Assembly (NCBI GenBank): GCA_016178625.1
Contig: JACOSX010000047.1
Span: 1 to 59,122 of the forward strand
Length of the DNA: 59,122 bases
From: Ignavibacteria bacterium
Lineage (GTDB): Bacteria; Bacteroidota; Ignavibacteria; UBA10030; SZUA-254
Direction: 5' to 3'
Notes under the pieces: generated by a model
Told to the model about the DNA's origin: nothing
Seen by the model: the letters and a program-made list of their open reading frames with translations, nothing else
The model's database searches: none
Shown here: positions 1 to 59,122 of the stretch, one piece after another
Layout of the letters: each line of letters begins with the position of its first letter
How positions within the stretch are numbered: position 1 is the stretch's first letter
Made by a program: the position numbers and the translations under genes

Positions 1-412
1 CAGCACCGAGGGGATGCGTAATCGATGAAATGCTAAATCCTGCCGTGTACACAATCGCCGCGGCGACAAATTGACCAAAGAATTTCCTTCCCGGAGTTAA
101 GGGTTGCACATCGTCCCAAATTCCTAAAATAAGAACGATCGTGAGTGAGATAACCAGCATCACACCTGTATGGGGGTGCATTGCTGAGAAAGGGTGTAAC
201 GCGAGATCAAAATAAATGTAGAGGAGCAATGAGAGGAAGAAGCTCATGTAAATCGCCAATCCCCCAAGTCGTGGGATGGGAAATGTGTGAACTTTCCGCT
301 CATTTGGCTGATCAATCGCTCCAATCCTTTTGGCAAATCGGATAACGAATGGGGTAAGCAGCAATGACAGCACAAGGGGGATAACGAAAATAATATATAA
401 CTGGAAGATCAT
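1..412 (-). CDS. WecA/TagO/MraY-family undecaprenyl-phosphate sugar-1-phosphate transferase (partial, truncated by window start)
   Basis: Manual reverse translation from ATG at 412 gives MIFQLYIIFVIPLVLSLLLTPFVIRFAKRIGAIDQPNERKVHTFPIPRLGGLAIYMSFFLSLLLY..., with the DxPxxRKxHxxPxPRLGGxAI motif of the family; absent from the supplied ORF track because it is partial. Confidence 0.9.
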   Translation of the reverse strand, partial: MIFQLYIIFVIPLVLSLLLTPFVIRFAKRIGAIDQPNERKVHTFPIPRLGGLAIYMSFFLSLLLYIYFDLALHPFSAMHPHTGVMLVISLTIVLILGIWDDVQPLTPGRKFFGQFVAAAIVYTAGFSISSITHPLGA

Positions 413-687
413 ATGATTATCATTCCCTTCTCGAATTCAATTAGCTTTTTGATGAAATAATTTTAGATATTGTTAATGACATCAAGGTGAATCGACCCCG
501 CGTCCTGACGACAGTAACCAAGGAGAATCTCCGTCGAACAAACCCTAGAACTTTAACCATTAACCGATTGCTTCTCGAGATCAATCACCCCTCTACCCCT
601 GGGGCAATGAGGGGCCTCATCAGCAACAGAGTGATTGGGAAGCCGCTTCAGTCGAACGATGAGGTTCGCGGGCAAAACCTCTATACA

Positions 688-1524
688 TCAAAACTGCTCG
701 GTTTCCTCCACTGTAACGCCGTTGACCCTCTTGTTATAGTCCTGAAGATAAACCGGTAGATGATTCTTCCGAATAAATTGATCGGAACATATTCTGGCTG
801 CGTGTTTAATCGCCACTTTCAATTCCCGCGCGTTCCCCGGCCAATGGTACTCGAGACACGTGCGAAGTGCACTGCCAGTTATCCCCTTCGGCCGATTCGC
901 ACGATCAGTCGTTGTTTCCATGATGAATTTTTCAATAAGAAACAGGATATCTTCGCGACGCTCGCGCAACGGGGGAAGATTGAGAATCACCGGGCACATC
1001 CTATGATAGATCTCGGTCTTATCTATTCCGTCGTCCTCCAATACTGCTGGTTTCGTTCTCGATGTTGTAATAATGCGGACATTCACACCGATCTCTTCAA
1101 ATCCTCCCACGCGTCGGAAGTGTTGATGTTCAAGGACTCTGGCAATTTTCATTTGCAGTAGTGCTGGCAGTTCTTCAACATTCTCAAAGAAAATCGTACC
1201 GCCGTATGCTCTCTCGACTGCACCGCGGGTAATCTCAATTCCTGAGAAAGTCAGTTCTTCGGAGCCAAAGATTTCTTTCTCAAGAGTTTCCCGATTCAGA
1301 GTCTTGCAATCCACCCATAGGAATGGACTCCGTGCCCGTCCACTGACTTGATGAATCATTTTCGCAAGCCATTTCTTTCCCGTTCCTTCTTCACCGACAA
1401 CCAGAACTCCTAAATCACTCAATGCAATCCGGTCGAGAGTTTGCATTATGGTTCGCATTGTCGGACTCGGCTGAGGTCCAAAGAACGAATCGATCGATCT
1501 GAATACATGGTTCCGAGGCATCAT
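688..1524 (-). CDS. Sigma54-activator-type AAA+ protein, no receiver and no obvious C-terminal HTH; degenerate catalytic motifs
   Basis: Walker A GEEGTGKK, GGTIFFENVEEL in the Walker B position, LPPLRERREDI; GAFTGA position reads LTFSGI. Confidence 0.85.
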   Translation of the reverse strand: MMPRNHVFRSIDSFFGPQPSPTMRTIMQTLDRIALSDLGVLVVGEEGTGKKWLAKMIHQVSGRARSPFLWVDCKTLNRETLEKEIFGSEELTFSGIEITRGAVERAYGGTIFFENVEELPALLQMKIARVLEHQHFRRVGGFEEIGVNVRIITTSRTKPAVLEDDGIDKTEIYHRMCPVILNLPPLRERREDILFLIEKFIMETTTDRANRPKGITGSALRTCLEYHWPGNARELKVAIKHAARICSDQFIRKNHLPVYLQDYNKRVNGVTVEETEQF

Positions 1525-1572
1525 TTTCTCGTCAATTGCTTGTGCTCAGGTAATATCGCTGTTGATGTCTCA

Positions 1573-2526
1573 CTATCGGGGTAGAGCTTCAACGCGATTC
1601 CAAAGCGTGAACGCTGCAGAAACGTGGTATGCCCGATCAGTTTGTTTGCTTGGCGAGATCGCATAATCAAGTTGAAAACGTTCTGTCCGAATTCCAAAAC
1701 CAAACCTCGCAGAACCGAGGCCTGGTTCAACAATGTATCCACCACGAAGAGCAAGGACTTTAAAGAGAAAGAGTTCCATCCCGCCTTTATATCGAATCCC
1801 ATCCTGACCAAATACTTTTTCATTCGCCACACTGATCGTGAAAAAGGTTTGGCTAAATGTAGGCGGGAACCTAAGTGTTGCACCAGCTTGAAGGCTCCGC
1901 GGGAGATTCTCAGAACTCAACGATGTCGTTGTACGATCTGATGCATACAGAATCCCGGAACCGATACCACTCAAGACAGCACCATAGCTAATCTCCTGCG
2001 ACGGAGAATAAAAAACACCCATCGAAGAAGATACCCCCCAAAGGCTTGCTGTGGTACTTTTCGCATATCGGACTCCCAAGCCTGCGCCGACACTGACCGT
2101 TGGTACAACTTCGCGTGAATATACAATGTCATATCCATACTGAATGACATGAAAATCAAAGTTCGGGCTTGATTCAATGTAACCGACATGATTCACTGTC
2201 AACCCAATCGCAACGGCCTCGCCTCGACGAATTTGGAATGGAACGGCTATGTTTTCATTCATCGTATTAATGATACGCTCTTGAGAGTGGTTCATAACAA
2301 TAGAGGATCTCTGAAGATAGACCAGCGCAGCAGGGTTCCAATACATGCTGTTCGCGTCGTACGCATCTGTAACGTAGGCTTCTGCAAAACCAGCCGCCCT
2401 CGCTCCGACATTTACTGGACGCGAGCTGTAGAGACTGATCGTCTGAGATCGAATAGGGATCCAAAGCATCAGTGTGCACAAGAGAGAGAACCATGCTCGA
2501 TATTGTAACTTCAATTCCACTTCCAT
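1573..2526 (-). CDS. PorV/PorQ-family (UPF0164-like) outer membrane beta-barrel protein
   Basis: Signal peptide then RPVNVGARAAGFAEAYVTDAYDANSMYWNPAAL, typical N-terminus of the PorV/PorQ family. Confidence 0.8.
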   Translation of the reverse strand: MEVELKLQYRAWFSLLCTLMLWIPIRSQTISLYSSRPVNVGARAAGFAEAYVTDAYDANSMYWNPAALVYLQRSSIVMNHSQERIINTMNENIAVPFQIRRGEAVAIGLTVNHVGYIESSPNFDFHVIQYGYDIVYSREVVPTVSVGAGLGVRYAKSTTASLWGVSSSMGVFYSPSQEISYGAVLSGIGSGILYASDRTTTSLSSENLPRSLQAGATLRFPPTFSQTFFTISVANEKVFGQDGIRYKGGMELFLFKVLALRGGYIVEPGLGSARFGFGIRTERFQLDYAISPSKQTDRAYHVSAAFTLWNRVEALPR

Positions 2527-2546
2527 CGGGTTTGGCGATGCGGTGC

Positions 2547-3260
2547 CTAGTTAAAAACTCTGAAGAATCCAAAGATGAAGATGGCATCTCTCATGAAGTC
2601 GGAAAGTTCCCGAATAATATTCCCTTTCTTCGGAACGAAAACAGTGTCCCCTGGTCGGATCATTGGGATCGATTCAATGTTGCCATTCTCCATGTACCAA
2701 GTCAAGTCAATCTCAATCGGCTGACGATTTGTGCCGCTTCGCAAAATCTTGATATGCCGAAGATCAGATTCGGGTGTTGTACCGCCAGCTGTGGAGAGAA
2801 TCTCAATGAGCGATACATCACTCGTGACTGGATAGTTTTCTTGCTTTGAAACTGCACCCAACACCGCGACCTTCTGTGCGACGGTACTTACCACGGTTGC
2901 CGTTAATTTTACTTCGCCTTGGATATACTCAGAAAGTTTTTGCCGTAATTGTTCAGTGAACTGTTCCTTGGTGAGACCCGCTGCGTTCACTTCACCAATG
3001 AGCGGGACCGGAATTGTCCCCGTTTCTCTCACAGAAGTTGTGACATTGAATTCCGGATATCCCCAAACCGAGAGTTGAATCTGATCTCCCTGCCTGATCA
3101 CGTAATTGTCAGCCTGCGCCTCCATTTGAACAGATCGGCTACCTGAACGAATTATCTGGGTTAAATTGCCCTTCGCTATTTCTTCAGAAGATGAGCATCC
3201 ATTAAGATAACAAGCAGCCAGACCAAAGAGGAGAAGATAAAGTATTCTTTTCATATACAT
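2547..3260 (-). CDS. Polysaccharide export lipoprotein, Wza-like (Poly_export/SLBB), short form
   Basis: Lipobox LAACYLNGCSS; YVIRQGDQIQLSVWGYPEFN; VLGAVSKQENYPV; IRPGDTVFVP. Confidence 0.9.
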   Translation of the reverse strand: MYMKRILYLLLFGLAACYLNGCSSSEEIAKGNLTQIIRSGSRSVQMEAQADNYVIRQGDQIQLSVWGYPEFNVTTSVRETGTIPVPLIGEVNAAGLTKEQFTEQLRQKLSEYIQGEVKLTATVVSTVAQKVAVLGAVSKQENYPVTSDVSLIEILSTAGGTTPESDLRHIKILRSGTNRQPIEIDLTWYMENGNIESIPMIRPGDTVFVPKKGNIIRELSDFMRDAIFIFGFFRVFN

Positions 3261-3406
3261 TATATCTAGAGCAAATTAATATTATCACACGCGCAAAGCA
3301 TTGAACACCATCCACATGATGGATGATTTGCTGGAAGACGCTGATCAGACGATCAGATCCTTGAGTTATAGCTTGTGTTGCAGGTAGAGAATTTAGATGG
3401 ATAAAT

Positions 3407-3422
3407 TACAAATTATATGCCA
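3407..3422 (-). promoter_or_regulatory. Sigma54-like -24/-12 element (left-facing, upstream of the wza-like gene)
   Basis: Minus strand TGGCATATAATTTGTA vs TGGCACGNNNNTTGCA; correct GG-to-G spacing, with GT instead of GC at -12. Confidence 0.5.
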
Positions 3423-3623
3423 GGAGAGAACACGATAGAGAAAGCCTCAACAGACTATTTATTTTCTCCCCGAATTCCTGTCATGTATCATAGTAAGGAA
3501 CAATTTCACAAATTCGCGTGATGATGCGCAATATACGTTCAGGTATTTTTTTGTTCTATAGGAAAGCAAGTTTCCGGGGAACGAACCTAATTTCATTTGA
3601 TACTACTCGATGGGCCAACTGAG

Positions 3624-3662
3624 TGTGTTAGAATTACACATTATAGTGTAATAATTACTCAC
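3624..3662. promoter_or_regulatory. Candidate enhancer/operator: tandem palindromic sites
   Basis: TGTGT-TAGAATT-ACACA (3624-3640) followed by GTGTAATAATTACTCAC (3646-3662), plus ATTACAC-N6-GTGTAAT (3633-3652). The two GTGT starts (3625 and 3646) are 21 bp apart. Confidence 0.5.
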
Positions 3663-3803
3663 TCTGTATAAGTTGTTCCATGAACTGTGTAGTTGGTATT
3701 CGAAAAGAGATAAGAAGCAAGGAAATCTCTCGAAGACAGGGGTATTGGATACGTTGACTTCGATGAATTGATCTTATTAAGAGTATTAACCGACTATTAG
3801 CCA

Positions 3804-3819
3804 TGGCATACAATTTGCC
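3804..3819 (+). promoter_or_regulatory. Sigma54-like -24/-12 promoter for the right-arm polysaccharide operon
   Basis: TGGCATACAATTTGCC matches TGGCAC-N5-TTGC with correct spacing, ~55 nt upstream of the GTG start at 3874. Confidence 0.7.
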
Positions 3820-3873
3820 GTTTACTTCAACTACTCCACACTAATACACTCTCATTTTTTAAGGAAGCACACC

Positions 3874-5211
3874 GTGCGATCGGCACAATTTACATTGCGA
3901 GAGGTTATTGCACTTTTCCGCCGTCGGAAGAAGCTCCTCATCATCCCAAGTGTCATCATTACAATTCTCTGCGGGATAGGGGCATATCTTCTTCCCAATA
4001 AGTACGAATCGTCAACGACGATCCTTGTACAACGCGATGAGATTCTCAATCCGCTCATTAGCTATGAGATGGCGGTAACGATGGCCTCCGAGGATCGTCT
4101 ACGAACATTTAATGAAATCATCTACAGTCGGACAATCCTTCAGCAACTTATTGACAGCCTCGGGCTCGGAGCCAGTACAAGGACAGAAGCGCAGCGTCAA
4201 GCGCTTGTCGATGCGGTCGGACATAACATCACAACAGAGCGTCGAGGATCGGATTCTTTCCGCATCACGTATCTCGATTCGGATCCGGCACGTGCGCAAC
4301 GCGCCGCTGCGTTGATGGCAAACTTGTTCATCGGAACCACCCTTCATGTGGAGGGGCAGCGCAATGAACAAGCTGTACAGTTTTTTGAAAAGAAACTCGA
4401 AGAACTCAGACAAAAATTCGAAGTAAGCCAAAAAGAAGTTCTCTCCCTTTTGCAACAACGGATCAGTACAGCTCCGACAGAAAACCGGACACTCTATGTG
4501 CAGATAGAAAACATCGAAAAACAGATCAATGACATTGATTCCCGCCTTAAGGTATATCAGCTGGAGCTGGCGGTGTTGCGGAGGTTCCCTGACGCATTGC
4601 ACACTGAGGAAGGAAAACAATCGCTCTACGACCTGCAACGGGCAGAGATACCCTTCGCCGCTGACCTTCGGGGCTTATTAGCAAAGTATGATGATTTTCT
4701 TCGTCGGTACACACCAAAGTATCCTGAAGTCGAGAAACTTGAAAAACAAATGCTCAACCTTTTGGAGCGCATGCGCAACGCTGTTGAATCCGAACTTGCA
4801 AAACAGCAGCCTCAGCGCTGGGACCTCGAGAAACAACGCGCTCAACTGCTCGATGAGATCAAACAATCTTCAGTGAACCAACGCGTCGACGAGGACAAAG
4901 AATCGGATTACGGCATTTATCGAAAACTCTACGATGAGATGAAGGTGAAACTTGAGCAGGCCAGAACTTCTCGCGATCTCGGAAGTAAAGGGGCAAACCA
5001 ATTCATTATTATCGATCCGGCTTTGGTTCCTACAGTTCCTTCAAAACCACATCGATTGCAGATTGTTCTCGGAGGTTTGGGCCTTGGGTTGTTCATGGGG
5101 TTCCTGACAGTAATGCTGAAGGAACTCCTTGATACAACGATACGACTGCCACGAGACATAGAAGTCTATCAAAAACCAGTCATCGCATTCATCACTGACG
5201 GAGAAGAATGA
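3874..5211 (+). CDS. Wzz/polysaccharide co-polymerase (chain length determinant, GNVR-type)
   Basis: N-terminal TM, LLPNKYESSTTILVQRDEILNPLIS, coiled-coil, C-terminal PALVPTVPSKPHR then TM; GTG start with AAGGAAG upstream. Confidence 0.9.
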   Translation: MRSAQFTLREVIALFRRRKKLLIIPSVIITILCGIGAYLLPNKYESSTTILVQRDEILNPLISYEMAVTMASEDRLRTFNEIIYSRTILQQLIDSLGLGASTRTEAQRQALVDAVGHNITTERRGSDSFRITYLDSDPARAQRAAALMANLFIGTTLHVEGQRNEQAVQFFEKKLEELRQKFEVSQKEVLSLLQQRISTAPTENRTLYVQIENIEKQINDIDSRLKVYQLELAVLRRFPDALHTEEGKQSLYDLQRAEIPFAADLRGLLAKYDDFLRRYTPKYPEVEKLEKQMLNLLERMRNAVESELAKQQPQRWDLEKQRAQLLDEIKQSSVNQRVDEDKESDYGIYRKLYDEMKVKLEQARTSRDLGSKGANQFIIIDPALVPTVPSKPHRLQIVLGGLGLGLFMGFLTVMLKELLDTTIRLPRDIEVYQKPVIAFITDGEE

Positions 5212-5280
5212 TAATGAACTTGATCGATCCCCAGGGTGGTTACATGCGCACAGAGTTAATGGGGAAACAACAGCAAACTC

Positions 5281-6093
5281 ATGATGAATGATCTGAATAT
5301 ACCTATGAATGACAACGACTCAGAACTCCACGAAAAGTTTACACCAGCACCAGATAGAGAAAACACCAAACTTGTCCGACTCATAAAGTCGATAGAAGTA
5401 AATCCGGAGAAGGGAAAGTTCATCGATAATAAGGTCGTTAAATTCAAATATTATAACGCGTTCAATTACTCGCTCCTCTCACGGGGTCATGAAGAAGTTA
5501 ACATGACACTCGGGATTACAAGTCCCAAGCATGGCGAGGGGAAAACTCTTGTTGCGTGTAATCTCGCCGTCTCCCTAGCGATGGGTTCGCAAAAGAAGAC
5601 TGTCCTTGTTGATCTGAATATCGCCAACCCTCGATTACATAAAATTTTTGGGGTTCCACAAAGTCCAGGTCTCACAGAGGCATTCCTTAATGGCTCGATT
5701 CACATATCGCGGACCGCGATCGAACATCTCTCGGTCCTGCCTTCAGGAAGATGTATCCCCCACCAGGAGAAAGTGCTACAAGCTGACCCATCCTCGAACC
5801 TTGGCTCTGCACATACAGTCGTGACCCCTACTCTCGGGCTTGAGCAACTCCCGGCATTTCGAGATGTTATTTACTCCCTCGAACAGGAATTTGAATTTGT
5901 CATCGTCGATATGCCAGCAATTCATTCCGAGGGAGTGCCAATTCTCTTTGCGAATCAGTTGAACGGCTTACTTGTAGTCGTCGACAGTGGAAAAACAAAA
6001 CGCGAAGAGATCGACGCGATGTTTCATTACATCAACGAGCGGCAGGTTCTGGGTTTCGTGTTCAACCGCTTCAACGAGAAAGCTTCTTCATAG
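5281..6093 (+). CDS. CpsD/CapB-like P-loop protein (bacterial tyrosine kinase-like), without C-terminal Tyr cluster
   Basis: Walker A SPKHGEGKT; VLVDLNIANPRLHKIFG; FVIVDMPA; LLVVVDSGKTKREEI. Confidence 0.8.
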   Translation: MMNDLNIPMNDNDSELHEKFTPAPDRENTKLVRLIKSIEVNPEKGKFIDNKVVKFKYYNAFNYSLLSRGHEEVNMTLGITSPKHGEGKTLVACNLAVSLAMGSQKKTVLVDLNIANPRLHKIFGVPQSPGLTEAFLNGSIHISRTAIEHLSVLPSGRCIPHQEKVLQADPSSNLGSAHTVVTPTLGLEQLPAFRDVIYSLEQEFEFVIVDMPAIHSEGVPILFANQLNGLLVVVDSGKTKREEIDAMFHYINERQVLGFVFNRFNEKASS

Positions 6094-6105
6094 CCTTGAT
6101 CAGGA

Positions 6106-6273
6106 ATGCTTGCAACCAGCATAACAATAAGTCTGATGATCCTTGTGATCATCGTGGGGAAGAACACGAAGCACATGCACTATTTCACCTATATTATCAT
6201 TGGTCTGATCGCGCTTATCCAAGTCGCTGTGCTGTTCTTGATCTTGTATACGATGGAACGACCAAGTTTATGA
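6106..6273 (+). CDS. Small hydrophobic protein, 55 aa, two predicted TM segments (not in ORF track)
   Basis: Manual translation: MLATSITISLMILVIIVVGKNTKHMHYFTYIIIGLIALIQVAVLFLILYTMERPSL*; sits in the gap between the kinase-like gene and the polymerase gene. No well-spaced SD. Confidence 0.55.
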   Translation: MLATSITISLMILVIIVGKNTKHMHYFTYIIIGLIALIQVAVLFLILYTMERPSL

Positions 6274-6291
6274 ACGCGAGTTAATTCTCTC

Positions 6292-7848
6292 ATGCCTTCC
6301 ATATTTCACAAAACTAAACTTCCCAGGGCAACGGCGGAAGGAGTCATGCTCGGGGAGAATGTCCGTAATTCCCGATCGATGATTGCATTGATTTCCGGAT
6401 CGATCCTGATTGGTCTCCTTCTCGTGTTGACGGAGGGAAACGTCATCGCAGCCGCCGCAATTATTATCTGCACGACTATTATCATTCTCACGTTTTATCG
6501 CCTTGACTACGGATTTCTTCTCTTCGTTGGGATGGTTCTCCTCTTCGATCAGTATCCACCTCGAGGATTTGATAAGTCCATCATCGGATTTGAGTATTTT
6601 CAGAATCTCAAATACTTTCCACTCTTTTCCAGTATTGATCTCGCTGCGATTAACCCGATTGAGTTACAGCTTGGTCTTCTGCTCATCATCTGGGCATTAC
6701 TCATTGTGATGGGGAAACAAGTTTTCTTACAGCCCATACCCGTCTGGCTCGCCGCCCTGATGTTCTTTCTCTGGCTTACAATTTCTGCGGTTTACGGCAT
6801 TGGCCGCGGCGGGGATTTTCTCCCAGCCCTCTGGGAATTGCGCGCGCTCTTTTATTTTGGTATTCTCTTTTTTTTCGTCCCTCAAGTCATCCAATCGAAA
6901 GAACAACTCCAGAAATTGATGTGGGTCTGTATCCTTGCGATTTCGTTCAAGGTAGTCCAAGGCGTTGTGCGGCTCGTTCGGTTAGGCTTTAATTTCGGTG
7001 AGAGGACTGAGCTCACCAATCATGAGGATCCGCTCTTTTTCATTTCACTCTTCGTCCTACTATTTGGTTTCGTTGTGTTCGGATGCAGTGGGAAACAACG
7101 TCGCTTCCTTTTATGGTCTTTGCTTCCAATGTTCATCGTGTTCATTCTCGCCCAACGGCGAGCAACGTACGTTGCACTTGGCGTAGCGCTTGTCGCGTTC
7201 ATCATCCTCCTTCCTGGAAAGGAACGGCTCACGATGCTCAAAGTGATCGCTCCACTGCTTGTCATCGCAGGACTGTATCTCGCAGCATTCTGGAATAGTG
7301 AAAGCAGCATCGGTCTTCCAGCACAGTTAGTAAAGTCTTCCTTCTCGGTCGACCAAAAAGGCGCCGGCGAGCGTTATTACTCGAACCTATACCGCGAGTT
7401 TGAAAATTACAACCTGGCGATGACACTAAAAAAGTCGCCAGTCATCGGCATTGGCTTCGGCAATAAGTATGATCAACCGATAAGCCTGACATTTATTCCT
7501 TTTTCACTGCGAGATTATATTCCCCACAATGAAATCTTTTGGCTTGCTGTCAAGATGGGGGGAGTCGGATTCTTTCTGTTCTGGTTTTTCTTCGATGCAT
7601 TTGTCTTTCAGGCAGCGTTTGTCTTCGCGCACCTAAGAGATCCCTACTTGAAGACGATCTGTGCAGTAAGCATGATCGCAATCTTATGCCAGATCGTCGT
7701 CTCGTATGTCGACTTGCAACTCACATTCTATAGGAACATGATTTATCTCGGAGTCTTGATGGGCTTGCTTCCGACATTGAAGATGTTGGACACTAAGAAT
7801 GAAGAGACGCCGTTAGTAGATGAAAAGCGTCCATTGTATGCGCTTTAA
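6292..7848 (+). CDS. O-antigen ligase/Wzy-like polysaccharide polymerase, multi-TM
   Basis: Strongly hydrophobic, ~12 TM; conserved-looking YIPHNEIFWLAVKMGGVGFFLFW region. Confidence 0.8.
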   Translation: MPSIFHKTKLPRATAEGVMLGENVRNSRSMIALISGSILIGLLLVLTEGNVIAAAAIIICTTIIILTFYRLDYGFLLFVGMVLLFDQYPPRGFDKSIIGFEYFQNLKYFPLFSSIDLAAINPIELQLGLLLIIWALLIVMGKQVFLQPIPVWLAALMFFLWLTISAVYGIGRGGDFLPALWELRALFYFGILFFFVPQVIQSKEQLQKLMWVCILAISFKVVQGVVRLVRLGFNFGERTELTNHEDPLFFISLFVLLFGFVVFGCSGKQRRFLLWSLLPMFIVFILAQRRATYVALGVALVAFIILLPGKERLTMLKVIAPLLVIAGLYLAAFWNSESSIGLPAQLVKSSFSVDQKGAGERYYSNLYREFENYNLAMTLKKSPVIGIGFGNKYDQPISLTFIPFSLRDYIPHNEIFWLAVKMGGVGFFLFWFFFDAFVFQAAFVFAHLRDPYLKTICAVSMIAILCQIVVSYVDLQLTFYRNMIYLGVLMGLLPTLKMLDTKNEETPLVDEKRPLYAL

Positions 7849-7911
7849 TAAGTATCGCGCGGTGGGCTTGCATTCTCATAAATGAGATTACGGAACCCTC
7901 TTAACTAATAA

Positions 7912-8739
7912 ATGGAAATGGGACTAAAAACGGTTTTGAAGCGACGGCTCCCGAAAGCAGCAGTAACTGCGATCAAGAAGATCCGTTACGCACGCAAGAT
8001 CAGCTCAGTCAATGAAGAGAGTGAGGTGGATTTTAGGGCAATCAAATATCTGGTCAGCCGAGGAAACCACGTTATCGATCTTGGCGCGAACATGGGGTTC
8101 TATACGAAATATTTGTCTGATTTGGTTGGACCGACCGGGAAAGTCTACAGCATAGAACCGATTCCTAGCAGTTTTGGACTGCTGAATTACATCGTCCAGA
8201 AACTGCATCTTCAAAACGTTCATCTTTTTAACTACGCCATCTCGAGTTCCGCCGGTGAAGTAAGAATGGAGGTTCCTGTTCTTGATTCCGGCGAGGAAAA
8301 TCTCTTCGAAGCAAAAATTACTCCAAATCAATCCACTTCAACGGCACGAACCGTTATTGTCCCTTCACGGACATTGGATTCGATTATTTCTCTGGAGAAA
8401 CGGAAAATCGCGTTCATCAAGTGCGATGTCGAGGGACATGAATTAGAATGCCTCAAAGGAGCCGTTTCCATTATTCAGCATTCGAAGCCTTCGTGGCTCG
8501 TTGAAATCTGGGGCGACCTTGACGAACAAGATTCGAAGGCTCATCAAACTGTGGAGTTCTTTAGCCAGCTTGGATATTTCTCGTATTGGTTCGATGGAAT
8601 CCACTTCCAGAAACGACAACAGGGCGAGAGAAGCGTTAACTATTTTTTCCTTACAGCAGACCATCTGAGAGCTTTGGAGGAAAATCATATTCTTTCACCC
8701 GATGGCAATCTACATCTGATAACAGAAAAAGGAATATGA
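7912..8739 (+). CDS. FkbM-family SAM methyltransferase
   Basis: VIDLGANMGFYTKYLSDLVGPTGKVYSIEPIPSSFGLL; IAFIKCDVEGHELECLKGA. Confidence 0.9.
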   Translation: MEMGLKTVLKRRLPKAAVTAIKKIRYARKISSVNEESEVDFRAIKYLVSRGNHVIDLGANMGFYTKYLSDLVGPTGKVYSIEPIPSSFGLLNYIVQKLHLQNVHLFNYAISSSAGEVRMEVPVLDSGEENLFEAKITPNQSTSTARTVIVPSRTLDSIISLEKRKIAFIKCDVEGHELECLKGAVSIIQHSKPSWLVEIWGDLDEQDSKAHQTVEFFSQLGYFSYWFDGIHFQKRQQGERSVNYFFLTADHLRALEENHILSPDGNLHLITEKGI

Positions 8740-9545
8740 AATCTACCATGCGAATTTCCTCGGAAGTGAAACCGCACGCTGTTAAATATCTCAACACGAC
8801 AGCATTGAATATTTCGTCGAGTAAGATTCTCGGTATTCGAGTTCACCATGTAACACTGGATGAAACCCTATCGATTATCGGGACCATGGTGTTCAGTGGG
8901 AATCGCCACCTCGTTGTGCCGCTGAATCCTGAACTCGTAATGACCGCGCAAAACAATAGCGCCTTTCGCGACGTTGTCAACAACGCGTCATTAGTCCTCC
9001 CTGATGGAGTCGGTATCGTGTTAGCATCGTGGTTGATGGGAGATCCGCTGAGGGAACGAGTGACCGGTATTGATACCGTTCGACATCTCGCTGTGTTAGC
9101 GCAACGACAAGGACTACGATTATTCCTATTGGGGGCAGCGCCGGGCGTCGCAGAACGCGCTGCGCTCCGTCTCCAGGAACTCCATCCTGGACTCCAGATT
9201 GCCGGCACATATGCCGGATCACCACATCCCGATGAGGAAAGAGAAATTTGCAGACGCATCGAGGAAGCTGATCCCCAGATTCTTCTTGTTGCATACGGCG
9301 CTCCAAGACAGGAGATCTGGGTCGCCCGAAATTTATCTAAGCTCAAGGTTCCGGTTGCCATCTGTGTTGGAGGAACGTTTGATTTCATCGCGGGGGTTTC
9401 TCCTCGCGCCCCTCGTTGGCTGCAAGTATTTGGCCTCGAATGGCCCTACCGTCTCATCAGAGAACCGCGACGATGGAGGAGAATGCTCGCTTTACCACTA
9501 TTTGCTGCAGCAGTTGTCCGATACCGATTCACAACGACTTACTAA
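8736..9545 (+). CDS. WecG/TagA/CpsF-family glycosyltransferase (GT26)
   Basis: PLNPELVMTAQNNSAFRDVVNNASLVLPDGVGIVLAS; RLFLLGAAPGVAERAA; GAPRQEIWVARN. Confidence 0.93.
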   Translation: MKSTMRISSEVKPHAVKYLNTTALNISSSKILGIRVHHVTLDETLSIIGTMVFSGNRHLVVPLNPELVMTAQNNSAFRDVVNNASLVLPDGVGIVLASWLMGDPLRERVTGIDTVRHLAVLAQRQGLRLFLLGAAPGVAERAALRLQELHPGLQIAGTYAGSPHPDEEREICRRIEEADPQILLVAYGAPRQEIWVARNLSKLKVPVAICVGGTFDFIAGVSPRAPRWLQVFGLEWPYRLIREPRRWRRMLALPLFAAAVVRYRFTTTY

Positions 9546-9556
9546 ATGAGAGTTTA

Positions 9557-11056
9557 ATGAATTTAGAAATTGTAAAATCTATCGCAAAGAATACGACAGT
9601 ACAGATGGGTCAGCAACTCATCACCTGGGCATCGAGCTTTATCCTGATGCTCTTTTTGCCGCGATACCTCGGCCCGGTGAATTACGGGCGGATCTATCTA
9701 GCAATGTCCATTTCAGCGATCTTTCTCATGTTGGTCAATTTTGATGGTCGACTCGGAATTGCCAAGCGGATCGCGCGAGCGCGCGAGGACGCTCAGGAAA
9801 CAGTGGTGAATGCGATTGGATTGAGGATTATCTTATGGGTCGGCGCGTTCATCGCTATGATTATTTTCTCCTTCATCGTCGATTACCCTGCCACAGTCAA
9901 GGTGCTGATTCTCATTTTCGGGATAGAGATGCTTTGGCAAGGAGTGAATACAGTATTGTTGGGTACATTCCTTGGATTTGAAACGGTTCAATACTCCTCG
10001 CGTGGTGCAGTTGCCGAGCGTGTCTTCATATCAGTTGGTGGAGTGACAGCTGTTCTTCTCGGAGCCAGCTACGTGATCATCGCAATCATCATGATCACTG
10101 GTACGCTCTTGAACTTTCTCATTTGTGCCCGCTTCACGTCGAGGATCATTACGCACTTACCAAAGTTCAATCTAACTGCTTCCCTGGGCCTCATTAAAGA
10201 AGGAATTCCGTTTCTGCTCTGGACCGTTTTTGGTGTAATCTATTACCGCGTTGACACAGTGATGCTTTCATTGTTAACCCCAGCAGTGGTACTCGGATGG
10301 TACGGAGCATCATACAAATTCTTTGACGTCCTTGTCTTCCTTCCAAGCATTTATACTCTTTCAATCCTCCCCATCTTATCGCGGTTGTGGGGAAAGGAAG
10401 ATGGAATGCTCGCGCGGACAACACAAAAAAGCCTCGAGTTTATCATGATCGCAGGAATTCCAATCAGCATAGGCGTTTTTGCATTCTCTGAACAGATCAT
10501 CAAACTCTTTTTTGGTCTTGAAGGGTATGGACCATCGGTGCTGAATCTCCAAATCTTTTCGATTGGGCTTTTGCTGGTATATGTCGACATGGTGCTGGGA
10601 ACTGCTCTCTTCGCGTGCGATAAGCAGCGCCAGTGGGCAACGGTAGCGTTCTTTGCGGTGATCATTAACGTTTCACTGAACTATTTCATGATCCCCTATT
10701 TCCAAACTCACTCAGGAAACGGAGGCGTCGGTGCATCGATTGCAACAATCATGACTGAATTGTTTGTGATGGTCCTGGCGCTTGCGATTATGCCGAAAGG
10801 GATTATGGATAAGGAACTCGTGCCTGTCTCACTCAAAGCGATTATCGCAGGGATAGTCATGGCGGGTTCGCTGTGGTTGCTCGGAAAGACGCCTGTGCAT
10901 TGGATTGCGCAAGCAATGGTTAGCGCTATTGTCTATGTCCTTGGACTTTTTTCCCTAAAAACATTCAAGCCATCTGAAGTTGCCTTTATGAAAAGCCACC
11001 TCTCGTTCCGAAACTTGAAGACCGTATTCGTCCTCAATAAGGGAGCCAACGCATGA
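9557..11056 (+). CDS. Oligosaccharide flippase (Wzx/MOP superfamily)
   Basis: Start taken at ATG 9557 (MNLEIVKSIAKNTTVQMGQQLITWASSFILMLFLPRYLGPVNYG); ~12-14 TM. Confidence 0.9.
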   Translation: MNLEIVKSIAKNTTVQMGQQLITWASSFILMLFLPRYLGPVNYGRIYLAMSISAIFLMLVNFDGRLGIAKRIARAREDAQETVVNAIGLRIILWVGAFIAMIIFSFIVDYPATVKVLILIFGIEMLWQGVNTVLLGTFLGFETVQYSSRGAVAERVFISVGGVTAVLLGASYVIIAIIMITGTLLNFLICARFTSRIITHLPKFNLTASLGLIKEGIPFLLWTVFGVIYYRVDTVMLSLLTPAVVLGWYGASYKFFDVLVFLPSIYTLSILPILSRLWGKEDGMLARTTQKSLEFIMIAGIPISIGVFAFSEQIIKLFFGLEGYGPSVLNLQIFSIGLLLVYVDMVLGTALFACDKQRQWATVAFFAVIINVSLNYFMIPYFQTHSGNGGVGASIATIMTELFVMVLALAIMPKGIMDKELVPVSLKAIIAGIVMAGSLWLLGKTPVHWIAQAMVSAIVYVLGLFSLKTFKPSEVAFMKSHLSFRNLKTVFVLNKGANA

Positions 11057-12282
11057 AGATCCTCTTCACATTGCCCTACGTCCCTGTTCCTGCAACGTTC
11101 GGTGGAGCGATGCGAGTATTCCATTTAATGAAGCTTGTCTCCCAGCGTCACGATGTGAGCATCATTACGTATGGTTGGCCTGAAGAGGAATTCAACCTTC
11201 GAGACCAACTCGGTTCACAGGTGAAAAGTATTCATGTTGTTTCACGCCATTGGCCTCGAAAACTTCGACGTATTGCCCAGCTCTATTCACTCTTCGGCAA
11301 ACACAGCTTCTTCTATATGCTGGCTCGCAGCAAAGAGATGCAAACGAGAATTGATCAGGTGCTCAGCCATAATGACTTCGACATCGTGCAAACAGAGTTT
11401 GCACACATGGCATCATTTGACCTAAAGACAAACGGAGTGAAGATCCTTGACTCACATAATGTCGAGTACGACAATTTTCGCAGGATGTGGCTGAACAGCA
11501 ATTCTCCCCTCAGACGATTGCATTATCGTAGCGAGTACAAGAAATTTTATCGAGAGGAACTCGACGCGTGCACTAACTACGATGCATTGTTCGTAACTTC
11601 GGCGCGCGATAAAGCAATCCTTGACGCAGACATCCCATCCATCTCCAAGTATATTGTTCCCAACGGCGTCGATGCAAAATATTTCACACCCTCACTCGAA
11701 ACCCCAGAGCCATATTCGATCGTGTTTACAGGAGCGATGTCGTACGTGCCAAACTATGATGGGATGACGTACTTCCTCGACAATATTTTCCCGCTGATTC
11801 TCAAGAAAATTCCGGAAGCAAGAGTGTATATCGTCGGCAGCCGACCGCCCAAGCACCTTACCCAACGTGCCTCGACCAACGTCATTGTAACAGGATTTGT
11901 CGATGATGTGCGCCCGTACGTCTGGAGATCGAGCGTGTATATCGTTCCCCTGAGAATGGGAAGTGGCACGCGGCTCAAAGTCCTCGAAGCGATGGCGATG
12001 AGGAAACCCATCGTCACGACAAGTATTGGATGTGAAGGCATCGACGTCGTCAATGGAGAGTCCGCCCTGATTGCCGATGAACCGCATTCCTTCGCTGAGT
12101 CTGTTGTAAAGATCCTTCACGACAATGCGTTACGACAAAAGCTCATTAGGAACGGCTATGACCTCATGCGGTCAAGATACGAGTGGTCAGTCATCGGCGA
12201 CGTGCTTGAGGAACTCTATCAGAGCCTCTCTCAGAAATCGAAAGGCAATAATATCCGTGCCACGAGAGGCATTGAGAACTAA
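11053..12282 (+). CDS. Glycosyltransferase family 4
   Basis: MKILFTLPYVPVPATFGGAMRVFHLMK; SIVFTGAMSYVPNYDGMTYFLD; PLRMGSGTRLKVLEAMAMRKPIVTTSIGCEGI. Confidence 0.92.
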   Translation: MKILFTLPYVPVPATFGGAMRVFHLMKLVSQRHDVSIITYGWPEEEFNLRDQLGSQVKSIHVVSRHWPRKLRRIAQLYSLFGKHSFFYMLARSKEMQTRIDQVLSHNDFDIVQTEFAHMASFDLKTNGVKILDSHNVEYDNFRRMWLNSNSPLRRLHYRSEYKKFYREELDACTNYDALFVTSARDKAILDADIPSISKYIVPNGVDAKYFTPSLETPEPYSIVFTGAMSYVPNYDGMTYFLDNIFPLILKKIPEARVYIVGSRPPKHLTQRASTNVIVTGFVDDVRPYVWRSSVYIVPLRMGSGTRLKVLEAMAMRKPIVTTSIGCEGIDVVNGESALIADEPHSFAESVVKILHDNALRQKLIRNGYDLMRSRYEWSVIGDVLEELYQSLSQKSKGNNIRATRGIEN

Positions 12283-12286
12283 CGCT

Positions 12287-12886
12287 ATGATGCTTACACA
12301 TTATATCGATCGCGTCGGGAAGAGATTGAAGCGCCACTCGCTGGTCGATCACATGAAAGGGATGTGGTTTTCTAGAAAGTTCACGCGGGCGGGCATCATC
12401 GTTGTTAGCGGTGGATTTCCTCTTCCAAAAATCATCAACAATGGCGGAGAGATCTACGCCGAGAACTGCCAATTCTACTCGGGTGTACGACTTGAGGTAG
12501 GCAAGGACGCACTACTCCGCATCGGTAAGGGAACGTACCTCAACCGAAACACGGTGGTAGTGGCAAACAAATTGGTAGACATCGGCCGTGATTGCCGAAT
12601 TTCGTGGGATGTGGTCATCATGGATTCCGATCTTCACTCGCTGCCGGGTGAAGAATTCGCAAGCAAATCTGTGACGATCGAAGACAATGTCTGGATTGGA
12701 TGTCGCAGCATCTTATTAAAAGGGATTCGCGTAGGCACTGGCGCAGTCGTCGCGGCGGGAGCTGTCGTAACGAAGAATGTTCCGCCACACACGGTTGTTG
12801 GCGGCGTACCTGCACGCGTATTATACGAACTCAAATCGACAAATAGGGAAATATTCGATGAATCACGGTCGCCCGATAAGCAATAA
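12287..12886 (+). CDS. Hexapeptide-repeat acyltransferase (CatB/LacA-like)
   Basis: Internal ATG at 12287; IEDNVWIGCRSILLKGIRVGTGAVVAAGAVVTKNVPPHTVVGGVPARV. Confidence 0.9.
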   Translation: MMLTHYIDRVGKRLKRHSLVDHMKGMWFSRKFTRAGIIVVSGGFPLPKIINNGGEIYAENCQFYSGVRLEVGKDALLRIGKGTYLNRNTVVVANKLVDIGRDCRISWDVVIMDSDLHSLPGEEFASKSVTIEDNVWIGCRSILLKGIRVGTGAVVAAGAVVTKNVPPHTVVGGVPARVLYELKSTNREIFDESRSPDKQ

Positions 12887-13745
12887 GAAACCGGGAGAGG
12901 GCAACCCGCAGAAGATCAAAGTCCTCATGTATCACCGAATCGTGTCAGAGGAAGAGCTGAGTCATAGCTATCCTTGGTTATGCACGCACGCGCAGGAATT
13001 CCTTCATCACCTGAGATTGTTGGAGCGGTGGGGATTCACGCCTATTACGTTCGAAGATTACAGATTATTCCAAGAAGGAGAGCTGAACTTACCAAAGAAG
13101 CCGGTGATCATCACTTTTGATGATGGTTATCTTGACACCTTCGAACACGCATATCCCCTGTTGGAAGAGTTCGGAATGAAGGCGGTCATTTTTGTCCTGG
13201 GAGATCGGAACATGAGAGTAAACACCTGGGATCAACTCGCGGGCCTTCCTATGAGCCCACTCCTCACTGAACAACAAATTCTTGAAATGCACTCCGCGGG
13301 ATTTGAGATTGGCTCACACTCGATGACGCACACCAAACTCCCGGAACTTCCGCACGAGAAAGCATGGGATGAGATCTCACGTTCTCGGATGCTCTTGGAA
13401 ATCTTGTTGAATGCACCAGTCAAAACATTCGCGTTTCCCTACGGTCTCACTGATTGCAACACAAAGAAAATGGTTGAAGACGCAGGTTATGCCATGGCGT
13501 GTGGAACGTACAGTGGACCGCCGTGTTTTGGAAATGACCCCTTTGAGGTACGGCGATTATTTATTCCTGGCTTCACCAATGCGCTCCGGTTCGCGACCCA
13601 GATGCTGACCCCCTACGAATACTATGCATGGGCGCGGTGGAGGGCAAAACTGTTGCTTATCGGCAATAAACAGAACGGCTCTACAAATGGACGCATAGCC
13701 CCTTCCAAAATTCTCAGTGCCCTGAACCCCGCGGAGAAAAGTTAA
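12858..13745 (+). CDS. Polysaccharide deacetylase (NodB homology)
   Basis: VLMYHRIV; IITFDDGYLDTFEHAYPLL; FEIGSHSMTH; FAFPYG. Start moved to ATG 12858. Confidence 0.92.
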   Translation: MNHGRPISNKKPGEGNPQKIKVLMYHRIVSEEELSHSYPWLCTHAQEFLHHLRLLERWGFTPITFEDYRLFQEGELNLPKKPVIITFDDGYLDTFEHAYPLLEEFGMKAVIFVLGDRNMRVNTWDQLAGLPMSPLLTEQQILEMHSAGFEIGSHSMTHTKLPELPHEKAWDEISRSRMLLEILLNAPVKTFAFPYGLTDCNTKKMVEDAGYAMACGTYSGPPCFGNDPFEVRRLFIPGFTNALRFATQMLTPYEYYAWARWRAKLLLIGNKQNGSTNGRIAPSKILSALNPAEKS

Positions 13746-13752
13746 GAACATC

Positions 13753-15174
13753 ATGAAAGCAGAAACCGAAATAATGCCAATTCTTGATGAGATTCCCAAT
13801 TACTCGGCGGAGAGAAATGACAAGGGTCCGTGTCTCATGACAGAAGTTGTTGATACCGTCGAGACATTCACCTCACTGCGTGATGAATGGGATACGCTTG
13901 CACAATCATCATCCGCAACCATCTACCAAACTCACGAATGGCTCTGGCTCTGGTGGAAACATTACGGTAACCAGACGAACCAAAAATTGCAGATTGTTCT
14001 CTTCCGTTCCGAGGAAACGTTAATCGGCATTGCACCGATGTTTGTAGAAAACGATTCGATCATTGGAATTCGATTCAGTAGCAAATTGAAGATGCTTGGA
14101 AGTGGAACCGCTTACAGCGGTTCGTTTGGCCTGTTCTTCGATGATGGTCCAAGTGATTATCTCGACATCCTTGCCCTCCCGGGAACAGAAGCAGAGGTAA
14201 GCAGAGCACTCGTCGATTATTTGAAGCACAATAGTCGGCTGTTCAATGAAATCGAATTTGTGAATGCAGCCGACGGAAGCATCGTTCGGCAACACATTGC
14301 ACCCCAGTTAGAGGCTGGGGGTTTTTCCTGCAGAGTCACTCGCGCGGATGTATGCCCTGAGTTGGCTGTGCCGTCATCTCTTGACAAGTATCTTCAAAAC
14401 GTTAGTTCAAGCGTCCGGCGCCGTCTGAACCAGGCACAGCGGGCAAGTGGGGAAGGATTTTACACGATCTTGAACGTTCAGACTCATGAAGATTACCGAA
14501 AAGCGCTCGATGACATCATCGAGCTGCATCAGCAACGATGGAACCGACTCGGGTACCCCGGACTCTTTGCAGATCGGCGTTTTAGAGCATTCCAAAAAGA
14601 TGTTGTAAATGCATTCTATCATAGGGGATGGCTCTGGTGCAAGACAGCGAATGTGAATGGAAGCTGTGTTGCCGGACGATTAGCGTTCAATTTCAACAGC
14701 ACCTTGTACGATTATCTCTCTGGCTTCGATGATACTGTTGCCGCTGCGAAACGCAGACCCGGACTCGCTCTTTTGATTACAATGATCCAAGACGCAATCA
14801 CCGGAAACTTTCAAAAGATCGATTTCTTGAGGGGAGATGAGCAGTACAAGTTCGAGCTGACTTCAGATGCAAAGTACAACTGGAATATTTCTGTCATGCA
14901 TTCGCCGACCATCAATCCACTGCACCAGCTCTTGCGAAGAACAGTACGTGGGATGCAGTTCGGGCGATTTCTCCTCGCGCGGGAATTCAGGCTCCTCGTG
15001 GTGCAAAGCCGACGACATTCTTTCCCTAAGTTCTTTGCCGAATATATACGATTCCGGATGCCGCGGCTTAACCGCAAAGTCGGCAGCCTCATCGGCAAGA
15101 ATCCAGATGTTGAACGTGAGAATCGTGAACAAGCGGGTGAATTCCAAAAGGTCAACCGCTCACAACACAATTAA
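13753..15174 (+). CDS. GNAT acyltransferase, BioF2-like/Acetyltransf_6 (CelD/BcsL type)
   Basis: TLRDEWDTLAQSSSATIYQTHEWLWLWWKHYG; FLRGDEQYKFEL. Confidence 0.88.
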   Translation: MKAETEIMPILDEIPNYSAERNDKGPCLMTEVVDTVETFTSLRDEWDTLAQSSSATIYQTHEWLWLWWKHYGNQTNQKLQIVLFRSEETLIGIAPMFVENDSIIGIRFSSKLKMLGSGTAYSGSFGLFFDDGPSDYLDILALPGTEAEVSRALVDYLKHNSRLFNEIEFVNAADGSIVRQHIAPQLEAGGFSCRVTRADVCPELAVPSSLDKYLQNVSSSVRRRLNQAQRASGEGFYTILNVQTHEDYRKALDDIIELHQQRWNRLGYPGLFADRRFRAFQKDVVNAFYHRGWLWCKTANVNGSCVAGRLAFNFNSTLYDYLSGFDDTVAAAKRRPGLALLITMIQDAITGNFQKIDFLRGDEQYKFELTSDAKYNWNISVMHSPTINPLHQLLRRTVRGMQFGRFLLAREFRLLVVQSRRHSFPKFFAEYIRFRMPRLNRKVGSLIGKNPDVERENREQAGEFQKVNRSQHN

Positions 15175-15179
15175 TAACT

Positions 15180-16325
15180 ATGCAAGATAAAAAACTTACA
15201 AGAATCAAAGCACTGACACTATTGACCACAGGTGTGTTACGGGCGGAACCTCAGAAAGAAGAAGCAGACGAGTGTCCGCGCGCGTCGTTGTATGAACGCT
15301 CAATCAATACCGACATGCTTGATGAGCAAGCGCTTCAATCGGCGCCGGTTTGGCGACGGCTGATGTACAGATTCATCCCGCGCATTCCATCACAGGTGAT
15401 TGAAGCATTCTTCATCAGGAGGAAGTATGATGTCGTCATCTCGTGGTCCGATCCTCATGCTTTGCTTTTCGCATCATTACTCAAACTCACTCGCACGCGG
15501 AAACCACATGTTGCCCTGATGTTTTGGATTTCCAAACCAAAGAAAGCGGCAGTCTTGAAGAGAGTACATTCCCATATTGACACCATCGTTCTCTGGACTT
15601 CCGCGCACTATGAGTTTGCCGTCAACGAACTGGCGATACCTCCCTCGAAGATTAGGTTTATCCCTTACTACGTCGATCAGAAATTTTGGCGACCGATGAA
15701 CGTGCCTACTGATCAAATTTGTTCGGTAGGAATTGAGATGCGCGACTATCCAACCCTCCTTGAAGCGTTGCGGGGACTTGATATCAGGTGTCATATAGCA
15801 GCCGGTTCAGCGCGAGGGAAATTGTTTCCGACCGTGAAAGCGATCTACGAGAATGGACCGCTTCCACCAAACATCACCGCAGGAAAATTGGGACCGGTCG
15901 AACTCCGCGCACTCTACGCGCGATCGCGCTTTGTGGTTATTCCTCTCCTTCCCTCAGAATCAGACAATGGCTTGACTGTCATTCTCGAAGCCATGGCGAT
16001 GGGGAAAGCTGTGATTTGTTCACGAACCATCGGTCAACGGGACGTTATCCAGGAAGGGAAGACGGGTTTATTTGTCCCACAGGGTGATCCGATCGCTCTG
16101 CGCGACGCGATCACTTACCTGTGGAATAATCCAAAGATAGCAGAACAAATGGGCATGGAGGGACGGAAGCTCATAGAATCAAACAACACATGGGATCAGT
16201 TCGTCAACTCGATACAATCGATAGCGGAAGAAACAGTCACGGGGGAATGTGCAGAACGCACTCTATCTGACACTACCAGAAATTCAGTGAGGATTCATGC
16301 AACTCGTGCATCAATATATTCTTGA
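15180..16325 (+). CDS. Glycosyltransferase family 4
   Basis: IRFIPYYVDQKFW; PLLPSESDNGLTVILEAMAMGKAVICSRTIGQRDVIQEGKTGLFV. Confidence 0.88.
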   Translation: MQDKKLTRIKALTLLTTGVLRAEPQKEEADECPRASLYERSINTDMLDEQALQSAPVWRRLMYRFIPRIPSQVIEAFFIRRKYDVVISWSDPHALLFASLLKLTRTRKPHVALMFWISKPKKAAVLKRVHSHIDTIVLWTSAHYEFAVNELAIPPSKIRFIPYYVDQKFWRPMNVPTDQICSVGIEMRDYPTLLEALRGLDIRCHIAAGSARGKLFPTVKAIYENGPLPPNITAGKLGPVELRALYARSRFVVIPLLPSESDNGLTVILEAMAMGKAVICSRTIGQRDVIQEGKTGLFVPQGDPIALRDAITYLWNNPKIAEQMGMEGRKLIESNNTWDQFVNSIQSIAEETVTGECAERTLSDTTRNSVRIHATRASIYS

Positions 16326-17874
16326 ATCGGCGCGGCGGCATCCCGACAAGCCCGCGATCGTTTGCGACGGGAAGCAATACTCGTACGCAGAGCTTGTTAC
16401 AAAGATCAATGCCCTCGCTGATATGTTTGTCGTTGAAGGACTCCATAAAGGTGAGAGAGTTCTCATTCTGTTACGCGACAAGTTGGATTTCGTAACCGCA
16501 TGCTACGCGGTCATACGCGCTGGTGGCATTGCTGTCCCGCTCCCGGAATCGACGTCGCTCTCGACCGTTCAGCACATTGCGAAGAATTGCGACCCGACAA
16601 TGGTTCTCACTAGTAATAGCGACTTGAGGGATCTTCCGCTTCTGCGCGATAAGTTAAGTTGCAATTTCTTTTTCATGGAAGAAAACGCGCTCCCTTCCAT
16701 TAGACACACGTTCGTCACGAGCACATCATATGCTGGGGGATCTGCGGATGACATCGACCGCATTACCAAGCTGATGGATCTTCGACAAGACGATGGAGCG
16801 CTCATCCTCCACACCTCCGGCACCAGTGGTCAGAAAAAGGGCGTCTTGCTGACTCACCGTAACCTTATCCGGGAAACGGCAAACATCAACCAGTTCACAA
16901 AGAGTGATTCACATCTGCGCGAGTTTGTTGCCCTGCCACTCGAGCAGTCGTTCGGCTTTGGAAGGGTCCGTTGTGTCCACTTTATTGGAGGAACAATTGT
17001 TCTCCTCAACGGCCCACCGAACCCCATCAACGTTATCCAGAGCATCCTCATGAATCAGTGCAATGGTTTGTCGGCAGATCCAGCAACATTCTCTCTTTAT
17101 TTCGGACTTGTCGAAGACCTCCTGAGACGGATCGGTCCGCAGATGCGGCTCATCGAACTTGGAAATTCCCCCATGCCCTTGGTTCAAAAGAAGAAATTGT
17201 TGGAGACGTTCCCGAATGCCCGCATATGCATGCACTATGGTTTGACGGAAGCATCATCCAGCACCTCTATTGACTTCCCATCTGAGCGCAAGAGACTTGA
17301 CACTGCCGGACGACGGTCACCTCACGCTGAAATCACGATTTGTGACGACAGCGGCCAGCGCCTTGAGCGCGGGAAGGCTGGAGAAATTCTTGTGCGGGGA
17401 GACCATGTCACGCCGGGCTATTGGAACAACCCGGAGCTCACCAAACAAAGCTTTCTCGATGGACATTGGTTAAAGACCGGCGACATCGGTATCCTTGACA
17501 AGGATGGTTACCTTATTGTATTAGGAAGGAAAGACGAGATGATCAATGCCTCAGGCATAAGAATCTCTCCACTGGAGATCGAAGAAAAGATCCACGAGGC
17601 ATATCCCGAAAGTGAAATTTGCGTCGTGGGAATTCCGGATCCATCCGGTGCTGGAGGAGATATCCCTGTGCTCTGTTATATTCCACGAAATGGAAAAACA
17701 ATCATACCTTCCGAGCTTTCCTCGTTGCTCGCTAAACGTCTTGATCCCAACAAGATTCCTCGAATTGTATATCGCGTCGATCATTTTCCACAAATCGAGA
17801 ACAAGATCGCGCGGCATGAGCTGAGGAAAAGACTATTAGAAGGGATCCCTTATCCTGTCCGGCAACTGATGTAA
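16297..17874 (+). CDS. AMP-dependent synthetase/ligase (adenylate-forming)
   Basis: LILHTSGTSGQKKGVLLTHRNL; MHYGLTEAS; KTGDIGILDKDGYLIVLGRKDEMINASG. Confidence 0.95.
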   Translation: MQLVHQYILESARRHPDKPAIVCDGKQYSYAELVTKINALADMFVVEGLHKGERVLILLRDKLDFVTACYAVIRAGGIAVPLPESTSLSTVQHIAKNCDPTMVLTSNSDLRDLPLLRDKLSCNFFFMEENALPSIRHTFVTSTSYAGGSADDIDRITKLMDLRQDDGALILHTSGTSGQKKGVLLTHRNLIRETANINQFTKSDSHLREFVALPLEQSFGFGRVRCVHFIGGTIVLLNGPPNPINVIQSILMNQCNGLSADPATFSLYFGLVEDLLRRIGPQMRLIELGNSPMPLVQKKKLLETFPNARICMHYGLTEASSSTSIDFPSERKRLDTAGRRSPHAEITICDDSGQRLERGKAGEILVRGDHVTPGYWNNPELTKQSFLDGHWLKTGDIGILDKDGYLIVLGRKDEMINASGIRISPLEIEEKIHEAYPESEICVVGIPDPSGAGGDIPVLCYIPRNGKTIIPSELSSLLAKRLDPNKIPRIVYRVDHFPQIENKIARHELRKRLLEGIPYPVRQLM

Positions 17875-17932
17875 CAGCTAAATATACGTTGGATGATAAT
17901 AATAACTACGATAGAAACCCATTATTGATCTC

Positions 17933-18841
17933 ATGATGATACACATGAACCACGATAAATCTCCGCGTACTACAGATGGGCAGACACACAGGAATTATAG
18001 TGATGCCATCGAGAAACAACAACACCTCGCTGACACTCATTTCCAATCCGCTGCAGTGTATTGGAAAGCTATTTATGAAGACCGAGACCTGCAGAGCCAG
18101 ATTTACCAGCAACGCCGAGAAGTCATTCTTGATATGATTGATGAGATTTCCCTGCCAACAAATGCACACATCCTGGAAGTTGGCTGTGGCGCGGGATATA
18201 CGACGGTTGAACTTGCGCGCCGGGGACATAGGATTGAAGCAATCGACACTGTTCCAGACATGCTGGAACTTACGCAAAACCTCGCTCTCGAACACCGAAT
18301 CTCAGACCGCGTAAAAACAAGCATTGGAGATACATACAACCTACATTTTCCTGACGACAGTTTCGACTTCGCCGTTGCCATGGGAGTCCTTCCTTGGCTC
18401 CAATCGCCCTTAAAGGCAATTCGTGAGATGCATCGGGTCTTGAAGCCCTCGGGCTTCATTATCATAACAGCCGATAATCGATGGCGATTGAACCATATTC
18501 TTGATCCATTCCTCAATCCTCTGTTGGTGCCATGGCGATCTCTCCTCGGAAAGACACTACGATCCCTTGGTTTGAAGAAGCCCGTCGGTGAGGGCGCTCA
18601 CGTCTATATGCATTCTACACGCCAGGTCGATGGATTTCTTCAAGCAACAGGGTTTGAGCGTATGAACGGCGTCACAGTCGGATTCGGGCCTTTTTCGTTC
18701 TTTGGGAAGGTAATCCTGCCAAATTCGGCCGGTGTCAAGCTGAACGAACAACTTCAGATTTTAGCGGATCGGGGCGTTCCCGGTTTGCGATTAACCGGTT
18801 CACATTACATCATTCTCGCGAAGAAACCGAGAACAGGCTGA
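17933..18841 (+). CDS. Class I SAM-dependent methyltransferase
   Basis: HILEVGCGAGYTTVELARRGHRIEAIDTVPDMLELT; GFIIITADNRWRLNHIL. Confidence 0.9.
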   Translation: MMIHMNHDKSPRTTDGQTHRNYSDAIEKQQHLADTHFQSAAVYWKAIYEDRDLQSQIYQQRREVILDMIDEISLPTNAHILEVGCGAGYTTVELARRGHRIEAIDTVPDMLELTQNLALEHRISDRVKTSIGDTYNLHFPDDSFDFAVAMGVLPWLQSPLKAIREMHRVLKPSGFIIITADNRWRLNHILDPFLNPLLVPWRSLLGKTLRSLGLKKPVGEGAHVYMHSTRQVDGFLQATGFERMNGVTVGFGPFSFFGKVILPNSAGVKLNEQLQILADRGVPGLRLTGSHYIILAKKPRTG

Positions 18842-18911
18842 ACATTATTCATGGTTCCGAGCGATACATATGGACCGAGCGCACTAAGTACTGAACATTG
18901 AAAGGACTATC

Positions 18912-19757
18912 ATGAAAAGACCAACAAGAAAAAAGAAATCAGGAAAACTTCATACTAGTGATTATCTCAAGAATATTGGAGTTCCGGAAATCACACCGGC
19001 GACAAGTCCCTTCGATCCGGGCTACGATCCTGTGACACTCGAAAGCCATCTTGAACAAAGCTCACATCTGATGTCCATTCTGAAGATCTCTATGGCGTGC
19101 TGGATGATCGCCAACGAAAAAGTCACTCGCCGAAAAATTGCCGCTGCAAAAAAATACAAAGTTCCGACTACCACAGGTGGAGGACCCTTTGAAGTGGCAG
19201 TGCAGCAGGGAAAGTTGTTGGAATACCTCGATCTCTGCGCCGACATGGGAGTCACCCGCATTGAGTGTGGCGAGGGGTTCACTGATATGACATTGAAACC
19301 ACGTGACGTGGTCACACTTGCGAATGAGAGAGGACTTGATGTTCAATTTGAGTTGGGGAAAAAACACGAAGGCGCTTTCACAAAGGACGCAGTCGAAGGA
19401 TTGATTGAGCAAGGACATCGATGGCTCGACGCGGGAGCTCTCCAACTTGTCGTTGAGGCACGGGAGAGTGCTAAGGGTGTCGGCTTGTTCGACGATCAAG
19501 GAAACTTTAACTGCACATTCGCCGATCGATTTGCGAAAGCCTTTGGTCACGAAATTGTGATGTTCGAAGCTCCAAACAAACCGAGTCAGTTTGCTCTTTT
19601 AGATTATTTCGGTCGGGAAGTACACCTGTGCAATGTCCGGCTTGAAGAAGTGCTACGAGTGGAAATCTATAGGCGCGGACTTCACTCAGATGCGTTCGAG
19701 AAAGAAAACCTTCGTCCGCGACTACCAGAACAATCCCGCACAACAGTGAAAGGTTGA
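18912..19757 (+). CDS. ComA-like (phosphosulfolactate synthase family) protein, divergent
   Basis: GGGPFEVAVQQGKLLEYLDLCADMGVTRIECGEGF; VQFELGKKHEG; LDAGALQLVVEARES; VMFEAPNKPSQFALLDYFGREVHLCNV; RRGLHSD. These follow the ComA block order. Confidence 0.8.
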   Translation: MKRPTRKKKSGKLHTSDYLKNIGVPEITPATSPFDPGYDPVTLESHLEQSSHLMSILKISMACWMIANEKVTRRKIAAAKKYKVPTTTGGGPFEVAVQQGKLLEYLDLCADMGVTRIECGEGFTDMTLKPRDVVTLANERGLDVQFELGKKHEGAFTKDAVEGLIEQGHRWLDAGALQLVVEARESAKGVGLFDDQGNFNCTFADRFAKAFGHEIVMFEAPNKPSQFALLDYFGREVHLCNVRLEEVLRVEIYRRGLHSDAFEKENLRPRLPEQSRTTVKG

Positions 19758-19769
19758 GGAGATCACACT

Positions 19770-20486
19770 ATGGACTGTAGGGTAGTCATCGATTGTTTCC
19801 CGGACAGTGTCCGACGATATAGAGAAGGATACGCGATTGTCGCCATTGATGTTATTCGCGCAACCACGACAGCGGTTACAGCAGTCGCAATGGGCAGAAG
19901 GTGTTTTCCTGTTCCATCGATCGAAATGGCAGTCCCACTCGCGGCGCGGCTGGATCATCCATTGCTTGTTGGCGAGCTCGGCGGCAATATGCCCTACGGC
20001 TTCGACATGAACAATAGTCCGGCAGAGATGGTGCACCGGAACGATCTGATGCGTCCGATGATTCTGTTGTCGTCATCCGGAACACAACTAATGCACAACG
20101 CGAAAGATTGCGACGCCGCCTACGTTGCCTGTTTCCGCAATCATGGCGCGATCGTCAATCATCTCAAGGATCGCCACCACAGAGTCGCCGTTATCGGCGC
20201 TGGGACGCGAGGAGAATTCCGTGAAGAAGACCAGATGTGCTGCGCATGGATTGCAGAGAGTCTCATGAAGGTAGGATTCAAACCCGAAGACGATCAGACT
20301 CTCGACGTCATCAAGAGGTGGAGCGGTGCGCCGGTTGAAGCGTGCGCAAGTGGCAAGAGTGCCGAGTATCTTCGCAAGAGTGGTCAGACAAAGGATCTCG
20401 ATTTTATTCTGACTCACATAAACGACCTCGATTCAGCGTTTATGTTCAAGCATGATGAAGTCGTGAGGATTCCGATTTCGGAGTAA
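19770..20486 (+). CDS. ComB-like (2-phosphosulfolactate phosphatase family)
   Basis: AIDVIRATTTAVTAVAMGRR; LLVGELGGNMPYGFDMNNSPAEM; SSSGTQLM; VAVIGAGTRGEFREEDQMCCAWI. Confidence 0.88.
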   Translation: MDCRVVIDCFPDSVRRYREGYAIVAIDVIRATTTAVTAVAMGRRCFPVPSIEMAVPLAARLDHPLLVGELGGNMPYGFDMNNSPAEMVHRNDLMRPMILLSSSGTQLMHNAKDCDAAYVACFRNHGAIVNHLKDRHHRVAVIGAGTRGEFREEDQMCCAWIAESLMKVGFKPEDDQTLDVIKRWSGAPVEACASGKSAEYLRKSGQTKDLDFILTHINDLDSAFMFKHDEVVRIPISE

Positions 20487-20603
20487 GGGACCGACCAACA
20501 CCTCGCTTGATGTCTGAACCGGGGAGCGTTCAAGGAAGAATCAAATCTTCGTTTTTACTGTCAAGAAAAAAATCTTTAGTACAATGTTAGAAGGAACATC
20601 GAC

Positions 20604-21344
20604 ATGGCTACCATCGCAAAACCAAAAACCGCAGAAATGAATCCCGGACCGGGCTTCCGGATTCGATCACAAATTTCACGGCCTGATCCGAAAGTTATTG
20701 TCGGACTTGGAGAATTTGATACGCCAGTGATTTCAGATCTCATGAATCGTTTATACACAATGAATCCGGCAATTCGAAATCTGACGTCACCAGACCTTAA
20801 GATCCTTGGACCAGCATGCACGGTCAAAGTGTACCCCGGGGACAACCTGATGGTCCACAAATCACTCGATGTTGCGAAACGCGGGGATATCATCGTTGTC
20901 GATGCGGCGGGATCGCGCATGAATGCAGTCCTCGGCGATCTCGTTTCCACAAAAGCGCGCCACCGAGGCATCTGTGGATTTGTTGTCGATGGGTTTATCC
21001 GCGACATCGAGGGGATCATGAAGCTGAATTTCCCCGTCTATGCACGCGGGGTCACTCCAATCGGACCTCTGCACAGGGGACCGGGAGAAATTAATTTCCC
21101 GATTCAATGTGGCGGGATCGTCGTCAACCCTGGCGACATCATCATCGGCGATATGAACGGCGTCATCGTCGTTCCTCAAGAGATCGCTCCTGATCTTCTT
21201 CTCCGATTACGAGAGCGCAAGGAAGCTGAAGCTGCATACCTCGCTGCTGTTCAACGCGGAGAGTTCTCCAATGCTTGGGTGGACAAATTGTTGGAAGAAG
21301 GTAAGTGTGAGATCATCGAAAACGGACAAAATGTTCAACACTGA
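20604..21344 (+). CDS. RraA-like family (HMG/CHA aldolase - oxaloacetate decarboxylase-like) protein
   Basis: DTPVISDLMNRLY; VDAAGSRMNAVLGDLVSTKARHRGICGFVVDGFIRDIEGI; GVVVNPGD-type IVVNPGDIIIGDMNGVIVVP. Confidence 0.9.
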   Translation: MATIAKPKTAEMNPGPGFRIRSQISRPDPKVIVGLGEFDTPVISDLMNRLYTMNPAIRNLTSPDLKILGPACTVKVYPGDNLMVHKSLDVAKRGDIIVVDAAGSRMNAVLGDLVSTKARHRGICGFVVDGFIRDIEGIMKLNFPVYARGVTPIGPLHRGPGEINFPIQCGGIVVNPGDIIIGDMNGVIVVPQEIAPDLLLRLRERKEAEAAYLAAVQRGEFSNAWVDKLLEEGKCEIIENGQNVQH

Positions 21345-22461
21345 GGCAAAAGAGACAACACGAAGTAGCGGACGGTTGCAGCGTTGGGCTATTCACGTCT
21401 GGCGGCTGGCGTACTACTTGAAATTCGTGTGGGACAAATTAGCAAATCGATGGGGAACGCTGGACGACCCCATGAGAACGAATTTCTACATCGACATGTG
21501 GCGAGCCGCTGCTCAAGAACTCTCGGTGAAGTTTACACAACTCCCCGATGGTTTTTGTGAAGCATCGGTGAACGGACGATCCACGCGCATGTACCAAAAT
21601 CTTATCATGCTGGATCACCCGGTGACAATGAAGCTCGCGCGGAATAAGCCGTTAGTCCTGAAGCTCCTCTCAGATCATGGGATTATGGTGCCGGAGTATT
21701 GTGAGTTTACCCTCCGGAACATCGCTCCGGCAATCGAATTCTTACACCATCATTCCCCATGCGTTGTGAAGCCAGCGCACGGAACTGCCGGCGGTGAGGG
21801 CGTGACGACCAACGTGCGGTCCATTCGCGAGCTCAAACGAGCAGCGATCTTCGCCTCATTATACGGACATACATTATTAATGGAGCGGCAGATTCCCGGA
21901 GAATCCTACCGACTGCTGTATCTCAATGGGGAGCTGATCGACGCTATTCGCCGAAGATCACCGAGGGTGATTGGTGACGGCACATCGACAATTCGCGAAC
22001 TGATTAAACGTGAAAACGAACGGCGCGCATATCTGAACGGTACTGAAGGACTTACGTGGCTCCGCGCCGATCTCGATTGTCGGGCAACGCTTCGAGCGGG
22101 TGGGCGTACGCTCAACACTGTGCCGAAGTCCGGCGAGGAAATCGTTGTCAAACAGGCTGCAAATGATAATTCTTCCAGAGAAAATGAATCGGTCCGTCAC
22201 CTGCTCTGCGACCAGTTAATTCGTGAAGGAGCACGTGCTGCAATGATCGTTGACGTAAGACTTGCTGGTGTCGATCTGATCACAACTGATCCTCGGCGAC
22301 CACTGAAGGAAAGCGGCGGTGTCATCAATGAAGTAAATACAACCCCCGGGCTACATTATCATTACCAAGTGAGCGATAAAGCACATCTGGTTCCCGTGCT
22401 CGTTCCGATCTTGCGGCATCTGTTGGAACTTGACGTTCATCAACAAGTAAATTCATACTGA
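21331..22461 (+). CDS. ATP-grasp ligase resembling the cyanophycin synthetase/GshF-type catalytic domain
   Basis: VVKPAHGTAGGEGVTT; RLLYLNGELIDAIRRRSPRVIGDGTSTIRELI; GGVINEVNTTPGLHYHY. Start taken at ATG 21331. Confidence 0.85.
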   Translation: MFNTEAKETTRSSGRLQRWAIHVWRLAYYLKFVWDKLANRWGTLDDPMRTNFYIDMWRAAAQELSVKFTQLPDGFCEASVNGRSTRMYQNLIMLDHPVTMKLARNKPLVLKLLSDHGIMVPEYCEFTLRNIAPAIEFLHHHSPCVVKPAHGTAGGEGVTTNVRSIRELKRAAIFASLYGHTLLMERQIPGESYRLLYLNGELIDAIRRRSPRVIGDGTSTIRELIKRENERRAYLNGTEGLTWLRADLDCRATLRAGGRTLNTVPKSGEEIVVKQAANDNSSRENESVRHLLCDQLIREGARAAMIVDVRLAGVDLITTDPRRPLKESGGVINEVNTTPGLHYHYQVSDKAHLVPVLVPILRHLLELDVHQQVNSY

Positions 22462-22472
22462 ACGAATAGCAA

Positions 22473-23768
22473 GTGAACCAGCAACCGACAATATCTCCTT
22501 CTCTTCCACCTGCCATCCTTATTGGTGGCGGAGCGATCGCGCTCTCAGTTGCGCGATGCCTCGGACGACAGGGAATCACCGTGTACGCTTTGGACGGTCC
22601 ATCATCGGAAGCGCGGTATTCGAAATACTGCACGTGGATTCCGCTCCCGTACAACGCTGGAAATATCTTCAACAATGGGAATACCCAACACCTCTGGGAA
22701 AATTGGCTGTTGGGCGAAGCGACGCGAATCCATAAGGGAGCCGTCGTGCTGCCCTGTTCTGACGAAGGTCTTGAACTGATCATCAACCATCGAGCAACAC
22801 TTGAGAAACATTACAAAGTGATTGAAGCAAACGACGATGTGATTCGCTCGATGTTAGACAAAGCACTCACGTATGAGCTCGCTCAGAAGTTGAACGTCCC
22901 GGCACCGCGAATATGGCAAGTCGACACACAGGCAGATCTGCTAAAGCATCTGGATGAATTTCGATACCCATGCGCGCTAAAACCCCGTTCATCCCATGAT
23001 TTCGTCAAGCATTTTCCATCGCTGAAGATGTTCATCGTCGATTCGTCAGAGGAATTGATTCGGGTATTTGCCGATGTCCAACAGTACAATCTACAAATGA
23101 TTGTGACAGAACTTATTCCCCAAAGTCCGGAAGGGTATTGGAGCTATTACAGTTATCTCGATGAAGCTGGTACTCCGTTGTTCCATTTCACGAAACGGAA
23201 ACTGCGTCAATACCCAAATACCTTCGGCCTTGGAACGTATCATGTCACCGATTGGAATGCGGAAGTCGCAGAGGCGGGTTTGAGATTTTTCAAGGCAATT
23301 GGCCTTCGCGGCGTCGGCAACGTTGAGTTCATGCGAGACCCACGCGATGGTCAACTCAAGCTGATCGAATGTAACGCCCGCTTCACACTCACCACAGAGC
23401 TTGTCGCCTCGAGCGGGATTGACATCGCGTCGATCGCATACAACAGGTTGACCGGGCGAGCAATTCCACGAGTCGATTCTTATCGCACCGGTCTGTACAC
23501 CATTCGACCGACGAGTGATTTTCTTGCATTCTTGGAGATGAGACGCCGAGGCGAACTGACATTCCTTGAGTGGGTGAAGAGTATTTCGCATCGTCAGCAG
23601 CTTCTCATTTTCCACTGGAGCGATCCAGTGCCGGCACTAGCTCGAAGCAGACCATTTTTCTCGAGGCAAATCAGGAAACTCATCGGAGCGCTTCCCTTTA
23701 CCCAACGGACGGTCGGCGCTGACGTAAAGACTGTTTCCCGATCAACCGTGAAAGGCGGCTCGTTGTAA
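22473..23768 (+). CDS. ATP-grasp carboxylate-amine ligase-like protein (GTG start)
   Basis: AILIGGGAIALSVARCLGRQGITVYALDG; CALKPRSSHDF; VGNVEFMRDPRDGQLKLIECNARF. Confidence 0.85.
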   Translation: MNQQPTISPSLPPAILIGGGAIALSVARCLGRQGITVYALDGPSSEARYSKYCTWIPLPYNAGNIFNNGNTQHLWENWLLGEATRIHKGAVVLPCSDEGLELIINHRATLEKHYKVIEANDDVIRSMLDKALTYELAQKLNVPAPRIWQVDTQADLLKHLDEFRYPCALKPRSSHDFVKHFPSLKMFIVDSSEELIRVFADVQQYNLQMIVTELIPQSPEGYWSYYSYLDEAGTPLFHFTKRKLRQYPNTFGLGTYHVTDWNAEVAEAGLRFFKAIGLRGVGNVEFMRDPRDGQLKLIECNARFTLTTELVASSGIDIASIAYNRLTGRAIPRVDSYRTGLYTIRPTSDFLAFLEMRRRGELTFLEWVKSISHRQQLLIFHWSDPVPALARSRPFFSRQIRKLIGALPFTQRTVGADVKTVSRSTVKGGSL

Positions 23769-23770
23769 GA

Positions 23771-24850
23771 ATGATAACGATCTCCAAAGATGAACTCGAG
23801 CTGTTCGCGACGGATTTGTTGCTCGCCGCGAAGTCCTCGCGGGAAGATGCCGAGCTCGTCGCCCATTCGCTGGTATGGGCAGATCTGCGCGGTCGACAAC
23901 CACAGGGCGTTTTTCGCATCCCCGTGCTGGTAACGATGATCCACCATGGTTTGATTACTTCTCCAACTGAAATGAATTGGTCTAAGCGTTCCGAAGTCAT
24001 GTATCATCTCGACGCGGGAAATGGATTTGGTCAGGTCGCGGGTTATCGGGCGATGCAAAAAGCAATTGACATCGCCAAGAAAATCGGCATCGGCATGGTA
24101 ACAGTGAATAGGAGCAACCACTTTGGCGCCGCTTCATACTTCTGCGCGCTGGCAGCAGATGCACAGTGTGTAGGACTGACCTTCACTAATGCTACACCTA
24201 AAGTGGCGCCATTCGGCGGAACCAAGCCGATCCTTGGAACAAATCCGGTTGCCTTCGGGTGTCCGACATCTTCCGGTGTTCCGATCCTCGTTGATTTCTC
24301 AACGTCATCGATAGCAGGCTCGACCATCAGAACAATTACCGAAGGTGGCGGTCGATTGCCCAAAGGTGTCGCTCTCGATGCATCCGGACAACCAACAACC
24401 GATCCTGCAGCACTTTCATCAGGTTGCTTGTTACCTGCTGCGGGTGCAAAAGGGTATGGTCTTGGTCTTATGATCGAAATCTTCTGCGGTATCCTCGCAG
24501 GCGCAGGCATGAGCCATGAAGTTGGTCCGTTCTACTCTACATGGAAACGACCCGTCAATTCAGGTCACATGATGATGGCGATCGACATCAGCCGACTTCA
24601 GCCGTTGGATATGTATTTTGATCGACTGGATCAACTCATCAAGGAAATCAAGAGTTCGCCTACGCTGGAACATGTCGACGAAGTCTTGATCCCCGGTGAG
24701 GTTCGTGGAAGATTCGCGGATCAATTTTCTCGCGAAGGGATTCCGCTCAACGACGAGACGATCCATGGATTGGAAAATCTCGCTCGTTCTCTCGCGGTCG
24801 AAGTACCTTGGAAACAGGCAGCGCCGGTCAGCGTTCACGATAAACAGTAG
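23771..24850 (+). CDS. Malate/L-lactate dehydrogenase family 2 (Ldh2; same family as ComC sulfolactate dehydrogenase)
   Basis: VNRSNHFGAASYFCALAA; PFGGTKPILGTNPVAFGCP; LPAAGAKGYGLGLMIEIFCGILAGA. Confidence 0.88.
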   Translation: MITISKDELELFATDLLLAAKSSREDAELVAHSLVWADLRGRQPQGVFRIPVLVTMIHHGLITSPTEMNWSKRSEVMYHLDAGNGFGQVAGYRAMQKAIDIAKKIGIGMVTVNRSNHFGAASYFCALAADAQCVGLTFTNATPKVAPFGGTKPILGTNPVAFGCPTSSGVPILVDFSTSSIAGSTIRTITEGGGRLPKGVALDASGQPTTDPAALSSGCLLPAAGAKGYGLGLMIEIFCGILAGAGMSHEVGPFYSTWKRPVNSGHMMMAIDISRLQPLDMYFDRLDQLIKEIKSSPTLEHVDEVLIPGEVRGRFADQFSREGIPLNDETIHGLENLARSLAVEVPWKQAAPVSVHDKQ

Positions 24851-24900
24851 TTCATCACTATCACAATGTTCATGTTCCAACAAGATCAAGGAGTTTCAGA

Positions 24901-25890
24901 ATGAGCCGTACAATGTTCAGCTTCGATCCTGCTCAATGTGCCGGGCAGTTCGCGGCAGAAGGGTATGTCCATATCCCTCATGGTGTGACAAAGGAATTCT
25001 ATGCTAAGATGGCGAAGCAGGTGGACGAATACATGAAAACCAAACTCCTGAAAGAATTCGCGATCGGCGACAAGCAGCAAGCGCGGTACGAATTCCCCGA
25101 AGATGCAGATTACGTGAATGAACTTTTTGGTGCCGTTGGTAGGGTGTGTGGCTTGGATCCTAAAGAGCTGGTGCTTTCCGAGCGTCATATCAAGGGATAT
25201 GAAGCAAACGCAGACCCGGAACCGCATGCTCACAAGGATCGATTCGCTTCTCAAATTTCAGTGGGGATTTCCGTTCACGTACGAGAAGGATCTACACTGG
25301 TGCTCTATCCGTATGATGACACGGCGGTCAATCCGTTCAACGCGTCAACATTGTTGAGGGCAAGCCTTTCTCCCGATCGTTATCCGGAACCGACACTGAA
25401 ACGCGCGCGTCGAGTAGAAATAAATGATGCAGCGGGAGATGTCATCATATTCCGTGGACATCAGTTCTGGCATTTACGAGCGAATCCCGCCCTCACGACA
25501 ATGCTCTATCTTAAGCTGAACGCCTTCAACTGCGATCCTCTAGGAGAAGATCCAAAGACGGAGGAATACAAAAAGCGTACACAAGTGGCGGTGAGTATGA
25601 ACGATCACCAGCTTGAGAACATGGTTCCGATGATCGGTCGGCGCGTGGATTACTTCCATCGACACTATAATAGAGACTGGGTGGAGGTCCTTGGAGTCGT
25701 GCTGTGGGGAGAGAAACACTTCACGGTGGATGGAGATGAATTCTCCGCTCTCCAACAGATGGATGGCAAGCGCACAGTCCGGTCGGTGGTGCAATCTATG
25801 AACGGCAATGTTAACCGCGCCGAGATGCTCAAGAAGTTCCGTCGCCTTGCAACACGCGGCGTGATCGATCTCGTCGCTCCATTAGATTAA
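24901..25890 (+). CDS. 2OG-Fe(II) oxygenase/phytanoyl-CoA hydroxylase-like protein with a C-terminal winged-helix/PqqD-like segment
   Basis: Candidate HxD (PHAHKDRF) and distal His (RGHQFWHLR); C-terminal FSALQQMDGKRTVRSVVQSMNGNVNRAEMLKKFRRLATRGVIDLV. Confidence 0.55.
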   Translation: MSRTMFSFDPAQCAGQFAAEGYVHIPHGVTKEFYAKMAKQVDEYMKTKLLKEFAIGDKQQARYEFPEDADYVNELFGAVGRVCGLDPKELVLSERHIKGYEANADPEPHAHKDRFASQISVGISVHVREGSTLVLYPYDDTAVNPFNASTLLRASLSPDRYPEPTLKRARRVEINDAAGDVIIFRGHQFWHLRANPALTTMLYLKLNAFNCDPLGEDPKTEEYKKRTQVAVSMNDHQLENMVPMIGRRVDYFHRHYNRDWVEVLGVVLWGEKHFTVDGDEFSALQQMDGKRTVRSVVQSMNGNVNRAEMLKKFRRLATRGVIDLVAPLD

Positions 25891-25913
25891 TCATTCGATA
25901 AGAACGTGCCAGT

Positions 25914-28625
25914 ATGAATTTACTTACGATATCAATATCCCTCAACGTGTGGTTATCTCACGTTGCCGAGATAGGTCGGTCGGTAGTTGCTTCGTTGGTC
26001 GGTTATATCCAAGCAAGCACGATAGCGTTGAAGAAATCTCCCTCAACGCACTGGCGACCGTCACACTTGCATGTTGAGGAGATCCGACACATAGACGATG
26101 TGGCAAGGCTTGAGCCAGTGTGGAACAATCTCCTTGACCAACATGAGCGACCGATAATTTTCTTAACCTACGAATGGTTCATCGCCTGGTGGAAATGCCT
26201 CGGCGGTAACGGCAAAGAGCTTCTCATATTGGTTGTCAAGGATGAAGATGAGATTCTGGGAATCGCCCCGTTCATGGAAGTACACGAAACATTTTTTGGA
26301 TTGCCGATAACAAAAATCGAATTTATCTCGACAATGAAGTATGCAGACGCTCCGGCGAATTGCTCAGCCACGCTCGACATGATTATCGGCAAGAGACACG
26401 CTGAAGTTGTTTCGGCGGTGATCAATCACCTGGCACATCACCATCGGCGATGGGACTTCCTGCGGTTCAATCCGCTGAATGAACATTCTCTCACACCTTC
26501 ATTGATTGAACGCGAAGCTCTACGACACGGCTACAGGTTTAACAAGCACCCTGTGTTTGCCAATGCCTACATTTACGTGACAGCAGACTGGAATCACTAT
26601 CGTCTGCAGGTTTCAGCCCGCGCGCGCAAAGCACTTGCCGCGTATGATCGAAAGTTGCGAGAGCTTGGCGTGGTTACGTACGAAGAATTCAGGACTGTGG
26701 AAGAGATTGAGAATCGATTCAACGACTTGTTATCGATCGAACAACGGAGTTGGAAATGGGACGTCGGCGTGAGCATCAATTCGGTCGTATTCAGAGATTT
26801 CTATCAAGTCTTCGCGGAAGACGCAAGCAGAAAAGGACTGCTCCGTCTTTGGATGCTCAAGGTGAACGACAAATATATCGCATACGATTACAGTGCCGTA
26901 TTCAAGGGATATCTTGTTTCCCTCAAGACAAGTTACGATGAGGCGTATCGCAAATACAATCCCGGCAATCTTTTAACGTGGCACGAGTTCGAATATTTCA
27001 TCAACGGAGGGATCAAACGGATCAATTTATTGTGGGGCGATGTCAAGGCGAAAGAACGCTGGTTGACTGAGCTCGAATCGCACTACGAGGTGTTCGTTTT
27101 CAATACGAGTGTGTACTCAAGATTCCTTCGCATGCTTTTCTTCTCATTGTCGTTCTATCGGATTCGGAGAATTATCATTGATTATAGAAACAGAATTGCC
27201 AGAAAAGCGGGACTGAGACTCACAGAATCCGAATTGACACGCTCGGATCAGGTAAAGCACCGGGGAGTGAAGATTCAATCGATAAACCAAGACGCTCAGA
27301 TTGCCACAACGATGACTTCGATGAATACCACCAAGATACATACAGAGATAAAAAAACAGGACACGACCGTTCCGGTCGTTGTCCTGAAATCGTTCCATCA
27401 TCTTGGACTGGGAGTTGTCCGCAGCCTTGGACGACTCGGTATCCCAGTGTATGGAATTGATCCGAACCCACTGGCACCCGGTCTCCATTCTCGTTATTGT
27501 CGCGAGAGATTCATCTGGGATGTTGACAATGCCTCCCAAGAATCAACTGTGAATTTTCTTTTGGACGTTGGGAAAAAACTTGGCAAGCGATCCATCCTCA
27601 TCAACACGGCTGACGAAACTGCCCTTCTCCGTGCCGAATATGCTAACGTATTGAGCGAATGGTACATCTTCCCACGGTTATCACCCACGCTCATCCAGTC
27701 TCTCACGAGTAAGAAAGAGATGTATTATCTCGCGAAAGAGCATTGCGTCCCAACTGCCGAAACGGCGTTCCCCCGAACACGAGACGACGTGCTACAGTAT
27801 CTTGACCATGTAGCCTTTCCCGTGATGCTCAAGGGAATCGACGGTCAACTTCTAGAGAAAAGAGCCGGCAAGAAAATGGTCATCATCAAGAACAAGAAAG
27901 ATCTCCTCGATCATTACGATAGAATGGAAGATCCGGAACATCCCAATCTGATGTTACAGGAATATCTCCCCGGCGGCGATGATACGGTCTGGATGTTCAA
28001 CGGATATTTCAATGAGAACTCTGATTGCCTTTTCGCGATCACAGGGAAGAAAATACGACAGGCACCAGTGTATACCGGTTACACATCGCTTGGGATTTGT
28101 CTACCGAACCCGACCGTAGAACAAATGACAAAAGACTTCATGAAAAAAATCGGTTATAGAGGAATCCTCGACATCGGCTATCGATACGACGCTCGGGATG
28201 GGAAATACAAAGTTCTCGACATCAATCCTCGGATTGGGGCGACATTCCGCCTCTTCGTTGCGGAGAATGGAATGGATGTCGCTCGCGCTAAGTATCTCGA
28301 TCTCACCGGACAAACAGTTCCTCACTCTTCAATGCGCGAAGGACGCAAATGGTTCGTGGAAGATCGGGATATTGTCTCAAGCATACGGTATTTCAGGGAC
28401 AAGAATTTAACCGTGCGACAGTGGCTGAAATCGTTCCGCGGTGTACAAGAGGCTGCCTGGTTCGCACCGGATGACGTTTTTCCCTTTCTCCTCATGTGCT
28501 GGGAACTCATCCGAAAGTTGTTTAAACGATCAGTCCGCTTCCCACTCGCGCATTTTTTCTCCCTGACCGCTACCTGGATGCAGAGAACCGATCATGTGAA
28601 TAATGGATTTTCAGACACTATGTGA
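25914..28625 (+). CDS. Fusion protein: N-terminal BioF2/GNAT-type acyltransferase + C-terminal ATP-grasp ligase
   Basis: N-term LEPVWNNLLDQHERPIIFLTYEWFIAWWKCLG (paralogous to 13753 and 28635 ORFs); C-term VPVVVLKSFHHLGLGVVRSLGRLGIPVYGID...VMLKGIDGQL...LDINPRIGATFRLF (paralogous to 22473 ORF). Confidence 0.85.
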   Translation: MNLLTISISLNVWLSHVAEIGRSVVASLVGYIQASTIALKKSPSTHWRPSHLHVEEIRHIDDVARLEPVWNNLLDQHERPIIFLTYEWFIAWWKCLGGNGKELLILVVKDEDEILGIAPFMEVHETFFGLPITKIEFISTMKYADAPANCSATLDMIIGKRHAEVVSAVINHLAHHHRRWDFLRFNPLNEHSLTPSLIEREALRHGYRFNKHPVFANAYIYVTADWNHYRLQVSARARKALAAYDRKLRELGVVTYEEFRTVEEIENRFNDLLSIEQRSWKWDVGVSINSVVFRDFYQVFAEDASRKGLLRLWMLKVNDKYIAYDYSAVFKGYLVSLKTSYDEAYRKYNPGNLLTWHEFEYFINGGIKRINLLWGDVKAKERWLTELESHYEVFVFNTSVYSRFLRMLFFSLSFYRIRRIIIDYRNRIARKAGLRLTESELTRSDQVKHRGVKIQSINQDAQIATTMTSMNTTKIHTEIKKQDTTVPVVVLKSFHHLGLGVVRSLGRLGIPVYGIDPNPLAPGLHSRYCRERFIWDVDNASQESTVNFLLDVGKKLGKRSILINTADETALLRAEYANVLSEWYIFPRLSPTLIQSLTSKKEMYYLAKEHCVPTAETAFPRTRDDVLQYLDHVAFPVMLKGIDGQLLEKRAGKKMVIIKNKKDLLDHYDRMEDPEHPNLMLQEYLPGGDDTVWMFNGYFNENSDCLFAITGKKIRQAPVYTGYTSLGICLPNPTVEQMTKDFMKKIGYRGILDIGYRYDARDGKYKVLDINPRIGATFRLFVAENGMDVARAKYLDLTGQTVPHSSMREGRKWFVEDRDIVSSIRYFRDKNLTVRQWLKSFRGVQEAAWFAPDDVFPFLLMCWELIRKLFKRSVRFPLAHFFSLTATWMQRTDHVNNGFSDTM

Positions 28626-28634
28626 GCATAAAGC

Positions 28635-30068
28635 ATGGAAATTGAATCAATAGAACCGCCACGAGTAACTAAAGCCCGTATGTTCCGACCAAGAATCGAT
28701 GCGAAATCTCACGTCCGGCTCATTACGAGTAATGCGGAGTTCGACGCTCTCGAAGAGGAATGGAATACCTTGCTGGGGCATACAGATACCTCTGTCTTTC
28801 AAACCTTCGAGTGGTTGCGCACATGGTGGAAATACTTCGCCAAACCGAACTACCGATTGCACATCATCGTATTCATTTATGAACAACGGATCGTTGGGAT
28901 CGCACCTCTTTTCATCGAACGGCAACGCGTTCTCGGATTAAGGATCTTTTCACGGCTTCAGTTCATCGGACGAGGGCTCTCCGACTATGTCGATTGCATC
29001 ATCCAACCCGGATTCGAGCAGATCGTACTCAACGCGTTTGCTCACTATCTCAACGCGAACTCAAAGCAGTGGGACGTCTTCGATGTTGAGGATGTGAATG
29101 AACGATCTCCCCTAGTAAAGATCTTCCCCGACATGCTGCGTAACCATGGAATCAATGTCTACCAATATCAAGGAAATGTGTGTCCTTATATTAATCTTCC
29201 GACATCAAGTGAAATGCTGTTGCCGAGTCTTGGTCCGACAACAAGTTACAATTTCAAACGGAAATTCAAGCGTCTCCAGCAGGGCTTCAAAGCGGAAGTG
29301 GAAACCTACAAGGAAGAGACGGATGACATTCAGCGAGCTGTCGCAGAGTTCTCCCACATCCACGGAGGACGGTGGAAGAGTCAGGGATATCCAAGCGCGT
29401 TTGATGACGAAAAGCACCGCGCGTTTCACGTCGAATTCTCTTGCAAATTTGCGCGCCGTGGCTGGCTCCGTATCTTCTTCCTCAAAGTTAACGATCTTCC
29501 AGTCGCAGTAAGCTACAGCTTCAATTACAACAAGCGAATCTACATGTATCAGAGCAACGCCCACGGAACAGACGATGTGATGAAATGCAGCCCGGGATTC
29601 CTGGTCCGCAGCATCGCCATGGTCGATGGGATTGAGGAAGGCATGAGAGTATTCGATTTCTTGCGCGGCGACGAAACATATAAGTATAAGGAATGGAAAG
29701 CCATCGATAGCAAGAACTATTTGATCCGGGCGTCTTCTCCCACTCACATGAGCCGCCCGAGATTTATGTTCTTCCTCATGTTCGAACTCCTCATGAAATG
29801 TACCGTGCGGGTGAAGCGCGAATATTATCAATTCCGCAGATTCAACATTGTCAAGCCAAGAACCGCGTGGGAAAAGGTACGTTATGTCGGATTGAAGATC
29901 ACTGACTTGTTTGCTTTGGGATATAATTTTATCGTCCGGCATTCGCCTTTCCGCTCAATCCAAAAGCTACAGATCGAGAGAAGAAAGTGGGACGAGGAAC
30001 CTGCGCCATCAAAAGAATTGGCACAAAGAACTTCGGACAAAAAACCCGATCATTCCGGAGGGTCGTGA
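28635..30068 (+). CDS. GNAT acyltransferase, BioF2-like/Acetyltransf_6
   Basis: ALEEEWNTLLGHTDTSVFQTFEWLRTWWKYFA; FLRGDETYKYKE. Confidence 0.88.
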   Translation: MEIESIEPPRVTKARMFRPRIDAKSHVRLITSNAEFDALEEEWNTLLGHTDTSVFQTFEWLRTWWKYFAKPNYRLHIIVFIYEQRIVGIAPLFIERQRVLGLRIFSRLQFIGRGLSDYVDCIIQPGFEQIVLNAFAHYLNANSKQWDVFDVEDVNERSPLVKIFPDMLRNHGINVYQYQGNVCPYINLPTSSEMLLPSLGPTTSYNFKRKFKRLQQGFKAEVETYKEETDDIQRAVAEFSHIHGGRWKSQGYPSAFDDEKHRAFHVEFSCKFARRGWLRIFFLKVNDLPVAVSYSFNYNKRIYMYQSNAHGTDDVMKCSPGFLVRSIAMVDGIEEGMRVFDFLRGDETYKYKEWKAIDSKNYLIRASSPTHMSRPRFMFFLMFELLMKCTVRVKREYYQFRRFNIVKPRTAWEKVRYVGLKITDLFALGYNFIVRHSPFRSIQKLQIERRKWDEEPAPSKELAQRTSDKKPDHSGGS

Positions 30069-30074
30069 ATATCC

Positions 30075-31325
30075 ATGCTTACAATCGTTGAAATACTTTC
30101 CCTCGTGTCAGCGGGTTTTTTCTTGCTCTATCTATCTCTTCTGAGCACGCTAGCTCTTCTGAGCACGCTTGCTCTCTTCACACGCCCAAAGAGTTTATTT
30201 GACAGCTCCGGTATTCGGCGATTTGCCATTGTCGTTCCTGCACACAACGAGGAATCCTCCATCGAGCGAACACTGAGAAGCCTGTCCGCGATCATGTATC
30301 CGAGAAAGTACTTCGATATTGTTGTCATAGCAGATAATTGTGAAGATAGAACGGCAGATCTCGCCCGAGCGCATGGTGCGATTGTCTACGAGCGAATGAA
30401 TCCTACATTGCGTGGCAAGGGGTATGCCCTGCGATGGTGTTTCGATCAACTCCTCGTGAAACAGCCAACATATGACGCCATTGTGGTGATCGACGCAGAC
30501 AGCGTCGCATCTTCTAATTTCCTCTCGGTAATGAATTCCTACATCGAGAAAGGATCGAATGCAGTTCAATGCAGCGACATGGTTGAGCCGCAGCCGCAGG
30601 CATGGAGTTCGGAGATCACTCGTCTCGGTTTTACGCTTTACAATCACGTCCGTCCATCAGGACGAAGCGTTATTCGATGTTCCGCTGGAGTTCGAGGTAA
30701 TGGAATGTGTTTCACCACCGAAACTCTCAGGACCATCCCATGGAACACCTATTCCCTCAATGAAGATCTCGAGTATGGATTGGTTCTTCTCCTCCACGGA
30801 CGGACAGTAGATTTTGCACCAGAGGCACGCGTGTGGGCAACAATGCCCTCGAATGCAAAAAATGCAGAGAGCCAGCGGGCGCGCTGGGAAAAGGGACGAA
30901 TCCCAGTGATTCGAAAATACGGACCGAAATTGTTGAACGCTGCCCTGCGCAATCGATCGATCAGACCCTTTGACGCATTTGTCGAACTGATTACACCCCC
31001 GTTTGTCAACTTGTTTGGCGGCGTGGTGCTGGCACTGATTGTCAATGTGGGGCTTTGGCAATTCGGCATCCAACAAGCTTCCCTATTCTCCTTGCTGTGG
31101 CTGTCACTCGTGCTTGTTGGGATATTTCATGTCATTGTCGGGTTGTACGCCGCCGATGCTGATGTATTACAGTACAAAGCGTTTTTCTATATACCACGCT
31201 ATGCACTATGGAAGATACTGTTGTACACAAAAGTGCTTCGACGCGGTCAAACTCAAGAATGGATTCGGACTTCTCGCGATCACTCGGTGAGAACAGACGT
31301 GGTTAGCGAACACAATAAACAATAA
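30075..31325 (+). CDS. Glycosyltransferase family 2, membrane-associated
   Basis: AIVVPAHNEESSIERTLRSL; IVVIADNCEDRTADLARAHGA; AIVVIDADSVASSNFL; QRARWEKGR. Confidence 0.92.
   Translation: MLTIVEILSLVSAGFFLLYLSLLSTLALLSTLALFTRPKSLFDSSGIRRFAIVVPAHNEESSIERTLRSLSAIMYPRKYFDIVVIADNCEDRTADLARAHGAIVYERMNPTLRGKGYALRWCFDQLLVKQPTYDAIVVIDADSVASSNFLSVMNSYIEKGSNAVQCSDMVEPQPQAWSSEITRLGFTLYNHVRPSGRSVIRCSAGVRGNGMCFTTETLRTIPWNTYSLNEDLEYGLVLLLHGRTVDFAPEARVWATMPSNAKNAESQRARWEKGRIPVIRKYGPKLLNAALRNRSIRPFDAFVELITPPFVNLFGGVVLALIVNVGLWQFGIQQASLFSLLWLSLVLVGIFHVIVGLYAADADVLQYKAFFYIPRYALWKILLYTKVLRRGQTQEWIRTSRDHSVRTDVVSEHNKQ
30141..30176 (+). repeat. 18-bp tandem duplication inside the GT2 signal/TM segment
   Basis: ctgagcacgctagctctt | ctgagcacgcttgctctc, encoding LSTLAL LSTLAL. 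Confidence 0.9.
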
Positions 31326-31370
31326 CATCTCAATAACCACCCACATGCGATATATGGAAGAGACATTACA

Positions 31371-31739
31371 ATGTATAAAATTCTAATCATCGACGACGAC
31401 GAGGTACAATTACAGCTTCAACGTACCCTCCTGATGGACGAAGGCTACACCGTCTATACCACTGCGGATGGTCCGCAAGGCATCACCATCTTCAAGAAAA
31501 ATCGGCTGGACCTTGTCCTCCTTGACGTGGGACTTCCAAGCATGAGTGGTATCGAGGTCCTGAAGGAAATTCGTCGGATCGACAACAAGGCGAAAGTCAT
31601 CCTCGTTACAGGGTATCCTTCAGTGGAATCTTCGGTGCTCGCCATGCAATTGGGTGCATGGGATTATATCCAGAAACCAGTTCATGTGGAGCACCTGTTA
31701 GAAAAAGTTAACAACGCTCTTCATAGTGAGAAAACTTGA
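31371..31739 (+). CDS. Stand-alone response-regulator receiver (CheY-like)
   Basis: KILIIDDDEVQ; LVLLDVGLPSMSGIEVL; VILVTGYPSVES; GAWDYIQKPV. Confidence 0.95.
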   Translation: MYKILIIDDDEVQLQLQRTLLMDEGYTVYTTADGPQGITIFKKNRLDLVLLDVGLPSMSGIEVLKEIRRIDNKAKVILVTGYPSVESSVLAMQLGAWDYIQKPVHVEHLLEKVNNALHSEKT

Positions 31740-31796
31740 GATGGAACGATTGAAGATATTCTTCGCAAAGAACTTGTCCGGGACAACAGGAGCGCG

Positions 31797-34025
31797 ATGA
31801 TCAAAAAGGTAACGTATACACTAATGTTGGTTGCTATTATACAAGTACCTGTCGATGCTCAGCTTCATCATTTTGTCGTTGACACAGTGGGTGGAGGAGA
31901 TATCACGATCGTGACCGCCGGTCAATCGTTTTTCATCGAGGTCCTTGCGAAGGACAGTCTCAATAATACAGTCACGGATTTCACGGAGACGGTAACTATA
32001 TCATCCTCGGGGACGCTGCTATCCGGCGGAGGAATTACGGCACCGTTCATCGGTGGTGTTTTAGCTTCACATGAAATTGTCCTTTCCAAAACTGGTGCAA
32101 CCACGATTACGGCAACACGGGCATCCGGGGGATCAGAGTCAGGCACCAGCAATGCGTTCACAGTTCTCCCGGCCATGCCGACGAAAATATTGGTTGAGAC
32201 GGCACCCGACGGCAGCGGAGGGGTGGTCCCAGCACAGGATCTTGTTTCAGGTAATGCGTTAAATGTCTTCGCTGTCGAGCGAGATGCATTTGACAATTTT
32301 GTGGCGAATGCTCCAGCGGACAATTGGTCATTAGAAAACGTGACCGGGGGAATTACGGGCAGCGACTTGGTTCCAAGTGGAGATAGCACGAGTGCGACCT
32401 TCACGGGGCATTTCGTAGGGACAGCACAGATCAAAGCCACTGCAGGCTTGTTGAACCCGACAAGTTCTGGAACTTTATCCGTCATCCCGGGATCAGCCAA
32501 CCACGTTGTATTTACTCAACAGCCTTCAGATGCGATTGCCGGTGCCACAATAACTCCCACGCTCACCGTCCAGTTGAAGGATTCGGTAGGCAATGACGTT
32601 CACTCCTCAGCGATCGCTATAGGAATTGCATTGACAACGGGTACCGGTTCGCTCAGTGGAACGTTGACACAATCGACCAATGGCAGCGGACTTGCCGCCT
32701 TCAATGACTTGAGCATCAACATTGCCGGGACAAAGAGACTCACGGCGTCTTCGGCTGGATTGATACCAGTCGTGAGCAATACGTTCACGATTTCTCCGGG
32801 GACGTTAAATAACTTCCTCGTCGAGTCGAGCGGCGGCGGGAGTATCCCAACACAAACAATGGGAACACCTTTCAACATTAAAATTACCGCGCGGGACTTG
32901 CAGAATAATACTGTTACGAGTTTCTCTGGCAGTGTGGATATCACCTCGACGGGGACGCTCTCTCAGGGTGGAGGTACGACTGCCGCCTTCACCAGCGGGG
33001 TTCTTTCTTCTCATACAATTACAATCGCAAACGCTGGGACGTTTACGGTTACTGCAACTCTGACCGGTGGATCAGCGAGCGGCACGAGCAACGCCTTCAC
33101 TGTTAACAACCCTCTTCCCACAACGACGAGCATCACACCAGCCACCAAGACACTTGGTGAATCGGGATTCACGATGACGATCAATGGAACAAACTTTCTC
33201 TCCACTTCTGTAGTTCGTTTCAATGGAGCAAACCGGACAACAACTTTCGTCAACGGCACACAACTCACAACTTCCATTCCTGCCAGCGACCTAACAACAG
33301 CAGGTACATTCCCCATCACAGTCTTTAATCCGGCGCCGGGTGGAGGAACATCAAACTCACAAAACTTCAGGGTTCTCACTTCCGTAGTAAATATCAAAGT
33401 CATCCTCCAGGGTGCGTACAGTGGGGGCACGATGAACACAACATTGAAGAACACCGGACTCCTCCCGCTTCTCCAGCCCTACAAAGGTGACCCCTGGTTT
33501 TACTCCGGCACAGAAAGTGTCGGGACAATTCCGGCAAATATTGTCGACTGGTTGCTCATTGAGGCAAGAACCGGAACGCGAGGAATCACAAGAGTTGGAA
33601 CACACGCAGCATTTCTCAGATCGGACGGAGTGGTTGTAGACATGGACGGTGCGAGTCCTGTGGCATTCCCTGGTATATCAATAGGCAGTTACTACATCGT
33701 CGTTAAACATAGAAACCACCTTGCAATTATGAGCGCAGGACCTGTTGCCCTCAATGATTCGAGCACGTTGTATGATTTCACGACCAGCACTTCAACGTAT
33801 TATGGTGCAGATGCAAAGAATTTAGGTGGTGGAAGATTCGGCATGTATGGAGGAGATTATTCCCAAGATGGGTTTATTGATAGCGATGATTTCGCCGGAC
33901 CGGATAACGATCTCTTCAAAAGTGGATATCGAGCATCTGATTTAAACTTGGATGGATTCGTAGACTCTGATGATTTCATCAATCCGGATAATAATGTTTT
34001 TAAGACCACCCATGTACCAAATTAA
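31797..34025 (+). CDS. Secreted surface protein: Big/Ig-like repeats, IPT/TIG domain, C-terminal dockerin-like Ca-binding duplex
   Basis: Signal peptide; repeated Ig-like blocks; TSITPATKTLGESGFTMTINGTNF (IPT); YSQDGFIDSDDF...LNLDGFVDSDDF. Confidence 0.85.
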   Translation: MIKKVTYTLMLVAIIQVPVDAQLHHFVVDTVGGGDITIVTAGQSFFIEVLAKDSLNNTVTDFTETVTISSSGTLLSGGGITAPFIGGVLASHEIVLSKTGATTITATRASGGSESGTSNAFTVLPAMPTKILVETAPDGSGGVVPAQDLVSGNALNVFAVERDAFDNFVANAPADNWSLENVTGGITGSDLVPSGDSTSATFTGHFVGTAQIKATAGLLNPTSSGTLSVIPGSANHVVFTQQPSDAIAGATITPTLTVQLKDSVGNDVHSSAIAIGIALTTGTGSLSGTLTQSTNGSGLAAFNDLSINIAGTKRLTASSAGLIPVVSNTFTISPGTLNNFLVESSGGGSIPTQTMGTPFNIKITARDLQNNTVTSFSGSVDITSTGTLSQGGGTTAAFTSGVLSSHTITIANAGTFTVTATLTGGSASGTSNAFTVNNPLPTTTSITPATKTLGESGFTMTINGTNFLSTSVVRFNGANRTTTFVNGTQLTTSIPASDLTTAGTFPITVFNPAPGGGTSNSQNFRVLTSVVNIKVILQGAYSGGTMNTTLKNTGLLPLLQPYKGDPWFYSGTESVGTIPANIVDWLLIEARTGTRGITRVGTHAAFLRSDGVVVDMDGASPVAFPGISIGSYYIVVKHRNHLAIMSAGPVALNDSSTLYDFTTSTSTYYGADAKNLGGGRFGMYGGDYSQDGFIDSDDFAGPDNDLFKSGYRASDLNLDGFVDSDDFINPDNNVFKTTHVPN

Positions 34026-34048
34026 CAAAACTCAGTTTCAGATTACTA

Positions 34049-37000
34049 ATGAATATCCGTTCGTTCACAGTTGAGTGTTTAAAGAGATTTCGAGGTGATG
34101 GTGTTATGAAAGCTACAAGCACGTTGTGTATGATCTTGTCGTTGTTCCAGATAGGGTTCGGTCAAACTCCAACCTATCAGCTCATCCTGAAGAACGATTC
34201 GCTCATCAATAGTACGGCGTATGAGTTCGACATCTACCTGCAACGGACAGGCGTCACAGCACTTGAGCTGGCAACGTTACAACCAATTCTCACATTCAAT
34301 ACGGGAATCTCATCAGGAACGCTATCATTCACGATCAATGCAGGTTCATCACAGCTCAATGCTTCCCAACAACCGACAGATGCGAAGTTATCAATCAACG
34401 GCGACGAATTACAAATCCAACCAAATCTTCCACCGGGAGCCGGCAGCGGGACGGTGATTCCGATCGCTCCGGGTCTGCGTGTTGGAAGATTTAGAGTGAG
34501 CAGCACGGTTCCGTTCGAAAATCAGCCAGCCAATATTGCCTGGAAGAATTCCGGCGCAAATCCAATCACGAAAATAAATGCTTATGTCGGAGGGTCGAAT
34601 ACTCCAATAACCGATACTACCGGTCACACGAACCTTCTCGCGAACGGCACGCTCTCACCTCTGACGGTCACCACCAATTCACCGCTCCCGAGTGCGACGG
34701 CAGGAACTGCATATGCTGAAACACTCATGGCAACCGGAGGATCACCGCCATATTCCTGGTCGATCACTACTGGCTCGCTTCCTACTGGATTAACTCTCGC
34801 TTCAACAGGCATTATCAGCGGTACGACCACAACCGCCGGCAATTTTGGGGTCACTATCCAAGCGACTGACGCTGCATCGGGAACTGCGAGTAGAGCATTC
34901 ACACTCACGGTTATTGCCGGGGCAGCAGCAGAACTCTCGCTTATTCAACAGCCAACAAGTACGACCGCAGGCGCCACAATTTCGCCTGCAGTGACCGCGC
35001 AGTTGAGGGACGCCTTTGGCAATAACGTTGCAACCTCGGGCGTTGCAGTGGCGATCGCCATCGCATCAGGCACTGGTGTGCTCAGCGGAACCTTATCCCA
35101 GTTGACCAGTGGGAGCGGCTTGGCCACCTTCAATGATCTCAGCATAAACCTTGTGGGTACAAAGACATTAACTGTATCAAGCGGTGGTCTCACTCCTGAT
35201 ACCAGCAACATCTTCACAATTTCAGCGGGCACAGCGAATCATGTAGTATTTATCCAGCAACCGACAGATGCCGGATCTGGCGTTGCTATCAGTCCAGCTA
35301 TTACGGTTCAACTCAAGGATGCTTTCGGTAATAACGTGACAACTTCCGGTATCACGGTCTCTATGTCGCTCTCGAGCGGAACCGGAACTCTCTCAGGCAC
35401 AAAAAACCAAAACACGAACACGAGCGGTATCGCATTGTTCAATGATTTGAGCATTGATCTCGCTGGTCCAAAAACTCTTACTGCATCAAGTGGCTCATTA
35501 ACTCCAGCGGCAAGTAACGCATTTACCATAACTCCGGGTTCGGCGACTCATCTTGTCTTTACTCAGCAACCGTCGAACACTGTTGCGGGAGTTGCCATCG
35601 CCCCGGCGATCACGGTACAGTTGCGAGATGCAGCGGAAAATGATGTGCCAACTTCCGGGATCGGCATCACCATGTCTCTCGCCAGCGGCACGGGAACGCT
35701 GAGCGGTAGTACACTGCAAGTGACAGACGCTTTAGGGAAGGCAACCTATAATGACCTGAGCATTAATCTTGTTGGCACAAAGACATTGAGCGCCGTTGGA
35801 GGCAGGTTCTTATTCGTTGTGAGTAATTCCTTCACGATTTCTACCGCAGCGGCGAGTAAATTAGTTTTCGTACAACAGCCGACCAACGGTGTCGCGGGAG
35901 CCGTGATCAGCCCACCGATAACAGTACAATTAAATGATAGCCTTGGTAATACCGTGGCAACAGCCGGCGTTTCCGTTTCAATGGCACTCTCGGCAGGTTC
36001 GGGGAGTCTCGGCGGCACGATTCCACAACTTACAAACGGTTCCGGTCTTGCGACATTCAGTGATCTTGTCATCAACCAACCAGGCGCGAAAGTGGTAAGG
36101 GCATCAAGCGGAGCGTTAACTCCCGCGACAAGCAATTCCTTCACACTGACAATGGATACGATTATTGCCTCCGCAGGGCCAAACGGATCAATCGCCCCAT
36201 CGGGAACCGTCACTCTTCTGTTCAATGCGAATCAGACATTTACAATCAGTCCTAATGCTGGTTATCATATTCAAGATGTTCTTGTCGATGGTAGTTCTGT
36301 GGGTGCCGTCGGATCGTACTCATTCACAAACGTCACTTCCAATCACTCGATCAGTGCGAGCTTCTCTATCGACACACTGACGATTACGGCAAGCGCTGGA
36401 GCGAATGGATCTGTTATTCCTTCTGGCGCCGTGAAGGTGCCTTATGATGGTAGCAAGTCGTTTACGATCACCCCGACCACAGGATATCATGTGTCGGATG
36501 TGCTTGTTGATGGCAGCTCCGTCGGGGCTGTGACCTCCTTCTTGTTCACGAATGTTGTTACGGACCACACCATCTCGGCAAGCTTCGCGATCGATACGCT
36601 GACGATTACGGCGACATCAGGGGGAAATGGAACCATCTCACCCGCCGGGAATGTACGGGTACTGTATGGCGCAAGCCAATCGTTCACGATCACCCCATCT
36701 CTTGGTTACCATATCTCAGACGTAGTCGTCGATGGCGGGTCAGTTGGACCTGTGTCATCATACACCTTTACGAATGTAACGACAAATCACACGATCACTG
36801 CGAGCTTCACAATTATTGGATATACGATAACTGCCACTGCCGGTGCAAATGGTACAATCTCGCCATCAGGGGCAGTAGCGGCAAATTTTGGCTCGAGCCA
36901 GACATTTACCATTGCAGCAAATACGGGATACCACATCGCAAACGTGCTTGTTGATGGGAATTCTGTTGGCGCCGTATCATCTTACACCTTTACAAATATC

Positions 37001-40000
37001 CAAGCAAACCATACGATTACAGCAAGCTTCGCTCCAAATAGTTTATCAATCACCGTTCAGACATCTCCTCCCGGTCTGACAATGATCGTCGATGGAGTTA
37101 CCTTGTCCAGTCCGCAGTCGTTTACCTGGACGGCAGCCACAAATCATACGATTGCCGTTGTTGATACCCAGAGTGGGGGCGTAAGCACACGCTACCTGTG
37201 GAACAACTGGAGCGACAACGGCGCAAAGTCGCATACCGTAACTCCGCTCACAGATAGTGTCTTCAGTGCGAACTTCACGACCCAGTATTTCCTAACAATG
37301 AGTTCCAATCCCGGTGGCACTGCACTTCCACCGAGCAACTGGTTCAACAAGGGACAGATCGTCACGATCATCGGCGTTCCAGATAGCAAGTATAATTTCA
37401 GTGTGTGGAGTGGAACAGGAAACGGTTCGACGAATTCAACAAGCGACACAGCAACTGTCACAATGAACGGACCCATTTCAGAAATCGCGAACTTCGTCCG
37501 CAAACCTGTTCAAATTACCATCCAAGCAAATCCTCCAGGAAGAACCTTCGTGTACGACGGTGCACCCTATACGGTTCCCCAGACGAGAACAGTCGTTCCC
37601 GGCGAATCACATTCAGTCGATATCTTCAATCTGACACAAAGTGACACGATGCCTGGAAGGCAATTCGTGTGGAAGAACTGGAGCGATGGCGGCCCGAAAT
37701 TCCATACGATCTCTCCTGATTCGAATACGACATACATCGCGAACTTCGGGTCACAATTCTTACTGACGGTCGTAGCGGGACCGAACGGAACGGTAACCCC
37801 ACCAAGTGACTCCCAGGATAGCGCGAAGGTTGTTGCGATGATGGCAACACCAAACACCGGCTATCACTTCAGCGTATGGAAAGGAAAAGGGACCGGCTCG
37901 TACACAGGCACAAATAATCCTGCGAACGTCACAATGGGTGGACCGATCAACGACACAGCCAGCTTTGCAATTGATACGTTGATCATTGCTGCAACGAGTG
38001 GCGCCAATGGATCGATCTCACCGGCCGGCGATGTGAAGGTGACATACGGTAGCAGTCAGACGTTCACGATCACACCGGCTGCGACGTATCATATATCGGA
38101 TGTGGTTGTTGACGGCAACTCGGTGGGAGCTGTTACTTCTTACACCTTCACCAACGTAACGGCCAACCATACAATCACGGCAAGCTTTACAATCAACGGA
38201 TATACCATTACTGCGAGCGCAGGCGCTAATGGGACAATCTCACCATCCGGACCGGTCGCGGTAACAGCAGGATCGAATCAACTGTTCACGATGACACCAA
38301 ATAACGGCTACCACGTCGACAGTGTTCTGGTCGATGGAGTCAATCAGGGTCCTCTCGCACAATACACATTCACCAACATCACTGCAAACCATACGATTCG
38401 GGCAATCTTTGCACCGAATGGACTTTCAGTTATCGTCCAGACGAATCCGGCCGGGTTACAAATCACAGTTGACGGATCGATGTTCGTCAGTCCGCAAACG
38501 TTCAACTGGCTCGCTGGGTCAAGTCACACAATTGCAGCGCCCGATTCACAAGCCGCAGGAGGGAAGAAACGATATCTCTGGCTCAACTGGAGCGATGGTG
38601 GAGCGAAATCACACACTGTTTCATCCCTTAAGGATACGACATTCACTGCTACCTTCACAACGCAGTATTTCTTGACCATGACCGCAGGCGTAGGGGGTTC
38701 GGTCACTCCATCCAGCGATTGGCATGATGCCGGACAAATCGTTCCAATCAACGCAATACCATCGACAGGTTACAGATTCACTGGATGGACTGGGACAGGA
38801 TCAGGTTCCTTCACGGGATCGAGTGCATCTGCCAGTGTTACCATGAATGATTCCGTTATAGAGTCCGCTACTTTCGGTTTGATTCCAATTCAAGTTACAG
38901 TCACGTCAAATCCATCGGGCAGATCGTTCACTGTGGACGGCAACCGGTATACAACGACACAGACTTTCACATGGAATTACGGTGAGACGCACTCGCTCGC
39001 AACGGCGGATTCCCAGTCAAATGGTGGAACTCGCTTTCTGTTCCTTAACTGGAGCGACGGTGGCTTGATGTCTCATTCCGTAATGCCAATCAGCGACACA
39101 GTGTTCTCGGTGAATTTCAAAACCCAATACTTGTTAACGATGAATTCAGAAAGCGGTGGAACAGTGCTTCCATCGAGTAACTGGCAGGATAGCGGTAGGG
39201 TTGTTTCCATCTCCGCCCAAGCCGATCCGGGCTATGCGTTCAACGGCTGGACGGGAACCGGAGCGGGCTCGTTTACGGGAATTACCAATCCGACTAACAT
39301 CACCATGCTTGCCCCGATCACTGAAACGGCATCATTCACCCGGTTTGGTGTTTCTGTGACCCTGCAGACGAACCCATCAGGACTTTCAATTATTGTGGAC
39401 AGCATCTCGTACGTGAGCCCTCAGACGTTCAGTTGGGTGACCGGTTCAAGCCATACTATCTCGACCACTTCACCTCAGAGCGGTGGAACGGGAACCAGAT
39501 ATGTGTGGAATTCGTGGAGCGATAACGGAACAATGTCCCATGTCGTTGTTCCTCTCAAGGATTCTACGATCACGGCAAACTTCACAACACAGTACTATCT
39601 CACGATGATTGCCAATCCAGGCGGCTCGGTAACTCCGACAAGCACCTGGTACAACAGTGGACAGAGTGTCACCATCACCGGCTTCCCGACCACCGACTAC
39701 GTCTTCAATGTATGGAGCGGAAGTGGGAACGGTTCATACACCGGCAACAATAATCCTGCAACGGTGTTCATGAATGGCCCGATCACTGAAGTGGGAAACT
39801 TCAGACGGGACCAAGTTCAAATCGTCTTACAATCAAATCCTCCCGGGCGTCCGTTTTCTTACGATGGCGCCACGTATACGACCACCCAAACTCGCTTCGT
39901 GGATCCGGGGACAGAACATTTTTTGAACGTTGCGTCTCCCCAGCCTGTCGGGCCGGGAATGCAGTATGTGTTTAATAACTGGAGTGATGGCGGTGCACAG

Positions 40001-43000
40001 TTCCATAGTATTTTCCCTGACTCTAATACAACATACACGGTGAACTTCACCAAACAATTTCTTCTGACAGTAGTCGCTGAAACAGGTGGCTCAGTCTCTC
40101 CCCCAAGCGGATTCCAGGATAGCGGCAAGGCGATCCCAATCTCCGCAACGGCGAACGTAGGATATACATTCATCGGATGGAATGGTTCTGGACCCGGCTC
40201 GTACACTGGACCAAATGCATCGGCGAGTGTTACCATGAGCGGTCCGATTGCAGATACAGCGCGGTTCACTCAATTTGCCGTTCAGGTGACGATAGGGTCT
40301 AATCCCTCCGGGCGATCCATCATTGTCGATGGAGTCGAATACACGAGTACTCAGATTTTCCACTGGATTCAGGGTTCGTTCCATTCGCTTGCGACATCTT
40401 CACCTCAAACGGGTGATACACTTACGCGTTACCTCTTTACGAATTGGAGCGACGGAGGAAGTCTTTCGCACTCGGTGGCACCGATAAGTGACACAACCAT
40501 TACAGCTAATTTCTCAACGCAATATTATCTCACGATGAATGCCGGCTCCGGGGGAACTGTCACTCCTCCCAGTAACTGGCACAATGCGGGGCAGTCCGTT
40601 TCGATCAACGCTACACCAAACGCGACATACACCTTTGGCGGATGGAATGGATCCGGTCCTGGCTCCTACTCTGGCACGAACTCCAGCGCCGTCGCAACGA
40701 TGAACGGACCAATCACTGAAACATCGAGCTTCACCTTAATACCTGTCCACGTGACCATCGGGACAAACCCGGCAGGCCTGTCATACATTGTCGATTCTGT
40801 TTCTTACTCAAAAGAACAGACATTCATTTGGGAGTTCGGATCACGACACAGTATCGGGGCAACCAGTCCGCAGAACCAGACCTCCGATACTCGAGATGTG
40901 TGGCGATCGTGGAGCGATAGTGGCGCGATCTCTCACACAATCATTCCGGTGAGCGATACTTCTTTGACGGCAAGCTTCGGTAGCCAATTTTTCTTAACGA
41001 TGGTCGCTGATACCGGAGGGACAGTATCTCCCGCGAGTAATTGGCAGGATAGCGGAAAGATTGTTCGCATCTCCGCAACAGCAAACACCGGGTACACGTT
41101 CAGCAGTTGGAGCGGAAGCGGTAGCGGATCATACAGCGGCTCCAATTCTTCACCGAACATCACGATGAATGGACCTGTCACCGAACGGGCAAGCTTCATT
41201 CGATTTGCGGCTCAAGTGACCGTAAGAACAAATCCCTCAGGACTCTCAATCACAGTTGATGGAACTCCATACATCAGTCCGCATAGTTTCACGTGGCTAA
41301 CCGGCTCTAATCACACCATTGCGGCGGTAGATACTCAGAGCGGTAACCCGGGAATTCGATATCTGTGGAATAACTGGAGTGATGGAAAACCAATCATGCA
41401 TGCGGTTACGCCATTGACGGATTCAACATTCACGGCAAACTTTGGCGCACAATATTATCTAACGATGGGGGCAAACGACGGCGGAACAGCAACGCCTGCC
41501 AGCGGTTGGTACAATAGCAGCCAGAGCGTCACGATCACAGCAATCCCCGAAGATCGTTATAACTTTAACCTGTGGAGCGGCACAGGATTAGGTTCCTACA
41601 ATGGGACGAACAATCCAGCAACCGTAACAATGAACAGTCCGATCTCTCAAACGGCAAACTTCACCCGCAAGCCTGTGATTATCAGAATTCAAAGCAATCC
41701 TTCGGGCAGATCATTCGTTTATGACGGCGTCTCATACACGCAGCCTCAGACACGAACCGTCAATCCAGGTGAAGAGCATTTCCTCGATGCTGCTTCGCCG
41801 CAGTCGGCGGGCACTGGCATCCAATACGTATGGAAGAGTTGGAGTGATGGCGGCGCGAGGTTCCATAGCATCTTCCCGGATTCTAGTACAACGTACACGG
41901 TGAACTTTGGCAAGCAATTCTTTCTCACGACGGTTGCTGGAACGGGCGGAACAGTTACACCGCAAAGCGACTGGCAAGATAGCGGTACAGTCATCTCAAT
42001 CACCGCTTTACCTAACCAGGGTTTCAGTTTCAGTCACTGGGGGGGGGGTGGAATTGGATCGTACACGGGCACCAATAATCCCGCGACTGTAGCGATGAAC
42101 GGTTCGATCAGCGATACTGCATTCTTCGGCCAAGCAATTCAGATTACGATAGCATCCGAACCGGCTGGTCAGGTCATCATGTTAGACGACTCATCGTACA
42201 AAGCCCCAAAACCTATGTCATGGCTTGTCGGGTCAAGTCATACACTTGCCACAACATCACCACAGTATGATAGCGCGCAAACGACGCGCTTTCTATTCGA
42301 TCACTGGAGTGACAGTGGCGCAATCTCCCATGTCATCGCGCCGACGAGCGATTCAACATTTACTGCAACCTTCACCACGCAATATTTTCTGAAGACGGAC
42401 GCTGGAGATGGTGGAATTGTCGTAACTTCAAGTGCATGGCATAATAAAGGAAAGCGAGTTCGGATTCTCGCCATGCCCGACAGTGGTTATATCTTCGTCG
42501 AGTGGCACGGGGCCGGCAACGGTTCTTATTCAGGCACGAATGCCTCGGACAGCGTGACTATGAACGGACCGATTACTGAGACTGCAATCTTCGGCCGCAT
42601 CTTGCCACCACCGACGCTTTCCGGTCTGCAAAATAATGCCGAGGGGGTTTCCACTTCTCCAAACCTTGATTGGAACGCGTACCCCGGGGCGACGTCGTAT
42701 CGACTTCAGGTCTCGGCAGACTCCCTGTTCCGCACAACGGTCTTCGACAGCTCGACAATCGTCGATACAACAATTCAACTAAAGACTCTCGCTAACCTCA
42801 CCTCATATTATTGGCGCGTCAGTGTCCGGATAGGTGTTGATGCCAGCACCTTCTCGCCAGCACTGAAATTTACCACCATGTCTGCAACGCTAACTGCTCG
42901 CTCTCCCTCGATCAATTGGGCGACGAGATTCACGTATAAGATCGAATGGACAAGTACCGATTTGAGCGGTACGGTGAATATCAAGCTGTCGGCAGATGGA

Positions 43001-44467
43001 GGAACGTCCTTCACGATGATACAACGAGAAATTGCCAACTCTGGCGCCGCAATGTGGAGCGTACCGGACACGCAAAGGGTATCCGATGCGTGCAAGCTTC
43101 GGATAGAATCCTCCTTGAATCCGGCAATCTTCGGAGAGAGCTCTATCTTCTCAATCGTCAGCGGAACTCTGCCTGCTACAGTTCCGATGTCGACTTCCAT
43201 CCAATTCCCTGACGAGCCGTCACTCTCGACTGAATACAGACTCTTTAGCGGAGCCGGAGTCGTCGACACGGTTAAGGTGGGGTTGTTCTTGACCGGCGCG
43301 CAAAAATCCGACTGGAGGATCTACGCCGATAACGGTATGGCTGATAATTACCTTGTAGAGCTTTCGGCGAACTCTCCTCTCACCACCGGCATGGGTTACT
43401 GGCTTATCCGGAAAGGAACGCTCAATATCCCAGCCTTCCCTATGGTGATGCCGAAACTCAGTCTGGATGCAACGGTTAGCATTCCTATTCATTCGGGATG
43501 GAATATTATCAGCAATCCATTCGATAAGAATATTCAATGGCAGACGGTGCTTGCGGCGAATAATCTCTCGACTTCAACACAATTGATGAGTTATACCGGA
43601 ACCTATGCGACAAGCACAGTCCTTGAACCATTCACCGGATATTATTTCTTCAACGACTCAAGCCTCAGGGCGCTGAAGATCCCATATCCGTTCGGTACGG
43701 TCAATATACCGGTCGTCCAACCGCGGGTGAGTTGGAAGGTACAGCTCTCGTTTGAATCTGACATCAATCGCGATCAGGAGAACTATATTGGGATTGCTCC
43801 CATCGCGAAGGCAGGAATCGATCAGCTCGACAGTCACAAGCCACCGCTGTTCCTCGATCAGGGATTCCTCTACTTTTCACGTTCGGAGTGGGATAACACA
43901 TACAGCCGGTTCAGTTCCGATTTCCGTCCATCGCTGGGTGAAGGTCAGGTATGGAATTTTGAAGTATCCAACCCTCGAAAATCGAAAGGGCGTATTCACT
44001 TCAACGGGATTGATCAAGTCCCTGCCGGAAATGAGGTGATACTTGTGAATCTGTATAATAACACCCCTGTTGATCTGCGACGCAACAACGCATTAACATT
44101 TGAGACTGTGAGTCAGGTGATGCCGTTTAAGCTGATCATCGGGAAGAAAGAATTTGTCGAAGGTGAGATTTCGAAACTGATGCCTGATGCATTTGAGCTC
44201 GTGCAGAATTTCCCGAATCCCTTCAACTCAACGACTTCCATCAGCATCAAGCTGCCGAAAGAAACAGAAGTTCGTATAGATGTTTACACGATTCTTGGAC
44301 AGCGGGTGAAGACGCTTGCGCAAGGTCGATACCCACAAGGCGTGTACACATTTGTATGGGATGGAACGGATCTTGCAGGTATGCCGGCAGCCAGCGGGGT
44401 ATACTTTTACCGTTTCTCCGATGGCGCAAGCGTTCTCCAAACGAAAAAAATGATTTTAGCCAAATAG
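34049..44467 (+). CDS. Giant repeat surface protein (3472 aa): Ig-like repeats, divergent InlB B-repeat-like modules, T9SS type A C-terminal sorting domain
   Basis: Repeated VVFTQQPS...LTASSG..TP modules; repeated TITASAGANGSISPSG...GYHISDVLVDGSSVGAV.SYTFTNVTANHTI.ASF; repeated tandem NWSDGG.-SHTV modules; C-term ELVQNFPNPFNSTTSISIKLP...GVYFYRFSDGASVLQTKKMILAK. Confidence 0.92.
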   Translation: MNIRSFTVECLKRFRGDGVMKATSTLCMILSLFQIGFGQTPTYQLILKNDSLINSTAYEFDIYLQRTGVTALELATLQPILTFNTGISSGTLSFTINAGSSQLNASQQPTDAKLSINGDELQIQPNLPPGAGSGTVIPIAPGLRVGRFRVSSTVPFENQPANIAWKNSGANPITKINAYVGGSNTPITDTTGHTNLLANGTLSPLTVTTNSPLPSATAGTAYAETLMATGGSPPYSWSITTGSLPTGLTLASTGIISGTTTTAGNFGVTIQATDAASGTASRAFTLTVIAGAAAELSLIQQPTSTTAGATISPAVTAQLRDAFGNNVATSGVAVAIAIASGTGVLSGTLSQLTSGSGLATFNDLSINLVGTKTLTVSSGGLTPDTSNIFTISAGTANHVVFIQQPTDAGSGVAISPAITVQLKDAFGNNVTTSGITVSMSLSSGTGTLSGTKNQNTNTSGIALFNDLSIDLAGPKTLTASSGSLTPAASNAFTITPGSATHLVFTQQPSNTVAGVAIAPAITVQLRDAAENDVPTSGIGITMSLASGTGTLSGSTLQVTDALGKATYNDLSINLVGTKTLSAVGGRFLFVVSNSFTISTAAASKLVFVQQPTNGVAGAVISPPITVQLNDSLGNTVATAGVSVSMALSAGSGSLGGTIPQLTNGSGLATFSDLVINQPGAKVVRASSGALTPATSNSFTLTMDTIIASAGPNGSIAPSGTVTLLFNANQTFTISPNAGYHIQDVLVDGSSVGAVGSYSFTNVTSNHSISASFSIDTLTITASAGANGSVIPSGAVKVPYDGSKSFTITPTTGYHVSDVLVDGSSVGAVTSFLFTNVVTDHTISASFAIDTLTITATSGGNGTISPAGNVRVLYGASQSFTITPSLGYHISDVVVDGGSVGPVSSYTFTNVTTNHTITASFTIIGYTITATAGANGTISPSGAVAANFGSSQTFTIAANTGYHIANVLVDGNSVGAVSSYTFTNIQANHTITASFAPNSLSITVQTSPPGLTMIVDGVTLSSPQSFTWTAATNHTIAVVDTQSGGVSTRYLWNNWSDNGAKSHTVTPLTDSVFSANFTTQYFLTMSSNPGGTALPPSNWFNKGQIVTIIGVPDSKYNFSVWSGTGNGSTNSTSDTATVTMNGPISEIANFVRKPVQITIQANPPGRTFVYDGAPYTVPQTRTVVPGESHSVDIFNLTQSDTMPGRQFVWKNWSDGGPKFHTISPDSNTTYIANFGSQFLLTVVAGPNGTVTPPSDSQDSAKVVAMMATPNTGYHFSVWKGKGTGSYTGTNNPANVTMGGPINDTASFAIDTLIIAATSGANGSISPAGDVKVTYGSSQTFTITPAATYHISDVVVDGNSVGAVTSYTFTNVTANHTITASFTINGYTITASAGANGTISPSGPVAVTAGSNQLFTMTPNNGYHVDSVLVDGVNQGPLAQYTFTNITANHTIRAIFAPNGLSVIVQTNPAGLQITVDGSMFVSPQTFNWLAGSSHTIAAPDSQAAGGKKRYLWLNWSDGGAKSHTVSSLKDTTFTATFTTQYFLTMTAGVGGSVTPSSDWHDAGQIVPINAIPSTGYRFTGWTGTGSGSFTGSSASASVTMNDSVIESATFGLIPIQVTVTSNPSGRSFTVDGNRYTTTQTFTWNYGETHSLATADSQSNGGTRFLFLNWSDGGLMSHSVMPISDTVFSVNFKTQYLLTMNSESGGTVLPSSNWQDSGRVVSISAQADPGYAFNGWTGTGAGSFTGITNPTNITMLAPITETASFTRFGVSVTLQTNPSGLSIIVDSISYVSPQTFSWVTGSSHTISTTSPQSGGTGTRYVWNSWSDNGTMSHVVVPLKDSTITANFTTQYYLTMIANPGGSVTPTSTWYNSGQSVTITGFPTTDYVFNVWSGSGNGSYTGNNNPATVFMNGPITEVGNFRRDQVQIVLQSNPPGRPFSYDGATYTTTQTRFVDPGTEHFLNVASPQPVGPGMQYVFNNWSDGGAQFHSIFPDSNTTYTVNFTKQFLLTVVAETGGSVSPPSGFQDSGKAIPISATANVGYTFIGWNGSGPGSYTGPNASASVTMSGPIADTARFTQFAVQVTIGSNPSGRSIIVDGVEYTSTQIFHWIQGSFHSLATSSPQTGDTLTRYLFTNWSDGGSLSHSVAPISDTTITANFSTQYYLTMNAGSGGTVTPPSNWHNAGQSVSINATPNATYTFGGWNGSGPGSYSGTNSSAVATMNGPITETSSFTLIPVHVTIGTNPAGLSYIVDSVSYSKEQTFIWEFGSRHSIGATSPQNQTSDTRDVWRSWSDSGAISHTIIPVSDTSLTASFGSQFFLTMVADTGGTVSPASNWQDSGKIVRISATANTGYTFSSWSGSGSGSYSGSNSSPNITMNGPVTERASFIRFAAQVTVRTNPSGLSITVDGTPYISPHSFTWLTGSNHTIAAVDTQSGNPGIRYLWNNWSDGKPIMHAVTPLTDSTFTANFGAQYYLTMGANDGGTATPASGWYNSSQSVTITAIPEDRYNFNLWSGTGLGSYNGTNNPATVTMNSPISQTANFTRKPVIIRIQSNPSGRSFVYDGVSYTQPQTRTVNPGEEHFLDAASPQSAGTGIQYVWKSWSDGGARFHSIFPDSSTTYTVNFGKQFFLTTVAGTGGTVTPQSDWQDSGTVISITALPNQGFSFSHWGGGGIGSYTGTNNPATVAMNGSISDTAFFGQAIQITIASEPAGQVIMLDDSSYKAPKPMSWLVGSSHTLATTSPQYDSAQTTRFLFDHWSDSGAISHVIAPTSDSTFTATFTTQYFLKTDAGDGGIVVTSSAWHNKGKRVRILAMPDSGYIFVEWHGAGNGSYSGTNASDSVTMNGPITETAIFGRILPPPTLSGLQNNAEGVSTSPNLDWNAYPGATSYRLQVSADSLFRTTVFDSSTIVDTTIQLKTLANLTSYYWRVSVRIGVDASTFSPALKFTTMSATLTARSPSINWATRFTYKIEWTSTDLSGTVNIKLSADGGTSFTMIQREIANSGAAMWSVPDTQRVSDACKLRIESSLNPAIFGESSIFSIVSGTLPATVPMSTSIQFPDEPSLSTEYRLFSGAGVVDTVKVGLFLTGAQKSDWRIYADNGMADNYLVELSANSPLTTGMGYWLIRKGTLNIPAFPMVMPKLSLDATVSIPIHSGWNIISNPFDKNIQWQTVLAANNLSTSTQLMSYTGTYATSTVLEPFTGYYFFNDSSLRALKIPYPFGTVNIPVVQPRVSWKVQLSFESDINRDQENYIGIAPIAKAGIDQLDSHKPPLFLDQGFLYFSRSEWDNTYSRFSSDFRPSLGEGQVWNFEVSNPRKSKGRIHFNGIDQVPAGNEVILVNLYNNTPVDLRRNNALTFETVSQVMPFKLIIGKKEFVEGEISKLMPDAFELVQNFPNPFNSTTSISIKLPKETEVRIDVYTILGQRVKTLAQGRYPQGVYTFVWDGTDLAGMPAASGVYFYRFSDGASVLQTKKMILAK
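34920..36165 (+). repeat. Four tandem ~300-bp (~100 aa) Ig-like repeats, related to a copy in the upstream gene
   Basis: Units start ELSLIQQPT / HVVFIQQPT / HLVFTQQPS / KLVFVQQPT; a homologous unit HVVFTQQPS lies in the 31797 ORF. Confidence 0.85.
36150..42600 (+). repeat. Long array of divergent InlB B-repeat-like modules
   Basis: Recurring AxANGSxSPSG, GYHxxDVxVDG, NWSDGGxxSH, TANFTTQYxLTM, GSYTGxNxPxxVTMNGPITExAxF motifs. Confidence 0.85.
42039..42048 (+). repeat. G10 homopolymer inside the giant CDS
   Basis: cact-GGGGGGGGGG-tggaatt, encoding HWGGGGIG. Confidence 0.9.
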
Positions 44468-44475
44468 GTGACACT

Positions 44476-45003
44476 ATGATAACAACACTCTCACGATATC
44501 GTCGTCGCATTATCCTCGGAATCCTTCCCGCGCTTCTCTGCATCCTCGTGAAGACGCCGGTCATCGGGCAGGCACAATCGAATGAAGATAATAGAACCTC
44601 AAACGTCAGGTGGACGACAAAAGACGAAGTCATCATCATCAACTATGATTTGACCGGATCTCCCGATAACAAGTATGAGGTGAATGTGCTCATGAAAAGA
44701 GAGAAAGATGATTCATTCGCCGCAAACCCACACACGGTCGAAGGAGACATCGGTGAAGGGGTAACTGCCGGAACCGGTAAAGAGATCCACTGGTCTTATC
44801 GGCGCGATTACCCCCAGGGATTCCAGGGAGAAGGTTATTATTTCGAGATCCATGTAAAGATCATTAACCAACAGAGCAAATTGATCTATTATCTTGCCGG
44901 CGCTGCAGCACTCACGGGCGGGTTAGTGGCATTGATCGTAACGAGCAAACAAGATCACACCACACCGACCCTCGAGCTGCCAACGCCACCCGGACGACCA
45001 TAG
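44476..45003 (+). CDS. Secreted/membrane-anchored protein of unknown function
   Basis: N-terminal hydrophobic segment, VRWTTKDEVIIINYDLTGSPDNKYEV, C-terminal TM; start at ATG 44476. Confidence 0.75.
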   Translation: MITTLSRYRRRIILGILPALLCILVKTPVIGQAQSNEDNRTSNVRWTTKDEVIIINYDLTGSPDNKYEVNVLMKREKDDSFAANPHTVEGDIGEGVTAGTGKEIHWSYRRDYPQGFQGEGYYFEIHVKIINQQSKLIYYLAGAAALTGGLVALIVTSKQDHTTPTLELPTPPGRP

Positions 45004-45103
45004 GAGTATTTGAAATTCTCGCCGGCGATTAGTACATTATTCCTGCTCGTTTGTCTCTCTACAGATCAACTCAAAGCTGCATCTTAGCAATCAGACTTGG
45101 CTT

Positions 45104-45176
45104 GGCGCTATCGTCTAACGGTTGAGGACGCGGCCCTCTCAAGGCCGAAATACGGGTTCGATTCCCGTTAGCGCTA
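45104..45176 (+). tRNA. tRNA-Glu (anticodon CTC), CCA not encoded
   Basis: GGCGCTA/TAGCGCT acceptor, CGGCC-CTCTCAA-GGCCG anticodon arm, ACGGG-TTCGATT-CCCGT T-arm. Confidence 0.93.
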
Positions 45177-45281
45177 CATCACAGCTCCCCCCTAAATTCT
45201 GGCTACTTCCCCACGTCTCGCTGCTTTGCTTGCATAGCCGTCTAAGGTCGAAAACTTCCTCAGTTTCCTCCCATCGGTCTG

Positions 45282-46478
45282 CTACTGTGCCGTTCCCACA
45301 ATGTTTACGAGATCAAACATGGGTAAATACATCGAGACAAGAATGGCAGCTACGATCAACCCTAAGATGAGAATAAGCACCGGTTCAATCACAGATGAAA
45401 GTGTCTCAACTTTATGATCGAGTTCCTTTTCATAGTAATCGGCAACTTTCAACAGCATGGCGTCAAGTTCACTTGTCTCCTCACCGACCGCAATCATTTG
45501 TGACACCATGGGGGGAAAGAGCTTCGATTCAATGACAGGATCAGCAATCGCATTGCCAAGCTTCACGTGCTTCATAATGTGTCGAATCTCCTCACGAAGC
45601 TCCGCATTTGAAATGATCCGTCGAGTGACTTCAAGAGCATCAAGCAAGGAAACTTGCGATTGCAGCATCGTTCCCAGTGTCCGACAGAATCGTGCAACGT
45701 GGTTCTTCAGCAATACATCGCCAATGAATGGAAGCTTGAAGAGAACCTTCTCGCCTTTCTCTCGGACCTTTGGATTCTTGATTGTATTCCGAAACGAATA
45801 GAGAAGCAACCCCAGGATTCCTATCATGTACAGACCGTACTCTGTACATACCGTACTGAGACTGAGAATGATCTTCGTCGATGTCGGCAATTCCATCCGA
45901 AAATTCTTAAACATCTCTCCAAACATCGGAACAATAAACATGAGAAGAAAGGATACCACGAACACTGCGACGGCGATGACTAAGGAGGGATAGGTGAGCG
46001 CTTGCACGACCTTTCTCCGAAGCGATGTGATCTTTTCCAAATGGTGCGCGAGATGGCTCAAGACTTCCGCCAAGCGTCCGCTTTCCTGTCCAACTTCGGC
46101 GGTCACAATAAAGAGGTTATCAAAGATCTCCGGTTGAAGTGCCAATCCTTTGCTCAAAGAATTTCCCTTCTGAATTTCTTTCCCAAGCGTATCAATGACT
46201 TCCTTCATTCGTGGGTTCGTGGCTTGACGAGCCAATACCTGCAGCGCTCGGTGGAGTGAAATTCTCGCCTGAAGCATCACGGCAAGCTGCATACAGAATT
46301 CGGCCTTTTCCCGCTCCGTTATCCGACGAGGTCGTATCCTCTCCACCAGAGAACGACCACCACGCGTCCTCTCTGTTACCCGCTCACGTGACCGAGGCTC
46401 CACAACATTTTTAAGATCTATTGTCGATTGGACGTTGTTATATTCCATTGGATGTCCGGATAAATGCTTCTCGTCCAC
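45282..46478 (-). CDS. GspF/PilC-family inner membrane platform protein
   Basis: Duplicated T2SSF domains: EFCMQLAVMLQARISLHRALQVL and RFCRTLGTMLQSQVSLLDALEV. Confidence 0.95.
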   Translation of the reverse strand: MDEKHLSGHPMEYNNVQSTIDLKNVVEPRSRERVTERTRGGRSLVERIRPRRITEREKAEFCMQLAVMLQARISLHRALQVLARQATNPRMKEVIDTLGKEIQKGNSLSKGLALQPEIFDNLFIVTAEVGQESGRLAEVLSHLAHHLEKITSLRRKVVQALTYPSLVIAVAVFVVSFLLMFIVPMFGEMFKNFRMELPTSTKIILSLSTVCTEYGLYMIGILGLLLYSFRNTIKNPKVREKGEKVLFKLPFIGDVLLKNHVARFCRTLGTMLQSQVSLLDALEVTRRIISNAELREEIRHIMKHVKLGNAIADPVIESKLFPPMVSQMIAVGEETSELDAMLLKVADYYEKELDHKVETLSSVIEPVLILILGLIVAAILVSMYLPMFDLVNIVGTAQ

Positions 46479-46950
46479 TATAAGGAAGGGTCACACGTGT
46501 TTCCGATTGATAGGTATTCGATGTCGACGTACCGGAAACTTTGATCGTGAGCACCGGCGCTTGAGCTGATTTCTGGTTTTGGATTTCTTTGGAAACGAGA
46601 ACAGATAGTTGGATCCCATCCTGGGAAGCAACGACATCGTGATCACGGAAAATTCGATTTCTACTGAAATGATAGACAACCGTTCGATTGCCACGCTTGA
46701 CAAGCACGAGTGTCGTATCTGTGATCTCGGTGACCTGTTTCGATTGTTGGACGTCCAAGACAAGAGTATTAAGCGTCCCGTTCACAATCGAACGAACTTC
46801 CGTGTTCCTCTGCCACGACAGAAGAAGCTTACTTGTGAACAAAAATAAGGAGAAACAAAAACCAGCGAGCAAAGAACTCACGATCAGAACAACCAGAAGT
46901 TCTTGCATCGTGAACCCCTGTTCATTGCGTAATAGGTTCATTCTTGTCAT
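46438..46950 (-). CDS. Pseudopilin (GspJ-like)
   Basis: Prepilin motif GFTMQELLVVLIVSSLLAG. Confidence 0.85.
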   Translation of the reverse strand: MTRMNLLRNEQGFTMQELLVVLIVSSLLAGFCFSLFLFTSKLLLSWQRNTEVRSIVNGTLNTLVLDVQQSKQVTEITDTTLVLVKRGNRTVVYHFSRNRIFRDHDVVASQDGIQLSVLVSKEIQNQKSAQAPVLTIKVSGTSTSNTYQSETRVTLPYSGREAFIRTSNGI

Positions 46951-47309
46951 TTGTGCGTCAGGAATGACTTGGTCAAGAGAACGATGGTTGTATTCGGTTT
47001 CTTCAGGGAAGCAACTGCTACCTGAACTTCTATCAGGTTCTTATTGCGATCAACTTTTCGATGAACAATGAATCCTTCCACCTCGGTATCGTTATTAACG
47101 AAATCTCGATCAACCGCGATCCGGCTCATTTCCTTTATTGCTACGTGAAAGGCGCTATTTATCTGATCGGAGGTGCGTTCTATCATGAGATTCCCTACGG
47201 AAGCTCCAACGGGGATCAAGACGCCGACGAACAGCGCCATGGCAACAAGTGTTTCAAGGAGCGTGTATCCTTCTTCTCGTTGTATGTGCTTATAAACTCT
47301 CATAGCCAA
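46947..47309 (-). CDS. Pseudopilin (GspI-like)
   Basis: Prepilin motif EGYTLLETLVAMALFVGVLIP. Confidence 0.85.
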   Translation of the reverse strand: MAMRVYKHIQREEGYTLLETLVAMALFVGVLIPVGASVGNLMIERTSDQINSAFHVAIKEMSRIAVDRDFVNNDTEVEGFIVHRKVDRNKNLIEVQVAVASLKKPNTTIVLLTKSFLTHK

Positions 47310-48811
47310 TCGAGGACATCGAGGTTCACTTCATCAGACAGTCCCGGTGGCACAAAAAAACCCTCCGGAAGTTTCGACCGATTGATCATAGCACTTCTGA
47401 GCCAACCCAAATACATCGTCGGTTCTTCGTAGAAATAAAAATCTTTGGTCATCACGGTCCCGATGACGGAGCCATCAAGCGATACTTTTGTAGTGCTGTA
47501 GATGGCGCCAGTAACGCTCGCATTTGGACGTACAGTGATCAAGGGCTCAGAACGTGGGTCCAGATGAACCGAACTCATCGCAACAAAACCCTCCACTGTC
47601 ACACCGTCTTCAAGGGTAATGTCCTGTTTCAACGTATCAAGAGGATCCATAAGAGTGGAAAGGAGGAGCGATGAATACTGGACGGCGGATCGTTTGTGGA
47701 CTACGATCGAAGGCGCAATCATTTGTGCTGAGATGCGTGTGCCTTCCTGCAAGAGAATTGAGCGGCGAGAGCATAATAGTGCTTGATCAACTCCTGCATC
47801 CGGTTCAACAATGATATCCGAAGATGATATGATGGCAATGAGTCCATGAATCTGTGAGTTCTTCCGGAGGGTAACCTTCCCACTCACAGCGATATACAAT
47901 GGAATTTCTCGACGTGTGATACTGTCGTTTATAACTACGTCGCCGTTTACGAAAACGTGTTTCGTGCTATCACTGATCGTTGTTGAAAGAGTAAGATGAT
48001 CTTTTGCTGAAAGCCTTACGACGGTAGGATCATCAACTTGCCCTGCCAACGTTTTCCCAGAGAGTAGTCTGAGAAACAACTCTAATTGTTGCTTTAGGTG
48101 CGGAGGATCGAAGACCGGTAGTTCCGGGTTTTGTTTCTTCTCGATCGTTCCTTTGACCAGAATTTTGAGTGGTGAGGTGTAGTTTCTCAGATTTCCAATC
48201 GTCACACCTGGCTGACCCACGATAACATTTCCTTCAATCGATGAGAGTCCCGTCATGACAAGCTGATGGCTGGGATTGGCAAAGACGAGTGCATTGTTGA
48301 AGACATTCGATGGATGATCCGCCACGATTGCCGTACGAGTAGTTGTGAATGCATGGAATCTCCCCTCCGCCCTCACGACGACAAATGCACCCCATGGAAT
48401 AATTTCTACTTGTGCTTCGCTTTCATCGGGCATCAGATACGTTCGTCGTGTAAGACGTGTAACACTCGAGAGATCGCTCTCACTGTGTAGTTGCGCAATA
48501 CTTTTGATGATACCGCTTTCCGCAGCATACTCAGCCTTGAGTCTGGCGATACCAATGAATGTAGATTGCCTTCCAACATACTGGACGGTAATGACAGAAG
48601 CGGCGCACAATGAGAGCATCGTCAAGAGCAGAAGAACAGAAGCAAGAGCATACCCATCCTGTGAATCAAAAATATGAAAACCCCAAAGCAACCTTTGGAC
48701 ACACCCTCGAAACAAGCTTCGGGGAACTTCTCCCTCTACTCGCCCGTCTCTGGCGGATCGCCATCGATCAAAAAACTTCCAACTCACATCGCTACCTTCC
48801 ATACGGAACAT
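47300..48811 (-). CDS. GspK/PilX-like minor pseudopilin with large C-terminal domain
   Basis: QDGYALASVLLLLTMLSLCAASVITVQ lacking Glu+5; followed by beta-rich repeats. Confidence 0.65.
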   Translation of the reverse strand: MFRMEGSDVSWKFFDRWRSARDGRVEGEVPRSLFRGCVQRLLWGFHIFDSQDGYALASVLLLLTMLSLCAASVITVQYVGRQSTFIGIARLKAEYAAESGIIKSIAQLHSESDLSSVTRLTRRTYLMPDESEAQVEIIPWGAFVVVRAEGRFHAFTTTRTAIVADHPSNVFNNALVFANPSHQLVMTGLSSIEGNVIVGQPGVTIGNLRNYTSPLKILVKGTIEKKQNPELPVFDPPHLKQQLELFLRLLSGKTLAGQVDDPTVVRLSAKDHLTLSTTISDSTKHVFVNGDVVINDSITRREIPLYIAVSGKVTLRKNSQIHGLIAIISSSDIIVEPDAGVDQALLCSRRSILLQEGTRISAQMIAPSIVVHKRSAVQYSSLLLSTLMDPLDTLKQDITLEDGVTVEGFVAMSSVHLDPRSEPLITVRPNASVTGAIYSTTKVSLDGSVIGTVMTKDFYFYEEPTMYLGWLRSAMINRSKLPEGFFVPPGLSDEVNLDVLDWL

Positions 48812-49270
48812 TCACTGTAACACCCACTTGTCTTTCTTCTTTTGATAGTAATAGGTCACAACTTGCTCCTGAATATCGACGACCTTCATCCCGCTCAGGG
48901 TGTCTCCCTTGTGCAGGAAGAACACCGACCCATTCTGCCCTTCCAGGGTGGCAGTTTTCGCTTTCTTCGTAACAAGAATGCCCGTCAATTTGAACGGAGG
49001 AGGCGACCACACGGGTTTAGGGCGTGCAGCAACGTTCCTTACAAGAGAATCTCTTCTGACAGGTTTGACAAAGTGAAAAGGATCACGGATATCTTCTTCA
49101 TAGGAATACTTCTCTTCCTTGCTGACGCCCTTCGGATCCTCGAGGATTGTCTCATGAGAAATCTCGGTGTCTCGATTATTGGAGTATTCCACGATGCGAT
49201 ATGTGACCGCCCCCCAGGTTCCGACCACAAGAATCACAAGCAGCCAGAAAACGATCTTGTTGGTTTTCAT
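48812..49270 (-). CDS. GspC/PilP-like inner membrane protein
   Basis: N-terminal TM, DIRDPFHFVKP, FKLTGILVTKKAKTATLEGQNGSVFFLHKGDTLSGMKVVDIQEQVV. Confidence 0.65.
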   Translation of the reverse strand: MKTNKIVFWLLVILVVGTWGAVTYRIVEYSNNRDTEISHETILEDPKGVSKEEKYSYEEDIRDPFHFVKPVRRDSLVRNVAARPKPVWSPPPFKLTGILVTKKAKTATLEGQNGSVFFLHKGDTLSGMKVVDIQEQVVTYYYQKKKDKWVLQ

Positions 49271-49275
49271 CTCGA

Positions 49276-49806
49276 TTACCGACCTGCGATCATGTACGCA
49301 GAACCTTCGATGGTTACCGCCAATTCAGGGGACCCTTCCAATGCTGCCGACATTTCTACCTTCTTCACCCGCACGAGAACGGGACCGATTTCTATTTTAT
49401 TCAGTAGTTCTCCGACGTGATGATACCGAGCATGAGAAGTTATCGTGAACCCGATTTCTTTGATGATATCGCTCAATGATGATTCTACCGGAACCAACGA
49501 CTCAAATCGTACCCCCGACTCCTTCGCACATGCATTCAAGTACTCACATACACCGGTCTGGCTCTGTTCATACATACTCCCGTTATTTGCCATTATTGAT
49601 GTAAGGGATCTCTTTTTCTTGAGGAGGTTCATCTTTTCTTCTGCAAGATGTTCCGGTGTTATCACGATCTCCTCTTTCAGGGTAACTTCACCGTACAATT
49701 GGAAGACTCCCCTCCACCGGTCAGTCACTTCTGTCATAAACACATAGAGAAAGACAACACCGAGTCCCATCGTCATGAGTCCATATTTTTTTTGAGCAGA
49801 AGTCAT
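49276..49806 (-). CDS. PilO/GspM-like protein
   Basis: Single N-terminal TM, position after the PilM/GspL-like gene. Confidence 0.6.
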   Translation of the reverse strand: MTSAQKKYGLMTMGLGVVFLYVFMTEVTDRWRGVFQLYGEVTLKEEIVITPEHLAEEKMNLLKKKRSLTSIMANNGSMYEQSQTGVCEYLNACAKESGVRFESLVPVESSLSDIIKEIGFTITSHARYHHVGELLNKIEIGPVLVRVKKVEMSAALEGSPELAVTIEGSAYMIAGR

Positions 49807-49810
49807 CTCG

Positions 49811-51250
49811 TCATTCTTGCCTTTCCGCCAAAAAGTTGGCGGACAAATCCGCTGTTATCTCAAACATCGTGAAAGCGGTATGGTTGGTATGCACAAGCAT
49901 AACAGATTCAGAGTTTTGTAATACTCCGGATCGCACAAGAGTTACGCTGGAACAGAGGCCAGAGTGTTTCAGCATCTTTAAGAATGCTGTCACATACTCT
50001 GGCGATCTTGCATAACCACTCAGTGACACAGTAGCTCGTTGAGGCCCTTCCTCTGTAAGCTTCAAGTGTGAGAACCACAGACTATCGGGAGTGTTCCCGG
50101 CAATATCATGAAGAATTTTCGCCGTGCGCGTTCTTCGGAGTGAAGTTTCTTTCCCCTGAAGTCTGCTTTCCAACGATGTTACCTGATGTTTCAGCAACTC
50201 TACTTCCGTATAGGCGGAACCGGAGGAGAGAATCTGATCTTCGATCTTCTGGAGTCGGTGTTCCAGGTAGTATCCTGTGAACATGTGACCGAGGAGCAAG
50301 ATCATCACCACAGACCCGAGCACAAGCGCAACTCGTTGGAACAAACGTCGAGAAATCCTTTCAGCAACTCTTTCCCTGGAAGAGGCTTTGAGGAAGTTAA
50401 CGGGACTGATCTCCGGAAGTAATCCTTTGATGGCAAGCCCCGCAGCAAGGCAATACTCGGCAGGGAGATTCCACGGCCTAAACAGGGTGACACGCTTGCG
50501 TGTCATGTCAGCCGCCAGTCTTCCAGAAGCGATCATCAATTTGTTTTGATCATCATTTGTCTCGTGTTCGCAAATAGCTTCTAACGACGCCTGAACGACT
50601 TCCATCCTTTTTCCGTTGATGAGCGTCGTCCTTGTGGTGCGTTGATCTTCAACGTAGTAAAATTGAATCTCTTGTTCTCTTCCTTTTTGAACCGACTTCA
50701 TTACTGCATTTACTGCATCTCTCGAGCTCGCACCGATGGCAAGCAGTTCAATTCCTGCCTTTTGAAAGAGAAGTGTCGTTTCATCAATTTCTGAATTTCT
50801 CACGAATGTTACTTCGACGAGTGCACCTGTTCCGGATTCTTTGAGAACTTCCAACCCAATAGTCACTTGATCAAGAGAGATGGGGATTTTGAGAAGTTTT
50901 TCATGATGTTCGATGATCCACTCATGAATATTCTCCACCTCCGAGGGCACTTCCACTACGAGAGAGCGCACGGCACGTGAGGCCACATTTGCAACCGCCC
51001 ATTGCGCTTTTGGGGATCTCAGTTGTAAAACATTCTGTAATTTCTTTGCTCGCTCTTCCACCGTCTGTGCTTCTTCCCACTCAAACATGAACGATTGCAT
51101 GACACTAAAACGTGAGGAAGATTTTTTCAACGGATTACCACACCTTTGGAGCTCAACGACACTGACTGCATCCTCCATGATATCGATGCCGAGGACATCC
51201 TTGACCCCGGCAAGCCGCTGAAGATCTACGTCTTTAAAGAAATCTACCAT
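49811..51250 (-). CDS. PilM-PilN/GspL-like assembly protein
   Basis: KDVLGIDIMEDAVSVVELQ (actin-like start) and a later TM plus PilN-like region; start taken at MVDFF (51250). Confidence 0.75.
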   Translation of the reverse strand: MVDFFKDVDLQRLAGVKDVLGIDIMEDAVSVVELQRCGNPLKKSSSRFSVMQSFMFEWEEAQTVEERAKKLQNVLQLRSPKAQWAVANVASRAVRSLVVEVPSEVENIHEWIIEHHEKLLKIPISLDQVTIGLEVLKESGTGALVEVTFVRNSEIDETTLLFQKAGIELLAIGASSRDAVNAVMKSVQKGREQEIQFYYVEDQRTTRTTLINGKRMEVVQASLEAICEHETNDDQNKLMIASGRLAADMTRKRVTLFRPWNLPAEYCLAAGLAIKGLLPEISPVNFLKASSRERVAERISRRLFQRVALVLGSVVMILLLGHMFTGYYLEHRLQKIEDQILSSGSAYTEVELLKHQVTSLESRLQGKETSLRRTRTAKILHDIAGNTPDSLWFSHLKLTEEGPQRATVSLSGYARSPEYVTAFLKMLKHSGLCSSVTLVRSGVLQNSESVMLVHTNHTAFTMFEITADLSANFLAERQE

Positions 51251-51254
51251 GAGG

Positions 51255-53243
51255 CTACTCTTGCGGTACATGAACAGAGACATTATGGAATTGTTCGCCA
51301 TACGAGATATGCGGCGTCACATAAATGAGAAGCTCAGATTTACGGTTTGTTTTCGATGTGGAAGAGAAGAGACTGCCGATAATCGGGATGGAACCAAGAA
51401 GGGGAACTTGAGAACGTGATTCAATCTCTGATTCCTCAACAAGGCCACCGAGCACGATCGTTTCTCCTTCTTTGACGACAATCGTTGAGCTGAGGGCTCT
51501 TCGATTGATCGTCGGCGGAACATTGGCGTTGAACTGACCGACCGGCGTTCGGAAATCCGGTTTGATCTCGACGGTAATCAAGCTGTCACCCCCCACATAC
51601 GGGGTAATCTCCAGCTTCACATCTGCCTCGATGGTTTGAAACGTTTGGCTTTCCTGAAACACCACCTGATTCTGATCACGATAGGGTGTTGTGGTTTTTA
51701 ACAGAAAATACTGAGTGGTTCCGACACTCAGACTTGCCTGTTGTCCATTGAGCGTTGCGATCAAGGGTCTCGATTTGATATTTGCAAGACCTTTTTGTTC
51801 CAACGCTCTCAGCTTGAAATAAAAGTCTTGGGGCAGCACAACATTGGAAAGGTTCACATCGTGTCCGAGGATGTTCAGCGTGCCTGCTTGCTGCAACTGT
51901 CGCGTGATCCATGAACCGGTCGCACCCACATCGATTCCGGGAATAGCCGAACCGTAGCGTTGAATTCCCGATGTATCCGGTTTTCCTAACCATCCCGCCT
52001 GTATGCCGAATTCGCTGCCATGCGTCAGGTCGTAATCGACAACGAGCGCTTCGATCAGCACCTGTGCCACAGGCTTGTCGATTTGATCGAGAAATTCAAC
52101 CGTCTGGTCGATCACGTCCTTCGATGCTATAACCACTATGCCGTTTTGCTCTTTCAGAGGTTTCATCACCGCCTGGGATAAGATTGATTGAGGAATCATC
52201 TCCATAATTTTTTCTGCTCTGAGATGTTTCAGCTTGATCAGTTTTGTGATGGTCAAAGCCTTGTTAGTTTTTTCCCCCACATAATAGAGACCCTCAGATT
52301 CCCGGTAGGTGAAATTGGTATTTCTGAGAATGAGATCAACCGCTCGTGCCAGCGTGATATTGGTGGCTCGTGCAGTGATGTTTCCGGTGAGTGTATTGTA
52401 GAAGACAACATCCGTATTGAGCTGCCTGATGATATCCGGCAGCACTCTATCAAGAGGCGCATTCGTAACGTCAATGCTGACAAGAGAATCTTTGACACTG
52501 ACCCAATAAGGACCCGATCGTTGTTGTGGCTGACTCCCCCCTTGACCTTGCGATCCTACAAAATAATCGAGACGGTTGACAATGAAAATTCCATTTTTCT
52601 TCTGGACCGCAAAGCCATTATTGTTCATCAACTGGGTGAAACCGAGCTCGAAATCAATCTTGTTCAGGGTCCCGCTGACCGAACCGGTAGTTCCGCTCAT
52701 GATGAGAATATTAAAACCGGTCTTTTCCTCGATGGCAGCAATGACTTTCTCTAGATCGTCGTCTTTCAATTGAGTAGAAAGGAGACGACCCTCATAGGAA
52801 ATAGAAGGTATCTTTGGTGGAGGAGGTTCCGGCTTCGGCGGAGGCGGCAGCACTTTGAATATCCCTCCCTCGATTTGAAGCATGAGAGCATTCTGTTCGC
52901 ACAAGAACTTGATTGCATCATAGACACGCACCTTGGCGAGCGCTATCGTCGACCTTTTACTGATCGCATTATCAAGGAAGATGTTCAAGTTGTGCTGAAC
53001 AGACAACGCTCTGAACACGTCGCGCAAGTCGGTGTCTTTAAAATTGAGATTGGTTGTATCCTTCGCACCGTTAGGGAGATCACTCTCATTGGGTAGAGCG
53101 GGTAGAGCTGCTTGGACTTGGTTCGCTATGCTATCGCGTTGTACCGATGGCGTTTGAGGTTTCGCACTATCCGGCTGTTGAGCAAACACTGAAACCACGC
53201 TCATCGCCAGGAGAAGACATAATTGCTTGAATGGAATGTTCAT
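51255..53243 (-). CDS. Secretin (GspD/PilQ)
   Basis: Signal peptide MNIPFKQLCLLLAMSVVSVFAQ; STN-like domain; secretin motif SSTIVVKEGETIVLGGLVEE...VPLLGSIPIIGSLF. Confidence 0.95.
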   Translation of the reverse strand: MNIPFKQLCLLLAMSVVSVFAQQPDSAKPQTPSVQRDSIANQVQAALPALPNESDLPNGAKDTTNLNFKDTDLRDVFRALSVQHNLNIFLDNAISKRSTIALAKVRVYDAIKFLCEQNALMLQIEGGIFKVLPPPPKPEPPPPKIPSISYEGRLLSTQLKDDDLEKVIAAIEEKTGFNILIMSGTTGSVSGTLNKIDFELGFTQLMNNNGFAVQKKNGIFIVNRLDYFVGSQGQGGSQPQQRSGPYWVSVKDSLVSIDVTNAPLDRVLPDIIRQLNTDVVFYNTLTGNITARATNITLARAVDLILRNTNFTYRESEGLYYVGEKTNKALTITKLIKLKHLRAEKIMEMIPQSILSQAVMKPLKEQNGIVVIASKDVIDQTVEFLDQIDKPVAQVLIEALVVDYDLTHGSEFGIQAGWLGKPDTSGIQRYGSAIPGIDVGATGSWITRQLQQAGTLNILGHDVNLSNVVLPQDFYFKLRALEQKGLANIKSRPLIATLNGQQASLSVGTTQYFLLKTTTPYRDQNQVVFQESQTFQTIEADVKLEITPYVGGDSLITVEIKPDFRTPVGQFNANVPPTINRRALSSTIVVKEGETIVLGGLVEESEIESRSQVPLLGSIPIIGSLFSSTSKTNRKSELLIYVTPHISYGEQFHNVSVHVPQE

Positions 53244-53270
53244 AAAAGTTTCATAATGATTGAAGTTGAA

Positions 53271-53304
53271 CCCACCAAAGGTGGGTGAACCCGCCAGCGG
53301 CGGG
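53271..53304. repeat. Tandem short palindromes (REP-like) in the secretin leader
   Basis: CCCACC-AAA-GGTGGG TGAA CCCGCC-AGC-GGCGGG. Confidence 0.85.
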
Positions 53305-53343
53305 TGAATCCGCCACATTATCGAGTCTGCGTACGTTAAGTTT

Positions 53344-54891
53344 CTAACTCGTTGTTTCTCTTCCGACTTCTTCTAATGTTGTCACACCTTGTTTTGCTTT
53401 CTTTAATGCTGACTCTCTCAATGTTTGAAATCCATCTCTCTTCGCCATTGCTCTCACGTCCGACGTTGGCACAGAACGAGCAATGAGATCAGCTAAGCCG
53501 TTTTGGATTTGGAGTACTTCATAGACTGCAGTCCTCCCTTTGTAACCGAATTGATTACATGAAGGACATCCCTTCGCTCTGTAGAATTGATCTCCCGTCC
53601 GTATTCCTTCTATTGCGAGGTCACGTGTGTCCCGCTCCGTCAGTTGAAATGGAGATGTACACTCACGACATACGGTGCGGAGCAAGCGTTGCGCCAAGAT
53701 CATCTTCACGGACGCAGCAACTAAGAATGGCTCAATGCCCATGTCGATCAATCGGGTGATGGCCGACGGTGCGTCATTCGTGTGGAGCGTGGAAAAGACC
53801 AGGTGCCCTGTAAGCGCCGCCCGAATAGCGATTTCAGCTGTCTCACTATCTCGAATCTCACCCACCATAATCACATTGGGGTCTTGCCGTAAGATCGAGC
53901 GTAACGCGTGTGCGAAGGTGAGTCCAATATCCGCTCTCACATGCGTTTGGTTGACGCCGACTAAGTTATATTCAATCGGGTCTTCAATCGTCGTAATATT
54001 TACTTCCGGCTGATTAATGTGGTTGAGAGCGGCATACAGTGTTGTTGTTTTGCCGCTGCCGGTTGGACCGGTAACAAGGATCATCCCAAAAGGCAGTCGT
54101 ATCATACGACGAAAGATTGCCAGATCGTTCTCCTCAAATCCAAGCTTCGTCAAATCAAGCTGGAGGTGAGATTTATCCAGAATGCGAAGGACGATCTTTT
54201 CTCCAAAATCTGTCGGCAGTGTCGACACTCGGATGTCGATCGTTCTCTCACCTTCTCCCGAAGGGATCAAACCTGATTTGACTCTGATTCTCCCATCCTG
54301 CGGTCTTCGCTTTTCGGCAATATCAAGATCCGCCATGATTTTGAGTCGTGAGATGAGAGGCTTTGCCTTCTCGAACGGCGGTTGCATAATTTCATGAAGC
54401 ACACCGTCGAGCCTGTAGCGCACTCTTACCTCTCGCTCATACGGCTCAACATGGATGTCGCTTGCATGCATGTGGATCGCATCGGAGATGATCTTATTGA
54501 CCAGCGTTACAATCGAGCCGTCAGCCGATGCCCTATCCTTGAATGATCGACCACCTGACTGACTTGTATGATCTTCGGTGAGCGATGAAATTGCGATTGA
54601 CGAGGATAGACTGGTCTTTCGTGCTTCAACATCGCTGACGTCGTAGAGTCTTTTAATTGCTGCGGTGAGAACTTCGGATGGCGCTACCTCAACCTTGATG
54701 TTCTTTCCTAACAGGAATGAGAGATCATTCAGAACCTCTTTATTGTAGTCTTCAGGCAGTGCTACGAGGACTGTTCCGTTCTCAGACGAAAGAGGGAGAA
54801 CGGAATGCTCCACAACGGTGCTTTTCGGAATCAACGCCAACGTTTCCGGTGGAATTATTATTGTAGCGAGATCAACCATACTTGAATCCAT
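53344..54891 (-). CDS. GspE/PilB-family assembly ATPase
   Basis: VTGPTGSGKTTTLYAALN; VMVGEIRDSETAEIAIRAALTGHLVFSTLHTNDA; CxxC...CxxC zinc motif. Confidence 0.97.
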   Translation of the reverse strand: MDSSMVDLATIIIPPETLALIPKSTVVEHSVLPLSSENGTVLVALPEDYNKEVLNDLSFLLGKNIKVEVAPSEVLTAAIKRLYDVSDVEARKTSLSSSIAISSLTEDHTSQSGGRSFKDRASADGSIVTLVNKIISDAIHMHASDIHVEPYEREVRVRYRLDGVLHEIMQPPFEKAKPLISRLKIMADLDIAEKRRPQDGRIRVKSGLIPSGEGERTIDIRVSTLPTDFGEKIVLRILDKSHLQLDLTKLGFEENDLAIFRRMIRLPFGMILVTGPTGSGKTTTLYAALNHINQPEVNITTIEDPIEYNLVGVNQTHVRADIGLTFAHALRSILRQDPNVIMVGEIRDSETAEIAIRAALTGHLVFSTLHTNDAPSAITRLIDMGIEPFLVAASVKMILAQRLLRTVCRECTSPFQLTERDTRDLAIEGIRTGDQFYRAKGCPSCNQFGYKGRTAVYEVLQIQNGLADLIARSVPTSDVRAMAKRDGFQTLRESALKKAKQGVTTLEEVGRETTS

Positions 54892-55934
54892 TTGTCAATC
54901 ATGTCGGACAACAGAAGAACAACACTCGAGCTGAGAGCAAGGAATGAGCCGAAGGGAAGTTTAGTCGAGGAGAGAACCCCTTCGTCGAAAGTCGTCGCGA
55001 ATCGTGGGTTAAATTCCGTACTCATCATCACCCCTTCTGTCCCTAATCGGGACATGTGGCTGTCCAAAAAGCGTCCGAACGCGTCATTGCGAGTCACGAA
55101 GTGACGAAGCAATCTGACATTCCGAGGGAAATTCAAAGGTTGAGGTTGCTTCGCTTCGCTCGCAATGACTGTAATAATTACTTTCTGGACAGCTTCAAAG
55201 AGAGGGGGTCGAAAACGCCCTTGCCCCTGTTTGCCGACAGGCGGGTTTTGGGGTGGTAGGTTACTACCTTTGGAAGACCCATGAAAACCAAATGCAAACA
55301 TACCATAGAGGGCGCCTAAGATTGCCGCCAACCAAAATGCAACGAGAAAATCCTGTATCCCAAGAAAAAACCCGATGAGTCCGGCAAGCTTGACATCGCC
55401 CATACCCATGCTTGGCTTTTTAAAAAGCCAGTTGCCTAAGAGAAGAATAATGAGCGTAGAACAGAAAGCAAAGAGCGACGAGAGGAGATGCTGAGCAAAC
55501 TGATCCGGTTGAAAAACGAGGTGAAGGATGAGTCCAAGGATGATGCCAGTAATAACGACGGTGTTTGGAATGATGAAATACTGCCAATCAATGACAGCGA
55601 CAAGAACCATCAGTACGATAAATGATGTGCTGTAAACGTATTGACCGGAAATCCCATACCTCAGGAATAGCGCAGCCGCAAGGAGTCCGATGCCGAGTTC
55701 TATGAGAGGATATCGAAATGAGATCTTCGATGAACAACGCTTGCACGCTCCCCGGATCATGATAAAGCTTATGATAGGCAGAAGCTCGTACCAGTGGAGC
55801 GTTCGATGGCAGTTAGTGCAGAACGACCGCAGGCTGATGACAGACATTCTCTGAGGAATCCTGTAGATGCAGACGTTGATGAAACTGCCGAGGGAAAGAC
55901 CAAGCAAACTAATTAAGAAAATTGATTCTATCAT
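54858..55934 (-). CDS. Type IV prepilin peptidase (PilD/GspO) with ~95-aa insertion containing a repeat element
   Basis: SFINVCIYRIPQ; CTNCHRTLHWYELLPI; GMGDVKLAGLIGFFLG; KLPFGSFLALSS. Insertion between ALYGMFAFGF and KLPFG. Confidence 0.9.
   Translation of the reverse strand: MIESIFLISLLGLSLGSFINVCIYRIPQRMSVISLRSFCTNCHRTLHWYELLPIISFIMIRGACKRCSSKISFRYPLIELGIGLLAAALFLRYGISGQYVYSTSFIVLMVLVAVIDWQYFIIPNTVVITGIILGLILHLVFQPDQFAQHLLSSLFAFCSTLIILLLGNWLFKKPSMGMGDVKLAGLIGFFLGIQDFLVAFWLAAILGALYGMFAFGFHGSSKGSNLPPQNPPVGKQGQGRFRPPLFEAVQKVIITVIASEAKQPQPLNFPRNVRLLRHFVTRNDAFGRFLDSHMSRLGTEGVMMSTEFNPRFATTFDEGVLSSTKLPFGSFLALSSSVVLLLSDMIDKWIQVWLISLQ
55059..55193. mobile_element. MITE/REP-like element (135 bp) inside the prepilin peptidase CDS
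   Basis: Near-perfect TIR GCTGTCCAAAAAG...CTTTCTGGACAGC (12/13) and inner inverted repeat CGTCATTGCGAG...CTCGCAATGAC; 135 bp = 45 codons. Confidence 0.75.
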
Positions 55935-55961
55935 TGATGGCTCGTTTTCACAGGGAGAGGG

Positions 55962-56312
55962 TCACCATTTGTGATCTACTATCTTTTTCATCACCGTTCC
56001 AATATCATTTAATACTTCGTTATTTTTAATTCTCAACACGTGATAATTTCTTGCGTGCAATTCTTCAAACCGCGCGCTGTCTCGTTCTCGTTGAGCGGGA
56101 ATATCATGAACTCCTCCTTTCACTTCTATCACCAGCCTCATCTTAGCACAATAAAAGTCGACAATAAAATTCCCGATACGATGCTGCCGCTTGAACTTCA
56201 ACCCCCGAAACTGGTGTCTTCTCAAGTGGGCCCAGAGTAATTCTTCGGCGAGAGTTTGATGTTGCCTCAACTCACGAGCTTTCTCAATAATTTCATGAGG
56301 GTATCTGTTCAT
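55962..56312 (-). CDS. DUF559-family (Vsr-like endonuclease fold) protein
   Basis: RELRQHQTLAEELLWAHLRRHQFRGLKFKRQHRIGNFIVDFYCAKMRLVIEVKGGVH; start taken at MNRYPHEI. Confidence 0.92.
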   Translation of the reverse strand: MNRYPHEIIEKARELRQHQTLAEELLWAHLRRHQFRGLKFKRQHRIGNFIVDFYCAKMRLVIEVKGGVHDIPAQRERDSARFEELHARNYHVLRIKNNEVLNDIGTVMKKIVDHKW

Positions 56313-56411
56313 AGATTTTTCACCCTCTCCCTCGTTCCCTCTCCCATGTTGGGAGAGGGATGTCACGCAGTGACAGGGAGAGGGTTGTTTTCTGTTCTTG
56401 AACGTCAGCCA

Positions 56412-56828
56412 TTAATCCGGCACTTTCTCTTTGATTGCCCCGGTCTCATCCACAGTCCACACGTTATAGGCGCCGTTACTATTGAAGTCGACGGTTGAGG
56501 TTGCTGTTGCCACGAAGCTTTTCTCCTCAGCCGATGCGACCTCGATCTTGTAGCGCGCCTGTCCTCCCTGCGAGATGAGTTTCTCCTGCTCGAAGCCGAT
56601 CTCACTCAATGCAGTTGTGTAATGATCATGTTCAAACTTATAGGATTGTTCAAGTGTGTAGACCTGCTTGAGCATCAGTTTGGCTTCTGTAGTCTTTGCT
56701 TTAGTGACGATGGGGAGAAGCTTAGGTAATGCGAGCAGCACCAAAACACCGATGATTACCAAGACCACCATGAGCTCGGTGAGGGAGAAGCCAAGTTGTA
56801 AAGCGAATTTTTTGTGTAATGTTTTCAT
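56412..56828 (-). CDS. Type IV pilin/GspG-like major pseudopilin
   Basis: LGFSLTELMVVLVIIGVLVLLALPKLLPIVTKAKTTEAKLMLKQVYTLEQSYKFE. Confidence 0.92.
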   Translation of the reverse strand: MKTLHKKFALQLGFSLTELMVVLVIIGVLVLLALPKLLPIVTKAKTTEAKLMLKQVYTLEQSYKFEHDHYTTALSEIGFEQEKLISQGGQARYKIEVASAEEKSFVATATSTVDFNSNGAYNVWTVDETGAIKEKVPD

Positions 56829-56877
56829 TGATAATCAGTTACTCTTTTTATTTCGCTCATCATTGACCCCTTTTGTA

Positions 56878-56932
56878 TTTTCCCCTCGGTGAGGGGAAAA
56901 GTTGGGCGTAGTTCTCCCCCTCATGGAGGGGG
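56878..56932. repeat. Two adjacent GC-rich hairpins upstream of the pilin gene
   Basis: TTTTCCCCTC-GGT-GAGGGGAAAA (perfect 10-bp arms) and CCCCCTC-ATG-GAGGGGG. Confidence 0.85.
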
Positions 56933-56978
56933 ACCATAGGGGGGTTAAACACAGCATTTACAGCACCAGCACGCCAAT

Positions 56979-57153
56979 GTCCAAAATGATTTCTGTAGAG
57001 TCCATTCCCCCCGAATGGACTTACTGAAAACAGCATGGCTTTCAATGGGCATGCCGTCCGATTACCCCGAAGGGGTGGCTACGCCACAAATCGGTCTACG
57101 ACTCTTCGAGTCGTTAGACTCGTAGAGACTCTACATTCGTGGACTTTTTGGAC
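56979..57153. repeat. 175-bp multi-hairpin, TIR-flanked structured element (MITE-like or structured RNA)
   Basis: Outer GTCCAAAA...TTTTTGGAC; nested TGTAGAGTC (56994-57002)/GACTCTACA (57127-57135); internal AGTCCATTC-N5-GAATGGACT, CCCC-GAA-GGGG, GTGGC-TAC-GCCAC, CGACTC-TTC-GAGTCG. Confidence 0.75.
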
Positions 57154-57172
57154 AACCCTAATGCCGAAATGG

Positions 57173-57877
57173 TTAATTCTGATTATACACTCTCACCGCA
57201 TCTTCCATTTTTCCATCCTTCATCAGCTTGGGTATCCATCCGAGCACTGCTGTTACTCCGCCTCCGATAAGCAATCCTTTATTCGGACCATCTTCCTTGG
57301 TTGCCGTCAGAAAGCTGGTGATAACCATTCCTAATCCTGTGCCGACCAGACCCCATTGGACAAGGTTTAACGTTTGGTATTCACTGAGATATTTCATGCT
57401 CTCCGGATTGTCCACAAGAGCGGTTTTCAAATTACCGAGGCTTGCATCAAGGATATCGCCGCCATTTTTAGAAAAATAATCAAGTGTGTACGTATTAAAC
57501 GAAGCGGGGGTAGACTGCACAAATGAACCGCCTGGTGTGTTGACGGTGTACGATTGTCCGGGGATAAAATAGCTTTGCACGTCCTGATACAGATCAATTT
57601 TCCCCTGCAACGTTCTTCTGACGACTTTCGAGCTCTTCGGCAGCTTTGCAAAATATCCATTCGCACATTGAAACGCACGGATTTCTTCTATCTTGTACTT
57701 GATAGAATCGTTCAAGAGAACGTACGGCTTGGCAAGAAACGGCTGCTTGTACTCGACTTTTCCGGTGAGACGCTGACCGGAAGCCAATTGAATAACACCG
57801 CTCGTGTCTTGAGCATGTACAGTGACAAGCATAACACCGTTTACAATAAAGATGAATACAACATGTTCCAGTTTCAT
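57173..57877 (-). CDS. Exported protein of unknown function
   Basis: Signal peptide MKLEHVVFIFIVNGVMLVTVHAQ; coherent composition. Confidence 0.7.
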   Translation of the reverse strand: MKLEHVVFIFIVNGVMLVTVHAQDTSGVIQLASGQRLTGKVEYKQPFLAKPYVLLNDSIKYKIEEIRAFQCANGYFAKLPKSSKVVRRTLQGKIDLYQDVQSYFIPGQSYTVNTPGGSFVQSTPASFNTYTLDYFSKNGGDILDASLGNLKTALVDNPESMKYLSEYQTLNLVQWGLVGTGLGMVITSFLTATKEDGPNKGLLIGGGVTAVLGWIPKLMKDGKMEDAVRVYNQN

Positions 57878-57982
57878 TATAGATCTCTATAGATGTTCAA
57901 AAAAATCATTTTTCATTAACCCCTCTTGCGCAGACTGACATTGAATCTTGGTTGCTCACCTCAGCCCGATGGAGCACTTCAA

Positions 57983-58336
57983 TCAAATGGTATTCCGTGG
58001 CACTATGAACGAAAGTCCTATCATAACCAACATCATAATAACGGTAGTGCCAGAGAGGAACAAAAGAAAATAGTTGATGTAGATGTTAATCTCCGCGGTC
58101 CGTGAAAGTGCCTTAATACACATGAAAGCACAGCAACCAGATATCCCTAGAGTCATATAAAACACAATCTTCCTCGGTAAGTCAGTCCTTGCTTTCGCCT
58201 CAAAATCATACTGTCTTTCTTTGGGAGGATAGTCATAGAGCGCATTGATGACCCTCTCACTAAAGAATATCAGGAACACAACTGAGATGAGGAAAAACAC
58301 TACAGACAAAATGTATATATGTCTGAATTCAACCAT
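57983..58336 (-). CDS. Small membrane protein, unknown (117 aa, 3 predicted TM)
   Basis: Hydrophobic segments; plausible composition. Confidence 0.55.
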   Translation of the reverse strand: MVEFRHIYILSVVFFLISVVFLIFFSERVINALYDYPPKERQYDFEAKARTDLPRKIVFYMTLGISGCCAFMCIKALSRTAEINIYINYFLLFLSGTTVIMMLVMIGLSFIVPRNTI

Positions 58337-58530
58337 GAAAGCCTCGAATTGTGAATGATTGATTCCAATAAATCATTTTCGTCTAGTAACCCATTCTTGC
58401 CATCCCGTATTTGTATCTATCCGAAACGTTCATCAGATTCCCCTGGAATTTCGGAGGAGCTCCTAATAACGGGGAGAGGAATTCTTGAAATGCAATTAAG
58501 CATTTCAATGCTGCATTGAATCATCTGATT

Positions 58531-58794
58531 TCATGATCCTGACTTGGATCGTTTTAAAACAAAATGTGTGATCACAAAACCCCCAATACCCCACAGGAAG
58601 CTATTTCCAACGAGGATAATAGCGCCAAAATCATGACTAAATAAAAAGGGGGAAGTAAGGAGCGGAAATTTAAGCACCGTTAACAATAACTCTTCAATCC
58701 ATGATCTTTGCCACATCGTAAACAAAACCAAGCAACACATAAGACAAAAATGACAGACAAAAACAGTGAATGCAATAATAAGGTTTTTCTTCAA
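58531..58794 (-). CDS. Small membrane protein, unknown (87 aa)
   Basis: Two hydrophobic segments. Confidence 0.5.
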   Translation of the reverse strand: MKKNLIIAFTVFVCHFCLMCCLVLFTMWQRSWIEELLLTVLKFPLLTSPFLFSHDFGAIILVGNSFLWGIGGFVITHFVLKRSKSGS

Positions 58795-59032
58795 TGTACA
58801 CCCTCATCATACAAACTTTTACCTAATTTTTCTCTTTCCCCTTGGTTTGCGGGAAGAGCATACATGAAGTGGGGATAATTATCCTTTTGGGTAGCAATAC
58901 CATAAAGGGATCTTAGATAGTTGAAGATATTTTTGGGGTTACTCAAATCATCATCGTTAATATCAATTCGGAAAATATTTTTAATATTTGGATTATCACT
59001 TATTGTTTTATACAATTCGCTTTCGATTGGTA
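58791..59032 (-). pseudogene. C-terminal gene fragment, probably truncated by an adjacent insertion sequence
   Basis: Reading frame (...PIESELYKTISDNPNIKNIFRIDINDDDLSNPKNIFNYLRSLYGIATQKDNYPHFMYALPANQGEREKLGKSLYDEGVH*) has no ATG and runs open into the putative IS end. Confidence 0.5.
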
Positions 59033-59122
59033 TGAACTGACCCCTTTGCGCAGGACGGTAAGAATGGTTAAGTTGGGCGGAAAGGAGAATCGTGGTTATG
59101 GGTCGACGGCGATTTACAAAGG
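59033..59122 (+). mobile_element. Left end of an IS3-like insertion sequence (partial, runs off the window)
   Basis: TGAACTGACCCCTTTGCGCAGG terminal-like sequence, AAAGGAG SD, then ATG at 59098 encoding MGRRRFTK..., like IS3 OrfA N-termini. Confidence 0.6.

Follow-up and report, generated by a model that had tools for sequence, protein, structure and literature searches.

The closest described relatives of the locus analyzed here are the methanogen coenzyme M route (ComA-ComB-ComC-ComDE), the Xanthobacter coenzyme M cluster, in which a ComA-family enzyme, XcbB1, occurs in a bacterium with fumarate lyases and an ACC-deaminase-like protein as partners, and the ComA-family protein YitD of Bacillus spores, for which free sulfolactate has been proposed as the product. 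To our knowledge, every characterised ComA uses sulfite, and we know of no link of the Bacillus spore sulfolactate system to ATP-grasp enzymes or polysaccharides. Similar architectures occur in N-acetylglutaminylglutamine synthetase (TIGR03103), which combines GNAT and ATP-grasp domains, and in the capsule locus of Campylobacter jejuni, where the C-terminal domain of Cj1438 is an amide-forming ATP-grasp (PMC11800379). In the open literature that we searched, we found no description of ComA in polysaccharide loci.

Gene content of the locus

The window, that is, the whole stretch of 59,122 nucleotides analyzed, comes from an Ignavibacteria bacterium. Its ComA-like gene lies in a co-directional polysaccharide operon with Wzx (~9470), GT4s, a hexapeptide acyltransferase, a deacetylase, GNAT/FemAB-like genes and GT2; Wzy-, Wzc- and ATPase-like ORFs, assigned by reading, lie upstream of this section. 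The relevant genes, which we divide into modules A and B, are the following:

16297-17874, + strand: AMP-dependent acyl ligase, upstream (PF00501, 206 bits)
17933-18841, + strand: UbiE/Methyltransf_11-type SAM methyltransferase, module A (Pfam Methyltransf_11, 81 bits)
18912-19757, + strand: ComA-family enzyme of a distinct subfamily, module A (PF02679, 160 bits, E 9e-47)
19770-20486, + strand: ComB-family phosphatase of the matching subfamily, module A (PF04029, 2-ph_phosp, 127 bits, 6e-37)
20604-21344, + strand: RraA-like protein, module B, independent of ComA (PF03737, 159 bits)
21331-22461, + strand: ATP-grasp 1, cyanophycin/N-acetylglutaminylglutamine synthetase-like, module B (profile search)
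22473-23768, + strand: ATP-grasp 2, GRASP3 paralogue, module B (profile search)
23771-24850, + strand: Ldh2-family protein without His44, module B (PF02615, Ldh_2, 356 bits, 2e-106)
24901-25890, + strand: oxygenase-like protein, HKD...WHLR and PqqD-like tail, module B (motif)
25914-27350, + strand: FemAB/BcsL-like GNAT domain fused to GRASP3 (PF13480, 73 bits)
27351-28625, + strand: GRASP3 ATP-grasp ligase domain, module A (C-terminal half of the fusion ORF 25914-28625)

A preliminary description of this DNA had placed ORFs 18912, 19770 and 23771 in one co-directional operon with Wzx/Wzy genes, interleaved with RraA-like and ATP-grasp genes, and had read them as a ComA-ComB-ComC-like set, a candidate pathway for a sulfolactate-type decoration. 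All these genes are present as described, on the forward strand; the RraA-like gene is at 20604-21344 and the ATP-grasp-like ORFs are at 21271-22461 and 22473-23768, with ATP-grasp 1 more likely starting at the ATG at 21331 than at 21271, where its ORF opens. The interval that the description delimited, 18912-24850, contains real genes but omits the most important parts: the 17933 methyltransferase lies outside it, and so does the ATP-grasp domain (27351-28622). Computation established the family memberships, the tight linkage and modularity, the polysaccharide context and the modelled ligase fold.

Distinct ComA and ComB subfamilies

The proposed fold memberships were confirmed: the 18912 ORF scored 160 bits against PF02679 (cut-off 25.2) and the 19770 ORF 127 bits against PF04029, with the active-site motifs present. 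The former scored below the cut-off of the archaeal ComA equivalog TIGR03849 (161.6 vs 280 bits), and the latter below that of the NCBIfam ComB (best 85.9 vs 235 bits). In a quick tree, the window ComA belongs to a separate clade of 68 rows (SH-aLRT 100) with a long separating branch. Its subfamily retains K43, E79, E103, E133, K137, R170 and E205 (MJ numbering), which we take to be the PEP/metal core, and shows the clade-wide changes T48C, T76G, S105G, Q211S, N224H/R and R244H, at positions conserved in MJ ComA and in YitD, and almost all of them also in XcbB1 (L125). Unlike the window enzyme, YitD is thus canonical at T48/T76/S105/R244; XcbB1, ~32% identical, also keeps the canonical residues, and its partners are unlike those in module A. 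One related family (L004/L005) includes a divergent branch whose ComA lacks K137, and across 19 kb the two genomes inspected showed no adjacent ComB.

The ComB, encoded next to comA in relatives, retains D27, R30, GE, N82-S83-P84, G104-T105 and D154, and has the clade-specific gains R123/R147/R151 and the replacement of TTNGT by SSSGT. Because both subfamilies differ from the characterised enzymes at otherwise conserved positions, sulfolactate is only a candidate for the acid they would make. The ComA changes around a presumed core that stays intact, the matching ComB changes and the long branch would also fit a ComA-like enzyme whose nucleophile for addition to PEP is not sulfite, yielding, with the same cassette logic, a new sulfonate-free 2-hydroxy acid decoration. 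We regard this alternative as possible but tentative, since the divergence may reflect only a change of partner or kinetics, and no characterised ComA is known to us that uses anything but sulfite.

A ComA-ComB-ligase cassette in many phyla

Of 54 loci whose sequence runs on for at least 3.5 kb downstream of comA, gathered by ComA alone and labelled as a dozen phyla, 52 had both ComB and GRASP3. The conserved unit is this ComA subfamily with a ComB of its own and a single ATP-grasp ligase, often with the 17933 methyltransferase (homologues at 21/50 loci where comA has 2.5 kb or more of sequence on each side), and its co-travel spans at least ten bacterial phyla. GRASP3 homologues at most ComA loci are 48-63% identical. 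Across 100 related genomes, all eight strong GRASP3 matches (at least 43% identity) fell within the nine ComA-positive genomes (Fisher p = 5e-11, phylogeny uncorrected).

By sequence, GRASP3 gave only weak ATP-grasp matches in PDB, and we therefore compared folds. Its AF2 model (pLDDT 88) matched PurK, biotin carboxylase, L-amino acid ligase and PylC folds in Foldseek (including 3orq, 1ulz, 3vot and 4ffr), and the ATP-grasp metal/nucleotide residues D290-x-N292-P-R, K161 and E204 are conserved. The predicted fold is that of an amide-ligase-type ATP-grasp; from this fold and the neighbouring genes, formation of an amide is the predicted reaction, as opposed to an ester, a thioester or another ATP-grasp product. 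Fusion partners of GRASP3 are a polysaccharide deacetylase in L045, a methyltransferase in L068, and a FemAB-like GNAT domain in the window and in L006; the FemAB orthologue in genome G004 has no GRASP3 domain. Apparent ComB-GRASP3 fusion ORFs in L045 and L065 were discarded, as coordinate comparison placed ComB in a different frame; the GRASP3-deacetylase protein is likely the sole real fusion among these candidates. The C-terminal domain of Cj1438 offers a parallel to the role predicted for GRASP3, being an amide-forming ATP-grasp that is encoded among polysaccharide genes and joined to a second enzyme of that pathway (PMC11800379). It is TupA-like and acts on a sugar carboxylate, whereas GRASP3 is PurK/CPSase-like and its acid substrate would itself form the decoration.

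The expected proximity to polysaccharide genes held across genomes: these were found near 29/38 ComA loci, compared with 3/27 control windows drawn from those genomes (Fisher p = 1.4e-7). The remaining 9/38 loci had no panel polysaccharide gene within 10 kb, and some of them, such as L051 and L068, lie beside housekeeping genes. Such loci, and a GNAT plus ATP-grasp architecture that recalls TIGR03103, could indicate that the product of module A is a small, diffusible amide, an osmolyte or signal comparable to N-acetylglutaminylglutamine amide, with an incidental polysaccharide neighbourhood. We find this unlikely given the strong enrichment and the GRASP3 fusions with deacetylase and FemAB domains. 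Compared with TIGR03103, the window protein shares the GNAT plus ATP-grasp fusion, but GRASP3 belongs to a different ATP-grasp family and has a polysaccharide context.

LarA-like genes were observed at 12 ComA loci, and six loci carry an enolase-superfamily (galactonate-dehydratase-like) gene, a lead only for alternative 2-hydroxyacid isomerases. The non-overlap of the two sets of loci was not significant (p ~0.2), and LarC was not enriched in genomes of the LarA type (10/12 vs 19/28), with two Zixibacteria chromosomes lacking it. The second catalytic-histidine position of LarA is Q/N in the LarA-like proteins, as read from the alignment.

A second cassette without ComA

The RraA-like protein, the two ATP-grasps, Ldh2 and the oxygenase-like protein form a second, separate cassette (module B). 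Two related genomes, G004 and G036, lack any ComA yet carry module B: their RraA-like orthologues, 74-77% identical, come without comA/comB, and those of ATP-grasp 1, ATP-grasp 2 and Ldh2 are 45-56%, 49-53% and 53-55% identical. ATP-grasp 1 scored 142 bits against TIGR03103, and ATP-grasp 2 is ~27% identical to GRASP3. In G004, the AMP ligase orthologue directly abuts rraA (3109-4659, then 4634-5413; L130). The oxygenase-like protein matched no Pfam family above its cut-off; its HKD...WHLR motif is conserved in the three genomes, and its AF2 model (pLDDT 32) established no fold. Conversely, genome G012 has module A with no module B between ComB and FemAB-GRASP3.

ORF 23771 was correctly assigned to the Ldh_2 family (PF02615, 356 bits), but falls below the sulfolactate dehydrogenase cut-off of NF040650 (252 vs 500 bits). 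His44 and His116 (AllD numbering) are reported to be invariant in this family (PMC3527362). In all three cassette proteins, His44 is replaced by Gln (PQG instead of SHG in the window), and His116 by Leu in two of the three, the window Ldh2 keeping it. The window Ldh2 is not a credible ComC, nor would it be expected to act as one on the module A product. Neither Ldh2 nor RraA was found at any of the 38 other ComA loci for which 5 kb or more is available on each side. Conserved linkage thus stands for the ComA-ComB pair, not for Ldh2. The three families do share one operon, as would suit ComA, ComB and a ComC-like Ldh2 acting in series to supply sulfolactate or sulfopyruvate to a polysaccharide; with Ldh2 missing from all 38 loci, its cassette present without ComA in two genomes, and His44 replaced in all three cassette proteins and His116 in two, we rejected this triad as a unit and consider the pathway very improbable.

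The genome of the window (G000, a ~97% complete draft) gave no match to sulfopyruvate decarboxylase (TIGR03845), which extends genome-wide the earlier remark that ComDE-like genes are missing; nor was any onward route to coenzyme M detected there, in line with the view that the product is not coenzyme M. The locus therefore resembles the methanogen route in its ComA and ComB families and core ComA residues, and differs from it in the separate subfamilies of both enzymes, in the lack of detected ComDE, in an Ldh2 that belongs to another cassette and lacks His44, and in an ATP-grasp that takes the place of the later steps.

Proposed pathway

Since ComA and ComB travel with a putative amide-forming ligase in at least ten phyla, an unusual acid is probably attached to the coat; as the constant partner, the ATP-grasp ligase would supply the attachment step that the preliminary description missed. 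We propose that the ComA-like enzyme (18912) adds a nucleophile to PEP, giving a phosphorylated 3-substituted lactate, which the ComB-like enzyme (19770) would dephosphorylate to a 3-substituted lactic acid, most simply (R)-3-sulfolactate. GRASP3 would then convert the carboxylate of the acid to an acyl phosphate and join it through an amide bond to an amine, most probably on an amino sugar in the polysaccharide precursor, and the 17933 methyltransferase may cap a hydroxyl. By these predicted reactions, substrates and attachment site, module A would link a PEP-derived 3-substituted lactate to a polysaccharide building block. Together with this scheme as our best explanation, the reading of the operon as two independently inherited decoration cassettes (modules A and B) in one Wzx/Wzy polysaccharide locus has, in our judgement, about an even chance of being right. 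More speculatively, the cassette could be a widespread, horizontally spread system that decorates polysaccharides with a novel PEP-derived 2-hydroxy acid amide through a non-sulfite ComA subfamily.

The ComA-ComB-ligase cassette is built from known enzyme families, and seems not to have been described before in the open literature that we covered. Its three-gene core is small enough for direct in vitro work. If our proposal is right, bacteria of soil and groundwater have turned enzymes familiar from the synthesis of coenzyme M and of spore sulfolactate to the decoration of surface polysaccharides, with Acidobacteria, Nitrospira, Bradyrhizobium (including the cultivated Bradyrhizobium elkanii WSM2783, L032), Ignavibacteria and others among the bearers. 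Automatic "phosphosulfolactate synthase" annotations in this ComA clade should then not be taken as coenzyme M genes, and the cassette would make polysaccharides with sulfonate or other acid-amide modifications accessible to genetics.

Gene content and setting of the operon

The preliminary description had read the ORFs at 18912, 19770 and 23771 as ComA-like, ComB-like and Ldh2-family proteins, interspersed with RraA-like and ATP-grasp genes, and profile searches bore this out. We divide the genes concerned into two modules:

Module A
17933, UbiE-like methyltransferase
18912, ComA (Pfam PF02679, 160 bits)
19770, ComB (Pfam PF04029, 127 bits)
27351-28622, GRASP3, the ATP-grasp domain in the C-terminal half of ORF 25914-28625

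Module B
20604, RraA-like protein (159 bits)
21331 and 22473, ATP-grasp-like proteins 1 and 2, both between ComB and Ldh2
23771, Ldh2 (Ldh_2, 356 bits)
24901, oxygenase-like protein

As previously described, the operon is co-directional and of polysaccharide type. Its genes include Wzx, glycosyltransferase, acyltransferase, deacetylase and GNAT/FemAB-like genes; Wzy- and Wzc-like ORFs, assigned by reading, lie upstream. The window genome has a single ComA and, at another site, a second, canonical ComB (240 bits). Neither LarA nor a sulfopyruvate decarboxylase (ComDE), already noted as not seen in the window, was detected genome-wide. Downstream of the operon, a repetitive surface protein of 3472 aa (34049-44467) ends in a C-terminal segment similar to the sorting domains of type IX secretion.

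Conserved partners of ComA

With the window ComA as only query against a set in which each species is represented by a single genome, we collected 69 ComA loci (56-82% identity). Their records carry the labels of a dozen phyla; many of the loci come from short contigs of metagenome-assembled genomes, and the three "archaeal" records L008, L011 and L044 may be mis-binned. Window proteins were mapped onto these loci, with the longest ORFs as gene calls. Where at least 3.5 kb was available downstream of comA, ComB was present at 54 of 54 loci and a GRASP3 homologue, distinct from both ATP-grasps between ComB and Ldh2, at 52. The methyltransferase occurred at 21 of the 50 loci flanked on each side of comA by at least 2.5 kb. 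All eight strong GRASP3 matches in 100 related genomes fell inside the nine ComA-positive ones. The cassette core is clearly ComA, ComB and an ATP-grasp. Of the ComA-ComB-ComC set originally proposed, the ComA-ComB linkage stands, but neither Ldh2 nor RraA homologues mapped to any other ComA locus (38 with at least 5 kb on both sides).

The ComB reading of L015 and L076 is split over two frames, possibly by frameshift or sequencing error. A B12-binding radical SAM protein lies inside or beside the cassette in L038 (10807-12192) and L053 (13175-14554). Two further neighbours are leads only. A LarA-superfamily gene adjoins the cassette in L007, L018, L026, L041, L050, L051, L054, L057, L058, L060, L073 and L074; two members tested scored below every NCBIfam LarA cut-off, Q/N apparently occupies the second catalytic-histidine position, and LarC is absent from two complete Zixibacteria chromosomes. 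An enolase-superfamily gene (galactonate-dehydratase-like, below cut-off) lies directly 3' of the ATP-grasp in L023, L025, L030, L031, L032 and L035, records labelled Proteobacteria (Bradyrhizobium, Beijerinckiaceae, others).

Two independent cassettes

The related genome G004, from the window's family, carries an AMP-ligase gene abutting rraA, followed by ATP-grasp 1, ATP-grasp 2, ldh2, the oxygenase-like gene, one uncharacterised ORF and two FemAB genes; its FemAB gene has no ATP-grasp domain. G036 has the same five-gene module B cassette, and no ComA was found in either genome. In G012 the order is methyltransferase, ComA, ComB and a FemAB-ATP-grasp fusion, with no gene between ComB and the fusion. 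The window operon combines both sets. Across these genomes modules A and B therefore vary independently, and Ldh2 is a member of module B.

Two histidines are reported to be invariant in the Ldh2 family (PMC3527362). The window protein has an unusual active site, with PQG where SHG is expected; this histidine is missing in all three module B orthologues, and the other in two of three. Given its module and the lost histidine, Ldh2 is not a credible ComC, as which it had been proposed.

Link to polysaccharide genes

The proposed association of ComA-ComB with polysaccharide genes extends beyond the window: a polysaccharide-panel match lay within 10 kb at 29/38 well-flanked ComA loci versus 3/27 stretches elsewhere in the same genomes (self-matches dropped), an approximate odds ratio, as control contigs were chosen arbitrarily and the panel derives partly from ComA loci. 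GRASP3 occurs in several fusions: its partner domain is a polysaccharide deacetylase in L045 and probably in L065, a methyltransferase in L068, and a FemAB-like GNAT domain both in the window and in L006.

Other ComA homologues

One Ignavibacteriales family has a divergent ComA branch (L077 and L078, from genomes G047 and G027; also branch L004/L005) with K137 replaced by His/Gln and K209 by Leu (numbering of MJ ComA); in the two genomes examined, 19 kb of sequence around it held no recognisable ComB homologue, and activity may be changed or lost. Across the window's phylum, 77 of 299 sampled genomes (including L095-L124) have a ComA homologue above the Pfam cut-off, nearly all far above the window ComA's score, at about 250-315 bits. 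In L129 (Legionella lytica plasmid), ComA forms the C-terminal end of a long CDS of about 970 aa. Genes for an aminotransferase and for ComB adjoin it, so that ComA and ComB are paired in yet another way, in a lineage that does not belong to the window clade.

Substrate and proposed pathway

The window system differs from the coenzyme M pathway, with ComDE not detected and no credible ComC, and is distinct from both the Xanthobacter cluster and the described capsule amide ligase (PMC11800379). We found no account of a ComA-ComB-ATP-grasp cassette in the open full texts searched.

The window ComA clade is fully separated in a quick tree. In MJ ComA numbering, it retains K43, E79, E103, E133, K137, R170 and E205, which we take to be the PEP/metal/acid core, and is changed clade-wide at T48, T76, S105, Q211, N224 and R244, all retained in MJ ComA and nearly all in Bacillus YitD and in Xanthobacter XcbB1. 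Matching clade-specific changes in ComB include three invariant arginines. This pattern is compatible with two readings, a sulfite enzyme that has been retuned or a switch to another nucleophile.

The GRASP3 structure is predicted with good confidence (pLDDT 88) and matches ATP-grasps that activate a carboxylate (PurK, biotin carboxylase, L-amino acid ligase, PylC), and the nucleotide and metal residues are conserved in the alignment. The most economical pathway, in which every reaction step is inferred, is that ComA would add a nucleophile to PEP, giving 2-phospho-3-X-lactate, ComB would dephosphorylate it, and GRASP3 would activate the carboxylate of 3-X-lactate and form an amide, with possible methylation by the methyltransferase. 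The GRASP3-deacetylase fusion suggests that the amine acceptor is a sugar amine.

Follow-up and report, generated by a model that had tools for sequence, protein, structure and literature searches.

It is established for the ATP-grasp superfamily that its ligases convert a carboxylate into an acyl phosphate, which is then attacked by an amine, and the amidoligases of this superfamily were reportedly surveyed by Iyer et al. in 2009. A second set of enzymes relevant to the locus described here, ComA and ComB, belongs to the sulfolactate pathway of methanogens, which is also found in Bacillus spores. Sulfonated carbon is abundant in nature, and to our knowledge there are few well-known biosynthetic sources of sulfonates beyond sulfoquinovose, taurine, and coenzyme M. 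The closest described gene context is that of CA_C2189 of Clostridium acetobutylicum, an ATP-grasp aminoacyl ligase encoded among glycosyltransferases and proposed to modify a polysaccharide (PMC4000134); in the available part of that paper, the locus has one ATP-grasp among sialic-acid-type genes, and neither of the gene cassettes reported below is described. A literature search, in which the coverage of subscription literature was limited and which may have passed over an earlier mention, yielded no prior description of either cassette and nothing relevant that links ATP-grasp with RraA, or sulfolactate (sulfolactic acid) with a polysaccharide or glycan. The enzymes thus come from known superfamilies, and their combinations appear to be undescribed.

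The window (the whole stretch of 59,122 nucleotides analysed here, contig JACOSX010000047.1 of an Ignavibacteria bacterium) contains a conserved polysaccharide backbone locus (3874..18841, + strand) encoding chain-length/tyrosine kinase-like, Wzy, FkbM, WecG, Wzx, and GT4 proteins, along with a deacetylase, a GNAT, an acyl-CoA-ligase-like protein, and a methyltransferase. This backbone is largely colinear in L006/L020 and L075-L080. All genes between 18912 and 30068 lie on the same (+) strand inside the polysaccharide locus (Wzy, Wzx, WecG, GT4, deacetylase, and FemAB-like GNATs), and the intergenic gaps from the gene at 16297 onward measure -14 to 117 bp, consistent with an operon. A comparison with PHROGs gave no informative match. 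Two sets of genes, each combining enzymes that may supply an acid with one or two ATP-grasp ligases, occupy this region: cassette A, in the order RraA-Grasp1-Grasp2-Ldh2-like dehydrogenase-2OG oxygenase, and cassette B, ComA(-ComB)-Grasp3. At a probability of roughly 50%, we regard the region as an exopolysaccharide operon with two independent cassettes of this kind, whose chemistry would be that proposed below.

The earlier note on this DNA had placed ATP-grasp ligases in the ORFs at 21331 and 22473 and in the C-terminal half of the ORF at 25914, and all three domains are indeed present, with fold or profile matches, catalytic lysines, and acidic/Asn metal ligands typical of the superfamily; the loss of ATP- or Mg-binding residues, which that note had named as evidence against its reading, was seen in none of them. 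The intact residues are K126, K167, E205, D335, E354, and N356 in Grasp1 (21331..22461), K130, K170, E285, E299, and N301 in Grasp2 (22473..23768), and K120, K160, D289, and N291 (domain numbering) in Grasp3 (about 27354..28625), and the assignments of all three are far beyond chance. Grasp1 can be read from 21271 (21271-22461) at its longest, but the ATG at 21331, located 14 bp inside the end of the RraA gene, is the likelier start. Grasp3 forms the C-terminal half of a 903-aa fusion protein (25914-28625), the N-terminal part of which (25914..27353) is a CelD/FemAB-like GNAT (Acetyltransf_6; PF13480, 4.6e-20). This GNAT half is a separate gene in G005 and is also fused to Grasp3 in G013; the fusion in the window and in G013 suggests that GNAT and Grasp3 act together. 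A second GNAT gene of the polysaccharide locus (28635..30068; PF13480, 7.9e-24) follows the fusion and is kept in both G005 and G013.

Grasp1 is CphA-like, as had been claimed, or more exactly CphA/NAGGN-synthetase-like, yet it falls into a clade of its own. In NCBIfam it matches cyanophycin synthetase (8.7e-47) and NAGGN synthetase (2.7e-41) best, falling far short of either cut-off, and the closest PDB entry is cyanophycin synthase 7lgn (8.3e-29). With the ATP-grasp domain of CphA and with NAGGN synthetase, it shares the catalytic Lys and the Glu/Asn metal site, and presumably amide ligation through an acyl phosphate. Unlike these enzymes, Grasp1 is a stand-alone protein of 376-396 aa that has neither a Mur-ligase nor a GNAT part, and a tree of 43 sequences (36 Grasp1 proteins plus the CphA/NAGGN outgroup, in which the NAGGN branch is long) places it on the opposite side of a 100/100 branch from the outgroup. 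An identity as cyanophycin synthetase was rejected on the missing Mur-ligase part, the score (159.8 bits versus a cut-off of 877), and the separate clade, and an identity as NAGGN synthetase, a GNAT-ATP-grasp protein encoded beside an NAGGN amidotransferase, was rejected on the score (141.7 bits versus 569), the architecture, and the clade; no amidotransferase neighbour of this kind was found in the window.

The sequence matches of Grasp2 to ATP-grasp families in Pfam and NCBIfam are weak, and the AlphaFold check suggested in the earlier note, run on this protein, recovered the ATP-grasp fold (pLDDT 89.6), with matches to biotin carboxylase, PurK, and CPSase at E values of about 1e-15 to 1e-17. 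Grasp2 and Grasp3 also weakly match carbamoyl-phosphate-synthase-like ATP-grasp proteins (PRK12767), a likeness that we take to extend to COG3919-like proteins, but both score below every family cut-off, and each has acid-supplying genes of its own with which it is linked. By sequence comparison, the two are full-length paralogues: hhalign aligned 388 columns (probability 100%, E 4.7e-62, 26% identity), and therefore the relationship, previously noticed at the N-termini of the ORF at 22473 and the ATP-grasp half of that at 25914, is real and extends well past the N-terminus. Besides Grasp3, nothing else in the same genome is closely homologous to Grasp2; the one other match is partial, at 1e-4.

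The three ligases could in principle act in sequence, together with ComA, ComB, and the 'ComC' look-alike, on one sulfolactate-derived acid to give a small peptide-like decoration. The co-stranded genes and their short gaps would suit such a pathway, as would a Desulfobacteraceae MAG (L037) in which ComA, ComB, Grasp3, and a Grasp1 occur within about 7 kb. The distribution of the genes speaks against it. G005, from the same order of bacteria, keeps the exact five-gene order of cassette A in a colinear polysaccharide locus, its proteins being 49-76% identical to those of the window, and no ComA was found in its genome; the same five-gene order is present in G489, also of this order. Conversely, G477, G517, G592, and G013 possess ComA-ComB-Grasp3, and no RraA or Grasp1 was found in these assemblies, of which G013 is 79% and G592 88% complete. 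In general, the partners of Grasp1 and Grasp2 are RraA, a dehydrogenase of the Ldh2-like or DUF1932 kind, and the 2OG oxygenase, in most cases with no ComA/ComB, whereas the partners of Grasp3 are ComA/ComB, in most cases with no Grasp1/Grasp2. Moreover, the Ldh2-like ('ComC') gene is a member of cassette A, not of cassette B, and its group lacks active-site histidines of the family. The two cassettes are thus separable, and since each occurs without the other, we rejected the single pathway through all three ligases, which appears quite improbable. The neighbours are conserved in related genomes, contrary to what would have told against the earlier note, but as two cassettes; its proposal of amide or peptide-like ligation in a polysaccharide locus stays the best reading, while the single acid-fed stepwise pathway that it implied is unsupported.

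In cassette B, the ComA homologue (phosphosulfolactate synthase family; 18912..19757) matches PF02679 over the full-length domain (9.1e-47, residues 31-260) and PDB 1qwg (3.4e-32), and its K151 aligns with Lys137 of the latter, which we take to be catalytic. It does not reach the equivalog cut-off of TIGR03849 (161.6 versus 280 bits). The ComB homologue (2-phosphosulfolactate phosphatase family; 19770..20486) matches PF04029 (5.9e-37) and PDB 2yyv (4e-16), again below the NCBIfam equivalog cut-off. Sulfolactate would be the likeliest acid for Grasp3 because of the family membership of ComA and ComB; as both are below the equivalog cut-offs, this assignment is made at the family level. ComB adjoins ComA in L019, L037, L074, L075, and L076. 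G013, whose ComA is 82-83% identical, has the order methyltransferase-ComA-ComB-GNAT/Grasp3 fusion-GNAT, and in G592, G517, G616, and G213 ComB and/or Grasp3 come immediately after ComA. In G477, ComA and Grasp3 are separated by a ComB that is broken into two ORFs, followed by an ORF of 261 aa; in G595, a small methyltransferase-like ORF lies between them and Grasp3 starts at the contig edge; and in G544, another ATP-grasp paralogue follows ComA. The cassette B loci from the same order of bacteria have the Wzy/Wzx/GT backbone of the window.

Among 391 genomes of the class, ComA (at least 38% identity) was present in 9 and Grasp3 (E <=1e-80, with a profile built from loci mostly found via ComA) in 8; all 8 Grasp3 carriers have ComA, and 8 of the 9 ComA carriers have Grasp3 (Fisher p 7e-16, a value that overstates independence because the genomes are related by shared ancestry). 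G213 and G616 have no linked ComB, and in their Grasp3 proteins one Asp/Asn metal ligand or both have been lost; cassette B may therefore not always work alike, although a distant ComB homologue encoded elsewhere in both genomes might stand in for the linked one.

The matches of three window proteins to ComA, ComB, and ComC of methanogens also raise the possibility that these genes begin a pathway to coenzyme M. Sulfopyruvate decarboxylase alpha is unmatched in the genome, and the matches to the beta family are weak, below the cut-off, and present in all control genomes, so that synthesis via ComDE was rejected, with no ComD and no convincing ComE. In addition, the ComC-like gene, whose product has no counterpart of His44, accompanies cassette A, and in polysaccharide loci ComA is paired with an ATP-grasp, all of which leaves this explanation highly improbable. 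Cassette B thus resembles the methanogen pathway in its two adjacent enzyme families and differs from it in the coupled ligase, the polysaccharide locus, and the lack of sulfopyruvate decarboxylase alpha.

Returning to the two-cassette reading, ComA would couple sulfite to phosphoenolpyruvate and ComB would strip the phosphate to give 3-sulfolactate. Grasp3 would then use ATP to turn the sulfolactate carboxylate into an acyl phosphate and join it to the amine of an amino sugar or amino acid, an acceptor that would belong to the polysaccharide or its precursor. The fused GNAT domain may work before or after this step, and the FemAB-like GNATs could also act on something besides the ligase product. 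If this is true, the ComA-ComB-ATP-grasp cassette represents a new biological source of sulfonate and a non-sulfate route to strong negative charge on polysaccharides.

The first gene of cassette A encodes an RraA-family class II aldolase/decarboxylase-like enzyme (20604..21344) that matches PF03737 (1.6e-46) and PDB 3noj (1e-29). Its R133/D134, invariant in 24 sequences, presumably correspond to the Arg-Asp active-site pair of HMG aldolase, so that the protein has both the family match and the pair expected of the HMG/CHA aldolase-RraA family. The protein encoded by the fifth gene (24901..25890) matched no Pfam family. Its model (pLDDT 87.9) matches 2OG-Fe(II) oxygenases (1e-6 to 5e-8) and has an extra C-terminal domain, and H111, D113, H191, and K205 are invariant in 13 sequences, which agrees in fold and HxD...H motif with an Fe(II)/2OG oxygenase.

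The NAD(P) dehydrogenase-like protein between them (23771..24850) belongs to the Ldh2 family (PF02615, 2e-106; PDB 1vbi and 2x06), and its standard label would be L-sulfolactate dehydrogenase. In a study of AllD, His44 and His116 were reported to be invariant in this family, the latter as the proposed general base (PMC3527362). The window protein has Gln at the His44 position and keeps His at the His116 position (AllD numbering), and thus departs from the residue pair expected of ComC. Across 13 cassette A members, the first position is occupied by Gln, Tyr, His, Phe, or Trp and the second by His, Leu, Phe, or Tyr; both histidines are missing in L020, L039, L046, L047, and L049. Cassette A members thus share the sequence family and cofactor-site residues (Thr-Asn-Pro and the Asp174 equivalent) of the L-sulfolactate/ureidoglycolate dehydrogenases, as well as the AllD Arg48 equivalent, but most differ from them in lacking one or both histidines (PMC3527362). 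This loss indicates that the reaction or substrate has probably changed. Judging from these residues, the window protein is probably not a sulfolactate dehydrogenase, and naming it so would mislead.

With one Grasp1 sequence as the query, a scan of genomes gave no loci, and with a Grasp1 alignment it gave 41 in public genomes; 34 of these were counted, and they hold 35 Grasp1 genes because a pair is present at one locus. For 23 of the 35 genes RraA is encoded no more than 6 kb from Grasp1, and at the same distance full-length Grasp2 is present for 26 (adjoining Grasp1 in most loci) and a dehydrogenase for 19, either Ldh2-like (12) or DUF1932 6-phosphogluconate-dehydrogenase-like (7) and never both; these counts are lower bounds because several contigs end near Grasp1. 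RraA was present in 3 of 10 tested genomes, which were the only ones carrying cassette A. A Grasp1 search of plasmids returned distant matches only, all below 60% identity (about 31-32% among the matches listed), and those with a gene name, among the matches listed, were NAGGN synthetase or cyanophycin synthetase.

The relationship of Grasp1 to these two enzymes, and the few or absent obvious polysaccharide genes at some cassette A loci, would also fit an unattached, soluble metabolite resembling a dipeptide (an osmolyte or a siderophore-like compound, comparable to the product of NAGGN synthetase), the polysaccharide neighbourhood then being secondary. We consider this unlikely, though worth keeping in mind: no further gene family was found to be constant across the Grasp1 loci, and the most frequent of the otherwise unassigned neighbours across phyla are GT4 glycosyltransferases, Wzx, deacetylases, UDP-sugar dehydrogenases, and GNAT families. 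Under the preferred reading of a polysaccharide modification, an aldolase or decarboxylase together with a dehydrogenase of a family handling 2-oxo/2-hydroxy acids suggests an aldol-derived hydroxy acid: RraA and the Ldh2-like or DUF1932 dehydrogenase would make or trim a 2-oxo/2-hydroxy acid different from that of cassette B, the oxygenase would hydroxylate either this acid or the amine to be joined with it, and two successive amide bonds would be formed by Grasp1 and Grasp2. Either an amino acid or an amino sugar in the repeat unit may serve as the amine acceptor.

A broader proposal, that bacteria of this order and a Desulfobacteraceae lineage produce an exopolysaccharide with amide-linked 3-sulfolactate (by ComA-ComB-Grasp3) and that a widespread cassette A adds another, previously undescribed acid by two consecutive ATP-grasp ligations, is a tentative one that we would lean against as a whole. 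The hosts of the 35 Grasp1 genes include Proteobacteria, Planctomycetes, Actinomycetes, Gemmatimonadetes, and others. Among the carriers of cassette A are the isolates Pseudonocardia asaccharolytica and Croceibacterium soli, and its chemistry is therefore directly testable.

The metal-binding Asp of Grasp3, the ATP-grasp domain of cassette B, is missing in two loci without a linked ComB, L078 (10805-12097) and L079 (9637-10986), and an Asn has also been lost in the latter; because of these losses, Grasp3 may be inactive or altered in both loci. An additional ATP-grasp paralogue resembling Grasp2 and Grasp3 (~25% identity) is encoded in sister polysaccharide loci, namely L075 (13650-17017) and L078 (12106-14529), and is also present in L074, L077, and L079. 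In some sister loci, a GNAT and a protein with weak resemblance to proline dehydrogenase stand beside this paralogue, and the set possibly represents a third acid cassette.

ComB of genome G477 (L075 9757-10496) is divided into two overlapping ORFs, a split that is a frameshift or an assembly error. Homologues of ComA (36-37% identity) were found in another family of the class (L081 6053-8179 and L082 131-2256), where they immediately adjoin a similar-sized gene, a DegT-type aminotransferase gene in L081, within polysaccharide loci that lack Grasp3. Close to cassette A in genome G154 (L017 10573-12768 and 8959-9912), a pyruvate kinase-like/ATP-sulfurylase fusion is encoded, along with a weak sulfotransferase match.

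The end of a 742-aa protein in the window (33800-34025) carries two copies of a repeat with the pattern GDYSQDGFIDSDDF...DLNLDGFVDSDDF; these copies appear dockerin-like by eye and gave no matches to Pfam. The 3472-aa protein encoded directly downstream of the polysaccharide locus (34049-44467) contains InlB B-repeat-like stretches (14 matched) and a FlgD_ig/Por_Secre_tail-like C-terminal end.
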